The position numbers were made by a program, and so were the translations under genes. The notes below the pieces were generated by a model, which saw only the letters and a program-made list of their open reading frames with translations, was not told the DNA's origin and ran no database searches. DNA of 36,379 nucleotides, taken from a virus. The stretch is taken from the IMG/VR virus record IMGVR_UViG_3300044990_001054, positions 1 to 36,379 of that record. One strand, written 5' to 3'. Below are positions 1-36,379 of this stretch, piece after piece (positions within the stretch are counted from its first letter, which is position 1; each line of letters opens with the position of its first letter).

Positions 1-160
1 GTGCTTGCCCTGCTCGGCGGTCAGATCGGCGGTGGCCTTCTCGGCCGTGGCCTTGAAGGTGTCACGCTCGGCAGTCAGCGCCTTGACGCTGGCTTCCAGG
101 GCGGTCACCTTGCCGGACTCGGCGGTCAGCTTGGCGGTCAGGTCGGCCACGGTCGTGGTC
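1..160. repeat. Terminal overlap, left copy
   Basis: These 160 bases match 36220-36379 at an offset of 36219, with one difference: A at 128 here, C at 36347. Both copies lie inside the coiled-coil gene and the reading frame is continuous across the join. This is what an assembler leaves when it closes a circular molecule. The mismatch changes a Leu codon (this copy) to an Arg codon (right copy), so it may be population variation or an assembly error. Confidence 0.9.
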
Positions 161-198
161 GCTGCGGCCAACTGTTCAACAACGGTTTTCTCGGGCAT
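1..198 (-). CDS. Putative capsid scaffold, N-terminal part (gene crosses the contig join)
   Basis: This is the first 66 codons of a gene that leaves the window at base 1 and continues at 36219 down to 35974. Joined across the circle it encodes 147 residues. The start is the ATG at 198-196 (MPEKTVVEQL), preceded by AAGGAGCG. The protein is rich in Ala, Thr, Lys and Glu with a heptad-like pattern (TALEASVKALTAERDTFKAT), so an extended coiled coil is likely. It lies directly upstream of the major capsid gene and downstream of the prohead protease, where scaffolding proteins usually sit. The role is inferred from position and composition; I see no family signature. Confidence 0.6.
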   Translation of the reverse strand, partial: MPEKTVVEQLAAATTTVADLTAKLTAESGKVTALEASVKALTAERDTFKATAEKATADLTAEQGKH

Positions 199-210
199 GG
201 TCAGCGCTCC

Positions 211-699
211 TTAATTCTGGGGAACGAGGTAGATCCGGAAGGTGTTCGTGCTTTCCGCCGTGCCGGAAGCGCCGGTATCGGACACGACGCGGATCTTGAC
301 GTTGCCGCCGATCCGGGGGCGCTCATACGGGGCGACAAGGACGGTGGCAGCATTACCGACTGCGTTGGTGGACGAGGTAATCGTCACGCCGGCCGTGGTC
401 ATGCCCATGACCCGAGGCCGAACAACGCCGGACGCCGCAGCCGTAACCTGCTTCGTGGCCAGGGTGTCGATGGCGGTCGTGCCGCTGAACGTGGCGACCG
501 TGAAGGTCTGCGTGTCGGCGCCGCCCTTGATGTATTCGACCTTGTCGAGCAGTCCGGCCACCGCGAGCTGGTCCGAATAGGACGTTCCGCCATTCGTGCA
601 AATGACGGTGACTTCCTGGTAATACTGGTCGGCCTGCACCGGCACGACGGCGGCCAACAGCGCCGCGATGATCCCGACTCCAACGATCAGCTTCTTCAT
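211..699 (-). CDS. Exported protein at the lambda gpD (head decoration) position
   Basis: The gene encodes 162 residues. I chose the ATG at 699 because AAAAGGAAC lies just upstream and the protein then begins with a clean signal peptide: MKKL, a hydrophobic core of about 15 residues and a cleavage site near VQA-D (residue 23). A GTG at 717 would add only six residues. The mature part is Thr/Ser/Val-rich and looks all-beta (for example VKIRVVSDTGASGTAESTN). It sits between the prohead protease and the scaffold and capsid genes, where lambda has its decoration protein D. A Sec signal on a capsid decoration protein would be unusual, so the role is uncertain. Confidence 0.7.
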   Translation of the reverse strand: MKKLIVGVGIIAALLAAVVPVQADQYYQEVTVICTNGGTSYSDQLAVAGLLDKVEYIKGGADTQTFTVATFSGTTAIDTLATKQVTAAASGVVRPRVMGMTTAGVTITSSTNAVGNAATVLVAPYERPRIGGNVKIRVVSDTGASGTAESTNTFRIYLVPQN

Positions 700-713
700 G
701 TTCCCGTTCCTTT

Positions 714-1523
714 TCACTTTGCGCGCATCGCCACCAACGCACCCGCGTCGGCAACGGCGCTGTCGTAACTCGTAACACTATCGACTAACCCGGCGGCCAT
801 CGCATCAGCCCCGAGGAATTCTTGACCCTCCATCGTTTCGTCCGACACGCCCGGGCGGGACGCTTTCACGTCCGCGCGGAACATGCCGCCGATCTTGTCC
901 ACCAGCCCCTGCACGCGCTTGATCATGGATTCGGGAACCGGCGTGCCAAACGCGCCGTCGCCCTTGTTCGCGCCGGACTTGATCAGGTACATCTTGATCC
1001 CGAGGCTGTCGTAGTACTTGGACACGTCCCCGATGAGCCCGTAACACCCGATTGACCCGACCATCGCCATGCGCGAGCAGTACACCGCAGACGCCCCGCA
1101 GCAGGCCCAGTAGGCAGCGGAGCACATCAGCCCGCCCGTGTAGGCGATGACCGGCTTGACGGCGGCGGCGGCCCGCACGGTGGCAGCGGCCTCATCCACG
1201 CCAAGGGTCTGCCCGCCAGGGCTGTCAACGTCGATCAGGATGGCGCTGATGGCGGGGTCGTTGGCGGCATCCTCCACCACTTCTGAAAACTGACTGGTTG
1301 AGCACGCCCCGCATTCGATGTCTATCTCGTCCGGGTGGTTCATCATCACGCCGTTCAGCTGGATGATGGCGAGGCCATCCGATACCGCGCCCTTGATCAT
1401 CTGGCGCTTTAGGTTGTCCGAGCTGCGCCGGTCGTCTTCCATTGCCAGGAACGAATGCAGGGCGGCGGGACGGATGGCCCACGGTTCGCTAAGGCGGTCC
1501 TGGATGCGGACTTCGTTTTTCAC
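714..1523 (-). CDS. Prohead protease, S49 (SppA/gpC-like) family
   Basis: This 269-residue protein resembles phage S49 serine peptidases (lambda gpC), which mature the prohead. Visible landmarks are IDVDSPGGQTLG at 97-108, the probable nucleophile Ser135 in GLMCSAAYWA, GSIGCYG at 156-162, and Lys187 in KSGANKGDGAF. The Ser-to-Lys distance of 52 residues fits the Ser/Lys dyad of short SppA proteins. It starts at GTG 1523, sharing GTGA with the stop of the portal gene, so the two are translationally coupled. Lambda C contains a nested scaffold (Nu3). Here the scaffold seems to be the separate coiled-coil gene two positions downstream. Confidence 0.9.
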   Translation of the reverse strand: MKNEVRIQDRLSEPWAIRPAALHSFLAMEDDRRSSDNLKRQMIKGAVSDGLAIIQLNGVMMNHPDEIDIECGACSTSQFSEVVEDAANDPAISAILIDVDSPGGQTLGVDEAAATVRAAAAVKPVIAYTGGLMCSAAYWACCGASAVYCSRMAMVGSIGCYGLIGDVSKYYDSLGIKMYLIKSGANKGDGAFGTPVPESMIKRVQGLVDKIGGMFRADVKASRPGVSDETMEGQEFLGADAMAAGLVDSVTSYDSAVADAGALVAMRAK

Positions 1524-2998
1524 GGTGTTTCCTCGGGCTTGGGTGCGGGCTTCCCGGACGGCGCCGACCCGCTCATCTGAACGGATGCGATCTTGTCAGG
1601 GTCGATCCCGTATTCCTTTGCCAGGGCCAGGCGCTCCTGTTCCTCTTTCGCCCGCTGCTTCCACACGTCCAGCCGGTTCCCGCCCGTGCGGCGGATGACC
1701 GACCCGTGCGTGATCTTACCGAGCAGCAGGTTCTTGGTGTCGGTCTCGGCTGCGTCCTGGGGATCCGCCCAGGTTGCCGGCGGCGGCTGCACGTCGATCC
1801 GGTCCCACTGGCTGCGCCCGTTCTTGTCAACCGGGGGCTTCGGGATGGCGCCGGACTTCCAGGCGAACGGCAGGGCGTAGCACCAGGCGTACTTTACGAA
1901 GTCGGTCCCGTCCAGCTGCCACGTATCCACCACACGCGAGAACAGCTCCCGGATGGCCTTGTTCTGGGACAGGTTGCCGCGCGTCGAGTCCATCATGGCC
2001 ACCTCATAGGGCAGGCCGATCGTCGAGCAGGCGGTCCGGATGTTGAAAACGAGGTGGCCCTCGAGGTTCGGGTTCGGCGTGGCGGGGCTCGCCAGAGTCA
2101 GCGTCTCCCCCTGCAGGCCGCGCAGGATCAGGCCGGCGCCGTCGAGCTTGTGGGCGCGGATCCCGTTTTGCGTAACGGCCCCCTTCGAGCTGGATCCGCG
2201 CGTGGCAAGCAGGTCCGTCGCGCCTTCGGTGTTGCTGACGCCGGCGATCTGGGCCTGCTTCTTCATCTGGATCAACGTGAACAGGCTGATCTCTCCGATG
2301 TCGGTGATGACATTGACCGCGGCCGCCAGCTCGGGCAAGGCGCGGATGGAGTCGAACCGCCACGGGCTCCCGTAGTGGTACACCTTCTCGGCCTCAACCC
2401 AGCGGCCCAGCGGCTTCATGAACGTGCCCTGGTCGTCCCGGTCGGCGATGTACCAATGCGTGACGCGCGGGCCGGACAGGAGCATGCCGTCATACTGCGT
2501 GGCCGTCTCGGGCACGCCAACCGGCTGACGCACGCGCTCAGCCTCGATGGCCTGCAGGTGCCCGTCATCGGTGAACAGGATGAACGACTCACCGGCCCAC
2601 AGGCGGGCGTCGACCAGGCCGCGCTGGATCCGGCGGAACGGGATCCGCCCGGTAACGTCGCAGTTCCGGCACCATGCGGCAAACCACTGCTCCGCGGCAT
2701 TGTTCCACGCGGGGTCATCTGTCAGGGCTTGGACTTGCAGCCCCGCCGGCCCGACGACGAAATCGCACATCCTGTCGCACAGGCTCTTGACGAGCGGCAC
2801 GTTGCGGCGCATGTGCAGGAGCTTTTGCCGGATGGTCTCCCGGTCATAGCCGGTGACGAAGTGGTCCTCGTCCTGGGAGACGGCGCTACCCCACGGCATG
2901 TCGCCGCGGTTGCGGTCGGATTTGGCCGCGTCGTACCCGCCGGCCATGATCCGGCCCGCCGCCTTGGCGTACTGCCATGCGAGCTTTACCCGGCTCAT
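1520..2998 (-). CDS. Portal protein, lambda gpB family
   Basis: The 492-residue product matches the lambda-type portal family (Phage_portal_2) in length and layout. The portal is the dodecameric ring at the capsid vertex through which DNA enters and leaves. Recognisable stretches include RRNVPLVKSLCDRMCDFVVG near residue 65, a tryptophan-rich segment (WNNAAEQWFAAWCRNCDVTG), and SQNKAIRELFSRVVDTWQ in the C-terminal half. The last about 40 residues are Lys/Glu/Pro-rich and probably disordered. It overlaps the genes on both sides by 4 bp (ATGA upstream, GTGA downstream), as expected inside a tightly coupled head operon. Confidence 0.92.
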   Translation of the reverse strand: MSRVKLAWQYAKAAGRIMAGGYDAAKSDRNRGDMPWGSAVSQDEDHFVTGYDRETIRQKLLHMRRNVPLVKSLCDRMCDFVVGPAGLQVQALTDDPAWNNAAEQWFAAWCRNCDVTGRIPFRRIQRGLVDARLWAGESFILFTDDGHLQAIEAERVRQPVGVPETATQYDGMLLSGPRVTHWYIADRDDQGTFMKPLGRWVEAEKVYHYGSPWRFDSIRALPELAAAVNVITDIGEISLFTLIQMKKQAQIAGVSNTEGATDLLATRGSSSKGAVTQNGIRAHKLDGAGLILRGLQGETLTLASPATPNPNLEGHLVFNIRTACSTIGLPYEVAMMDSTRGNLSQNKAIRELFSRVVDTWQLDGTDFVKYAWCYALPFAWKSGAIPKPPVDKNGRSQWDRIDVQPPPATWADPQDAAETDTKNLLLGKITHGSVIRRTGGNRLDVWKQRAKEEQERLALAKEYGIDPDKIASVQMSGSAPSGKPAPKPEETP

Positions 2999-3363
2999 GA
3001 CAGCGCCTCCGCGTCCTGGTTGATGTCGCGGATGTCGTGCACGATGGCTGTCCCCGCGTTGATAGAAAACCCGGCCCGGGCCAGTTGGACCCGAAGGCCG
3101 GCCGCCACGCGAGCGGCTCCGCCGGCGTTGCGGAAGTTGAAGCTGACACCAACGGCCGAGTACGACTCCTGAGCCCGGGCGCCGACTTTGGCGGAGGCAG
3201 CCCGGGCGGCCGCGTATTCGGAGATCATGGCCGCATACTCGGCGTGTTCAACGGGAGACGATGCGGAGGGGTAGAGCGTTCCCAGCTCCGCCAGTAGGGC
3301 TGTAGAGATTGCCGTGTAAAGTGCGTCCACCAAGGCTCCGTTGTTGGACACAATCCTACTCAT
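2995..3363 (-). CDS. Small protein at the lambda gpW (head-tail joining) position
   Basis: This 122-residue protein lies between the large terminase and the portal, where lambda encodes the 68-residue gpW that stabilises DNA in the filled head. It is Ala-rich and mostly helical in appearance (AEYAAMISEYAAARAASAKV) and ends in a more beta-like segment. It is nearly twice as long as gpW, and I see no sequence signature tying it to that family, so the call is positional only. Its stop overlaps the portal start as ATGA. The upstream ribosome-binding site is weak. Confidence 0.6.
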   Translation of the reverse strand: MSRIVSNNGALVDALYTAISTALLAELGTLYPSASSPVEHAEYAAMISEYAAARAASAKVGARAQESYSAVGVSFNFRNAGGAARVAAGLRVQLARAGFSINAGTAIVHDIRDINQDAEALS

Positions 3364-3384
3364 AATCCGATGCTCGTCAAATGC

Positions 3385-3600
3385 TTAACTTTTCCTCCTC
3401 TTCTGCGGGCACGACCGATTACGCGTGGAGTTCATGTCCACCCGGCGGGCCAGTGACACCGTCCCGCAGCAGGCCGGGCAGATGATCTGTTCCAGGCCCG
3501 TCACCCCGACAATCTCACGGGAGCGCGGGGGCAACAATATGACCCGCGTGTCCGAACACCGGAAACACCCCCACACCCGTTCACGTGCCACTGGTTTCAT
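3385..3600 (-). CDS. Small zinc-ribbon protein, Com-like
   Basis: The product has 71 residues with two cysteine pairs, CFRC at 12-15 and CPACC at about 41-45, separated by about 25 residues. This spacing is typical of a zinc ribbon. The C-terminal tail is basic (RNRSCPQKRRKS). The ATG at 3600 lies inside the last codons of the large terminase gene and is preceded by GGAAGACG. Small zinc-binding proteins such as Mu Com regulate translation of phage genes, and others assist packaging. The sequence does not decide between these. It is not homologous to lambda gpW by eye. Confidence 0.6.
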   Translation of the reverse strand: MKPVARERVWGCFRCSDTRVILLPPRSREIVGVTGLEQIICPACCGTVSLARRVDMNSTRNRSCPQKRRKS

Positions 3601-5368
3601 CGTCTTCCTTCCCCCCGGCTTTCTTGACTTGCCGCCACTCCCAAAAACCGACCTTGATTGCCATCGCGATCAGGCACGCCTCCGCATCCCACCGATGGTT
3701 CGGCCGATCGCCCAGCTGCTCCCACTTCCCCGCCACACTCTGCTCTGCGGTCATCTGCTCCGCGTAATCCCTGTTCCGGGAGTAACCGGCCGGGATCAGC
3801 CACCGCGGCACGGACGGGTCCCCCGCGATGCACTTGGCCAGGATCTCCTTGGCCTTGTCCGGATCGATCGACAGCTCGTAGACCTGGCGGACCTTCCCCC
3901 GCTTCGCAGTTCGCTTCCCCTCGTCGATGTTCAGGGCGTGGCCATCGAACAGCGTGCCGCCTTTCCGGGTCACGCCCATGGTCACCAGGTAACCGTTCAT
4001 TCGGTTCTGGTACACCCACTCGAGCACCTCCTCCCCGCGGTAGCGGCGGTCCAGGGCCGTGAGCTTTGCCCCGTACTTCTCCGCCAGCTCGTCCAGCGCG
4101 GCGAAACCGGACAGCGTTCCCGACCACACCAGGCCGCTGTCCCCGTTTTTAGAGAACGTCCGGACAACCGCCTCGAGGTACCCCTTCTGCACGTCTGCCC
4201 AGATCAGCGTCTGGTAATCCACCCCGTCCTCGGCCTTCTCATACTCGCCGGAGTAGGGGGGGATGCTGACCCACTTCTGCCCCTCCTCGTAGGCCCCCTC
4301 CCGGTGCTGCAGCTGGTCCACCTCGATCTTGCTGTCCGTCCGGTCAAACGGCTCGCCCAACTCGCTGTTGATGAAGTCCTGCAGCTGCTCCGGGTTGGCC
4401 ACGGCGTGCAGCCACTTGCGGACCAACTGGTCCCACCGCACCCATGGTGCGTAGAGGCTGGACAGGTGCAGGCTCGCCATCGTGGGGTCAATCGAGACCG
4501 CCGTCTTTTTCAGCTCCCGCCCCTTCTGCAACATCGCTCCCTTGGCCGCGTCGTTGATCTTGCCCTTGCACCCGGCGCACTGGTAATACGCGTTCAGCGC
4601 CGCCGCATCGATCGACAGCTTGGAATCGAACTTCACCTGGGGCCACACCAGAATCTGCGGCATCCCGCAATGCGGGCACTTCAGGAAAAACCGGCGGCGA
4701 TCCCCGGGCAGGTACCGCCGGTGGATATGCCCCGTCGAACTCGTCGGGGTGGACAGAAGGATCAGCTTGCGCCGCGCCTGGTACGTCTTCGTGCGCTGCT
4801 CGAGCAGGGAGGGCGGATCCGCTTCGTTCTTGACCTTTGCCGGCCACTTGTCGATCTCGTCGCCGACGCCGTAGCGGATCGCCCGGCTGCTCAACTTCGA
4901 CGCCGAGTTGGATCCGACGAAATTGACCGTGTTCTTGCGGAGCTTGTACTGCAGTTTCGTCCAGCAGTTTTTCCGGTCATCCGGGATTAGATCACGCAGG
5001 CCGGGGGACTCCTCGAACACCGGCATGATCGACACCTCGGACTTGGACCGCGCGTCGTCCTCCGTCGCGTAGGCGAACAGCACGGGCCCGGGGTCGTTCT
5101 TGCACCAGTAGCCCAGCGCAACAACCATTATCATGGTGGCCCCGACCTGGGCGCCCTTCTCGATCACGACCGTGTTTATGTCCGGATCCTGGATCATGTC
5201 CAGGATGTCCCGGGCGTACGGCGCCAGGTCCGAACGATACTGCCCTGGGAAGTTGGACCCGGTCTTCGGGGGGATGATCAGGTTCTCCTCGGCCCACTTC
5301 CACATCGGCTCCTCGGGCGGCAGCTCGATGTAGCCCCACATCGGGTTCGGCTCACGCTTCGGTTTCAT
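3581..5368 (-). CDS. Terminase large subunit, GpA family
   Basis: This 595-residue packaging motor/nuclease belongs to the lambda gpA family. In order, it shows a Walker A-like loop KGAQVGAT at 71-78 (the Lys-first form used by gpA), a Walker B-like GDEIDKWP at 169-176, a coupling motif LSTPTSSTG at 205-213, and the family's zinc-finger insert with Cys231, Cys234, Cys264 and Cys267. The C-terminal half, with acidic residues in IWADVQKGYLEAVV and later DRPNHRWDAEACL, is the nuclease region that cuts concatemers. The start at 5368 follows GGAGAAAACTCG and overlaps the small-subunit gene by 17 bp. A GpA-type enzyme with a Nu1-like partner points to cos-type packaging. Confidence 0.95.
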   Translation of the reverse strand: MKPKREPNPMWGYIELPPEEPMWKWAEENLIIPPKTGSNFPGQYRSDLAPYARDILDMIQDPDINTVVIEKGAQVGATMIMVVALGYWCKNDPGPVLFAYATEDDARSKSEVSIMPVFEESPGLRDLIPDDRKNCWTKLQYKLRKNTVNFVGSNSASKLSSRAIRYGVGDEIDKWPAKVKNEADPPSLLEQRTKTYQARRKLILLSTPTSSTGHIHRRYLPGDRRRFFLKCPHCGMPQILVWPQVKFDSKLSIDAAALNAYYQCAGCKGKINDAAKGAMLQKGRELKKTAVSIDPTMASLHLSSLYAPWVRWDQLVRKWLHAVANPEQLQDFINSELGEPFDRTDSKIEVDQLQHREGAYEEGQKWVSIPPYSGEYEKAEDGVDYQTLIWADVQKGYLEAVVRTFSKNGDSGLVWSGTLSGFAALDELAEKYGAKLTALDRRYRGEEVLEWVYQNRMNGYLVTMGVTRKGGTLFDGHALNIDEGKRTAKRGKVRQVYELSIDPDKAKEILAKCIAGDPSVPRWLIPAGYSRNRDYAEQMTAEQSVAGKWEQLGDRPNHRWDAEACLIAMAIKVGFWEWRQVKKAGGKEDDETSGT

Positions 5369-5810
5369 CGAGTTTTCTCCAGCCGTCCAGCATCCGACGG
5401 AAGTATTCTTTCAGCACTTTGGCGCACGACGCCGGCGGCTTGTTGGCCACGAGCAGCGACAGCGGCGCCGGAGCATTAAGCAGTCCGTTTGTGACGACCT
5501 GGACGAAGTCCCGCTGGCGGCGCTCCACCTCGGCCTTGTCCAGCAGCGAGCCCTCGAGCTTGGCCAGCTCCAGCTCCGCGGTGCGGGCCTGCGCGACCAT
5601 CTTCCGGGTCATGGCGCCGCCGTACTCCCCACCCGGGGCGGCCTTGTTGAGCTGGCCGCGTTCCCGGCGGAACGCCTTGATCTTCCCCAGGTCGTATCCG
5701 TCCGGCTCCTTCGGGGGAAACCCCGGGGTCCTGGCCTGGCGGACCACGGTGGCCGAGCTCACGCCCAGGGCGCGGGCGACGGCGGACAGGGATTTAAGTT
5801 TCTTGGCCAT
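5352..5810 (-). CDS. Terminase small subunit, Nu1-like
   Basis: The product has 152 residues. The N-terminus is a helix-turn-helix of the Nu1/excisionase type (LSAVARALGVSSATVVRQAR at about 8-27) followed by a wing with FPPKEPDGYDLGKIKAFRRE. A long helical region (MTRKMVAQARTAELELAKLE and onward) likely mediates oligomerisation, and the C-terminus would bind the large subunit. The small subunit recognises the packaging site on DNA. In lambda that site (cosB) lies just upstream of this gene. Here the upstream DNA holds a nuclease gene and then the repeat array at 6428-6664. The start ATG at 5810 lies within the end of the nuclease gene. Confidence 0.85.
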   Translation of the reverse strand: MAKKLKSLSAVARALGVSSATVVRQARTPGFPPKEPDGYDLGKIKAFRRERGQLNKAAPGGEYGGAMTRKMVAQARTAELELAKLEGSLLDKAEVERRQRDFVQVVTNGLLNAPAPLSLLVANKPPASCAKVLKEYFRRMLDGWRKLDETEA

Positions 5811-6393
5811 CGGACCCCTTTCTTAAAACTGACATACGGGAGAAATAACCGGCTTCCGCACCTGATGGGGGGTGTGGTGCTATTGTAGTACCTATGCCCC
5901 CCGCCCCCTCCAGGCAGGGCAGGCCCTCGACCGTCCAGCTCCGGTCAGCGCCTCGAGCGGCCCAGCAGAAGGTGAAGCCCGGGAACTGGGCACGCGCCTC
6001 ACGCCAGGCCGTAAGGGCACGGCCGTAGGAGTGGTGACGGTATGCGCCCTTGATCTCGATGACGATGTGCAGCCCGCGAAAGAACACGTACCAGTCCGGG
6101 GTGTATCGACTCCCGCCGGCCAGGCGGAAGGTGATCGCCTCGAACTGACCAGCGCCGCCGAGGTAGAGCCGGTTGAACTCCGCCTCGGTCTTGTTGGGCT
6201 GGGGTGCGCGGGGTACCACCGAGCCGGTAACCGCCACCAGTGAGCTGTGCCTGTCCTTGGTCAAGGATGAGCTGATCGGTTCACCTGGCTGCGGTATCCT
6301 GGTTCCCTGTTGCGACTTGGCGGCTTCCGCTAACCGGAGAGCCTGTGCTCGGAGCTCCGGATTCTTGATCTGGGTGATGTCGAAACGGGTCAC
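5794..6393 (-). CDS. PD-(D/E)XK nuclease, DUF1064-like
   Basis: The 199-residue protein carries the DUF1064-type restriction-endonuclease fold: NKTEAEFNRLYL near 67-78, then ITFRLAGGSRYTPDWYVFF with the catalytic Asp in TPDW, then IVIEIKGAYR supplying the E-x-K pair. Such proteins are phage nucleases thought to act on recombination or replication intermediates. The GTG start at 6393 is chosen because GGAGGG lies seven bases upstream. The frame stays open to 6693, but that extension only translates the DNA repeat array. Its position between that array and the small terminase suggests a role at the origin or the packaging site. This is inferred. Confidence 0.75.
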   Translation of the reverse strand: MTRFDITQIKNPELRAQALRLAEAAKSQQGTRIPQPGEPISSSLTKDRHSSLVAVTGSVVPRAPQPNKTEAEFNRLYLGGAGQFEAITFRLAGGSRYTPDWYVFFRGLHIVIEIKGAYRHHSYGRALTAWREARAQFPGFTFCWAARGADRSWTVEGLPCLEGAGGIGTTIAPHPPSGAEAGYFSRMSVLRKGSDGQET

Positions 6394-6427
6394 GGTGTGG
6401 CCCTCCACAGTGGGGTATGTCCAAGGG

Positions 6428-6469
6428 GGGTTGTCCGCTCCCGCCCCCCCTTTAGGGGGCGGACAACCC
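6428..6469. repeat. Palindrome at one end of the iteron array
   Basis: GGGTTGTCCGC at 6428-6438 is the exact reverse complement of GCGGACAACCC at 6459-6469. Inside this 11-bp outer stem, CCGCCCCC at 6441-6448 pairs with GGGGGCGG at 6455-6462, an alternative that partly shares the right arm. The structure could form a hairpin or cruciform whose stem contains one iteron in each arm. Confidence 0.75.
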
Positions 6470-6543
6470 GGACAACCCGGACAACCCCCCCGATTGGACA
6501 ACCCGGACAACCCGGACAACCCCCGCCTCGTATTTGTGTAAAA

Positions 6544-6558
6544 GGTGAACGGATCACC
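6544..6558. repeat. Short inverted repeat in the AT-richer spacer of the iteron array
   Basis: GGTGA at 6544-6548 and TCACC at 6554-6558 form a 5-bp inverted repeat around a 5-bp centre. It lies in the less GC-rich segment between the iteron triplets and the distal iterons. It may be a protein-binding site, but nothing proves this. Confidence 0.35.
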
Positions 6559-6696
6559 AATGTTTTCGGCCTTTTCGTGCTGGTGGTGTTGTACGGCCTT
6601 ACGGTGTCTAAACCCGGACAACCCACCCTTGAAAAAACAGACCCACTTTTGAGGGGGGTTGTCCGGGTCGTTTTTTGAGACATATCGGCGCACAAA

Positions 6697-8037
6697 TCAC
6701 GCATTGAACACCCCCTGTTTCGACGCTGTAGCCGGGGAGTACGGGGAGGCCTTTGCCTTGCCCGTCACCTTGTAAAAAGCGGGGCAGGTGCCGCGCTTGC
6801 GGAGCAGGCCCTCCGCCACGCCCTTCTGGATAGCGACGGTGGCCCCGGTCCGCCCGGTGCCCGTGGCCGCCATGATGTGCTCAACCAACTCGCTGTAGGG
6901 CATCTCACCGCGCGCCTGGACGAGGATGTCCACCACGTCCTGGGCGGTGGCCTTGGCCTTCCCGCGGCCGCCTCCCGGGCCAGACGGGGAGCTGGCCTCA
7001 TCGAGGGCTTCCCGGATCTCGTCCTGGTTCGGCTCCCGCCAGTAGATGGAGCCATCGGTGGCGTGGGCCAGGTAGCGCGAGTCGGTGACGTCACCGGTGG
7101 CCGGATCCCGCCAGCCCAGGCGGCCGAACCGCTTGGGCACACGGAAGCGGAAGACGCCCCGGTGGTTGGTCGACTCCAGGGCCAGGACGGCGCGGGGCCA
7201 GTTGGCCAGCTCCGACGAGCCCAGGCCGAGATAGGCACCCATGTCCGTCCCGCGCTGGTCCCGGCCGGTCTGCCGGATCGGCTTGGGCGTGTGGTGGATC
7301 AGGATCACCGCCAGGTTGAACTTGACCATCAGCGGGGCCAGGCCGTTGCGGAGGAATGGCGACATGATCTTCTGGTCTGACACGTCCCCGCCAACGAAGG
7401 CGAGGAGCGGATCGATCCAGACCAGGTCGAAGGGTCCGTCCGCCTCCAGGAGGGCGCGCAGCGTCTCGAGGAAGCCGGCGCCGAACTGGTCCACGCAGCG
7501 GGCCACGACGATCTGCCGGGAGGCCCGGGCGAACACGTCCGCCGGAAGCGGCCCCGGATTGTCCTCCGTCTCCTCGTCCAGGGGTGGCTGGCCGGGGGCG
7601 GCGGGCGGCTGGTAGGGGCAGCGGGCCACGCCGTCCCGGAAGGCCGCCTCGTCACCCTCGTCGTTCTCCGCCTGGATGATCAGCTGCCGCATGGGCCGGA
7701 CCGGCTGCAGGCCGAAGATCGGCAGGCCAGCGGCCCAGCAGACGGCGATCTGGCGGGTCAGTGAGGACTTCCCCTTGCCGGTGTGGGCCGCCAGCATGGC
7801 CGACCCGCCCCGGCACAGGAACCGGTTGCGGATCAGCTCATCCGGGGCATCCGGCGGCGGCATGACCAGGTCCGCCATGAGCTTGCGCGGCGGGAGCGTC
7901 TTGAACCGGCCCTTCTCCTCGGCAGCGGCGGCGAACTCGGGCGCGATCGCCTTCATCGACTGCAGCATCTGGTAAGGAGTTGGGACGGCCCGGACGGGGG
8001 CGGCCGCGGGCGCCGCCGATTGTGTGGTTGTTGTCAT
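6697..8037 (-). CDS. RepA-like hexameric helicase / AAA_25 ATPase
   Basis: This 446-residue protein is a RecA-fold ATPase of the RepA/AAA_25 group, typical replicative helicases of plasmids and phages. Visible motifs are Walker A AHTGKGKSS at 84-92, Walker B LVWIDPLLAF with Asp209, the sensor-like ILIHHTPKP with His248-His249, and GSSELANWPRAVLAL at 273-287. A Gly/Pro linker after about residue 345 leads to a C-terminal winged-helix-like segment (TAQDVVDILVQARGEMPYSE). The first about 20 residues are Ala/Thr/Pro-rich. It lies immediately upstream of the iteron array, an arrangement seen at plasmid origins. Loading onto that DNA is an inference. Confidence 0.85.
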   Translation of the reverse strand: MTTTTQSAAPAAAPVRAVPTPYQMLQSMKAIAPEFAAAAEEKGRFKTLPPRKLMADLVMPPPDAPDELIRNRFLCRGGSAMLAAHTGKGKSSLTRQIAVCWAAGLPIFGLQPVRPMRQLIIQAENDEGDEAAFRDGVARCPYQPPAAPGQPPLDEETEDNPGPLPADVFARASRQIVVARCVDQFGAGFLETLRALLEADGPFDLVWIDPLLAFVGGDVSDQKIMSPFLRNGLAPLMVKFNLAVILIHHTPKPIRQTGRDQRGTDMGAYLGLGSSELANWPRAVLALESTNHRGVFRFRVPKRFGRLGWRDPATGDVTDSRYLAHATDGSIYWREPNQDEIREALDEASSPSGPGGGRGKAKATAQDVVDILVQARGEMPYSELVEHIMAATGTGRTGATVAIQKGVAEGLLRKRGTCPAFYKVTGKAKASPYSPATASKQGVFNA

Positions 8038-8067
8038 CTTCCCCGGGTCCCCCTCGTATTGGACCAG

Positions 8068-9720
8068 TTACTTGGAAGCCGCCTTGAACTCCCGCGGCTG
8101 CTCGTGCTTCAGGTCGAACGGATCCGCCACCTGGTTCCCGGGTGCATCGGCCCACGGGTCCGGGATCGCGCCCCAGGACTTCGGCACCGGCAGTGCTTTC
8201 ATGCACGCCTCGTGGTGAGACGCGAACAGGCTGTAGCCCAGCAGCCGGCAGATCTTGGCCGCCTCGACGAAGGCCCGTTCGGCGTGGTCGAGACCCATAA
8301 AGCCGACCCGGCCATGGAACACCGGCCCGAGGTGGTTGTCGTACTCGGCCTCGAGCGTGTTTGCGTCCGGGCCATTCTCGGCGCCGTTGTCATGGTAGTC
8401 ATCCCATGCTTTGCTGTTGCTGGAGCTGTTCCCCGTGTTGTAGCAGGACCCGAACGCCAGCAGGATGTTCAGCGCCTTGGCCTGGCTGCACTTGCCGAAC
8501 AGGTCCCCCAGGTTGCCGACGACCGACTCCTTGAACGTCTCGACCATCCAAGCGCAGCGCTTCTGGTGCAGGGCCAGCTGGCGCTCGTGCGGCTTCGGGG
8601 GGACAGGCTTGCCATCTGGGCCTACCGGTTTCGGGGGCTTGCTGGATCCGGACTCGGATTGCCGGAGGATGACGACGTTGACCACCGTGCCAAGTCCGGG
8701 GCCGTGCATGATGATGGCCGGCACCGCCTTCGGGTCCCCCTTCTTCGCCTTCTTGCAGTCGTCCCAGTCCTTGGTGCCCAGCTCGGGGAGTTTAGCCAGG
8801 GGCGTCCCGTAATCGGCCCGGGTCGTCCGGATCTGGATCAGGTTCGGGTTGGCGGCCGTCGCCTTCTTGAGGCAGGCATCCAGGTACTCGGCGCACTTCT
8901 CGTCCCAGCATTTCCGGTCCAGGCACTTGGCGTCCTTGGCCGGCTCCTTGTCGTCGCCGAACAGCAGCGGGTTCAGATCCGTCCGCTTCGTGCACCCGGC
9001 GCAGCGGCCAGCGCCGAACGGGGCCTTGGCCAGCAGCATCATCCGGTCCGCCAGTTCCCGATCCAGCGCGTCGGCATTGTCGGGATCCAAGACCCACTGG
9101 GCATCTTCGGCGAGCTCTTCCTGCAGCTCCGCCGGCAGCGTGGCCAGCGTCACCATCTGCCCGATCGTGGACCCCGCGTTTTCCAGCGCCCTTCGCGCCT
9201 TCGGCGTCAGGTTGTTCAGCCGGGCGCGGCGGGCCACCCAGGCGGGAGCCTTGCCCAGCTCGGCGGCGATCTCCGCAATAGGGTGCCCGGTGTCCAGGAG
9301 GGACTGCACGCCGGCCGCCTCCTCGAACGGGGTAAGGTCCGTCCGCTGCAGGTTCTCCAGCACCGTCACCTCGAGGGCGGTCTTGTCGTCCAGGTCCCGC
9401 ACGATGCAGAGCATGTCAAACGCGGCGATCAACTTGTGGGCGGCGTAGCGGCGGCCGCCGGCGAGCAACTCGTAGGTGCCGGGGGTCTTGCCCGGGCGGG
9501 CCACGCCAGGCTGAAGCAGCCCGTTGGCGCGGATGCTGTCGGCCAGCTCCCGGATGTCGTCGCTCTTGGGGTCGATCTGGCGCGGGTTGTTCGGGGACGG
9601 GATCAGGCAGTTCAGCGGGATCCGGATCAGCTGCTCCGGTACCGGCGGGCGGGCCGCGGGCTTTTCGGCGGGCGGGGTCGTGGTTTCGGACTTGCTCGTT
9701 TTCGGCGTCTTCTGTTTCAT
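8068..9720 (-). CDS. ParB/Spo0J-family DNA-binding protein with zinc-like C-terminal extension
   Basis: The gene encodes 550 residues from the ATG at 9720, which follows GAGGGAGAAC; the frame upstream is open but belongs to other genes. The N-terminal half is ParB-like: PSPNNPR at 41-47, ADSIRANGLLQP at 60-71, LLAGGRRYAA at 85-94, ENLQRTDLTPFEEA at 122-135, and a helix-turn-helix IAEIAAELGKAPAWVARRAR near 148-167. A cysteine cluster (Cys240, 243, 266, 271, 276) suggests a bound metal. The remaining 270 residues are unfamiliar. No ParA gene is present. It may act in partition, transcription or origin function, and the nearby iterons are the obvious candidate target. Confidence 0.85.
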   Translation of the reverse strand: MKQKTPKTSKSETTTPPAEKPAARPPVPEQLIRIPLNCLIPSPNNPRQIDPKSDDIRELADSIRANGLLQPGVARPGKTPGTYELLAGGRRYAAHKLIAAFDMLCIVRDLDDKTALEVTVLENLQRTDLTPFEEAAGVQSLLDTGHPIAEIAAELGKAPAWVARRARLNNLTPKARRALENAGSTIGQMVTLATLPAELQEELAEDAQWVLDPDNADALDRELADRMMLLAKAPFGAGRCAGCTKRTDLNPLLFGDDKEPAKDAKCLDRKCWDEKCAEYLDACLKKATAANPNLIQIRTTRADYGTPLAKLPELGTKDWDDCKKAKKGDPKAVPAIIMHGPGLGTVVNVVILRQSESGSSKPPKPVGPDGKPVPPKPHERQLALHQKRCAWMVETFKESVVGNLGDLFGKCSQAKALNILLAFGSCYNTGNSSSNSKAWDDYHDNGAENGPDANTLEAEYDNHLGPVFHGRVGFMGLDHAERAFVEAAKICRLLGYSLFASHHEACMKALPVPKSWGAIPDPWADAPGNQVADPFDLKHEQPREFKAASK

Positions 9721-10301
9721 GTTCTCCCTCTTCTGTTGCACGGTTGGTCGGTTTTTGGCCAATTCGCGGGCTTGTTGATGACGACGGGCAGCAGGCTCGG
9801 CTCCCGGTGCAGCCACAGCAGCACCTTGAACACGGTCAGCCGGACATTCTTGTCCCGCAGGACCAGGTCCGGGAACTGGCGGGGGATTCCGTTGTCGTCC
9901 CGCTGCAGCAGGGCCATCGTGACCGTGGCCCAGCGCCAGTCCTCGACATTCGCCGGGGGCGGCACGATCAGGTTGATCACCTGCTTGTTGTCTCCGGAGA
10001 TGATGTAGTGGCAGTCCCCGCCCTCGTAGTGCTGCCGGACCGCCTCCAGCTCGGCCTGGCCGTCTACGGGCGTCGGCACCTCGGCCGTGGTCTCCACCGC
10101 CCCGCACAGCTCCAGCAGCGGCGCCAGGAGGTCGTTGGGGATCGCCCGGGTGTCCACCACGAAGTCGTAGTCGCTGGCCGCCGTTGCCGCCCCGTACACC
10201 CGGGAGCCGGTCGGGATGAACACCCGCCGGCCCGTGGGGGTGTCCAGCCGTTTGATCATCTCCGCCACCAGTTCCGTATCCATCCGCCAGTACCTGATCA
10301 T
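9717..10301 (-). CDS. Nucleotidyltransferase-fold protein (Pol beta superfamily)
   Basis: The 194-residue product shows the nucleotidyltransferase signature TGSRVYGAATAASDYDFVVD at 31-50: the GS pair, then Asp44 and Asp46 as metal ligands. A third acidic residue may lie in VINLIVPPPANVEDW. Enzymes of this superfamily transfer NMP to protein, RNA or small molecules; the substrate here is unknown. The start follows GGGAGGCAGGC, and the stop overlaps the ParB-like start as ATGA, so the two are co-translated. There is no HEPN partner to suggest a MNT/HEPN toxin-antitoxin pair. The genes on both sides are DNA replication genes. Confidence 0.75.
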   Translation of the reverse strand: MIRYWRMDTELVAEMIKRLDTPTGRRVFIPTGSRVYGAATAASDYDFVVDTRAIPNDLLAPLLELCGAVETTAEVPTPVDGQAELEAVRQHYEGGDCHYIISGDNKQVINLIVPPPANVEDWRWATVTMALLQRDDNGIPRQFPDLVLRDKNVRLTVFKVLLWLHREPSLLPVVINKPANWPKTDQPCNRRGRT

Positions 10302-10343
10302 GCCTGCCTCCCTCTTCCTCTTGTGTCTCGTTTCGGTTTCGGT

Positions 10344-11204
10344 CTACTGTCCAACAAAAACAATCTCCTGCCGCTCCGGGAGCTGCCCGTCCCGGTACCG
10401 CAGCCCGCCCGGGGTCCGGACCAACTGGGAGCGCACCCAGGTGTGCGGATCCGCGCCCAGGCCGATGGCGTAGCTCATGAAGTCCCGCAGGGTGTAGTCG
10501 TCCACGCCCTCGACCCGGAACCAGCCGTGGATCGACTTGCCGGCCGAGTCGACCGCCAGCAGCAGCGGGAGAATGCGGGCCAGGTGAGACAGCACGGCTG
10601 CCTGCGTGACCTTGTCCTGGTCGTCGAACTCCAACACCAGGTGCCGGCGCAAGAGCACGTTGCTGTCGCAGCGGGGGCTCGGCTTGCCCGCCTTGTTGAC
10701 CCCCATCGTGGCCGCCATGGGGGAGGGGACAATGAACTGCGCCTGGTCGACCACGCCGAGGGCGGCCCGGGCGGGCATCACGGAGGGGTTGGTCTGCACG
10801 CCGGCCAGGCACACCAGGTCATCCGGCTGGAACAGCACCTGCAGCGCCTGGGCGGCCGTCATGCCGGTGCGGGTGGCCGGGTCGAACAGCGGGGTGGTGG
10901 TGGCGGCCACCGTGGCGATCCGGATCAGGTTCGGCTCCCACCAGTCCAGGGGAAGCCCCGGGGTGCCCGGCCCGTTGCCCTCGTAGGCGAACGCGTCCGA
11001 GATCGCCGCCTCGATCTCCCGGGCGGGCGGCTGCCGGTGCGGCCAGTTGGCGGCGGCCTCGGTCAGGAACTTGGTGACCGCCTCCCGGGAGTGGTACCGG
11101 CGCAGGGACACGGCCACGCGGAACAGCCACCGGTGGCCCTCCCCCGGTTCCGGCGGGGCGGACAGGAGCTTCGACAGGCGGCTGGGGTACTCGGTCAGCA
11201 TCAT
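10344..11204 (-). CDS. Putative primase, archaeo-eukaryotic primase-like
   Basis: The gene encodes 286 residues from the ATG at 11204, which overlaps the upstream stop as ATGA; a frame extension to 11282 would only read over that upstream gene. Residues 188-196 (HLVLEFDDQ) and 218-229 (VDSAGKSIHGWF) resemble the metal-binding and S-x-H motifs of archaeo-eukaryotic primase-like enzymes, where the His contacts the nucleotide. The N-terminal 90 residues are helical and may be a separate domain. It is encoded with a helicase, DNA polymerase and SSB-like protein and would fill the otherwise missing primase function. The match is by motif only. Confidence 0.6.
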   Translation of the reverse strand: MMLTEYPSRLSKLLSAPPEPGEGHRWLFRVAVSLRRYHSREAVTKFLTEAAANWPHRQPPAREIEAAISDAFAYEGNGPGTPGLPLDWWEPNLIRIATVAATTTPLFDPATRTGMTAAQALQVLFQPDDLVCLAGVQTNPSVMPARAALGVVDQAQFIVPSPMAATMGVNKAGKPSPRCDSNVLLRRHLVLEFDDQDKVTQAAVLSHLARILPLLLAVDSAGKSIHGWFRVEGVDDYTLRDFMSYAIGLGADPHTWVRSQLVRTPGGLRYRDGQLPERQEIVFVGQ

Positions 11205-11440
11205 TCCGCACCGCCTTTTGCCAGTTCGGCGTCGAGACGATCGCGGATCATGCGGAGAGCGGCGAGTTGCGCGGCCGGCCACGTGCAGTTACCGCCGGAA
11301 GACCGATAGGCGCATTCATCGGACTCTTCCGGCGGCTCGGTGTAGAACCGTGCGTGCTTGCACCGCCCGGGGCAGTCAAAAGACGCCTGCCAGTCTCCGT
11401 CGTACAGGCAGATGCTTGCATTTGCCGCAGCCGGTTTCAT
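11201..11440 (-). CDS. Small cysteine-containing protein, unknown function
   Basis: The product has 79 residues. Five cysteines (CLYDG at 11, then FDCPGRCKH, DECAY and GNCTW) lie in the first 55 residues and could bind zinc. The C-terminus is a helix (AQLAALRMIRDRLDAELAKG). It overlaps both neighbours by 4 bp: its start shares bases with the stop of the zinc-finger gene, and its stop shares ATGA with the primase-like start. I do not recognise the family. Its place suggests an early, replication-linked role. Confidence 0.65.
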   Translation of the reverse strand: MKPAAANASICLYDGDWQASFDCPGRCKHARFYTEPPEESDECAYRSSGGNCTWPAAQLAALRMIRDRLDAELAKGGAE

Positions 11441-12072
11441 TCCTGCGCCGCCTCCCGCTGCGCCTGGCTGAACTCGCTGGGGATCTCCGAGGTGGCCGCC
11501 AGCGTGGCGCCGAGGCCCGGCTTCTTGCCCGCGTAGACCCGGTCCCGGATCGCTTTCATCTCGGCCATGGTCAGCTTACGGGGCGCACCCGTCGGCGCCG
11601 GATCCGCGACAGTGGCGGCGGGGGCAGGCGGCAGCGCAGGGGCCGGCTTCTTACCCTTCGAGTAGATGTTCGAGCTGATCCTGCACGGTTTGCCACAGGC
11701 CCGCTGATCCCGGCGCTTCGGCGTGTATGTCTTCCCGCACACCTCACAGGCACGGGGGTCACGATTGGGCTGCTTCGGCCCCGTGCCCCGGTGTTTCAGG
11801 CCAATGGCCCCGAACGCCTTCTGTTTCGGTGTCAGCTCCCGCTTCTGTTTTGCGGCCGGCGGATCCCGCTGCACCTGGGCGGCGGCGTCCAGGAACGGAA
11901 CCCCCCGCGTCATCCCGTCCGGGATCCGAGCCGTTTCGCCGGCGGCCAGCGCTTTACCGGAGGGGTCCACCGTCGGCAGCGTCTCGAGGTACTCCTCGAT
12001 CGTGATCGCCACCAGGATCATCCCCAGTTCCGTCTTCCCCACCACTCGGCCATGCAGATTAATCGGGCTCAT
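11437..12072 (-). CDS. Zinc-finger protein of unknown function
   Basis: This 211-residue protein has a compact four-cysteine motif, CEVCGKTYTPKRRDQRACGK followed at once by PC, near residues 109-130. It resembles a treble-clef or recombination-associated zinc finger. Basic, Pro- and Ala-rich segments surround it and are probably flexible. The C-terminal 45 residues (LTMAEMKAIRDRVYAGKKPG) look helical. The start at 12072 is preceded by AAAGGAG and lies just after the stop of the SMC-like ATPase gene. DNA or RNA binding is likely from composition, but no specific role can be given. Confidence 0.65.
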   Translation of the reverse strand: MSPINLHGRVVGKTELGMILVAITIEEYLETLPTVDPSGKALAAGETARIPDGMTRGVPFLDAAAQVQRDPPAAKQKRELTPKQKAFGAIGLKHRGTGPKQPNRDPRACEVCGKTYTPKRRDQRACGKPCRISSNIYSKGKKPAPALPPAPAATVADPAPTGAPRKLTMAEMKAIRDRVYAGKKPGLGATLAATSEIPSEFSQAQREAAQE

Positions 12073-12073
12073 A

Positions 12074-13405
12074 TCACGCCACTCCTTTCGCTTTTCCGTC
12101 CTCGATGATCAGGCCGCACTCGGGCCCGTCGCTCACCCTCGTCATGATCGGCTGGATCCCCTGGTCCCGGCACCAGTCCAGGAACTGCCCGAGCCGGGTC
12201 CGGGACAGCTTCTCGCAGCCGTCGATCAGGACAAACCCCATCTCCGGCTTCATGGCCTTGCCCACGGCGGCGGCGCAGATCAGCCGCTCCGACTCCGACA
12301 TGCAGTCCCAGCGCTGGCCGCCGTAGAGCAGCTGGCCGTCGTCGGCGATCGCCATCCGCTGCAGGGGCAGCTTGGCGGCCTGCAGGGCGGCCGTGCGGTC
12401 GGCGTCAACCTTCTCGATCGCGGCGGTCAGCCCGTCGTACTCCGCCGCCTTGGCGGCCGCCTCGCCCTGGGCGATGGCCCGCGCCTGGTTGGCCCGGATC
12501 CGGCGGTTGACTTCCCGGGCCGCCTCCTGGTCCGCCAGGATCGTGGCTGTGGGCTGGGTCGGGTATTCGTCAATCCTGGCTTTGATCGCCACCCCATCCT
12601 CTCGGATCTTGGCCAGAGCCTGGAATGAGTCTCTCCCGGCAGCATCAAACCGCTCCCGGCTACGCTTGGCGTCTTCCAGTTCAGCCTCAAGGCGCGCGAT
12701 CGTGGCGTCACACTTCTGGACAGACGACTGGGCGCTGAGCACCTCGTGTTCCATAATGTTGTACCGGCCGCGGATCCGTTCCAGATCAAGCCTCAGCTGG
12801 TCCAGTCCGGCGTTGTGGGCGGCGGCCGCCTGCAGCTGCCGGGCGAACTCCGTCTCGTCGGCCGGCTGCTTCCCTTCGACTTCCGGGAAGTGGGGCAACG
12901 CGGCGGCCGCGCCCTGCATCTTGTCCCGCTCCCGGCCCACCAGGGTGCGGTTGTCGAACAGGGCCTTGCGATCCTTGGCGAAGCCGTCCAGGTCGAGCCC
13001 GCCCAGCTTCAACAGGATCTTGGACCGCTCCGGATCCGTGGCGTTCATGAAGGCGGACACGTCCAGGGCGAACTGGCTGACGAAGGCGTCCAGCAGCTCC
13101 TGCCCGCCTTTGGTCCCGTTGACGTAGAGGTACGTCTTCCCGCCCTCGGTGAAGCGGCGCTCGGCCACCACGCCGTTGGAGAATCGGGCCACGACCATCG
13201 CCTTGCCGGATCCGTCCTTGATCGGCTCGGACGGGGCCTGCTTTGCGCCGCCCAGCAGCACGCACAGGGCGTCCAGGATGCTGGTCTTGCCGGCGCCGTT
13301 CTCCCCGCCGATCACCAGCGCCTCCCCGTTCAGCGTCACATCCACCAGCTGCACCCGCTTGAACTGCTCGACCTTGAATCCCATCACCTTTACCGGCTCC
13401 GCCAT
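12074..13405 (-). CDS. SMC/RecF-like ATPase
   Basis: The 443-residue protein begins with an ABC-type ATPase half-site: GENGAGKTSILDALCVLLGG near 34-53 contains the Walker A loop. A long helical segment of about 200 residues follows (from about 180 to 360), including LDQLRLDLERIRGRYN, which should form a coiled coil. The C-terminal half-site has an ABC signature-like MSESERLICAAA near 370 and Walker B VLIDGCEKL near 392-400. The layout is that of RecF, RecN or SbcC relatives, scaled down. Together with the RecB-type nuclease two genes upstream it could handle DNA ends or recombination. The start follows GAGGTTGAT. Confidence 0.8.
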   Translation of the reverse strand: MAEPVKVMGFKVEQFKRVQLVDVTLNGEALVIGGENGAGKTSILDALCVLLGGAKQAPSEPIKDGSGKAMVVARFSNGVVAERRFTEGGKTYLYVNGTKGGQELLDAFVSQFALDVSAFMNATDPERSKILLKLGGLDLDGFAKDRKALFDNRTLVGRERDKMQGAAAALPHFPEVEGKQPADETEFARQLQAAAAHNAGLDQLRLDLERIRGRYNIMEHEVLSAQSSVQKCDATIARLEAELEDAKRSRERFDAAGRDSFQALAKIREDGVAIKARIDEYPTQPTATILADQEAAREVNRRIRANQARAIAQGEAAAKAAEYDGLTAAIEKVDADRTAALQAAKLPLQRMAIADDGQLLYGGQRWDCMSESERLICAAAVGKAMKPEMGFVLIDGCEKLSRTRLGQFLDWCRDQGIQPIMTRVSDGPECGLIIEDGKAKGVA

Positions 13406-13412
13406 ATCAACC

Positions 13413-15236
13413 TCACTTCTTGTAGAACTTCGTTATTTCCACTTCCGCCCCCACGGGCAGCCCCGGGATCCAGTCCGGGGTAACCGACATCAGCGCCTCG
13501 ATCTGCTTGGCCACAGCCTCCGCCTGGTCCTCGGCCACCTCCCAGATCCCCTCGTCGTGCACGTGCCACACCGGTGCATACCCGGCCGCCTCGATCCGGA
13601 GCAGCGCCGCGGCGAACACGTCCCGCGCGATCGACTGCACCAGGTTCTCGGTCAATTTCCCGCCGTACCAGTCGTCGGGGTCATCCCCCCACACCGTCGA
13701 GGCGCGCAGCTTGGCGAACTTCCCGCCCTTGACCCGCTCGACGTTGAAATACTTGATCACCCGGCCGGAGGGCAGCGGCATGCGGTACGTCCCGCCCTCA
13801 CAGGCCGCCATAGCGTTCTCCATCCGGCCCCACAGCGTCACCACCAGGGGGTTGGCCTTGCGGTAGTCGGTAACCTGGCGCTCGGCCTCGTCGTCCGTGA
13901 TCTCGAGCCCGGCGTAGTCCAGGCACGCCTGCTTGAACGTGTCGGCGGCCGACTGGTATCCCAGCTGGATCACCCGGACCTTGGCCAGCGCATACAGGCG
14001 CTCGTTCTCCTTCTTCAGCTTCCCGCCCGTCCAGCCCATCGTGGTGCGGGCGTGCGCCTCGTAGATGTTGACGCCGCGCCGGACCATCTCGAGCAGGGCC
14101 TCGTTGCCGCAAACCCAGGCCAGCACGCGGGGCTCGATCTGCGCCAGGTCGGCGATGACGTACAACTTGCCCGGCGGCGGGATAAACGCCCGCCGGGGGT
14201 TGGTGGTGCCGCCCTTCTCGTCCCGGTTCAGGTTCTGCATGTTGAGCCCGCCGCCGCCCGCCCACCGGCCCGTGGCGGCCGTGCCGCAGTAGATAAGTTC
14301 GAAGTCCATCCGGCCCGTGTCGGGGTTGGTGCGCACCTGCATGGAGCGGAACAGCGCCGTCTTGCGGTCCGTCTTCCGGAACCCCTGCAGGTGCCGGATC
14401 CAGGCGGCGGGCTGCGTGTTGCCGTACTTCCGCAGCCACTGGTTCAGCTCCGGGCTGTCGTCCTCGGTCGACTTTGGCAGGGGCACGTTGGCCGCCGTAA
14501 AGCACAGCTCCATCCCCTGGCGGCTCCGGGGCGTCCGGTTGTAGGGGGCCTTTGTCCAAGGCAGCAGCGCGGCAAAGGACGTGGACCGCTTCTGTAGCTC
14601 GTCAATGCACCCGGCCACGAATTCCCGATCGATGGCCACGCCGAACCGGCCGCACTCCACCGTCTGCTCCCACAGCTGCCGCTCGTGCTCGGGCCAGTTG
14701 GCCTCGCAGGCCACCCACGCCCGGGCGCAGGTCAATGCGTCCAGCGCGCAGGCCTCCCGCAGCGTCCCGTCCAGGAACAGGTCGGAGCCGGGCAGGTAAC
14801 CGCTGGCGCTGGACCGGTAGTCCTTGCTGATCTCGACGTTCAACGCCCCACGGGCAAACCCCTGCAGGTTCCGGGGAGCCTGCAGGTAACCCGCCAGCGC
14901 GCCCGTGCACAGCCACCGCTGCGGCCACACGTTCGGGGCCTTGCCCAGCTCGATCTGCCGGGCGTGGATCGCCTGGTCGAAGCCGGCGTTGTGGGACACC
15001 CACATCGGGATCTGCGCCAGCGCCGCCCAGTCATCCGCCGTCACCTCGTTCGGAGGGACGGAGAGGGAGCGGCCGCTGGCGGGATCCGCGAAGCCGGCCA
15101 GATAGCAGAGGAAGCGGGGGTCGTGGGTGTAGGCCCAGGCCCCCATATCGGACACGGAGTACTCGTCCTTTTTCCAGTGGGTCTCGAAGTCAACCCCGAG
15201 AACCTGGGCGCCCGCAAAATTCGAGCTGATAGTCAT
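13413..15236 (-). CDS. Family A DNA polymerase with 3'-5' exonuclease domain
   Basis: The 607-residue product is a phage DNA polymerase I-like replicase. The exonuclease domain has VDFET (Asp16, Glu18) and SHNAGFD (Asp87). The polymerase domain has motif A IADLAQIEPR at 361-370 (usual form DYSQIELR, metal-binding Asp363), motif B KVRVIQLGYQ at 419-428, and motif C HDE at 560-562. The 5' nuclease domain of bacterial Pol I is absent, as in T7-type enzymes. Motif A carries Leu-Ala in place of Tyr-Ser, and Pro in place of Leu, which I judge a tolerated variation. The start at 15236 follows GAGGAAGCGGAGC. Confidence 0.93.
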   Translation of the reverse strand: MTISSNFAGAQVLGVDFETHWKKDEYSVSDMGAWAYTHDPRFLCYLAGFADPASGRSLSVPPNEVTADDWAALAQIPMWVSHNAGFDQAIHARQIELGKAPNVWPQRWLCTGALAGYLQAPRNLQGFARGALNVEISKDYRSSASGYLPGSDLFLDGTLREACALDALTCARAWVACEANWPEHERQLWEQTVECGRFGVAIDREFVAGCIDELQKRSTSFAALLPWTKAPYNRTPRSRQGMELCFTAANVPLPKSTEDDSPELNQWLRKYGNTQPAAWIRHLQGFRKTDRKTALFRSMQVRTNPDTGRMDFELIYCGTAATGRWAGGGGLNMQNLNRDEKGGTTNPRRAFIPPPGKLYVIADLAQIEPRVLAWVCGNEALLEMVRRGVNIYEAHARTTMGWTGGKLKKENERLYALAKVRVIQLGYQSAADTFKQACLDYAGLEITDDEAERQVTDYRKANPLVVTLWGRMENAMAACEGGTYRMPLPSGRVIKYFNVERVKGGKFAKLRASTVWGDDPDDWYGGKLTENLVQSIARDVFAAALLRIEAAGYAPVWHVHDEGIWEVAEDQAEAVAKQIEALMSVTPDWIPGLPVGAEVEITKFYKK

Positions 15237-15295
15237 GCTCCGCTTCCTCGTTTCCGTCTGCGATCAGGGACAACAGTTGGGCACGCCGGTCTGGC

Positions 15296-16126
15296 TCAGC
15301 CAGCCGCGGCAGCAGCGAATGCGCTTCGGGGGTCGTAGTGGTTGAAGGTGCGCCACACGGTGCAGAGCGCCTTGAAGCATTCCCAGTACTGGCAGAGGTC
15401 TTTCGGCTCATGTTTGAACACCTCGAATCTTCCGGGTTCGGTCGTTGAGATAAACACGTCGGCCGCCAGCACGTTCGGCAGCGCCGCGGGGCCCCACTTG
15501 GTGGCCGCGTAGGCAGCCAGCTGCATGCCCTGGTCCTCGTAGGCCACGACCTTCTCCCCGGGCTTCGTCTTCTTGGTCTTGTAGTCCAGGATCCCCATGT
15601 TGCCCGTGGCCGGATCGCCCCAGGTGAACAGCACGTCGCACCGGCCGGCGAACCCTTCCGCCTCGTTGACCAGGACGACCTCACGGGACACCAGCACCAG
15701 GCCCTTGGCCTTCTGCCACTCGAGGACGGGGTGGCAAAACGTCTGCAGCTCCGCCGGCACCGGGACGCCGTCCCACGCCTGGTCAAGGGCGTCGTGGATC
15801 TCCTTGCCACGGTCCTGGGCATCGGAGACCTGCTCGAAGGCCGCGTCCCTGACCCGCTGCAGCCAGTAGTCGTCGGTCTCGCCCTCGGCGCGGGGCGTGC
15901 GGACGGCCGCCAGCGCCGCCTGGTTCATCTTCCACTTGTTCAGGGCGGGCTTGTCGATCCCCTTGGCGATCGCCGTCACCGACGGCAGCAGCCGCATGGT
16001 CCGGGCATCGCGCAGGGTGGTGTTGCGATCGCTGCGGCCGTCGGCCGTCGGCACAGTGTGCATCGGGCGGCCGTCGGTGGTGTACCAGTGCGATCCGCCG
16101 TCTCGAATGGGTGTGAGCAGTGCCAT
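15296..16126 (-). CDS. RecB-family PD-(D/E)XK exonuclease
   Basis: The product has 276 residues and shows the RecB-type nuclease motifs in order: RGKEIHDAL at 106-114, GRCDVLF with Asp164, ILDYKTKK with Asp181 and Lys183, and QLAAYA at 202-207. Such phage enzymes degrade or trim double-stranded DNA in recombination. The frame ends abruptly at SAFAAAAAG. The next frame over a run of five C (about 15324-15328) continues for about 40 plausible residues into the polymerase start, so a small indel near the C-terminus is possible. The catalytic core is unaffected either way. Confidence 0.85.
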   Translation of the reverse strand: MALLTPIRDGGSHWYTTDGRPMHTVPTADGRSDRNTTLRDARTMRLLPSVTAIAKGIDKPALNKWKMNQAALAAVRTPRAEGETDDYWLQRVRDAAFEQVSDAQDRGKEIHDALDQAWDGVPVPAELQTFCHPVLEWQKAKGLVLVSREVVLVNEAEGFAGRCDVLFTWGDPATGNMGILDYKTKKTKPGEKVVAYEDQGMQLAAYAATKWGPAALPNVLAADVFISTTEPGRFEVFKHEPKDLCQYWECFKALCTVWRTFNHYDPRSAFAAAAAG

Positions 16127-16130
16127 GGGG

Positions 16131-16400
16131 TTACGCCCTCACTTTCGGCTGCTGGTTGTTGGCCTGCCCGGCAATCGCGGCGGCCTTGTATTCGGCTTTC
16201 GTGCGGGGGCGGGGCTTCGGAGCCCCTACGTACTGGTGGCTGAGGCCGCCCAGATCTTTGGTCGGGTGCCGGGCCGGGTGTACAACGACGTCATACTCCC
16301 GACCGCTTGCCAGCGTGGCCACTCCCCCGGAAACGTCCGGAAGGAAAGCGCGCCGATTGATCCAGTTCCGATACCCGCATGTCCTCTTGTAGCCGTTCAT
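16131..16400 (-). CDS. Small protein, unknown function
   Basis: The product has 89 residues and is basic, with NWINRRAFLPDV near the start, GREYDVVVHPARHPTKDLGG in the middle, and a Pro/Arg/Lys-rich tail. The start at 16400 follows AGAGAGGGATAATCAC, a good ribosome-binding site, and the stop lies 4 bp from the RecB-family nuclease start, so the gene is probably real. I do not recognise the family. Confidence 0.6.
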   Translation of the reverse strand: MNGYKRTCGYRNWINRRAFLPDVSGGVATLASGREYDVVVHPARHPTKDLGGLSHQYVGAPKPRPRTKAEYKAAAIAGQANNQQPKVRA

Positions 16401-16426
16401 GTGATTATCCCTCTCTTTGAAAAGTG

Positions 16427-16449
16427 CCCCTGGTGTTTCCGGCCAGGGG
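16427..16449 (-). other. Stem-loop in the 134-bp gap upstream of a small gene
   Basis: CCCCTGG at 16427-16433 pairs with CCAGGGG at 16443-16449 around a 9-base loop. On the transcribed minus strand it is followed by ACTTTTC, not a full T run. It could be a weak terminator or an RNA processing or regulatory structure between the SSB-like gene and the small gene at 16131-16400. The rest of the gap (16401-16534) shows nothing else I can support. Confidence 0.35.
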
Positions 16450-16534
16450 TGATTACGCTGCCGGTCCAGCGGTTTGCCCTCAGATAGTTTCCGGCCGAGG
16501 GCGGGTCTTGGCTCCGGTCAGCCGTTTGGGGCAG

Positions 16535-17266
16535 CTAGAACGGGATCTTGTCCGCCCCGGGCTGAGCCGGCGGCGTGTTGACGTTCCAGCCGTTGTTCGG
16601 CACGGCAGGGGACCCCTGGGCAGGCTGCCCGCCCGCCGGAGCTCCCCACCCGCCACCGTTGGCGGGAGCGGCCGGGGGCGGCTGCTGCGCCTGCTGGGGC
16701 GGGGGCTGCTGCTGTTGCTGCTGAGCAGCCGGAGGGGCCTGCCGCCCCGCCTGGTTGTAGTAGGCGTCGGCCGCAGCCGCCTGCGGGACCCAGTCAGCCA
16801 CGCGCGGGATCGGCAGCCCGGGCGGCAGCGGCATGATGGCCGCCACGTCGGCGTAGGTGCGGTCACCCTTCGGGGTGTGCACCACGCTGATCATCCCGGC
16901 GCGGTGCATGCAGCCCATCTCGGGATCGGCCTGCATCTCCGCCGCGTAGTCGCGGCCATACTGCGGGGGCTTGCCCAGCCAGGCCGTCAGCAGCTTGTAG
17001 AGCGCCGACTTCTCGTTGCCGGAGATCCGCATCAGCCGCGTCCCGACGTAGTACGTCTTCCCGTCGGGGCCGAGCACCCCGAAGATGAACCGGGTCACGT
17101 CCACCTGCTTGACGCCCTTTTCCGCCTCGGTCGTCCACCCGATGCTGGCCGGGTCGACCCCGAACTGGTCCAGCACCTTGCAGCATACCGCCACATGGGT
17201 GCCCGGGGGCGGGGGCGTCCCCAGGTTCAGCCCGCCACCGCCACTGCTCTGTTTGAATACCGCCAT
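16535..17266 (-). CDS. Single-stranded DNA-binding-like protein
   Basis: The gene encodes 243 residues from the ATG at 17266, which follows GGAGGACGAC. Residues 1-145 look like a compact beta-rich domain (TRFIFGVLGPDGKTYYVGTR, then a helix with SALYKLLTAWLGK). The C-terminal 80 residues are a low-complexity Gln/Pro/Gly/Ala tail with six Gln in a row, ending in ADKIPF. Bacterial SSBs have the same plan: OB fold, disordered linker and a terminal IPF/DIPF peptide that recruits partners. Here the tip has one Asp and a Lys in place of the usual acidic run. Synteny with polymerase and nuclease genes supports the call. Confidence 0.65.
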   Translation of the reverse strand: MAVFKQSSGGGGLNLGTPPPPGTHVAVCCKVLDQFGVDPASIGWTTEAEKGVKQVDVTRFIFGVLGPDGKTYYVGTRLMRISGNEKSALYKLLTAWLGKPPQYGRDYAAEMQADPEMGCMHRAGMISVVHTPKGDRTYADVAAIMPLPPGLPIPRVADWVPQAAAADAYYNQAGRQAPPAAQQQQQQPPPQQAQQPPPAAPANGGGWGAPAGGQPAQGSPAVPNNGWNVNTPPAQPGADKIPF

Positions 17267-17332
17267 GTCGTCCTCCGTCTCCTCGTGTCCTCGTTTCGGT
17301 TGGGCCAGGTCACTCGCCTGGCCAGCCATCGG

Positions 17333-17605
17333 TTACGGGCTCGCGTGAGCGCCCGCGATGAAGTAAAAAAGGATAAGCACACCCAGCACGCAGAAGACGA
17401 TGACGCCCCAGGTAATCCGGTCAGCGATCCGGCCGCGGCGCATGGTGTCGAGATACTCCGTGTGCGCCCGAGCGTAGAGCTGGTCGAGGAGCAGCAGATC
17501 CCTGCTCTTGTTCTCGTTGTCCCGGTCCTGGGCCGCGCGCGCCTTGGCCGCGTCCCGCATTTCCCGGTCCTTGCGCAGAAAGTAATCGGTGTCCGGCTTA
17601 TTCAC
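17333..17605 (-). CDS. Small single-pass membrane protein
   Basis: From the GTG at 17605, which overlaps the stop of the clamp-like gene, the product has 90 residues. The first about 60 are charged and helical (RKDREMRDAAKARAAQDRDN). A single membrane segment, ITWGVIVFCVLGVLILFYFI, lies near the C-terminus with only a few residues after it. A short protein with one C-terminal membrane span could be a tail-anchored early protein. It is unlikely to be the holin because it sits in the replication block. No family is recognised. Confidence 0.65.
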   Translation of the reverse strand: MNKPDTDYFLRKDREMRDAAKARAAQDRDNENKSRDLLLLDQLYARAHTEYLDTMRRGRIADRITWGVIVFCVLGVLILFYFIAGAHASP

Positions 17606-18317
17606 GGGCCACCCCCGCCCGGGCCGCGCCCGCCTCGTTTTGGTCCCCGCCTTCATCCGGATCCGGCGTCTCGTCGGAGCGCTGAGGCATCAGCAGGCCA
17701 ACGGCCTCACCCGCGTAGCACGCGTCGGTGCGCATCGGCAGCACGCTGATCGGCCCGAGGTTGCCCCGGAACAGCAGCGTCACGCCGGATCCGGCCTTTA
17801 CGCCCATGGCCTTGGCGATCGCCAGCAGGCGGTGGGGGTCCAGGCTGATCGTGTCCGTCGACTCGGTTGCGCCCAGGGACGCCATCAGCACCTCGGGCAC
17901 CAGCTTGGACGTCTTCTCGTGGTCGACGCCCGGCAGCCGGCGGGGGAAGGCAGCAAAGTCGGGCGTAACGGTCTCGTCCAGCAGCTGCAGGCTGGCGGTC
18001 TTCGGGGCCACCAGGTTCTTGCGGGCGTGGGCCAGCGCGTCCGGGATCACCGGCCCGCACACGTCGGGCAGCTCGCCCTCGTTGCTGCTGGTGTCGCATC
18101 CCAGGGTCACCGGCACGGCCACAGCCATGCGGCCGTCCGTGGCAAACGCCACGCCGGCGGCTTCCCCTTCTCCCACTTCCTTCGGGGTGACACCGGTGAG
18201 GAAGCGCAGGATGAACACGTGCTCACTGGCATCGTGCTCGACGGGGTCCCCGGACTCGGCCGGCTTGTCCGCCTTCTTGCAGCACAGTTCGGGTTTAAGA
18301 CGTGAGTCGATAAGCAT
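17598..18317 (-). CDS. Putative sliding-clamp-like protein
   Basis: The product has 239 residues. The C-terminal part, DPHRLLAIAKAMGVKAGSGV, then VTLLFRGNLGPISVLPM and VGLLMPQRS, resembles the third domain of bacterial beta clamps, where a helix plus strands ends in a MPxR-type sequence. The N-terminal 130 residues (GVAFATDGRMAVAVPVTLGC) also have the clamp-like feature of a strand pair with TDG. Clamps tether DNA polymerase to template, and a family A polymerase is encoded nearby. The last 25 residues are a Glu/Asp/Gly/Ala tail. This is recognition by pattern, so I hold it moderately. Confidence 0.5.
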   Translation of the reverse strand: MLIDSRLKPELCCKKADKPAESGDPVEHDASEHVFILRFLTGVTPKEVGEGEAAGVAFATDGRMAVAVPVTLGCDTSSNEGELPDVCGPVIPDALAHARKNLVAPKTASLQLLDETVTPDFAAFPRRLPGVDHEKTSKLVPEVLMASLGATESTDTISLDPHRLLAIAKAMGVKAGSGVTLLFRGNLGPISVLPMRTDACYAGEAVGLLMPQRSDETPDPDEGGDQNEAGAARAGVARE

Positions 18318-18329
18318 TGCCGGGTCCTC

Positions 18330-18569
18330 CTAAATGGCGGCCACTTCCAAAGCGTTGACGGGGGGAAGAGTCTTGACCACATCGTCCAGGCGGACGCGGT
18401 AATTGAGCCAGCGGGCGGCGAGGGCGTCCGCTTCGGCGTCGGCCTGCTTGGCTGCATCCAGGTCGTTGACGCGGAACGCGTCGTCGGCCATCCGCCGGAA
18501 CGACCGGTAGCACCGGGCGGCGTTGCGCTGGGCGATCTTGTCGAGGTCTACTACTTCGGGCATGGGCAT
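18330..18569 (-). CDS. Small helical protein, unknown function
   Basis: The product has 79 residues, rich in Ala, Asp and Arg and almost wholly helical in appearance (IAQRNAARCYRSFRRMADDA, AAKQADAEADALAARWLNYR). It lies between the excisionase-like gene and the clamp-like gene, all in the same direction and closely spaced. The start follows AAAAGGAGAACC. I do not recognise the family. Confidence 0.6.
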   Translation of the reverse strand: MPMPEVVDLDKIAQRNAARCYRSFRRMADDAFRVNDLDAAKQADAEADALAARWLNYRVRLDDVVKTLPPVNALEVAAI

Positions 18570-18588
18570 GGTCCGGTTCTCCTTTTGG

Positions 18589-18774
18589 TTATCGGTTTGA
18601 GTTCATCACCTTGATCGCGTTCTCGGGCGTAATGCGGACCAACCTCTGTCCGAACCGTTTCACCGGTATGGCCCCGATTCGGATCATCGCTCGCACCCGC
18701 TTAACCGGGATCTTCGCAAGCGTCGCGAACTCGGCCGGGGTAAGCATTTCGGGAACGCCTTTAATGGTGTTCAT
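18589..18774 (-). CDS. Excisionase-like small HTH protein
   Basis: This 61-residue protein has a MerR/excisionase-type helix-turn-helix: LTPAEFATLAKIPVKRVRAM then a wing GAIPVKRFGQRLVRITPENA. Proteins of this kind are phage excisionases (Xis) or small early regulators. Its ATG at 18774 overlaps the stop of the Cro-like gene as ATGA, so it is the second gene of the early transcript. An Xis would direct the integrase to excision, fitting its early position, but the integrase lies on the opposite strand across the operator region. Confidence 0.65.
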   Translation of the reverse strand: MNTIKGVPEMLTPAEFATLAKIPVKRVRAMIRIGAIPVKRFGQRLVRITPENAIKVMNSNR

Positions 18775-18965
18775 GACCGGCGCCCCAGCAGGGCGGGATA
18801 CTGTTTGCGCACTCGGGCAAGCAAAACCGCACTCGATCTGACACCATTAAGGCACATGCGGAGGTGATTCTCGCTGACCCCAAGCTCAACAGCAGCCGCC
18901 TTGATTCCGACATACCGAATACCGATATGCCCATTCGGAGTCCGCTTTCTTCCCTCTTTTCTCAT
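18771..18965 (-). CDS. Cro-like small DNA-binding protein
   Basis: From the ATG at 18965, preceded by GGGAAGGAC, the product has 64 residues. A possible helix-turn-helix is IKAAAVELGVSENHLRMCLN at about 20-39, with a basic N-terminus (RKEGRKRTPNGH) and basic C-terminus. It is the first gene leftward of the repressor and is transcribed divergently from it, the place of Cro in lambdoid phages. The role as the lytic-side regulator is inferred from size and place. Confidence 0.65.
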   Translation of the reverse strand: MRKEGRKRTPNGHIGIRYVGIKAAAVELGVSENHLRMCLNGVRSSAVLLARVRKQYPALLGRRS

Positions 18966-19070
18966 GTCCTTCCCTCGCTGTTTTGCTATTATCAAAAGTG
19001 ACGGGTAATTAACTGACGGGGAAGCTACACCAAAAGGTGAGTATGGGCAACACCAAAAGATGAGCGTGCT
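18966..19070. promoter_or_regulatory. Divergent promoter/operator region of the lysis-lysogeny switch
   Basis: This AT-richer gap separates the divergent Cro-like and repressor genes. Two near-identical 15-mers, ACACCAAAAGGTGAG at 19027-19041 and ACACCAAAAGATGAG at 19050-19064, are 23 bp apart, about two helical turns. The first contains the palindrome CACC-AAAA-GGTG-like core. A weaker relative, ATCAAAAGTGACG, starts at 18991. For the leftward transcript GATAAT (minus strand, about 18988-18993) is a possible -10. The second repeat ends 6 bp before the repressor start, so the repressor could block its own translation start region or promoter. Confidence 0.7.
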
Positions 19071-19502
19071 ATGACGACGTTCGCCGATCGACTAAAGGCC
19101 GTGATGGAACAAAGGGGATTGAATGCCTATAAACTGGCTAAAACACTGGGCATTCCGCAACAAACTGTTCACCGATATTTAAAAGAAAACCGAATCCCGA
19201 ACGGGGAAACCCTTCTGCTAATAAGTGAAAAACTTGAAAAGTCTTGTGATTGGCTGATGGGGAAAGACACCGAAAAGTTACTAGACGGACACGCAGAAGA
19301 GAGTACAATCACCGTCTCATCGGAGGACGTGTCGAAGCTGATCGACTCACATCATCAGCTTGCGAAGGCACACGAGCTACTGGCTGAGGCTCATCTGGTG
19401 CTGTCCAACAAGTGCCCGGACATGCACCATTCAAACCCGGACACGCCCGCGGCTGCGCCAATTGGTGGCGGGCGTGTAACCAGACATGCAGCTGCAGGGT
19501 AG
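19071..19502 (+). CDS. CI-type repressor, XRE family
   Basis: The product has 143 residues. The N-terminal 70 form an XRE/Cro-C1 helix-turn-helix domain (LNAYKLAKTLGIPQQTVHRY, then NRIPNGETLLLISEKLEKSC). A helix follows (VSKLIDSHHQLAKAHELLAE), probably for dimerisation, and the tail is short and disordered. There is no S24 autocleavage domain, so induction would not use LexA-style self-cleavage. The base composition is clearly less GC-rich than in the structural genes. It starts just after the operator repeats and no strong Shine-Dalgarno sequence is visible. Confidence 0.8.
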   Translation: MTTFADRLKAVMEQRGLNAYKLAKTLGIPQQTVHRYLKENRIPNGETLLLISEKLEKSCDWLMGKDTEKLLDGHAEESTITVSSEDVSKLIDSHHQLAKAHELLAEAHLVLSNKCPDMHHSNPDTPAAAPIGGGRVTRHAAAG

Positions 19503-19542
19503 CAAGGGACAGCGGGTATACTCTTAGCGAAGGGGAAAGGCC

Positions 19543-19911
19543 ATGAAAGCTGCTTGTATCGCTGTGATGCTGTTTTGTGGGTGTGCGTCTTTTGGTTCAG
19601 GTATAGAACGGCTTGGCGGAGGTGTGGGTGGGAGCGCCCCGTATGTGTCCGTTGATGAAACACGCATCGACGCACAAATCGAGCGCGTGTTCACTAACGC
19701 GTTCATCTCATCTGATTGGAATTTTATGCACGGGGGCCGGCAACACGTCAGGATCATGGTCAAAGGGAAAGACGCCAGTAAACTGGCCGTTGGAGAGAGA
19801 TGGGCGGGCCACGTCACAAAAGGCGGCACATTCAAAGATATAGAGGGTCAGCCTTACCGGGTCTATTTCGCCGTCCCTCCTCCGACCAATCCGCCGAGCA
19901 AACGAAAATAA
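19543..19911 (+). CDS. Small predicted lipoprotein encoded between repressor and integrase
   Basis: The product has 122 residues. It starts with MKAACIAVMLFCGC, a short charged start, a hydrophobic core and Cys in a lipobox-like LFCGC, followed by Ala-Ser, so it is probably lipidated and exported. The mature part contains a beta-rich stretch (DWNFMHGGRQHVRIMVKGKD) and a Pro-rich end. AAGGGGAAAGGCC precedes the ATG. A TATACT at 19517-19522 could be a -10 for it. Its stop overlaps the integrase ATG (TAATG), so the two are coupled. Expression from a lysogen would make it a candidate lysogenic-conversion or superinfection-exclusion factor. Confidence 0.65.
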   Translation: MKAACIAVMLFCGCASFGSGIERLGGGVGGSAPYVSVDETRIDAQIERVFTNAFISSDWNFMHGGRQHVRIMVKGKDASKLAVGERWAGHVTKGGTFKDIEGQPYRVYFAVPPPTNPPSKRK

Positions 19912-21047
19912 TGCCACGCCCACTCCTAAAGCCAATAAACTACGGATCCACGCCCGGCACCATCCGCCCGGTGCCGCGGGGCGGGTGGGATGCCTACGTC
20001 CGGGTAGATGGCAAGCGGTACCGGATCCGCAAAGACACGCTGGAGGAGGCCAAGGCCTGGGTCATCATGACCGAGGAGACCGCCGGCGCCCACCGCCCGC
20101 CGCTCTCCGCAAGCCAGGCGGCCGACGCCGTGCGGGCGATCGCGCTTCTCCCCGCCGGCTACACCCTTACCGATGCCGCCCGCGCCCTGGCCGCCAGCTC
20201 GGCGCCGCCGGATCTGCCCGCGGTTGACATGGCGGCTGCCGCCGAGCGGTTCATCGAGGAGCGCCGCGGCTTCCTGGCCGACGCCACCATGCGAAACTAC
20301 CGCGCCCACACCCGCCGGCTGGCCGCTCTGGCCAAATGCGACGTGAAAGACGTATCCCCCGAGACGATCAAGTCCCTCCTGGTGGGCAAGGCGGGCGGGA
20401 CCCGCAACAGCATCCTGCGCAGCCTCTCCGCCTTTTTCAGCTGGGCCCAGGACGAGGGCATGGTCAAGGACTCCCCGCTGGCCAAGATCAAAATGGCTCT
20501 CACCAAGGACGCGGAGATCCACGTGCTGACGGTGGAACAGGCCCGGCACCTGATAGCCACAGCCGCGCGCGTCCGGCCCCAGCTGGTGCCGTACCTGGCC
20601 CTATCCCTGTTCGCCGGGATCCGGCCCGAGGAACTCCAGCGCCTGCCCGGTTCAAAGCTGGGGCGCGACTACATCCTGATCGATGGCGACGTGGCCAAGA
20701 AGCGCCGGCGCCGCACGATCCAGATCCAGCCGAACCTGCGCGCCTGGCTGGATGCGTTCCCGCCGCCGGCCGCCGAGTTGGTCTACTGGGGGCGCCGCGC
20801 CTTCCGGGCCGTGCTGCTCGAGTGGGGTGGGGTGTGGCACAACGACGTTTGCCGGCACACCTTCGGGACCATGCGCTGGGAACAGATCAAGGACCCGATC
20901 CAGGTCTCGGCCGAGATGGGCAACTCCCCGGACGTTTTGATGACGGCATACCGGGCGCTGGTGCACCCAGGGGAGGGGGCTCGGTTCTTCGATATCCAGC
21001 CCCAATGCGAGCGCTTTTGTCCAACGGTTGTCCAACGCTCGTCATAA
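19911..21047 (+). CDS. int: Tyrosine-recombinase integrase
   Basis: The product has 378 residues. An arm-binding-like N-terminus (GGWDAYVRVDGKRYRIRKDT) is followed by a core-binding SAM-like domain (about 104-190) and the catalytic domain. Catalytic candidates are Arg238 (FAGIRPEE), Lys263, Arg315 in NDVCRHTFGT and the nucleophile Tyr347 (VLMTAYRALV). Asp312 occupies the place of the usual first His of the HxxR motif. It starts at ATG 19911, overlapping the lipoprotein stop. The attP core lies 29 bp beyond its stop, and one of the 19-bp repeats lies inside its last codons. Confidence 0.93.
   Translation: MPRPLLKPINYGSTPGTIRPVPRGGWDAYVRVDGKRYRIRKDTLEEAKAWVIMTEETAGAHRPPLSASQAADAVRAIALLPAGYTLTDAARALAASSAPPDLPAVDMAAAAERFIEERRGFLADATMRNYRAHTRRLAALAKCDVKDVSPETIKSLLVGKAGGTRNSILRSLSAFFSWAQDEGMVKDSPLAKIKMALTKDAEIHVLTVEQARHLIATAARVRPQLVPYLALSLFAGIRPEELQRLPGSKLGRDYILIDGDVAKKRRRRTIQIQPNLRAWLDAFPPPAAELVYWGRRAFRAVLLEWGGVWHNDVCRHTFGTMRWEQIKDPIQVSAEMGNSPDVLMTAYRALVHPGEGARFFDIQPQCERFCPTVVQRSS
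21019..21037. repeat. attP arm repeat, left copy
   Basis: GTCCAACGGTTGTCCAACG occurs here and again, identical and in the same orientation, at 21258-21276, 239 bp away. Each copy contains two GTCCAACG units 11 bp apart, about one helical turn. The pair flanks the attP core, as arm-type integrase sites do. This copy overlaps the 3' end of the integrase gene. Confidence 0.7.
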
Positions 21048-21050
21048 ATA

Positions 21051-21088
21051 GCGCATTTGCAATGGGGCTTGCACCATTCGTAATGCGC
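21051..21088. repeat. Inverted repeat spanning the probable crossover region
   Basis: GCGCATT at 21051-21057 pairs with AATGCGC at 21082-21088, and AATGG at 21061-21065 pairs with CCATT at 21074-21078, leaving an 8-base centre. The right arm is the anticodon-arm part of the tRNA fragment. Inverted core-type sites around a short overlap are expected for tyrosine recombinases. Confidence 0.55.
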
Positions 21089-21121
21089 AGGTCGTCGGTT
21101 CGATCCCGACCGTTGGCTCCA
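21076..21121 (+). other. attP: attP core: 3' half of a tRNA-Thr(CGT) gene
   Basis: The 46 bases from ATTCGTAATGCGC to GTTGGCTCCA form the 3' half of a tRNA: anticodon loop TTCGTAA (anticodon CGT), the 3' anticodon stem, a T-arm GTCGG-TTCGATC-CCGAC, the acceptor strand CGTTGGC, a discriminator T and CCA. The 5' half is absent, and the 5' anticodon stem that would pair (GCGCA) is replaced by CACCA. Phages that insert into tRNA genes carry this piece to restore the gene. E. coli thrW, the P22 target, has the same ATTCGTAATGCG anticodon segment. Confidence 0.85.
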
Positions 21122-21257
21122 GTCCCGAACCCCAAAAAAGGCCAATATAAAGGGCCATTCTATCCATAATCGGGGGCGGCGGGCTCTCTTGGCCTCTTCC
21201 GCTTAACGGGCATTAATGGTCAATAAGGGTCTTTAAGTACCCGGAAACAGGCGATTC
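21122..21257. other. Non-coding attP flank
   Basis: No gene is apparent here. It contains an A-run (CCCAAAAAAGGCC near 21132), two GGCC boxes flanking AATATAAAG, and CATTAATG, a perfect 8-bp palindrome near 21210. Such AT-richer bent DNA between core and arm sites often binds host IHF-like proteins; this is inference. Confidence 0.45.
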
Positions 21258-21276
21258 GTCCAACGGTTGTCCAACG
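21258..21276. repeat. attP arm repeat, right copy
   Basis: This is the second, identical copy of the 19-bp sequence at 21019-21037, in the same orientation. It lies between the attP core and the end of the last late gene. Both copies contain GGTTGTCC, also found in the inverted form of the replication-region iteron. Confidence 0.7.
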
Positions 21277-21286
21277 GCCGACCCCG

Positions 21287-22561
21287 TCACGGCCGGCACC
21301 TGGTGAACTGCCATTGCATCACGGGCGGGCGCGGCAGGACCGTCCTCGAGCGGGCGGTGATCACATCGTTGGTCCCGCCCACGAATGCCGGCAGGTCCAG
21401 CAGTTCCTGGATCAAGGGCGTGTCGGCGCCGTCGAATGCGAGTCGGGCCAGATAGCCGGTTGCGACGCCAGTTGCCGTCACAGAGTAAACCGAGCCCGTG
21501 AAATATGCGAAGTTGGTGGGAGCGAAAGCGTCCTGCGCGCTCGAGATGCCTCCGGTCGTGGCGATGCTCAGATATATCGTGCAGACCGCCCCGGTGGCCA
21601 TGTGAAACACGGGCACGATGTTGGTGGCCGAACGCCGCTCGATTGCGGACGCGCCGAGCCCTGACGCCTCGACGAGCGCGCCCCTCCGGTATCCGTCACC
21701 TTCGTCGAAAAAGAGCAGGCGGAGCCCGCTGCGCGCCCGGTAGACGGTCAACTCGGAAGCGATCAGCCCGGCGGCCACGGACACGGGCGCAGTCGTATAG
21801 GCCACGTCAAAGGCGGCGGTCTTGCGAGCGGGTGTGTAGCCGGATAGCAGATCGAGGTTGTTCGACGCATACCACGCGGGCGGATTTGTGAACAGCCCTG
21901 GTCCTTCAGAGTGAAAAAACCAGTAGGAGATCCCCGGCAGACCATAGAAAAGCAAATCGTCACGTTGCCCCGGAACGCCCCAGTTCGTCGGCACAAGCGG
22001 CTCGGGGTTGTATGCCAGATAGCTACCGGCGTCACCCCACAGGCGGCCGCCCTCAAGCTCCGTGTGGCCCAGGCAGTTGGACATGAGGCGCAACGCGCGG
22101 AACGCCTCCCAAAGGGTGTTCGTCATGACGTACAGTCCGACCTCGGCGCCGTAGACCGGCGCGCCCGTCCACCCGACAGTCCAGAGCGGCCGCCCGTCGC
22201 CCGGACCGACACCGGCAGCGATGAACAGGTTGGAGACCGTCCACGGCGTTGCGCTGGTGGAGGTGTAGGACTGCAGGTAGGACGGCGCCAGCGCTTCAAC
22301 CTCGTCGAGGACGGCCTGCATCTGCGCGTGCGTAGGCTGGTTCGGCAGGTTGGTGAACGTGCTGAAACTCCACCCGTTTGAATCGCCGGAATGGGGCGTG
22401 GCCGCCAGCGCTGCCCTCCGCTCGTTGATCCCCTCCAGCAGCTCGGCCACGTCGTCCGCTGTCACGTAGAGGCCGGGGGCGGCCGGGAGATAGTACAGCG
22501 CCGCCCCGCCCGTCAGGAGCGCCGCAGCGGCCAGGCCATAGGCATAGCGGCGGATCGTCAC
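21287..22561 (-). CDS. Last late gene; exported or membrane-anchored protein, possible receptor-binding protein
   Basis: From the GTG at 22561, overlapping the upstream stop as GTGA, the product has 424 residues. Residues 5-27 are a hydrophobic signal or anchor (YAYGLAAAALLTGGAALYYL). The rest is rich in Thr, Tyr, Trp and Gly (GISYWFFHSEGPGLFTNPPA) with many predicted strands, like extracellular or fibre proteins. It is the last gene of the late operon before attP, where tail fibres, receptor-binding proteins or conversion genes are common. I recognise no domain, and the function is open. Confidence 0.65.
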   Translation of the reverse strand: MTIRRYAYGLAAAALLTGGAALYYLPAAPGLYVTADDVAELLEGINERRAALAATPHSGDSNGWSFSTFTNLPNQPTHAQMQAVLDEVEALAPSYLQSYTSTSATPWTVSNLFIAAGVGPGDGRPLWTVGWTGAPVYGAEVGLYVMTNTLWEAFRALRLMSNCLGHTELEGGRLWGDAGSYLAYNPEPLVPTNWGVPGQRDDLLFYGLPGISYWFFHSEGPGLFTNPPAWYASNNLDLLSGYTPARKTAAFDVAYTTAPVSVAAGLIASELTVYRARSGLRLLFFDEGDGYRRGALVEASGLGASAIERRSATNIVPVFHMATGAVCTIYLSIATTGGISSAQDAFAPTNFAYFTGSVYSVTATGVATGYLARLAFDGADTPLIQELLDLPAFVGGTNDVITARSRTVLPRPPVMQWQFTRCRP

Positions 22562-23121
22562 GGCGCCCTCGGCGGGCCGAAGTTGGCCGGGACGTCGAGG
22601 CGGCCGGACGCGTGCTGGGTGAAGACCCGCGTGCATGGTGTCACGATCGTGTCCGCCTCAGCCGTGACCCGCCATACGCTGAGCGGGAACCGCTTGACCA
22701 GCCCGGCCACGTCGTCAGTCGGGTAAACGTCGTCCTCGGTAAACAGCACGGTCACCACGCCGGTGGCCAGCTCGGCGTTGACGTACAGCCAGTAGTCCCC
22801 CGGATCCGTGGGGTAGGCAGCCAGGTAGGGCGTCCCGGCAAACGCCTTGACGTGGGTCTGCCAGGCCTCGTCCAGCACTTGGTTTGCCCAGGTGATTGGC
22901 CCGCCGGTGACTTCCACGCCGGATGCCGTTATGTCCTGGAACCAGGCCTGCTCGTCACCGTCATCAGACTGCGGCCGCGGGACCTGGTGGTACATGGTGC
23001 CGACGCCGGGGATCTTCTCGGCCCGGATGGTGGCGGAGCTTAGCGGCTCAAGATCCCGCACATCGCCCCGGATCGCCTCGCACCACAGCGACATAAACCC
23101 CTTACGCGTCCACGCTCTCAT
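22558..23121 (-). CDS. Late-region protein of unknown function
   Basis: The product has 187 residues, starting at the ATG at 23121 which overlaps the upstream stop. It contains PGDYWLYVNAELATGVVTVL and FPLSVWRVTAEADTIVTPCT, which look like beta strands, and no signal peptide or membrane span. It lies in a tightly overlapping group (ATGA and GTGA junctions) with the DUF1353-like protein and the exported last gene. It may be a distal tail or assembly protein. No family is recognised. Confidence 0.6.
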   Translation of the reverse strand: MRAWTRKGFMSLWCEAIRGDVRDLEPLSSATIRAEKIPGVGTMYHQVPRPQSDDGDEQAWFQDITASGVEVTGGPITWANQVLDEAWQTHVKAFAGTPYLAAYPTDPGDYWLYVNAELATGVVTVLFTEDDVYPTDDVAGLVKRFPLSVWRVTAEADTIVTPCTRVFTQHASGRLDVPANFGPPRAP

Positions 23122-23675
23122 CCCACCCCCATCGGTACGATGTCATCGACATCCGGCGGCTCCGGTGGCCCGATGGGCTCCGGGAGCTTCCCGGCCTCGG
23201 TGTAGCCGCACGCCCAGCCGAACATCCGGACGGCCGCCCAGATTGCGCCGGCCTTGAACCGGCCGCGGGGCCGCTCAGTGCAGCGGCTCATGGTGTGCAG
23301 CAGCGCGTCCGCCTCGGATCTGGTGACCGGCGTCGGCCGCCAGACGGTCTCCCCGAAGGCCTTGACCCACAGCCACCCGATGTCGTAAACGCGGTCGTGG
23401 AAGGCGTATTCGATCCCCTCCTTGCGGACCAGGCGCTGGCCGGAGAGGGGTATGGATCCGAAGTTGAACCGGAAGGACTGGCCCGGCAGGCACGGCCGGA
23501 TCTGGTCCCCGTTGTCCTGGACGAAGGTGCAGGGCGTGTCCGGGTGCAGGGTGAAGGTGAAGTCCTGGGACTCGTGCCAGCGGAGGACCTTACCGTTCTC
23601 GGGCGGCAGCAGCCGAGCCTCCCAGCCTTCCCCCTCCCGCTCGTTTAGGAAGTAGCCACGGGCGCGCGGGTTCAC
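23118..23675 (-). CDS. DUF1353-like phage protein
   Basis: The 185-residue product fits the DUF1353 pattern: FNFGSIPLSGQRLVRKEGIE, then the conserved FHDRVYDIGW, then TRSEADALLHTMSR and AGAIWAAVRMFGW near 150-162. DUF1353 proteins are common in phage late regions, often near lysis or tail-fibre genes, and their role is unknown. The start is GTG at 23675, overlapping the previous stop. The C-terminal 25 residues are Pro/Asp-rich. Confidence 0.7.
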   Translation of the reverse strand: MNPRARGYFLNEREGEGWEARLLPPENGKVLRWHESQDFTFTLHPDTPCTFVQDNGDQIRPCLPGQSFRFNFGSIPLSGQRLVRKEGIEYAFHDRVYDIGWLWVKAFGETVWRPTPVTRSEADALLHTMSRCTERPRGRFKAGAIWAAVRMFGWACGYTEAGKLPEPIGPPEPPDVDDIVPMGVG

Positions 23676-24040
23676 GGCTGCACCGCATATGCGCGCGCCG
23701 GGTGCTCAGATGCGGCCGGAGCTTTCGATGCCGCGTGCTTTTCCCACAGCTTGAACGCGCTGTAGCAGATCCCGCCGCCGACCAGGTTGGACGCCACGGT
23801 GGTAACGATAATCACTCGGGCGAACGCCTTGACCGTCTGAAACGGGATGTAGCCCATGGCGTACAGCGCCTGGATGGCCTCCACCACGTCAAAGTGGATG
23901 TGCCCGCACGGCGTGCGCTTATCTGACCGTTTGTGCTCGGCAACCTGTTCGACGGCAACCCGCGCGCGCTGCTCGATCTGCGACATGGCCGAGTCGTTGG
24001 CGGCCTGCGCCGTGTTCGCTAAAATGTCGATCAGTCCCAT
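23672..24040 (-). CDS. Small membrane protein, possible holin
   Basis: From the ATG at 24040 the product has 122 residues. A helical N-terminal half (DSAMSQIEQRARVAVEQVAE) is followed by one hydrophobic segment, RVIIVTTVASNLVGGGICYS, at about 77-96, and a charged, Ala-rich tail. A GGGGGTGGTC ribosome-binding region precedes it. Membrane proteins of this size in the distal late region can be holins, but with only one clear membrane span and no adjacent endolysin this remains a guess. HTPCGHI-like residues (RTPCGHIHFD) could bind metal. Confidence 0.6.
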   Translation of the reverse strand: MGLIDILANTAQAANDSAMSQIEQRARVAVEQVAEHKRSDKRTPCGHIHFDVVEAIQALYAMGYIPFQTVKAFARVIIVTTVASNLVGGGICYSAFKLWEKHAASKAPAASEHPARAYAVQP

Positions 24041-24050
24041 GACCACCCCC

Positions 24051-25100
24051 CTACTGCTTCACAGTTTCAACGTTTACCAGGTACAGCGCCCCCTTGCGCG
24101 CCACCGCCAAGGCCGCGCCCTGACTCGTGGTGACGGCGGCCGCATAGTCCCCGGCGCACAGCACGGCGGGCTTGCAGGCGCCCGCCCGCACCCCGTCCAC
24201 GTCCGCATACATAATGTTCCCGCCGAGAGTCCAGAAGGCCACCACGCGCTTGCGGATGACGCAGGCATAGACGGGGTGGCGGGGCATGCGGGAAGCCGGC
24301 CCGATGGTAAAAAGGACGCCGGGGGCGATCAGTGCCACGCCGTCCTTGACGAGGTTCATCCGCAGATAGCCGTCCACCGCCATGAAGAAATAGCACGCGT
24401 CCCCGTTGGCGCAGATCCCGACGTAGCCGTAGACATCGTCGCCAGCCTTCGGGAACACGTCGCAGTCCACCACGTCTACCCGGCCCGTGTGGCCGCGCCG
24501 CATGACGCGGCTGTTGTCTTTCGACGAGCACCCGCCGAACCCGCGCCAGCCGCCTGGGGCAGCGGCCAGGTGCTCCCCCGTGGCGCCGATGGAGTCGGTC
24601 CCGAGCCGCACCCGCGTCTGGGTGGCGATGTCGAAGATCTCGTATGCGCCCATCTTGGACCACAGCTCGACCTGGGCAGGATCGTCGCCGTCGAAGATCG
24701 GGCGGACGCCGCCGTTGGTAAAGCCGTTGCCGCGAAACATCGCCGGGCCAGGCGTTTTCCCGTCAAGGATAATGCACATGGCCGGGCCGTGGTTGGCGGT
24801 AGTTTCCGCGCCCTTCATCCTGTTCCGCCAGGCGACAACATCGCCGACGGTGCTCGAGGCCACGTAAGGCGTGTAGCAATCCACCACGGGCATGTTGTTC
24901 GGCCCTTTCGCCGAGGTCGCCCGCGCCACGATGAAGTGGTCCCAGCCCCCCTCACGGATCCGGAAATAGCGGACGGTCTTGTCCGACCTGTGGGCCGCGA
25001 TCCGCGGGCGCTTGTCGGGCCCCATGGCGATGCTTACGCCGTCGATCCCGACCATGTCGAGCGAAGTCTCCTTGACCACCCTGCACGATACCGTTTTCAT
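24051..25100 (-). CDS. Late-region protein, possibly beta-propeller-like tail component
   Basis: The product has 349 residues and no signal peptide. The sequence consists of many short strands with turns, such as RVDVVDCDVFPKAGDDVYGY, RHPVYACVIRKRVVAFWTLG and AALAVARKGALYLVNVETVK. These alternate in a way that suggests a beta-propeller or another all-beta repeat fold. It has 11 cysteines, more than most of its neighbours. It may be a receptor-binding or tail-tip protein. I recognise no named family. Confidence 0.6.
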   Translation of the reverse strand: MKTVSCRVVKETSLDMVGIDGVSIAMGPDKRPRIAAHRSDKTVRYFRIREGGWDHFIVARATSAKGPNNMPVVDCYTPYVASSTVGDVVAWRNRMKGAETTANHGPAMCIILDGKTPGPAMFRGNGFTNGGVRPIFDGDDPAQVELWSKMGAYEIFDIATQTRVRLGTDSIGATGEHLAAAPGGWRGFGGCSSKDNSRVMRRGHTGRVDVVDCDVFPKAGDDVYGYVGICANGDACYFFMAVDGYLRMNLVKDGVALIAPGVLFTIGPASRMPRHPVYACVIRKRVVAFWTLGGNIMYADVDGVRAGACKPAVLCAGDYAAAVTTSQGAALAVARKGALYLVNVETVKQ

Positions 25101-25110
25101 GCTCCCCCTT

Positions 25111-25488
25111 TTAGTTCAGTGCCGCCTTGATCTGTGGGCTGCCGCCCCCGCTGATCGCATTGCTTACCGACCCCGTCCCCTCGCCACCGGCCGACCGCCA
25201 GAAGACGCCGTTCAGGACCGTGATCTTTTCCGGCGCCGGGTCCAGCCCCATGATGTAGACGTTGGTCCGGCAACCGCAGAAAAGGGCCCCCGCCGTCAAC
25301 GCTGCGGCTAGGCCTGGGAGGGGCAGGCCACGCTGACGGGCGGGGGCGAAAATAGGGGGAAACGGCGAACGGGTGACCCGACAAGCGGAGGGTACAAAGC
25401 CCCGGCCGGTTCCCCAGGTGGAAACCACGAACGCACCCGCGCCGTGGGCTGGACTGGTTTTGCTCGACGTTTCCAAAGTGTTCACCAT
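25111..25488 (-). CDS. Small protein with internal lipobox-like segment
   Basis: The frame from ATG 25488 encodes 125 residues and overlaps the end of the upstream gene by 7 bp. Residues from about 55 to 74 form a hydrophobic stretch ending LTAGALFCGCRTN, a lipoprotein-signal look-alike, but it is far from the only ATG start. No convincing internal start was found. If a non-standard start near residue 45 is used, the product would be a lipoprotein of about 75 residues, possibly a spanin-like outer-membrane piece. The C-terminus is Gly/Ser-rich. Confidence in the exact start is low. Confidence 0.45.
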   Translation of the reverse strand: MVNTLETSSKTSPAHGAGAFVVSTWGTGRGFVPSACRVTRSPFPPIFAPARQRGLPLPGLAAALTAGALFCGCRTNVYIMGLDPAPEKITVLNGVFWRSAGGEGTGSVSNAISGGGSPQIKAALN

Positions 25489-26744
25489 GTCACGTTCACC
25501 AATCCGTTGGATGACCCCGACTTAATCCGGAGCCCGTTGGACCAGTACAGCCAGGTGTCTCCCGACAACTCGAAGCGCGGCGCCTGGACGGGAACGCTGA
25601 ATTTAGCCCGTGCGGTTGCCTGAACGGCGTTGCTCACGGACACGCGCCAGAACGCCCGGTTGCCGGCAAGGGTGTTGCTGGCGGTGATGGACATGTAGCC
25701 GGCCGCTGCATCGTTCGTCGACAAGGGGCGGGCTGTCGTCCAGCCGCCTGTCATCAGGTTCGTGCTGGTCTGGAGCCGGAAGACGCCGGCCAGCCCATTG
25801 GTGGTGAATACCAGCGTGGATATGGTGCCGGTGCAGTTGGTTATGAGCCAGGGGTACGGGTCCATGGCCTCGATTGCCAGCACGGGCGACACTGCGTCGC
25901 TCTCGTGGGCCAGGGTCAGGTATCCGTTTGGCTTGTATGACCAGGTGAACCGCTGTTGGATGCTGACCCCGTCATCGATGCGTGTGCCGGCCCGGACGAT
26001 GAGCGGGGACAGCGCGGGGTGTCCCGACCACAGCGAAACGGCGTCCTGGACAACCGCCTCATAGTAGCCCTTGGACATGGCCAAATAGTCCGTCTGATTT
26101 GTTTTCCCCTGCGCGGCCGCCGGATGCTTCACGAGCAGCGACATCCCGCGGAGGTCATTGGTGTTGCCGACCAGGTCCCGATCAGCATACACGTCGATCG
26201 AGAACGCTTCGATGTAGCCCTCGATCGTGGGCGGGACACCGGGGTAATTCAACTGCTGCATCCGTCCGGTGAGGGTGGCGGTCCGGCCGTCAGGCGCGAT
26301 TCGGGTCGTGAGCGTGTAATCACGGCCGGTGTCAGTCGTGCGAACGGCGTAGATTCGCTGGTCTTCGAATAGCAGTGTGATGGTGACCACACCCTCGTTG
26401 GTGCTGGCAACGGTGGCCGGGGTGAACAGCGAGATCAGGCCATTCGTCCAGTAGGCCGTCCCGGACAAGCCGACCGTGTAGTCCTTCTCCTGGATGGCCT
26501 GGATGGGGCTGGTCCGGATCGTGGTGCGCGCGTCGAATAGCGTGCGGCCGCCGCTGGTCAATCCATCGCCGATCTTGATTTGGATCGGTTCCCCGTCAGG
26601 AAACACCCCGACCGCCATTTCCCCGTCTTCCAACACAGGCGTTTCCGTGGGGCCGACTTTAGGGACGAACAACTGCGCCGCGCTTACCAGGCACGCGGAG
26701 CTGCAGATCATGGCAAAGACCGCTATAGTGGCTGTTTTCCGCAT
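25482..26744 (-). CDS. Exported fibre-like protein
   Basis: The product has 420 residues. A Sec signal (MRKTATIAVFAMICSSACLV) with likely cleavage near VSA-A starts the protein. The segment just after it, LEDGEMAVGVFPDGEPIQIK then IGDGLTSGG, resembles the N-terminal domain of phage tail-fibre and tropism proteins, where an IKIGDG motif is common. A later segment, FRLQTSTNLMTGGWTTARPL to AFWRVSVSN, matches a beta-sandwich repeat frequent in secreted proteins of Verrucomicrobiota-like bacteria. The combination suggests a fibre built from host-type modules. It lies beside the protease-bearing fibre. Confidence 0.7.
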   Translation of the reverse strand: MRKTATIAVFAMICSSACLVSAAQLFVPKVGPTETPVLEDGEMAVGVFPDGEPIQIKIGDGLTSGGRTLFDARTTIRTSPIQAIQEKDYTVGLSGTAYWTNGLISLFTPATVASTNEGVVTITLLFEDQRIYAVRTTDTGRDYTLTTRIAPDGRTATLTGRMQQLNYPGVPPTIEGYIEAFSIDVYADRDLVGNTNDLRGMSLLVKHPAAAQGKTNQTDYLAMSKGYYEAVVQDAVSLWSGHPALSPLIVRAGTRIDDGVSIQQRFTWSYKPNGYLTLAHESDAVSPVLAIEAMDPYPWLITNCTGTISTLVFTTNGLAGVFRLQTSTNLMTGGWTTARPLSTNDAAAGYMSITASNTLAGNRAFWRVSVSNAVQATARAKFSVPVQAPRFELSGDTWLYWSNGLRIKSGSSNGLVNVTW

Positions 26745-26747
26745 GGC

Positions 26748-28805
26748 TTAAAACTCCGTGTAAGGGGTGACGTCAAGGTAGGAAAGGGTCTCAGGATCGC
26801 CCCAAGCCGCGATCGCCGCCTGGATCTCCTCCAGATACGAGTGGACGGACGGGCCGCTGGTCGGGTAGTAGAGGCAGAACAGCAGCACGAAGTCCATGCC
26901 AGTGCTGAACAGGACCGGCTGGGAAGAATCGCCGCTGACCGGGTAGTGCCGGAAGAGGGCGCGCCAGGCAATCCGCTCGGCCGCCTTCCACCAGCTGATC
27001 CCGGTGTATCCGCGCTCGTTCCAGCCTTCCGATCCGCCGACTACCAACTGAAATTCATGGGCCCCGAAGTGGACCTCCCCGCAGGCCAGCGGGATCTCCC
27101 TGATGCCGGTCGGGAGCGCGGCGGCCGGATTCGCCAGCACCTTGGCCACGGGCACGGGGATCTCGGTGTCCAGGCGGATCATGGCGATGTCCGCCGCGAC
27201 AAGGACTTCCGCGTCGACAACCGCTGTCCAGACGCCGTTTGTCGAATCCACCCATTTGACGGTATCGCCTACCTGGGGCCTGAACGATGCATGGGCGGCC
27301 GTGATAGCGTGCCGGGGCGTGATCAGGACGCCGCCGCCATAGTATGGTTGCGCCCGACTGTTCCAGGCCGCCACACACTCCGGGGCAGGGCGGATCCAGA
27401 GGTTGGTGGACCTGGTGAATGCAGTGCCGTTGGTGTTGTACGCGCTGAACGTCCGCATGGTCGCCCCGGTGGTCCCGACGCCGGCAGCGACATTCGAGAT
27501 GATCGCCGCCCGCAGGCTGCCCTCGGCGCCGTCCCAGTACCGGTCGATGGCCATGCCTTCCGTTCTCATCACCAGCACGTTGGTGCGGCCGAACGTGGCC
27601 GCCGTGACGGCTGCCGTGACCACGCCGTCGGCCAGGTGCGTCAGGTATCCGTTCGAGGAAACGGAAGCCCTCTCCGCCGGCTCGACGGTGAAGTCCAGAT
27701 CGAAGAACGAATGCTGGTCGGAGATCTGCGCCACGCGGTCGTACCGCACATTATTGAATCCCTGGCGCTCAAGGACCTGGTCCAGGTTGGTCCGGTACGT
27801 GGTCGAGTCAGGGCACGAGGTTGGGGACAACGCCCACACCAGGTTGAACCATTCCGGATTTCGCCAGGTGCCAGGGGAAACGACGGACGGCCAACTCGAG
27901 CGGGTTTCGCCAGCCCACCGCAAATAGCGGAAGTCCATCTCGAATATGTCGTTGTGGAGGTTCGGGTGCGCTGGCTCGTTGGCCAGGCGTAAAATGTTGG
28001 TAGGGCCCATGCTGATTACCCACGTCCCGTTCGCATTGTTCCAGAAAATCCCCTTCATGGTCTCCGGGTCGTCTGTAGCATTGCTGCCGAGGACAATCCG
28101 ACGAGGGAAAGTAACGTCCTCGTTTTCATCGGGCTTGAGGTAAAGGTTCGTCGAATGGTCGCCCCAGGCCTCGACGACGTCTACCCGGCCGCTGACCGCC
28201 AGCACCCCGGAGCGCGCAGCGGTGTCAGACGAGCCGGCCGCGGCAAGCACATAAGCAGCATCCGCCCGGGCTCGGGCCACCGCGTCGACCATGTTGCTCG
28301 GGATCTGCCAGGGGCCGACGTAGCTGGTCCCGGTGTCTCTCTGTTGAACGTGGGCCATGGACCGGTGCACAACGCCGACCGACGTGTTGGTGACCCCGCT
28401 CCCGTCCGTCTGGAAAAGAGTGATGAACGACCAGTAGTTCGATGCCGGCATGGCCGCCCACTGGGGCGGGACCGTGAAGCGCACCCGGCCGGTGGCCGCG
28501 TAGATCGTACCCGTGGCCCACAGGTAGACGTTGGAGTTGCCCGGGTCATCACTCCGATCGGCCACAATGGACCAGATAGCCGTCAGGTTTGTCTGACCGG
28601 ACCAGTCTGCGGCGTTGGTGCCGGAGGCCGTGCTCCAGTGGTCGAACACCAGGCTTTCCCCCTGGTACCAACGGAGCATGACGGACGAGGGGACCTCCGC
28701 CTTTGCCAGCGCGGTGGTGGCCGTCAGATACCGGATGTTCAACTGCCCGAAGCAGGACCCGGCCACAAGGATCAGAACCGCCCAAAGATTAGCCCGTACC
28801 GCCAT
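26748..28805 (-). CDS. Fibre-like protein with signal peptide and C-terminal trypsin-like protease
   Basis: The product has 685 residues from the second of two tandem ATGs (28808 or 28805), which GGGGGAG precedes. Residues 2-20 are a signal peptide (VRANLWAVLILVAGSCFG). The middle is fibre-like and includes EAWGDHSTNLYLKPDENED, similar to the WGxH...YL motif of phage fibres. The last about 200 residues form a chymotrypsin-fold protease: GGGVLITPRHAITAAHASF with His505, VAADIAMIRLD with Asp539, and SGDSSQPVLF with Ser627, where GDSG is GDSS. The order and spacing fit an S1-type triad. It may cut host surface proteins or process virion proteins. Confidence 0.8.
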   Translation of the reverse strand: MAVRANLWAVLILVAGSCFGQLNIRYLTATTALAKAEVPSSVMLRWYQGESLVFDHWSTASGTNAADWSGQTNLTAIWSIVADRSDDPGNSNVYLWATGTIYAATGRVRFTVPPQWAAMPASNYWSFITLFQTDGSGVTNTSVGVVHRSMAHVQQRDTGTSYVGPWQIPSNMVDAVARARADAAYVLAAAGSSDTAARSGVLAVSGRVDVVEAWGDHSTNLYLKPDENEDVTFPRRIVLGSNATDDPETMKGIFWNNANGTWVISMGPTNILRLANEPAHPNLHNDIFEMDFRYLRWAGETRSSWPSVVSPGTWRNPEWFNLVWALSPTSCPDSTTYRTNLDQVLERQGFNNVRYDRVAQISDQHSFFDLDFTVEPAERASVSSNGYLTHLADGVVTAAVTAATFGRTNVLVMRTEGMAIDRYWDGAEGSLRAAIISNVAAGVGTTGATMRTFSAYNTNGTAFTRSTNLWIRPAPECVAAWNSRAQPYYGGGVLITPRHAITAAHASFRPQVGDTVKWVDSTNGVWTAVVDAEVLVAADIAMIRLDTEIPVPVAKVLANPAAALPTGIREIPLACGEVHFGAHEFQLVVGGSEGWNERGYTGISWWKAAERIAWRALFRHYPVSGDSSQPVLFSTGMDFVLLFCLYYPTSGPSVHSYLEEIQAAIAAWGDPETLSYLDVTPYTEF

Positions 28806-29610
28806 CATACATCTCCCCCTTCCATTTATACGCGCCAAGCCACTGCTCGACCAGGGTCCACGACCTGTTGACCACGTCCGAGTCAGGCGGGAGCCAAAGC
28901 CACTCATACGGGACCAGCTTCCAGGCGCCGGTCGTGTCAACGTCCCGGAACTTCGGCTCCTTGATCGGGGCGGAGATGCCCGCGAACGGCGTCACTTTCC
29001 ACTGGTTCTCGTATGTCAGGTATGCGTCGATGTTCGATCGGTTCGCCCAGGTCGTCGTTTTTGTGATCGTGTGATTCGCCCGCATGGCCCCCGTGTACCC
29101 GGCAGCCTTCAACGCCGCGTACTTCTTGAAAGCAGCCGGGAGCGCGCTCGAAGCCATCACCACGTCGAGCTTCCCCTGGGAGATGAGCTTATCGATCAGG
29201 TTCAACCGCTGCGCCCGGGCCTGGTTATCCGGTGACGTCGGATCCCCCTCAGTCCCCCATGTTCGGATCCGCGCCAGCTCAATCTCGACAGTGCTCTTGC
29301 TGGTCGACCAGCGGACCGTGATCGGCGCAACGGCACCGCCCTCGCCCCCGCCGCCGCCCGCCCCGCCGGATCCGGCCTGAGTCCCGAAGGTGGCGGTCAA
29401 GACACATGTGGACCCGTCCGGTGAGGGCGTTATCGTACGGGCGCCCGCCGCTTTCAACTTGGCGTAAGTGGCGGCCAGATCAGGGTACGCGCAGCCCCAC
29501 ACTTCCGTGGTCACCTCTCCTCGGTCCGCGTCCCAGCTGGTATACCGATGCCGCATGACAGATTCGGTGACACCTGCTGCGCGGTAGACGATGATGGGGG
29601 AAACTGGCAT
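28789..29610 (-). CDS. Tail protein immediately after the tape measure, unknown family
   Basis: The product has 273 residues, and its ATG at 29610 abuts the tape-measure stop, with GGAGGATTAG just before it. Residues 1-80 form one domain; a Gly-rich linker (GSGGAGGGGGEGG) at about 80-92 leads to a second domain containing ITVRWSTSKSTVEIELARIR and WANRSNIDAYLTYENQW. In long-tailed phages the gene after the tape measure usually encodes the distal tail or tail-tip protein. I see no Dit or gpM signature, so the assignment is positional. It has no signal peptide, unlike the next genes. Confidence 0.6.
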   Translation of the reverse strand: MPVSPIIVYRAAGVTESVMRHRYTSWDADRGEVTTEVWGCAYPDLAATYAKLKAAGARTITPSPDGSTCVLTATFGTQAGSGGAGGGGGEGGAVAPITVRWSTSKSTVEIELARIRTWGTEGDPTSPDNQARAQRLNLIDKLISQGKLDVVMASSALPAAFKKYAALKAAGYTGAMRANHTITKTTTWANRSNIDAYLTYENQWKVTPFAGISAPIKEPKFRDVDTTGAWKLVPYEWLWLPPDSDVVNRSWTLVEQWLGAYKWKGEMYDGGTG

Positions 29611-31164
29611 CTAATCCTCCAGGGCTTTCGCAGCCTTCTCGGTATTCGTCTTGATGGCGGCCAGTTTCTCGTTGCTGTTCTTGGCGATGTCCGCCGCCTT
29701 CTGCTGGGCCTCCGCCATGCTCCGTGCATAATTGCCTGTCCCGCCCATGACGCCGCCAAGCGCCTCAATCCCGGTCAACCGGGGGGTCCCCACGGTGATG
29801 GCGTCCATGTCCCGCTGCCGGCGCTTCAATTCGCCCGACACTTCCTGTTCCATCCTGGTGTTCAGCGCGGCCTTCTTGTCGTCCATGGTGGCGTCCCGCT
29901 GGAACCGCCGCTCGAGCTCTTTGACCAGCTCCTTGTAGCGGAAAATCATGTCGGAGATCTGCTTGAGGCTGAACATGTCGGCATTGTCTGCCAGCGCCTT
30001 GTATATCTGGCTGACTGATGTGGTCATGTCGTTGTTGGACATCCCCTCCATTTCCGCCTGGATCGACTTGCGGAACTGCTCCTCGCCTTCGGACCCGAAG
30101 AACGCATCCAGCACACCCTGCCGCCGCTTCGCAGCGTCCTCCTGGGCTTTCTGCCGACGCTCGTCCGTTTCCTTTTTCTTGGCAGCGGCGATCGACGCCT
30201 GCACCGCCGCCTGCCGCTCCGTTTCGATTTGATCGTCGGTTTTACCGGTGGCAGCGGCGGGCCCATCCCCGAAAACGTCTCGGTCCATCCAAGCCAGGAA
30301 CCTATCAGGGGCGCTGACAATCGAGCCGGCGATACGCCGGCCCATATTCCGCATCGCCCCGCCTGCGCTGGAGAAGTCACCCTGGGCTTTGGCCAGCCTA
30401 CGGTTTGCCTCCTCGAGGTCCTTATACTTTTCGAGGAGCGGATCCAGCCCGTTCCTTGCCAGATCCTGGAACGCATCCCGGGCCTCGGAAGCGGAGTTCC
30501 GGCCGAGCACGTCATTCAGCAACCCGATCCCGGTGGCCGCCCCGTCTGTCTTCTGCAGCAGCTCCTGGAGCGCCTTCGTCGGGAGCATGGCCGCCCACTT
30601 CTCGCCATCGATTCCCGCGGCCGCCAGCTTCTCGATTGCGCCCTTTGCGCCATCGCCGCCTCCGGCAATCGTGTCCTGGAAGTCCCGGACCTTCTGCAGC
30701 CATGTGAGCACCTTCTCCCCGCTTCCCCCAAAAGATTCGGCGGAGGCCTGTAATGCCACCAGCTGACCTGCGGGGATCCCGAGCGCCTTGGCGTAGTCCT
30801 CGATAGCGTCTGCCGCCGCCATGGATGCCTGGGTAAACGCCGTCACCCTATTTACGGCGAAGGCCAGGCCGACGGCCGGCGCCAACACCTTCAGACTCCC
30901 GGCCAGGCCCATCACGCTCGAGTCCGCCGCGGTGATCTGCCCGCCGGTCTGCCCAAGCACCCCGTTCATCTTCCGGAGCCCCTCGACGAGGGTGGGCATC
31001 TTCTCGGAGTCGCCAAGGGTCCGGGCCAGGTCCAGCTGCTGGGCCCGGGCCTTCATGTCGTTCACGGCCTTCATGACGCCCTGAGACGCCTTGCCGAGTT
31101 CGGTCTGCAGCCCGGACGAATCGCCGTTTATCTTTACATTGATGGTTGGATCGTTGCCCGCCAC
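29611..31164 (-). CDS. Tail tape measure protein
   Basis: The 517-residue protein sets tail length and is ejected ahead of DNA. The start (INVKINGDSSGLQTELGKAS) is typical of tape measures. A hydrophobic helical segment follows (VMGLAGSLKVLAPAVGLAFA near 85-104), then long amphipathic helices rich in Ala, Lys, Glu and Gln (QAAVQASIAAAKKKETDERR) up to the end. The start is GTG at 31164 after GGAGGGCACC. It is short for the family (lambda gpH has 853 residues), predicting a tail well shorter than lambda's if it is a siphovirus. Confidence 0.87.
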   Translation of the reverse strand: MAGNDPTINVKINGDSSGLQTELGKASQGVMKAVNDMKARAQQLDLARTLGDSEKMPTLVEGLRKMNGVLGQTGGQITAADSSVMGLAGSLKVLAPAVGLAFAVNRVTAFTQASMAAADAIEDYAKALGIPAGQLVALQASAESFGGSGEKVLTWLQKVRDFQDTIAGGGDGAKGAIEKLAAAGIDGEKWAAMLPTKALQELLQKTDGAATGIGLLNDVLGRNSASEARDAFQDLARNGLDPLLEKYKDLEEANRRLAKAQGDFSSAGGAMRNMGRRIAGSIVSAPDRFLAWMDRDVFGDGPAAATGKTDDQIETERQAAVQASIAAAKKKETDERRQKAQEDAAKRRQGVLDAFFGSEGEEQFRKSIQAEMEGMSNNDMTTSVSQIYKALADNADMFSLKQISDMIFRYKELVKELERRFQRDATMDDKKAALNTRMEQEVSGELKRRQRDMDAITVGTPRLTGIEALGGVMGGTGNYARSMAEAQQKAADIAKNSNEKLAAIKTNTEKAAKALED

Positions 31165-31182
31165 GGTGCCCTCCGCCGATGG

Positions 31183-31614
31183 TTATCGGGTGATCAAAAA
31201 GTACTGCATGCCGAGATCGTTTGTAGGACCCGCGAAATAGACGGAGGCGCCCGGGGCCAGCGGGCCCTGGAAGACCTCTCCCGGCGCCAGCCGGACCACC
31301 GGCAGGATCGCCCCGACGTTTGTGGGTCCCATGTCCACCCAGTAGTTGGTGGCCGTGTTCTTGGCCCAGAGGTAGCCCGGCGCCGTCACGCTCCCGACGG
31401 GAAGGGCCACGGGCGTGACGCCAACGGAGAGGATGCCGGCGGCGAACCGGGGGGTGGCGTTGGTCATGTCCAGGACCACGTCCCCGCTTTTCTGGGACTG
31501 CACCACGGATCCGCTCGAGATGGCCAGGCTGGAGTTGACGGTGATCTCATCGGCCGCAAACGCAACGGCGGCCAGGTGGACGGCGATTACCAGGAAACGG
31601 GATTTAATTGACAC
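31183..31614 (-). CDS. Small exported protein between chaperone and tape measure
   Basis: The product has 143 residues from the GTG at 31614 (GGAGGAGACCC upstream). It starts with a Sec signal (MSIKSRFLVIAVHLAAVAFA, cleavage near FAA-D). The mature part is beta-rich: ITVNSSLAISSGSVVQSQK, VTAPGYLWAKNTATNYWVD, and RLAPGEVFQGPLAPGASVYF. The same MGPTN sequence occurs here and in the protease-bearing fibre. An exported protein in the middle of the tail gene cluster is unexpected. It overlaps the chaperone-position gene by 11 bp, so it is co-translated with tail proteins. Confidence 0.7.
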   Translation of the reverse strand: MSIKSRFLVIAVHLAAVAFAADEITVNSSLAISSGSVVQSQKSGDVVLDMTNATPRFAAGILSVGVTPVALPVGSVTAPGYLWAKNTATNYWVDMGPTNVGAILPVVRLAPGEVFQGPLAPGASVYFAGPTNDLGMQYFLITR

Positions 31615-32485
31615 GGGTCTCCTCCATCTTTTTCAGATCCGCGGCGGCGGCCGCCCTGTGACTCGCAAGGACATCGATCGCCGGATAATCCTTCAACTGC
31701 TCGATCAGTTTTGCCCGGGCTTCTTTCTGCTGGGTCGTCCAGATATTCTCGTCCATGCCGAACGTCGACAGCTGGTCCAGGATCCGCTTGCGCCCGACGG
31801 CGATACGGGAGATCTCGGAGATTGTCGTAACCAGCGTCGGGAAGTCCTCCTCATGATATGCGAAGCCTTCCGGGTACGCGTTCTTGGCGTATTCTTCCGG
31901 GGTCTCATACTTCCGGCCGGAGTTGGCCGAAGCCGCCAGCAATCTCAGGTTGGCCTCGGGCATTGACATCGCCAGCACTTCCCGCAGCGTGAACTTCCCA
32001 ATCAGCCCGTCCTGCATCCGGTAACTCGTGGGGATCCCGGCCGCCTCCGGCTTGGGGTCATTCTCATCCCGGAACGGCTCCGGGACCCACGTGCATTCCT
32101 GCATCCACCGGAAGAACCGCTGATGCTCGTCCACCCATTCAACCCGCCGGCGGCCCACCCGGGCTTCGAGCCAGCGCGAGATGGGCCGGAGCCACCTGGG
32201 CTGGGCCACGACGTGCAGCAAGCCCGCCCACCCCGCCGCCATGAAGTAGATGCACGTGCCCAGGCACTTGGGGTGGCGGACCAGAAACAGGCCGAGCCAC
32301 CGGGGGGCCCAGCAGATCAGCACGGCCGTGTACAACTCACTGGCCAGCGCGCGCCCGCCGCCCAGGTATGGGCTCTCCAGGTGCTCGAGGATCTGGTATT
32401 GCCCGACCGTGGGCGGCATCAGCGTGAAGCCGCACACCCGAACCGGGGAAGGGAACAGGCCGATCTTATGGGCGGTCCACATCAT
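31604..32485 (-). CDS. Protein at the tail assembly chaperone position
   Basis: The product has 293 residues. The first 110 include hydrophobic segments (WLGLFLVRHPKCLGTCIYFM, AAGWAGLLHVVAQPRWLRPI) and the rest is charged and helical (TLREVLAMSMPEANLRLLAA, then LIEQLKDYPAIDVLASHRAA). It sits between the tail tube candidates and the tape measure gene, the place of lambda G/GT, which coat the tape measure during assembly. No frameshift site was found. It is larger than lambda G and could equally be a structural protein. Two ATGs (32485, 32482) are possible starts. Confidence 0.55.
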   Translation of the reverse strand: MMWTAHKIGLFPSPVRVCGFTLMPPTVGQYQILEHLESPYLGGGRALASELYTAVLICWAPRWLGLFLVRHPKCLGTCIYFMAAGWAGLLHVVAQPRWLRPISRWLEARVGRRRVEWVDEHQRFFRWMQECTWVPEPFRDENDPKPEAAGIPTSYRMQDGLIGKFTLREVLAMSMPEANLRLLAASANSGRKYETPEEYAKNAYPEGFAYHEEDFPTLVTTISEISRIAVGRKRILDQLSTFGMDENIWTTQQKEARAKLIEQLKDYPAIDVLASHRAAAAADLKKMEETRVN

Positions 32486-32487
32486 CT

Positions 32488-32847
32488 TCAGGACACCGCG
32501 CTGATGGAGTCCGGGAGCTCCACCGTCCCGCGCCAGCGGTTCAGCTTGCTCGTGCAGCTCTTTGCCGAGTCCACGATGTACCCGGCGATACCGCCGGCCG
32601 TGAACGGGGCGCCGATCGCCGGCTTGACGAAACCCGTGCGGACAGATCCGGACACCGGCACCTGCACGCCGCGATCGCTGAAGACCACCACCTGGGTGGT
32701 GTCATCTTCGCCGATCAGCTCGTCGCGTTCGCCCGTTTGGACTTCGTCTTCGGAGTCCCTGGTCAGGTTCTCGATCTCCGTGGCCTCATCGAACCCGAAA
32801 AGCGGAGTCTTACCCGAGTTCGCGTGGATCAGAATTGCATCAGGCAT
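32488..32847 (-). CDS. Tail protein candidate, unknown family
   Basis: The product has 119 residues from the ATG at 32847, preceded by GGAGAGCCACC. It is acidic in the first half (DSEDEVQTGERDELIGEDDT) and beta-rich after that (TQVVVFSDRGVQVPVSGSVR). It follows the other tail tube candidate with 15 bp between them, so the two are in the position of lambda V. It could be a tail tube or tube-associated protein. Confidence 0.55.
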   Translation of the reverse strand: MPDAILIHANSGKTPLFGFDEATEIENLTRDSEDEVQTGERDELIGEDDTTQVVVFSDRGVQVPVSGSVRTGFVKPAIGAPFTAGGIAGYIVDSAKSCTSKLNRWRGTVELPDSISAVS

Positions 32848-32862
32848 GGTGGCTCTCCTCGA

Positions 32863-33219
32863 TTACGCCGGCAGCGCGTAGGTCATGCTGGCTTCTTTGC
32901 GCAGCTTCAGCTGAATGCGGTGGAACTTGGCGGTCTTCGACCTCCGGGCATCCGTCACGCACATGTTGACGGGGGTCCCGGTCCCGTACGCCACGATGGT
33001 TCCCTTGCGGAAAGTCGCGGTGAGACTGGCGAGGATCGTGGCAGAGATGGCCTTCTCTTCGAAGGCGTCCGCGAACACGACCTGGGCCGTCTCGTTTTTC
33101 TCGCCCTTGATCTTGGTCACCGACCTTGCGCCGGACACCTCTTCGACGCTCTCCTGGACCAGGCCAGGGATCGTCCCGGGAAACCCTCTTTCGGATTCCG
33201 TTGTCCCGTCGTTAATCAT
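32863..33219 (-). CDS. Tail tube protein candidate
   Basis: The product has 118 residues. After a flexible start the sequence is mostly strands (VTKIKGEKNETAQVVFADAF, ISATILASLTATFRKGTIVA, FHRIQLKLRKEASMTYALPA). It follows the tail terminator candidate, the same order as lambda U then V. It is much smaller than lambda V (246 residues), lacking an Ig-like domain. The start at 33219 follows GGAAGGATAGCAGCC and overlaps the previous gene by 8 bp. Confidence 0.55.
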   Translation of the reverse strand: MINDGTTESERGFPGTIPGLVQESVEEVSGARSVTKIKGEKNETAQVVFADAFEEKAISATILASLTATFRKGTIVAYGTGTPVNMCVTDARRSKTAKFHRIQLKLRKEASMTYALPA

Positions 33220-33679
33220 GGCTGCTATCCTTCCACGGTTGCATCTCGAGCTGACCCGTGATCACCGTCTTAAGCACGGATCCGCTTTCTTTCGACGACT
33301 CCCGGCTGATGTCACTTTCCCAAAAGAGGGCGTTGAACTCTTCCTTTTCCATGGCCGAGTTCAGCTGGTCCTTGAACTCTTTCCCGCCGTACGTCCGGAC
33401 CGCCACCATCGCCACCAGGTCATCGTGGGCCTTCCCGTCGTCCTTGGCGTTGCTGACGATCTCGAGCTGCACCGGGCATGTCCAGGTGATGGGGGAACCG
33501 TCTTCCCCGACCAGCCCGCGCGCGCATCGGCCGACCTGTATGCTCAGCCGGCGCGGCTGTGGCTTGCCCAGGAAGAACCGCCAGATCAGCTGCAGCGCGC
33601 TCAGATCTGATTCCATGTACGGCTTGAGAACCCGCCGGAGCGCCTCCTCAACCTTCCCCTGGATGTCGAGCTGTTCCAT
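33212..33679 (-). CDS. Tail terminator/completion protein candidate
   Basis: The product has 155 residues. It begins LDIQGKVEEALRRVLKPYME, a helix, followed by RRLSIQVGRCARGLVG and TWTCPVQLEIVSNAKDDGKA, strand-rich and containing an acidic/histidine pair (KAHDDLV). This helix-then-strands plan resembles tail terminator proteins such as lambda gpU, and the place in the operon fits. Its start overlaps the previous stop (TGATG). Recognition is by layout, not by a clear motif. Confidence 0.55.
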   Translation of the reverse strand: MEQLDIQGKVEEALRRVLKPYMESDLSALQLIWRFFLGKPQPRRLSIQVGRCARGLVGEDGSPITWTCPVQLEIVSNAKDDGKAHDDLVAMVAVRTYGGKEFKDQLNSAMEKEEFNALFWESDISRESSKESGSVLKTVITGQLEMQPWKDSSHD

Positions 33680-34443
33680 CAGAATGTCCCCGCTGTGAGG
33701 TTCTGCGCCGCGCGGGCATACCGTTCCCGGGTCTTGAGCTCGGTGTCCGCCACGACTTCATCCCGGGCCCGGATGACGGCGTCCCTGGCGATGTCCATCT
33801 TCCCCTGGACGCGGCGGCCGTGCTGGCCCTCGTGCCGCTTGTTCTCCAAGGTCCTGGCCCGGAACGGGATGTTGAACGCCGCAGTGCAGAGAATCGATTC
33901 GGGGAGAGCTTTCTGCGTCATGATCCCCCGGTACAGCCAGGTCTTCTTCCCGCCCACGGATGTGACGTTCTTCCCGAGCATGAGCGCCGTCATGAGGAAC
34001 TGAGCCGTGAACGATTTGCACGTTGCCGCGCGCCGGCGGATGATCGAATCGGACACCCGGCGCAGATCCCCCTTACGGTGTTCTGCCATCCCGGTGATCT
34101 TGAACGTCGAAATGGTCTTACGAGTCGCGCGCCACTTGCCTGTTGGCGAATCGTAGTACCCCTGCCAGTACTCCTCAGCCGTCGTCTTCCGACGGCCCTT
34201 CAGGCTGAATCCCCGGTTGTAAACGGTCTGGACGAATTTCCACCAGGCTTTCCGGTTCCCGCGGATGGAGTCGGGGACAGCCCGGATAATTTCGGGGATC
34301 GTGTAGCGGACCAGCTGGGCCGCGCGCCATGCCCAGTCACCGAGCTTCGCGTTGACGATGTCCGGCAAAGCACGCTTGTCGAACTTCGCGTAATCCGCGA
34401 TAGCTCGCTCGAAGCTGGTGGTGTCTATGTCCAGGCTAAGCAC
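33679..34443 (-). CDS. Minor tail protein at the lambda gpZ position
   Basis: I chose the GTG at 34443 (254 residues), which overlaps the stop of the upstream gene with GGAGCC upstream; a longer frame reads back over that gene. The protein is basic and mixed helix and strand (FERAIADYAKFDKRALPDIV, WRATRKTISTFKITGMAEHR, RARTLENKRHEGQHGRRVQG). Lambda gpZ, needed for connecting the tail, occupies this place, between FII-like and U-like genes. I see helices like those of other gpZ-type proteins in the N-terminal 30 residues only. The call is mainly positional. Confidence 0.55.
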   Translation of the reverse strand: MLSLDIDTTSFERAIADYAKFDKRALPDIVNAKLGDWAWRAAQLVRYTIPEIIRAVPDSIRGNRKAWWKFVQTVYNRGFSLKGRRKTTAEEYWQGYYDSPTGKWRATRKTISTFKITGMAEHRKGDLRRVSDSIIRRRAATCKSFTAQFLMTALMLGKNVTSVGGKKTWLYRGIMTQKALPESILCTAAFNIPFRARTLENKRHEGQHGRRVQGKMDIARDAVIRARDEVVADTELKTRERYARAAQNLTAGTF

Positions 34444-34801
34444 GGGTGAGTGGCTCCAGGTCGATCTGGTAGATTCCGCCAAGGGGATCCGGGGTGCACC
34501 GGATGACCCGGCATTTCATCTCCGGCAAGGTGCCCGTGGCTGCGATTACAACACGCTGCCCGACATCGGGCTGGTACGGGCAGTCGGCCACAGGCACAAG
34601 GGCCTGGGCCGACCAGGATTCAAAATCAGCGTCGATCTTGCCGGACTCCGCTGTGGGGACTCCGGAAACGGGTGCCGCTGTAACGCTGAACGCTTGGCGC
34701 CCACGCTTATTCGATTGCTCGAACGTGAGGGCTCGCCCGAAATCGGCCCCGGGTCCTTCCCGGAGGTCATCAGCGATCATCTCGGCAAGATCGGCGCACA
34801 T
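34436..34801 (-). CDS. Head-tail joining protein candidate, FII position
   Basis: The product has 121 residues. The N-terminus is helical (MCADLAEMIADDLREGPGAD), followed by strands and loops (ADCPYQPDVGQRVVIAATGT, RVIRCTPDPLGGIYQIDLEP). The ending YQIDLEP-type strand is common in small head-completion proteins. It lies between the capsid gene group and the gpZ-like gene, the place of lambda FII. Its start is ATG at 34801. Confidence 0.55.
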   Translation of the reverse strand: MCADLAEMIADDLREGPGADFGRALTFEQSNKRGRQAFSVTAAPVSGVPTAESGKIDADFESWSAQALVPVADCPYQPDVGQRVVIAATGTLPEMKCRVIRCTPDPLGGIYQIDLEPLTRA

Positions 34802-34804
34802 GGG

Positions 34805-35032
34805 TTACTTGGCCTTGGGTTTCGCAACGACCGGCTTCTCGCAGCGTGCCGAGTAGACGGGCCGGAAGTGCATGGACGAAAGGACGCAAACTTCGGCGCA
34901 GGGCTTGCCGTCATACAGACCGGAAGCCCGCGCCGCTTTTGCTTCCGCCACGAGCGAAGGCAGCTCAAAGCCGACTTCGCCGGACGCCTTACCGTCCGCC
35001 ATCTTGGCGATCAGTGAGAATGCCTTCATCAT
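34805..35032 (-). CDS. Small protein downstream of the major capsid gene
   Basis: The product has 75 residues and starts at one of two tandem ATGs (35032 after AAGGAGCTCGCC). It has an Ala/Lys-rich helix (LPSLVAEAKAARASGLYDGK), two cysteines and a basic end (CEKPVVAKPKAK). In lambda the gene after E is FI, a packaging accessory; this product is shorter and the resemblance is positional only. Confidence 0.55.
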   Translation of the reverse strand: MMKAFSLIAKMADGKASGEVGFELPSLVAEAKAARASGLYDGKPCAEVCVLSSMHFRPVYSARCEKPVVAKPKAK

Positions 35033-35047
35033 GGCGAGCTCCTTCGG

Positions 35048-35944
35048 TTAGGCGGACAGCAGGCGGATGGCCGCGGCGTTGCACTTGGCGAATCCGGGCA
35101 TGACCTCGAACCGGCCGTAGGTGATGCCCTTGCCGGAATCGCGCCAGCGCCGGTAGCTCATCACGACTCCGCTCTCGGGGTCGCTCAGGATCTGGTTGAA
35201 CTCGGCGGACGATTCGCCGCCGATGGACACGGGCAGCACGGGGGCCATGGCGCACGCGAGCGCCGAGGTGTCGCACACGATGCCGGCCAGGTTCTGCGAG
35301 TTGGTCGGCAGGGCGCTGTACTTGAACGTCTGCATGCCGCCGAGCGGGGGCAGGATGCCCGTCTCGAACGACTTGCTTCCGCCCGTGGCGATGATCAGGC
35401 CCAGCGTCGAATCGCCGACCGCCTGCCAGGCATAGGACGAATTCAGGATCAGGGAGCGACCGCGCTCGCTGACGCCCTTGTCGTCGGCCTTCTTCGCAAG
35501 CTGGGCGATGTCCGCCATGCCGAACTCGGAAACCGGAACCACCAGCTTGTCGGTGGCCAGGTCGCCATAGTTGGCGGCGGTGAAGTACGCCAGGGCCGCG
35601 TCGAGGTACGCCTTCGCGACGGCGTAGGAGTGCTCGATGGCGCGGTCCATGAACGCCGTCAGGGGGTCGCGCCCGTCCACCGCTTCCCACTGCGAAGCAA
35701 TCGGGTCGAGCAGCGTAACGGACGCCGTGGCGGACGCGCCGCCGCTTTCGCCATCCGCTCCGAGCACGCGGGTCGCGGCGGTCGCGGCGCCACGGATCGG
35801 CACCTTGACGACTTCGCCCTTGAGCATGCTCTTGGTTTCCGCCTTGAACGAAAAGGCGTTGATGGAAATGAGCGCAGCCTTCAGCGCGCCGAGGGAGTCC
35901 TTCATCAGGACGGTTTCGTTGAATCCGGTATAGGTCGTGGCCAT
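35048..35944 (-). CDS. Major capsid protein
   Basis: The product has 298 residues. Segments such as VKVPIRGAATAATRVLGADG near 46-65, YAVAKAYLDAALAYFTAANY near 107-126, and SVSIGGESSAEFNQIL-like sequence toward the end fit a HK97-fold capsid subunit in size and layout. It lies after the protease, decoration-position and scaffold genes and before the head-completion genes. The start ATG at 35944 is preceded by AAGGATACACGATC. No single motif proves the fold; position and size make it by far the best candidate. Confidence 0.75.
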   Translation of the reverse strand: MATTYTGFNETVLMKDSLGALKAALISINAFSFKAETKSMLKGEVVKVPIRGAATAATRVLGADGESGGASATASVTLLDPIASQWEAVDGRDPLTAFMDRAIEHSYAVAKAYLDAALAYFTAANYGDLATDKLVVPVSEFGMADIAQLAKKADDKGVSERGRSLILNSSYAWQAVGDSTLGLIIATGGSKSFETGILPPLGGMQTFKYSALPTNSQNLAGIVCDTSALACAMAPVLPVSIGGESSAEFNQILSDPESGVVMSYRRWRDSGKGITYGRFEVMPGFAKCNAAAIRLLSA

Positions 35945-35973
35945 GATCGTGTATCCTTGCGGGTTCGGGGGTT

Positions 35974-36379
35974 CTACTTCGCCTGCGCTTCGAAGATCTG
36001 CTTCCGGAGCGCTTCCAGTTTGACGGGATCGGTTTCAGCCATGTACGCCGCTTCCAGCTTCGCCAGGGTCATCGGCTCGCCTTCGGAGGCGGGCTTCGTC
36101 CCCTGGGGAACCACGGGGGCGCCGCCAGCGTCGGCCGCCTTGAACGACGGATCGGCGAGCTTCGCTTCGAGGTTCTTGACCTTGGCGGTCGAGTCCTCGA
36201 GCGCCTTGGCGGTGACGCCGTGCTTGCCCTGCTCGGCGGTCAGATCGGCGGTGGCCTTCTCGGCCGTGGCCTTGAAGGTGTCACGCTCGGCAGTCAGCGC
36301 CTTGACGCTGGCTTCCAGGGCGGTCACCTTGCCGGACTCGGCGGTCCGCTTGGCGGTCAGGTCGGCCACGGTCGTGGTC
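35974..36379 (-). CDS. Putative capsid scaffold, C-terminal part (gene crosses the contig join)
   Basis: This is the main part of the gene that begins at 198 and crosses the join. The stop is TAG at 35976-35974. The reading frame stays open to the right edge because 36220-36379 repeats the left end. The C-terminus contains SEGEPMTLAKLEAAYMAETD followed by VKLEALRKQIFEAQAK, a charged helix of the kind that binds capsid subunits in scaffold proteins. A Pro/Gly linker (APVVPQGTKPASEG) separates it from the coiled-coil part. Confidence 0.65.
   Translation of the reverse strand, partial: TTTVADLTAKRTAESGKVTALEASVKALTAERDTFKATAEKATADLTAEQGKHGVTAKALEDSTAKVKNLEAKLADPSFKAADAGGAPVVPQGTKPASEGEPMTLAKLEAAYMAETDPVKLEALRKQIFEAQAK
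36220..36379. repeat. Terminal overlap, right copy
   Basis: This is the second copy of bases 1-160, with C at 36347 where the left copy has A at 128. Removing one copy gives a circle of about 36,219 bp with an intact coiled-coil gene. Confidence 0.9.

Follow-up and report, generated by a model that had tools for sequence, protein, structure and literature searches.

Iterons and a recurrent hairpin core behind an AAA_25 helicase gene as the probable replication origin of a phage

The window, i.e., the whole stretch of DNA that was analyzed, is the entire virus record IMGVR_UViG_3300044990_001054 and comprises 36,379 bp. Genes for the terminase, the portal, and an S49 peptidase (the latter within positions 1-1523) run leftwards to its left end, and the gene for the major head protein lies near its right end (within 35048-36379); the genes at both ends are consistent with a nearly complete genome that is circularly permuted. 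The phage is probably temperate, as suggested by an integrase gene at 19800-21047. The array of short repeats that is the subject of this study fills a 303-bp gap between the stop of a helicase gene (6697) and the GTG start of the next gene (6393). The features of this region, for which the iterons and the dyad were read from the sequence, are as follows.

5352-5810, minus strand: Nu1-like small terminase subunit (phrog_57, E 1.3e-17), probably not a partner of the array
5794-6393, minus strand: gene after the array, without a Pfam match, so that a nuclease identity is unsupported; relative at the same place in locus L244 (E 1.2e-24)
6428-6469, no strand: dyad, putative strand-opening or hairpin site, based on sequence, fold, and similar dyads after related helicases
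6428-6436, minus strand: inverted copy of GGACAACCC, outer arm of the dyad
6446-6459, minus strand: core of the dyad, CCCCCTAAAGGGGG when read on the helicase strand; a scan with the core only leads to AAA_25 genes
6461-6487, plus strand: iteron triplet 1, three GGACAACCC head to tail (6461, 6470, and 6479)
6496-6522, plus strand: iteron triplet 2, three GGACAACCC (6496, 6505, and 6514), 35 bp from triplet 1
6524-6615, no strand: spacer of lower GC content (0.50), 92 bp between triplet 2 and the distal copy
6616-6624, plus strand: distal direct GGACAACCC iteron
6656-6664, minus strand: inverted GGACAACCC iteron adjoining the helicase stop
6697-8037, minus strand: AAA_25 replicative helicase, proposed initiator (PF13481, E 7.7e-20)
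6766-6945, minus strand: winged-helix-like C-terminal unit of the helicase, residues about 365-424 (H-E-H-H-E-E in the model)
8068-10812, minus strand: ParB-like protein (PF02195, E 9e-17), probably not a partner of the array

The ParB-like ORF encodes 914 amino acids from its first GTG, and its known domains start at residue 394; its true start may lie further in.

A reading of the sequence only had described nine exact GGACAACCC units, arranged as two triplets with a 35-bp period, one distal direct copy, and two inverted copies bracketing the region. A pattern count over the window retrieved all nine at these places, between 6428 and 6664, and all were confined to this one cluster. In simulated windows (60 runs of a first-order Markov model of the window), the mean number of exact copies was 0.45 and the highest was 3. 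When one mismatch was allowed, the window had 29 matches, versus a mean of 14.0 and a maximum of 25 in shuffles. Like an iteron origin, the region has more direct repeats of a short word than expected by chance, and these adjoin the gene of a putative initiator/helicase.

That earlier description had left out the dyad, the filling of the 303-bp gap, and the spacer of lower GC content. The dyad is formed by the inverted iteron at 6428-6436, the C/G core CCCCCTTTAGGGGG at 6446-6459, and the direct iteron at 6461-6469. In the sense of the helicase gene, the array therefore ends with GGGTTGTCCGCCCCCTAAAGGGGGGGCGGGAGCGGACAACCC (the complement of 6428-6469), which consists of one iteron, the C/G core with its TAAA loop, and an inverted iteron. 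As single-stranded DNA, the dyad is predicted to fold at -16.5 kcal/mol (z -4.1). The GC content of the spacer compares with about 0.65 in its surroundings; the spacer is not clearly A-T rich and is a possible candidate for an unwinding region. The GC skew along the window showed no switch at the array.

The AlphaFold2 model of the helicase (pLDDT 85.8) retrieved DnaB helicases and RepA of RSF1010 in Foldseek searches (1nlf and 1olo; TM 0.70 to 0.72 by target length). According to this model, the protein has the RSF1010 RepA/DnaB fold and belongs to the RepA-type hexameric class by fold only; sequence searches of the PDB retrieved no relative and no sequence similarity to RepA, and tblastn among named phages and plasmids retrieved nothing. 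The helicase has the RecA fold of AAA_25 proteins, not that of superfamily 3, and lacks a primase domain. Its residues 365-424 (approximately) are modeled with a pLDDT of about 85 to 95 in the order of a winged helix, and we propose that this unit is the iteron-reading domain. Among the window genes scanned, which were part of the ORFs, neither a separate primase nor separate RepC and RepB' proteins were recognized. The Rep/ori system of SaPI likewise has an initiator helicase whose C-terminal domain binds the origin and whose gene has repeats nearby, although that helicase is of another class. A C5-TAAA-G5 dyad is not known from the P4 or SaPI origins.

To compare this region with its relatives, we scanned virus contigs with the helicase, which gave 80 loci, and genome contigs with a profile, which gave 52 loci, mostly from Verrucomicrobiota and other PVC bacteria. 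These genome-contig relatives (L208 to L259) suggest a PVC-type host for the phage. Sufficient downstream DNA was available for 111 of the 132 loci, which formed 48 clusters at 75% identity; the set of relatives does not include L005 and L086, which are nearly identical to the window. A number of observations were made on this set. (i) When read by eye, nearly every gap contained a repeated word of its own and a dyad with that word as arms, the core of which was usually a C-run, TAAA, TTTA, TATA, or TACG, and a G-run. No convincing element was seen by eye in L213, L227, L246, and L249. (ii) Of the helicase clusters, 7 of the 10 viral and 16 of the 39 genomic ones had a strictly defined dyad, versus 5 of 597 control regions of the same loci. 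(iii) In 18 of the 48 clusters, a dyad was accompanied by two or more additional exact copies of its arm word; the corresponding figures were 7/400 for controls and 1/144 for shuffles. (iv) A dyad of any kind was not specific (44/48 versus 157/400 controls and 24/144 shuffles). A search for the same array in related phages had been suggested; what they share is its place and the kind of core, whereas the iteron sequences differ. Two loci (L085 and L087) that share the exact triplet by pattern were rejected, since the repeats lie within apparent repetitive coding sequence and represent a chance likeness. Its absence from closely related phages that have all three genes (helicase, ParB-like, and Nu1-like) had been named as an argument against a function of the array; a 7,747-bp contig, 99.99% identical to the window, keeps the nine copies, and no more distant relative with these three genes together was found.

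The relatives were also approached from the opposite side, by scanning for CCCCCTAAAGGGGG without any protein information, which gave 80 readable loci of at least 120. Further inverted arms flanked 49 of 78 distinct cores, versus 16 of 400 shuffled flanks and 5 of 67 for the control core CCCCCAAATGGGGG, which was handled in the same way. At 48 of the 80 loci, an ORF of at least 200 amino acids ended towards the core within 600 bp. The 38 of these ORFs with at least 289 amino acids were submitted to Pfam, and 31 contained AAA_25, as opposed to 0 of 23 for the control core; several of the 31 were fused to Prim-Pol or Toprim primase domains. Many core loci had no helicase in view, which is explained in some cases by short contigs. 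In the 49 cores with arms, the right arm was longer than the left in 27, shorter in 18, and equal in 4, and the most frequent difference was +2 (13 of 49); a 2-nucleotide surplus is only a tendency in this set. A search for the core in one genome gave no match, and a text search of the literature gave no paper on phage origins among the matches listed.

Is the sequence of the iterons related to that of the helicase? Pairwise comparison of 39 clusters showed that the similarity of the dyad arms correlated with that of the helicase C termini (r 0.36) and, to a lesser degree, with that of the motor domains (r 0.22). The partial correlations were 0.29 for the C terminus (p 0.0005) and 0.02 for the motor. 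For this analysis, six clusters had been excluded by eye and the arms of two had been entered by hand; its repetition without such choices on 38 clusters gave 0.27 (p 0.001) and 0.01, respectively. When pairs of similar motors were removed, the values were 0.12 (p 0.006) and about 0 (Mantel). As judged from these sequence comparisons, iteron similarity follows the C-terminal winged-helix region of the helicase and not its motor; the effect is modest but specific.

Among named phages and plasmids, 19 helicase loci were inspected, and iterons and dyads were judged by eye. A dyad was present in 12 of them. Eight of these were Rhizobium phage 16-3, RHph_X2_25, CRP-823, 1N2-2, RHph_N65, a Xanthobacter plasmid, pMRAD08, and Methylobacterium currus unnamed4. 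In the other four, the dyad had a peculiarity: it lay one gene further on in Vibrio 1.210, lacked a C/G core in FF17 pD, had arms unlike the iterons of its own locus in Caenibius p1, and was without clear iterons in pPNAP03. Javan355 and pKp_Goe_795-4 had iterons only, and neither iterons nor a dyad were seen by eye in GB2A, Thonko, Mae-JY30, ctyzp037, and Trine. The design is therefore not universal among AAA_25 helicases; that such a helicase does not require iterons and a dyad counts against the reading of the array as an origin. The database entries of several carriers of the element are circular plasmids that contain phage genes, and the replication genes listed for M. currus unnamed4 are those of a Toprim protein and an AAA_25 helicase. 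In phage 16-3 (DQ500118), the layout is that of the window: downstream of the helicase gene, which ends at 56249, iterons and a dyad with the core CTCCTTTAGGAG extend up to 56607. The iteron is a different one, GCGTGACA, and the helicase is fused to a primase. No description of this element as an origin was found in the literature searched on phage 16-3.

Taken together, these data lead us to propose that the array is the replication origin of the phage and that the helicase, whose gene directly precedes it in the operon, serves as the initiator; we assign a probability of about 0.84 to this reading. It is supported by the fact that the element travels with the helicase and that the iterons follow the helicase C-terminal domain. 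The sequence-only reading had left three roles undecided, namely, a replication origin, a centromere for the ParB-like protein, and cosB. It is the comparison of relatives that favors the first and speaks against the other two.

A packaging site of the cos/cosB type, at which the small terminase would bind the iterons and the large subunit would cut at or near the dyad, is an improbable alternative. The Nu1-like gene lies one gene downstream of the array and the large subunit is of the gpA type; in addition, the gene directly after the array in L016 has a possible small-terminase-like HTH (a candidate reading), and a dyad lies beside terminase genes in L166. Against this, the annotated cohesive end of phage 16-3 (60186-60195) is 3.6 kb away from its element, and the 144,762-bp plasmid unnamed2 of Xanthobacter dioxanivorans carries a helicase followed by the same design and has no annotated terminase or capsid gene in the PLSDB gene list, which may be incomplete. 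The link between the iterons and the helicase C terminus is a further argument against packaging, as is the variability of the genes that follow the array: most of the 53 first ORFs scanned had no match, and the matches were to PDDEXK_15 (5), sigma-70 region 4 (3), VRR_NUC (2), RuvC (1), ParB_N (1), and others.

With a similarly low probability, the array might be a transcriptional element, i.e., an operator, a terminator, or an RNA hairpin between the helicase and the late genes. Both of its neighboring genes point in the same direction, and transcription could be terminated or regulated by a strong hairpin. The orientation of the core argues against this role. When the 48 clusters are read in the direction of the helicase gene, 7 have TAAA in the core and 6 have TTTA; among 23 of the 31 AAA_25 loci selected by the core, 12 carry it on the helicase strand and 11 on the opposite strand. 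Because its orientation is random relative to the gene, the core would act as DNA. Furthermore, an Rfam search of the window gave no match, the dyad of the window is not followed by a T-run, and RHph_N65 and pPNAP03 have the gene after the array on the opposite strand. The array may have a regulatory role in addition to that of an origin.

Least probable is a parS-like centromere that is read by the ParB-like protein and stabilizes an extrachromosomal prophage: the ParB-like gene is directly upstream of the helicase gene, but its ParB domain was found in only 1 of the 48 cluster representatives, that of the window itself, while many of the other 47 have the element, and a scan of part of the window ORFs revealed no ParA.

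Returning to the origin, the closest precedents combine some of its properties. According to PMC4234260, a stem-loop located 3' of the replication gene of pRN1 is required in cis and is sufficient together with the replication operon, and its authors extend the idea of a stem-loop origin to Bordetella phage BIP-1. The likenesses to the present region are the position of the origin, directly 3' of the gene of the replication protein, the dyad or stem-loop, and the winged helix at the protein C terminus (PMC4234260); in the window, too, the stem-loop is directly 3' of the helicase gene. That the stem-loop sequence varies between relatives of pRN1 and BIP-1 is counted as another likeness (PMC4234260). 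In contrast, the protein of these systems contains a primase-polymerase and a superfamily 3 helicase, compared with the AAA_25 RecA fold of the window helicase, and the pRN1 origin is stated to have no iterons (PMC4234260). The candidate origin of the window, with iterons and a conserved core, combines both elements, whereas that of pRN1 has the stem-loop only. The oriV of RSF1010 (IncQ) resembles the window in its RepA-like hexameric helicase fold, its iterons, and its short origin hairpins (PMC4234260). There, the protein that binds the iterons, the RepA helicase, and the primase that acts on short stem-loops are separate; RepC occupies the iterons and two oppositely oriented ssi hairpins are present (PMC4234260), as opposed to a single core and dyad inside the iteron array of the window. 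In the present design, iteron reading is apparently, and in our view probably, fused to the RepA-like helicase. In P4, which resembles the arrangement proposed for the window, the alpha protein is an initiator helicase that binds ori through a C-terminal domain, and repeats lie close to its gene, but this helicase is of another class (PMC4234260).

The helicase-linked iteron origin, with lineage-specific repeats around a recurring hairpin core after the helicase gene, would be a widespread design that is apparently undescribed; no earlier description was found in the literature searched, which took in few subscription journals. We infer the following order of events: the C-terminal winged helix of the helicase would bind the GGACAACCC iterons, and copies of the protein on the two inverted iterons would hold the C/G dyad, which would open or extrude as a hairpin, perhaps with the help of the lower-GC spacer. 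The RSF1010 RepA-like hexamer would then load itself on the exposed strand, where a primase would start synthesis. Iterons could change freely provided that the winged helix changes along with them, and the core would be kept because conserved machinery uses it. More tentatively, with slightly less than even odds, this would define a widespread two-part class of phage and plasmid origins, in which the covarying winged helix at the end of an AAA_25 helicase reads exchangeable iterons, and helicase self-loading and priming take place on a hairpin extruded from a recurrent C5-TAAA-G5 dyad, with neither DnaA nor a separate loader.

It is rare for the replication origin of an uncultivated phage to be located. 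If the proposal is true, the core and lineage-specific inverted repeats after an AAA_25 helicase gene would point to the origins of many phages and phage-plasmids, and each origin would pair with its own specificity domain in a manner legible from uncultivated virus contigs. Domain swaps could then address iteron recognition in phages that are in culture; Rhizobium phage 16-3 is one of these and makes the proposal testable. Compact origin-initiator pairs might also serve hosts for which there are no plasmid tools.

Three minor observations were made in the course of the comparison. (i) The dyad of L166, at 2158-2171 and beside the terminase genes, has GGACAAC arms that resemble the window iteron; the helicase is absent from this 4.5-kb contig. 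(ii) A second motif, roughly GTAAGTnnTTGnAA, occurs between the helicase stop and the dyad in several PVC-group loci (L025, L221, L232, L259, and L007) and is followed in several of them by an inverted ACTTAC about 20 nucleotides on; judging from its sequence and position, it may be another site of the origin to which a protein binds. (iii) The marine phages of the largest cluster (L031, L037, L043, and similar loci) have a 24-bp tandem repeat, starting with CTACTCAAGAGA, downstream of the iterons, about 1.1 kb after the helicase gene.

Follow-up and report, generated by a model that had tools for sequence, protein, structure and literature searches.

The DNA stretch analyzed here (referred to below as the window) is the whole of the record of an uncultured virus and comprises 36,379 bases. 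Since the first 160 bp are repeated directly at the other end, with a single mismatch (positions 1-160 versus 36220-36379), the record closes, giving a genome of approximately 36.2 kb. The late genes are located on the minus strand, in the order terminase (phrog_15), portal (phrog_21), head protease (phrog_53), the gene at 211-699, a scaffold-like gene and the major capsid protein gene (phrog_283), followed by small head-tail genes, the gene at 31183-31614, the tape measure gene (phrog_2276) and a fibre module extending to position 21287. A tyrosine integrase-like ORF (19800-21047, plus strand) adjoins the last late gene and suggests that the phage may be temperate. The features considered are the following.

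3581..5368, minus strand: terminase large subunit, phrog_15; without signal (context)
1520..2998, minus strand: portal, phrog_21; without signal (context)
714..1523, minus strand: S49-type head maturation protease, phrog_53; without signal (context)
211..699, minus strand: D-position protein, 162 aa; Sec signal at residues 1-23 (631-699), N-terminus MKKLIVGVGIIAALLAAVVPVQA followed by DQ, predicted cut between VQA and DQ
35048..35944, minus strand: major capsid protein, phrog_283; without signal (context)
31183..31614, minus strand: 143-aa protein encoded just upstream of the tape measure gene, GTG start; Sec signal at residues 1-20 (31555-31614), N-terminus MSIKSRFLVIAVHLAAVAFA followed by AD, predicted cut between AFA and AD
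29611..31164, minus strand: tape measure protein, phrog_2276; without signal (context)
26748..28805, minus strand: 685-aa fibre-module protein; signal at residues 1-20/21 (28743-28805), of the signal peptidase I or the lipoprotein type, N-terminus MAVRANLWAVLILVAGSCFG followed by QL
25482..26744, minus strand: 420-aa fibre-module protein; signal at residues 1-23 (26676-26744), N-terminus MRKTATIAVFAMICSSACLVSAA followed by QL
25111..25488, minus strand: 125-aa ORF containing a hydrophobic stretch in its interior, as well as a lipobox-like site, LFCGC
21287..22561, minus strand: 424-aa product of the last gene of the late operon, GTG start; hydrophobic N-terminus at residues 1-25 (22487-22561), MTIRRYAYGLAAAALLTGGAALYYLPAAPGLYV

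The claim made in a sequence-only reading that five of these proteins begin with signal or anchor sequences was borne out: four of them carry textbook Sec signals, and that of 21287-22561 is borderline. Their scores ranged from 7.4 to 9.7 on a home-made, rule-based signal scorer, which was checked on nine well-known E. coli signals, and all the other genes in the window scored 5.3 or less at their called starts. A positively charged n-region, a hydrophobic core and small residues at -3 and -1 are present in 211-699, 25482-26744 and 31183-31614, and less cleanly in 26748-28805, where a lipobox (VAGS before C) fits too. The N-terminus of 21287-22561 is hydrophobic after an RR pair and has no clean AxA site; it may be a weaker signal or perhaps a membrane anchor. 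Judging from these features, the five N-termini are probably for the most part genuine Sec signals of the signal peptidase I type, possibly of the lipoprotein type in one case. Shine-Dalgarno-like matches of 4-5 bases precede all five starts. Internal (dual) starts giving a cytoplasmic form were also considered and rejected, since none that is shared and preceded by a ribosome site is present.

Five of the 25 structural genes in the window scored above the threshold, as compared with 10 of the 717 present in 80 prophage regions (p = 7e-5). Since this prophage control is made up mostly of genes for the head and the tail shaft, with few fibre genes being covered, six cultured phage genomes were added, in which three of 116 structural genes exceeded the threshold (p = 0.005); these three false positives are one tape measure protein and two minor tail proteins. 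The false positive rate of the scorer is approximately 1-3% per gene. A strict count over the group of related phages described below gave 14 of 95 late genes, versus 4 of 734 in the control prophages, a few of the 14 being probably lysis or lipoprotein genes. One gene of the group scored as carrying a signal (L106, 2599-3192) was rejected as a false positive on the evidence of its homologues.

The sequence-only reading rightly placed 211-699 at the D position: this gene lies between the head protease gene (714-1523) and the capsid gene (35048-35944), across the circular junction. The protein has no family match, with no hit in PHROGs and an E value of 0.5 in hhalign against phrog_5707, and is not demonstrably a member of that family on the basis of these comparisons. 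Searches of annotated phages with this protein and with those encoded at 26748-28805, 25482-26744 and 31183-31614 gave nothing significant, no independent relative of 21287-22561 was found, and the AlphaFold models were uninformative (pLDDT 38.5 for 31183-31614 and 36.9 for 211-699). In the C-terminal third of the 26748-28805 protein, the trypsin-like motifs TAAHA, ADIAMIRL and SGDSSQP were recognized by eye in this order; searches for a trypsin-like serine protease (S1) profile or structure gave no Pfam hit and no relevant PDB hit. A BppU-like N-terminal domain, considered for the same protein, was not confirmed (no Pfam match; hhalign E 0.07). The ORF at 25111-25488, which overlaps the end of the 25482 gene, possibly encodes an envelope protein.

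The nearest IMG/VR records are the near-identical 3300044991_002081, the fragment 3300034101_004949 and 3300046003_006693 (L003). The last of these has only the fibre module in common with the window (83% DNA identity over 23842-28001), its head and tail being different. Since this module is common to two phages with unrelated heads and tails, it appears to move as a block. In the L003 homologue of 25482-26744, the mature protein is 88% identical and the signal is quite different in sequence and length; in that of 26748-28805, in which the trypsin-like catalytic residues are kept, the N-terminal 217 or so residues have diverged, yet there is a signal at the start. The L003 counterpart of 25111-25488 (10663-11043) has a lipobox-like site, FLTGC, conservation between the two ORFs being poor before the hydrophobic stretch and lipobox-like site and good after it. 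A possible signal-less counterpart of 31183-31614, of unproven homology, is located at L003 3644-4006.

In L003, the gene right after the capsid gene is also signal-bearing. When the capsid protein of L003 was used as a query, 32 related records were obtained, and the survey of relatives which had been proposed for checking the conservation of the signals came out in their favor: among these uncultured phages both the signals and the cleavage-site rule are kept. At capsid identities of approximately 38% or more, and where the downstream gene was readable, a signal was present on the gene immediately following the capsid gene in at least 12 lineages (L003, L108, L109, L116, L117, L118/119, L120/121, L122/123, L124, L125, L127, and L128). 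The boundary consistently consists of an AxA-type site, the A at the cut being followed by ALD, ADA, QDA or DF. In both the pairs where this could be judged, change has been faster in the signal than in the mature part; in the G504/G507 pair, 7 of the 20 signal residues have changed, with the signal character being kept, as have 6 of the 116 mature residues. Faster signal change was not seen in the pairs G501/G503 and L120/G503, because the mature parts have themselves diverged. With the more distant capsids (26-32% identity: L130, L132, L139, L140, and L141), no signal was found on the post-capsid gene, and since L126 and L131 are without the gene altogether, it must be dispensable. In L108 (3253-4035) and L109 (3529-4269), the post-capsid protein exceeds those of its relatives in length by approximately 110 residues, the conserved domain being separated from the signal by an additional one.

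Six of the post-capsid proteins match phrog_5707 (L003, 6e-8; L116, 2e-10; L144, 4e-10; L122, 2e-11; L124, 9e-4; and L120, 1e-3), and the profile gave no hit for L108 and L127. The existence of relatives without hydrophobic N-termini had been regarded in the sequence-only reading as evidence against its view of the signals. Such relatives do occur in the phrog_5707 family: the homologues located beside capsid genes in Pseudomonadota are signal-less in all the 11 cases examined, as are the L141 homologue (E 1.4e-22) and, by eye, a similar gene in a prophage of Omnitrophota whose capsid is related (E 7e-82). The finding nevertheless stands, and the alignment places the signal directly before the first residues of the signal-less proteins. 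As far as can be read from these alignments, this shows that a phage protein family which already existed has either acquired the signal as an additional element or lost it, and the wider distribution of the signal-less form points to gain rather than loss.

The signals of the group are not confined to this gene. L120 carries two successive signal-bearing genes after its capsid gene (2708-3142 and 3209-3757), the second of which matches phrog_22694 (E 1.5e-26), the signal consisting of extra residues, and has a G503 homologue which is signal-bearing as well. Fibre-position proteins begin with signals in G501, G503, G504, G507, and G508, and the G501 29159 and G503 2314 proteins have the mature N-terminus in common and different signals. 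In L156, the protein encoded at 14561-17119 combines a Sec signal with a C-terminal Peptidase_S74 chaperone domain scoring above the Pfam cut-off. No convincing signal was found on the terminase, portal and capsid genes of the group. The signal pattern recurs across many independent records with GC contents of 45-65%.

Terminase scans of genomes in search of the host gave either nothing or mixed phyla at approximately 30% identity; at a guess from sequence style, the host may belong to the wider Planctomycetes-Verrucomicrobia group. Prophages of Omnitrophota and Cloacimonadota with related capsids showed no such signals, which led us to reject the idea that signals are a trait of deep-branching hosts generally; two hits obtained in these scans, both in tape-measure-like genes and dependent on shifted starts, were considered false. 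Two of the metagenomes yielding relatives are named in the literature: 3300033463 in a study on rumen data and 3300025586 in one on an Antarctic lake (PMC12149495, PMC8542988). In one study, the fact that signal peptides were lacking was taken to support a phage origin (PMC6199706). In the open-access literature, the coverage of which is incomplete, signal peptides were not found to be described as a trait characterizing the surface proteins of a tailed-phage lineage; this silence is weak evidence of novelty.

Export of the signal-bearing proteins is strongly supported by the predicted signals, and we infer from the sequence data their actual export and cleavage, their putative membership of the virion and the timing of their assembly. 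The fact that genes of the same kinds keep a signal in related phages, even where its sequence differs, and that one of these genes has signal-less relatives elsewhere, suggests that some tailed phages may export outer-coat proteins through the host membrane before using them. The signals front the product of the neighbor of the capsid gene and putative fibre or baseplate-tip proteins, and their distribution fits proteins which are located on the particle exterior and could be attached as a final step. According to the reading we prefer, to which we give an even chance, particle-surface families would have gained Sec export, and their products would collect in the envelope and either join the particles at lysis or act where they are. 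During late expression, the signal-bearing proteins would be exported, the signal would be removed by signal peptidase, and the mature proteins would be kept on the envelope or within the periplasm. Meanwhile, proteins without signals would complete the heads, the tails and the packaging of DNA in the cytoplasm. Lysis would then bring the particles to the exported proteins, which would attach from outside; these proteins may also act from the envelope. It counts against this reading that the post-capsid gene is dispensable, that the D-position protein of the window is not demonstrably a phrog_5707 member, and that the fibre-like domains with signals may stem from surface proteins of the host by capture. 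In its stronger form, which we put forward tentatively, the proposal is that one tailed-phage lineage would complete its particles outside the cytoplasm, with Sec-secreted capsid-associated and receptor-binding proteins attaching at or after lysis.

The main rival is that these are non-virion accessory (moron-like) proteins which, in an infected cell or a lysogen, belong to the envelope or are secreted, for example as adhesins or blockers of superinfection, and whose genes are placed among structural genes like those of Lom and Bor in lambda. Real signals are what this explanation calls for, and the absence of the post-capsid gene from L126, L131 and the inspected cultured phages with related capsids, along with the envelope-like features of 25111-25488, is consistent with it. 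It is a possible explanation which we nevertheless doubt, in view of the signal-less homologues occupying the same place after the capsid gene in other prophages, the tail-fibre chaperone domain of one signal-bearing protein and the filling of the operon's fibre position by signal-bearing genes in several phages. It is improbable that the hydrophobic ends are uncleaved or do not serve for export, acting as inner-membrane tethers or in assembly, with the proteins joining the particles from the cytoplasm. The anchor-like end of 21287-22561 would suit such a role, and predictions cannot prove export; retained tethers are less likely, however, because the cleavage rule is kept, and an AxA-type boundary maintained next to a freely changing hydrophobic core is more in keeping with cleavable signals than with structural helices. 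The suggestion that the hydrophobic ends serve another assembly purpose is thus argued against by the kept cleavage-site rule and the faster-changing signal residues, and of the interpretations offered in the sequence-only reading, secretion as non-virion proteins and assembly across the membrane are those which stay as candidates. An artefact of misassigned start codons, or of hydrophobic ends arising by chance where ORFs are GC-rich, although the scorer is home-made and has the error rate given above and the choice of start matters for 26748-28805 and 21287-22561, where longer ORFs exist, is very improbable and largely refuted by the Shine-Dalgarno-like sites preceding the signal starts, the lack of a shared internal start, the controls, and the recurrence of the signals at conserved positions in independent records.

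If particle-surface proteins do pass through Sec, the rule that phage-derived proteins lack signal peptides would fail, such genes would be wrongly assigned to the host secretome when metagenomes are annotated, and the periplasmic or post-lysis maturation of tailed phages would become testable. If the proteins are exported without being part of the virion, domains of the capsid and fibre types would have been put to use in the envelope by a phage lineage; this would also be unusual.

Tailed phages are assumed to complete their particles in the cytoplasm. The Lom and Bor proteins of phage lambda are signal-bearing exported morons encoded among structural or late genes, and the proteins described here resemble them in being signal-bearing and encoded among tailed-phage late genes; unlike in Lom and Bor, the signals here occur on families which are elsewhere signal-less beside capsid genes, as well as on fibre-position proteins, and there are several of them per genome. 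Filamentous phages extrude through the membrane, and the putative particle proteins studied here would resemble their coat proteins in using the host export machinery, whereas the head, packaging and tape measure genes are those of a tailed phage. Phage P8625, a cultured siphovirus-type phage of Verrucomicrobia, one of the possible host groups, has a genome of approximately 33 kb, and its authors, unlike what is described here, found no signal peptide in 52 proteins using SignalP (PMC4642752). The phrog_5707 proteins, a phage family with no known function encoded beside the capsid gene, are matched by the post-capsid proteins of the related phages and not by the D-position protein of the window, and the Pseudomonadota members examined differ in lacking the signal. 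Lastly, the L156 protein has the domain of the Peptidase_S74 (PF13884) tail fibres, but it begins with a Sec signal.

Follow-up and report, generated by a model that had tools for sequence, protein, structure and literature searches.

Most enzymes known from the tails of phages act on polysaccharide or peptidoglycan. In tailspike depolymerases, a modular tail protein bears the enzyme at its end, and the enzyme is swapped between phages, an arrangement shared by the protein described here; the depolymerases cleave glycans, whereas the domain at issue has a predicted protein-cleaving fold. Peptidase S74, the intramolecular chaperone of endosialidase, likewise sits at the C-terminus of tail fibres, although its fold and catalytic residues are unrelated to those of S1 proteases. 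Certain tailed phages carry a trypsin-like annotation, and the likeness lies in that annotation; because tblastn missed these phages whether the query was the window protein, the protease domain or any of four family members, they are not demonstrably of the same family. UOF78081.1, annotated as a hypothetical protein of Podoviridae sp. ct3Et533 (MW202510, Manatee Spring), does belong to the same protease family and is likewise encoded in a tail module, its gene following those of internal virion proteins and standing between genes for a beta-helix "rhamnogalacturonan lyase" and an FN3 protein. Unlike the window protein, it lacks a signal peptide, carries a different N-terminal domain and comes from a podovirus. 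A literature search found no paper about S1 proteases in virions or about tail fibres with signal peptides, and the virion-associated S1-fold family reported here appears to be undescribed, though the fold is of a known kind. With moderate confidence, we read the window protein as part of the tail tip or of a fibre in a phage that is siphovirus-like and probably temperate; the protein would display an active chymotrypsin-fold endopeptidase on the virion and act on the host surface.

The window, that is, the whole stretch of 36,379 nucleotides analysed here, is a 36.4-kb phage record with a 160-bp direct repeat at its ends (1-160 and 36220-36379; 159 of 160 positions identical), and because the repeats lie at both termini the record is probably a complete genome. 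A PHROGs search recognised portal, terminase, major capsid protein, a head maturation protease (714..1523, minus strand; phrog_53, 2e-54) that is separate from the S1-fold gene, and a tape measure protein (29611..31164, minus strand; phrog_2276, 3.9e-7). The late genes point leftwards. Within the tail module, the protease gene comes after the tape measure gene, with one open reading frame between them for a 273-aa tail-module protein (28789..29610, minus strand), which overlaps the start of the protease gene and had no family match in the PHROGs search. Directly upstream of the tape measure gene is a gene for a 143-aa protein with a signal peptide (31183..31614, minus strand). The gene that follows the protease gene (25482..26744, minus strand) encodes 420 aa, comprising a signal peptide and then a motif that looks fibre-anchor-like by eye (EDGEMAVGVFPDGEPIQIKIGDG); a Pfam search of this protein gave no match. 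Downstream of the fibre genes, 25111-25488 (minus strand, internal start) may encode a lipoprotein (LFCGC) and has a counterpart in the sister phage L109. A putative lysis region occupies 21287-24046 (minus strand), with a membrane protein (23672-24046) and a membrane-anchored 449-aa protein; no recognisable endolysin was seen among the genes that were scanned.

An integrase-like ORF, read as a tyrosine recombinase from its C-terminal HTFGTMRW...Y, lies on the plus strand (19800..21047), followed by 45 bases corresponding to the 3' part of a tRNA-Thr(CGT) (21077..21121, plus strand), a putative attP core. On the strength of these two features the phage is probably temperate. Of 388 Verrucomicrobiota genomes, 7 contain the attP core with one mismatch, against none of 246 in the Planctomycetota group and none of 248 in the Bacteroidota group. 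Its occurrence in the first phylum and absence from the two others sampled make a Verrucomicrobiota host likely, not proven, and a bacterium of that phylum is thus the probable host. In the same 388 Verrucomicrobiota genomes, 2 had relatives of the terminase, at about 35% identity. For the 420-aa protein, a search with its C-terminal domain did not discriminate between hosts (2/145 versus 1/149).

The protease gene (26748..28805, minus strand; GGGGGAG precedes the ATG at 28805, and the stop is at 26748-26750) encodes a 685-aa protein in which a signal peptide, an N-terminal module, a middle region and an S1-fold protease domain follow one another. The Sec-type signal peptide comprises residues 1-21 (MAVRANLWAVLILVAGSCFGQ; 28743..28805) and, like those of two other window genes, was called with a simple home-made scorer. 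The N-terminal module spans residues 22-208 (28182..28742), the middle region residues 209-455 (27441..28181; dN/dS 0.12 against L109) and the S1/PA-type protease domain, delimited by profile and structure prediction, residues 456-685 (26751..27440). Read from the translation, the middle region contains WGDHS (residues 214-218; 28152..28166), which we take to be a tail-fibre-type motif. A full-length model from 24 sequences was poor outside the protease, with a strand-rich middle of low confidence (pLDDT mostly 30-50); the WGDHS...YL motif, the gene position and domain swapping suggest that the middle is fibre-like. The candidate triad consists of His505 (TAAH, 502-505; 27291..27293), Asp539 (DIAM, 539-542; 27189..27191) and Ser627 (GDSS, 625-628; 26925..26927), which align with chymotrypsin His57, Asp102 and Ser195. 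The sequence-only reading from which this analysis started had named a signal peptide, the WGDHS motif and these three residues; residues 1-21 do score as Sec-like, the motif is present, the residue numbers are exact, and the strand, on which that reading was silent, is minus.

Several lines of evidence bear on the fold of the C-terminal domain. A profile built from 47 relatives, with the window and its 90%-identical sister left out, matched the window domain at E=1.1e-33 among 350 ORFs, with no second match among these window ORFs and none among reversed ORFs. An AlphaFold model of the domain reached pTM 0.81 and pLDDT 77, with an uncertain stretch at about domain residues 119-155. Foldseek comparison of this model with the PDB gave 715 matches at E<=1e-3 (best E 3.8e-8, TM ~0.6), the best 50 of which were all S1-type, plasmin, chymotrypsin, elastase and S. 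griseus trypsin among them. When the family profile was compared with PDB sequences, the matches listed were S1 proteases only, chymotrypsinogen C at the top (4e-4), and in the alignments shown the family His, Asp and Ser line up with H57, D102 and S195. Sequence profile and structure prediction thus agree on the chymotrypsin-type C-terminus that had been proposed from the letters, and the double barrel is present in the predicted structure. That the domain is a chymotrypsin-fold protease is a well-supported prediction.

With peptidase family S1 (PA clan), the domain shares the predicted double barrel, the His-Asp-Ser order, the GDS motif and a C-terminal helix. It differs in lacking the IVGG motif by which zymogens of subfamily S1A (animal trypsins and chymotrypsins) are activated through a new N-terminal Ile16, which was sought at the domain start and is absent, homology beginning downstream of such a site. 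The Cys beside the catalytic His is also missing (TAAHA, not TAAHC; family consensus AAHY), and with it the Cys42-Cys58 disulfide feature (AAHC). In our own alignment position 189 is not Asp; Arg/Lys specificity is therefore not implied, and "trypsin-like" describes the fold only. Identity of the window member is only 20-30% with the rest of the family and about 15% with S1 chains in the PDB; by itself it drew chance-level matches only from PDB sequences. It gave no match to PF00089 (Trypsin) over the curated cut-off, a model that matches 7 of 46 relatives, weakly (best 5e-5); HtrA/Trypsin_2 (PF13365) had no match in the window record, although 12 of 14 control genomes gave matches. The whole 685-aa protein matched no Pfam family, Peptidase S74 included, and no NCBIfam or PHROGs model matched the window protease. 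Genome annotation misses the domain because it is absent from NCBIfam and PHROGs and because Pfam touches few members weakly.

Whether a domain of this fold retains its chemistry was judged from conservation. His and Asp are present in 52 of 52 family lineages and Ser in all 51 complete copies, the search pattern behind the underlying 77 loci having excluded positions His505, Asp539 and Ser627. Comparison with L109 gives a dN/dS of 0.08 for the domain, which is under purifying selection. At the active site, GDSSQP supplies the equivalents of Gly193, Asp194, Ser195 and Pro198, with Gly196 replaced by Ser. GDSG is found in 49 of 52 family members, and the window's GDSS, together with its divergent long branch, could be taken to mean that the domain is inactive and serves as a trypsin-fold binding module. 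Set against this are the complete triad in some 50 lineages, the low dN/dS, and the recurrence of GDSS in another member (L041); we therefore consider an inactive domain improbable. The conserved triad suggests that the domain is a catalytically active serine endopeptidase.

To retrieve the family, a degenerate DNA pattern encoding I[ST]PRH...AAH was used; it recovered unrelated phages carrying the same domain, and the profile was built from these. Searching viral contigs with this profile yielded 77 loci which, with one annotated record, reduce to 52 representatives below ~90% identity. The window is thus not a one-phage oddity; about 50 distinct lineages exist in uncultured viral contigs. 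Some contigs carry two or three copies (L023, L026, L035, L042, L088), and in L024 two protease domains stand in tandem within one protein. Among named phages, tblastn with the window protein, the protease domain and four family members found the domain in 1 of 50,697 records, where the protein is labelled "hypothetical protein". The earlier statement that such a protease is not common on a phage fibre therefore holds for named phages and fails for uncultured viruses. Genome contigs gave no match to the single window protein and 13 loci with the profile, three of which (L095, L099, L106) are phage-like by their N-termini and lie in MAGs. The cellular relatives are long secreted proteins of Kiritimatiellota, Akkermansiaceae, Patescibacteria and Bacteroidales, those of Patescibacteria having C-termini that look peptidoglycan-binding by eye. 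At 1e-6, the domain is matched in 38 of 289 Verrucomicrobiota genomes, some possibly through prophage copies. A tree built from 78 domains shows phage and cellular copies intermingled, with 10 changes, at least 3 of which are forced by the starred branches; it follows that the domain has moved between phages and cells more than once. The window copy forms a long branch of uncertain placement.

A link to the virion emerges most clearly from the relatives. In L083 and L076 the protease domain is joined within one protein to a baseplate wedge subunit (PF23786 above cut-off), in L037 to a T4 gp15-like tail sheath stabiliser (PF16724 above cut-off; L027 likewise by PHROG) and in L049 to the N-terminus of a long-tail-fibre distal subunit; the wedge and gp15 fusions were each found on several contigs. 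These fusions argue that the family is virion-borne. PHROGs adjoining the phage copies include tail fibre, virion structural, baseplate and hyaluronidase. In podovirus MW202510 (L018:6871-9424) and siphovirus L062 (L062:6799-10316) alike, a beta-helix "lyase" gene, the protease gene and an FN3-like gene directly follow one another in this order; their beta-helix proteins are related (48% over 60 aa, E 3e-7), a match that is the only one among 50,697 phage records. The sequence-only reading had placed the protease on a phage fibre, which is borne out at the level of the family by the wedge, gp15 and long-tail-fibre fusions; for the window protein itself, the same placement is suggested by gene position and module swapping.

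Module exchange is how tail fibres evolve, and the sister phages provide an example. L110 and L111 share the N-terminal module (residues ~22-208, 55-58% identity) and the preceding tail genes. Beyond that module, their proteins diverge from the window protein; that of L111, which is complete (446 aa), contains no protease. L109, by contrast, shares the middle (78%) and the protease (90%) and has a different N-terminal module. N- and C-terminal parts have thus been exchanged between relatives, as in tail fibres; no relatives of the N-terminal module other than L110 and L111 were found. Contamination by a host gene was considered as an origin of the protease gene and rejected, since the gene sits among the tail genes and its neighbours accompany it in L109 as well. 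The same comparison bears on a morphogenetic role, in which the protease would cut itself or other tail proteins during assembly in the manner of S74 fibre domains or head maturation proteases. A protease carried by a virion-type protein can cut what lies next to it, and the gp15 and baseplate wedge fusions of other phages put the domain at joints of the assembly. However, the phage has a head maturation protease of its own and no S74 match, and the very different positions of the protease among phages favour display. Moreover, L110 and L111 keep the module and the tail genes while the complete L111 protein is protease-free, so that the protease is dispensable for tail assembly. Taken together, a morphogenetic protease seems to us highly improbable.

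The signal peptide is harder to accommodate. To our knowledge, virion proteins of tailed phages assemble in the cytoplasm and are not expected to carry Sec signal peptides. In a study of diversified phage proteins, lacking a signal peptide counted as a sign of phage origin (PMC6199706), which makes the signal peptides in this tail region unusual. Sec-like N-termini were scored for three of the 35 window genes, each in the tail region and on the minus strand (26748-28805, 25482-26744 and 31183-31614), and for each a counterpart in the sister phages L109-L111 also starts signal-like, the signal sequences themselves being different. In the L111 counterpart of the protease protein (MTAAQVKLFAVSCLVASSCFAQ) the hydrophobic, Sec-like character is kept, and the mature part begins at the same point as in the window. 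The L109 protease protein has a different N-terminus, yet its start is signal-like by eye. The signal of the 420-aa protein is conserved in L109, and the L110 homologue of the 143-aa protein also has one; no signal-less homologue of the latter was found. Beyond the sister phages, signal peptides occur on the protease-flanking genes of L062 and on the FN3 gene of MW202510.

Because signal peptides on tail-region genes are unusual for tailed phages, a secreted, non-virion role is a serious rival. The protease would then be made late, exported by Sec and located in the periplasm or outside the cell, where it may aid lysis and release or degrade the matrix or receptors of neighbouring cells. That three genes of the region carry signals which the sister phages keep despite differing N-terminal modules speaks for such a role, as do the long secreted relatives in Verrucomicrobiota, Patescibacteria and Bacteroidales. 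On the other hand, N-terminal module swapping and a tail-module position are typical of virion fibres, other phages fuse the domain to tail components, and most phage relatives of the protease lack a signal peptide. We regard secretion as possible, though on balance unlikely.

A protein displayed on the virion is accordingly the reading that we favour. The N-terminal module would dock the protein to the tail tip, so that it rides on the virion, and the C-terminal protease, at the far end, would cut proteins of the host's surface or proteinaceous matrix as the phage adsorbs, much as tailspike depolymerases cut sugars. The signal peptide would imply Sec passage of the inner membrane before the protein meets the virion, or is released with it, at lysis; no precedent for Sec export before joining a virion was found. 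This reading is weakened by the Sec signal, the secreted cellular relatives, the divergent long-branch GDSS copy and the low-confidence model of the middle. Three roles had been offered at the outset (cleavage of host surface proteins during entry, activation of other tail proteins, and secretion from infected cells); they are inseparable by sequence, and we would rank entry first and secretion second. More tentatively, and with considerable doubt, we suggest that this lineage of Verrucomicrobiota phages makes its host-facing tail proteins, the protease included, as Sec-exported precursors; the periplasm may be where these are cleaved and folded and perhaps acquire disulfide bonds, and they would join virions only at or after lysis.

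For annotation, the alignment from the present analysis could yield a family model. That genes of the fibre region start with signal peptides poses the question of where the tails of such phages are completed; if Sec-exported precursors are indeed made, part of tail assembly would take place outside the cytoplasm. The tail-fused protease family suggests that these viruses cut proteins, besides sugars, when entering cells. If the protease is virion-borne, protein layers such as S-layers and surface or matrix proteins would be a barrier that phages also digest.
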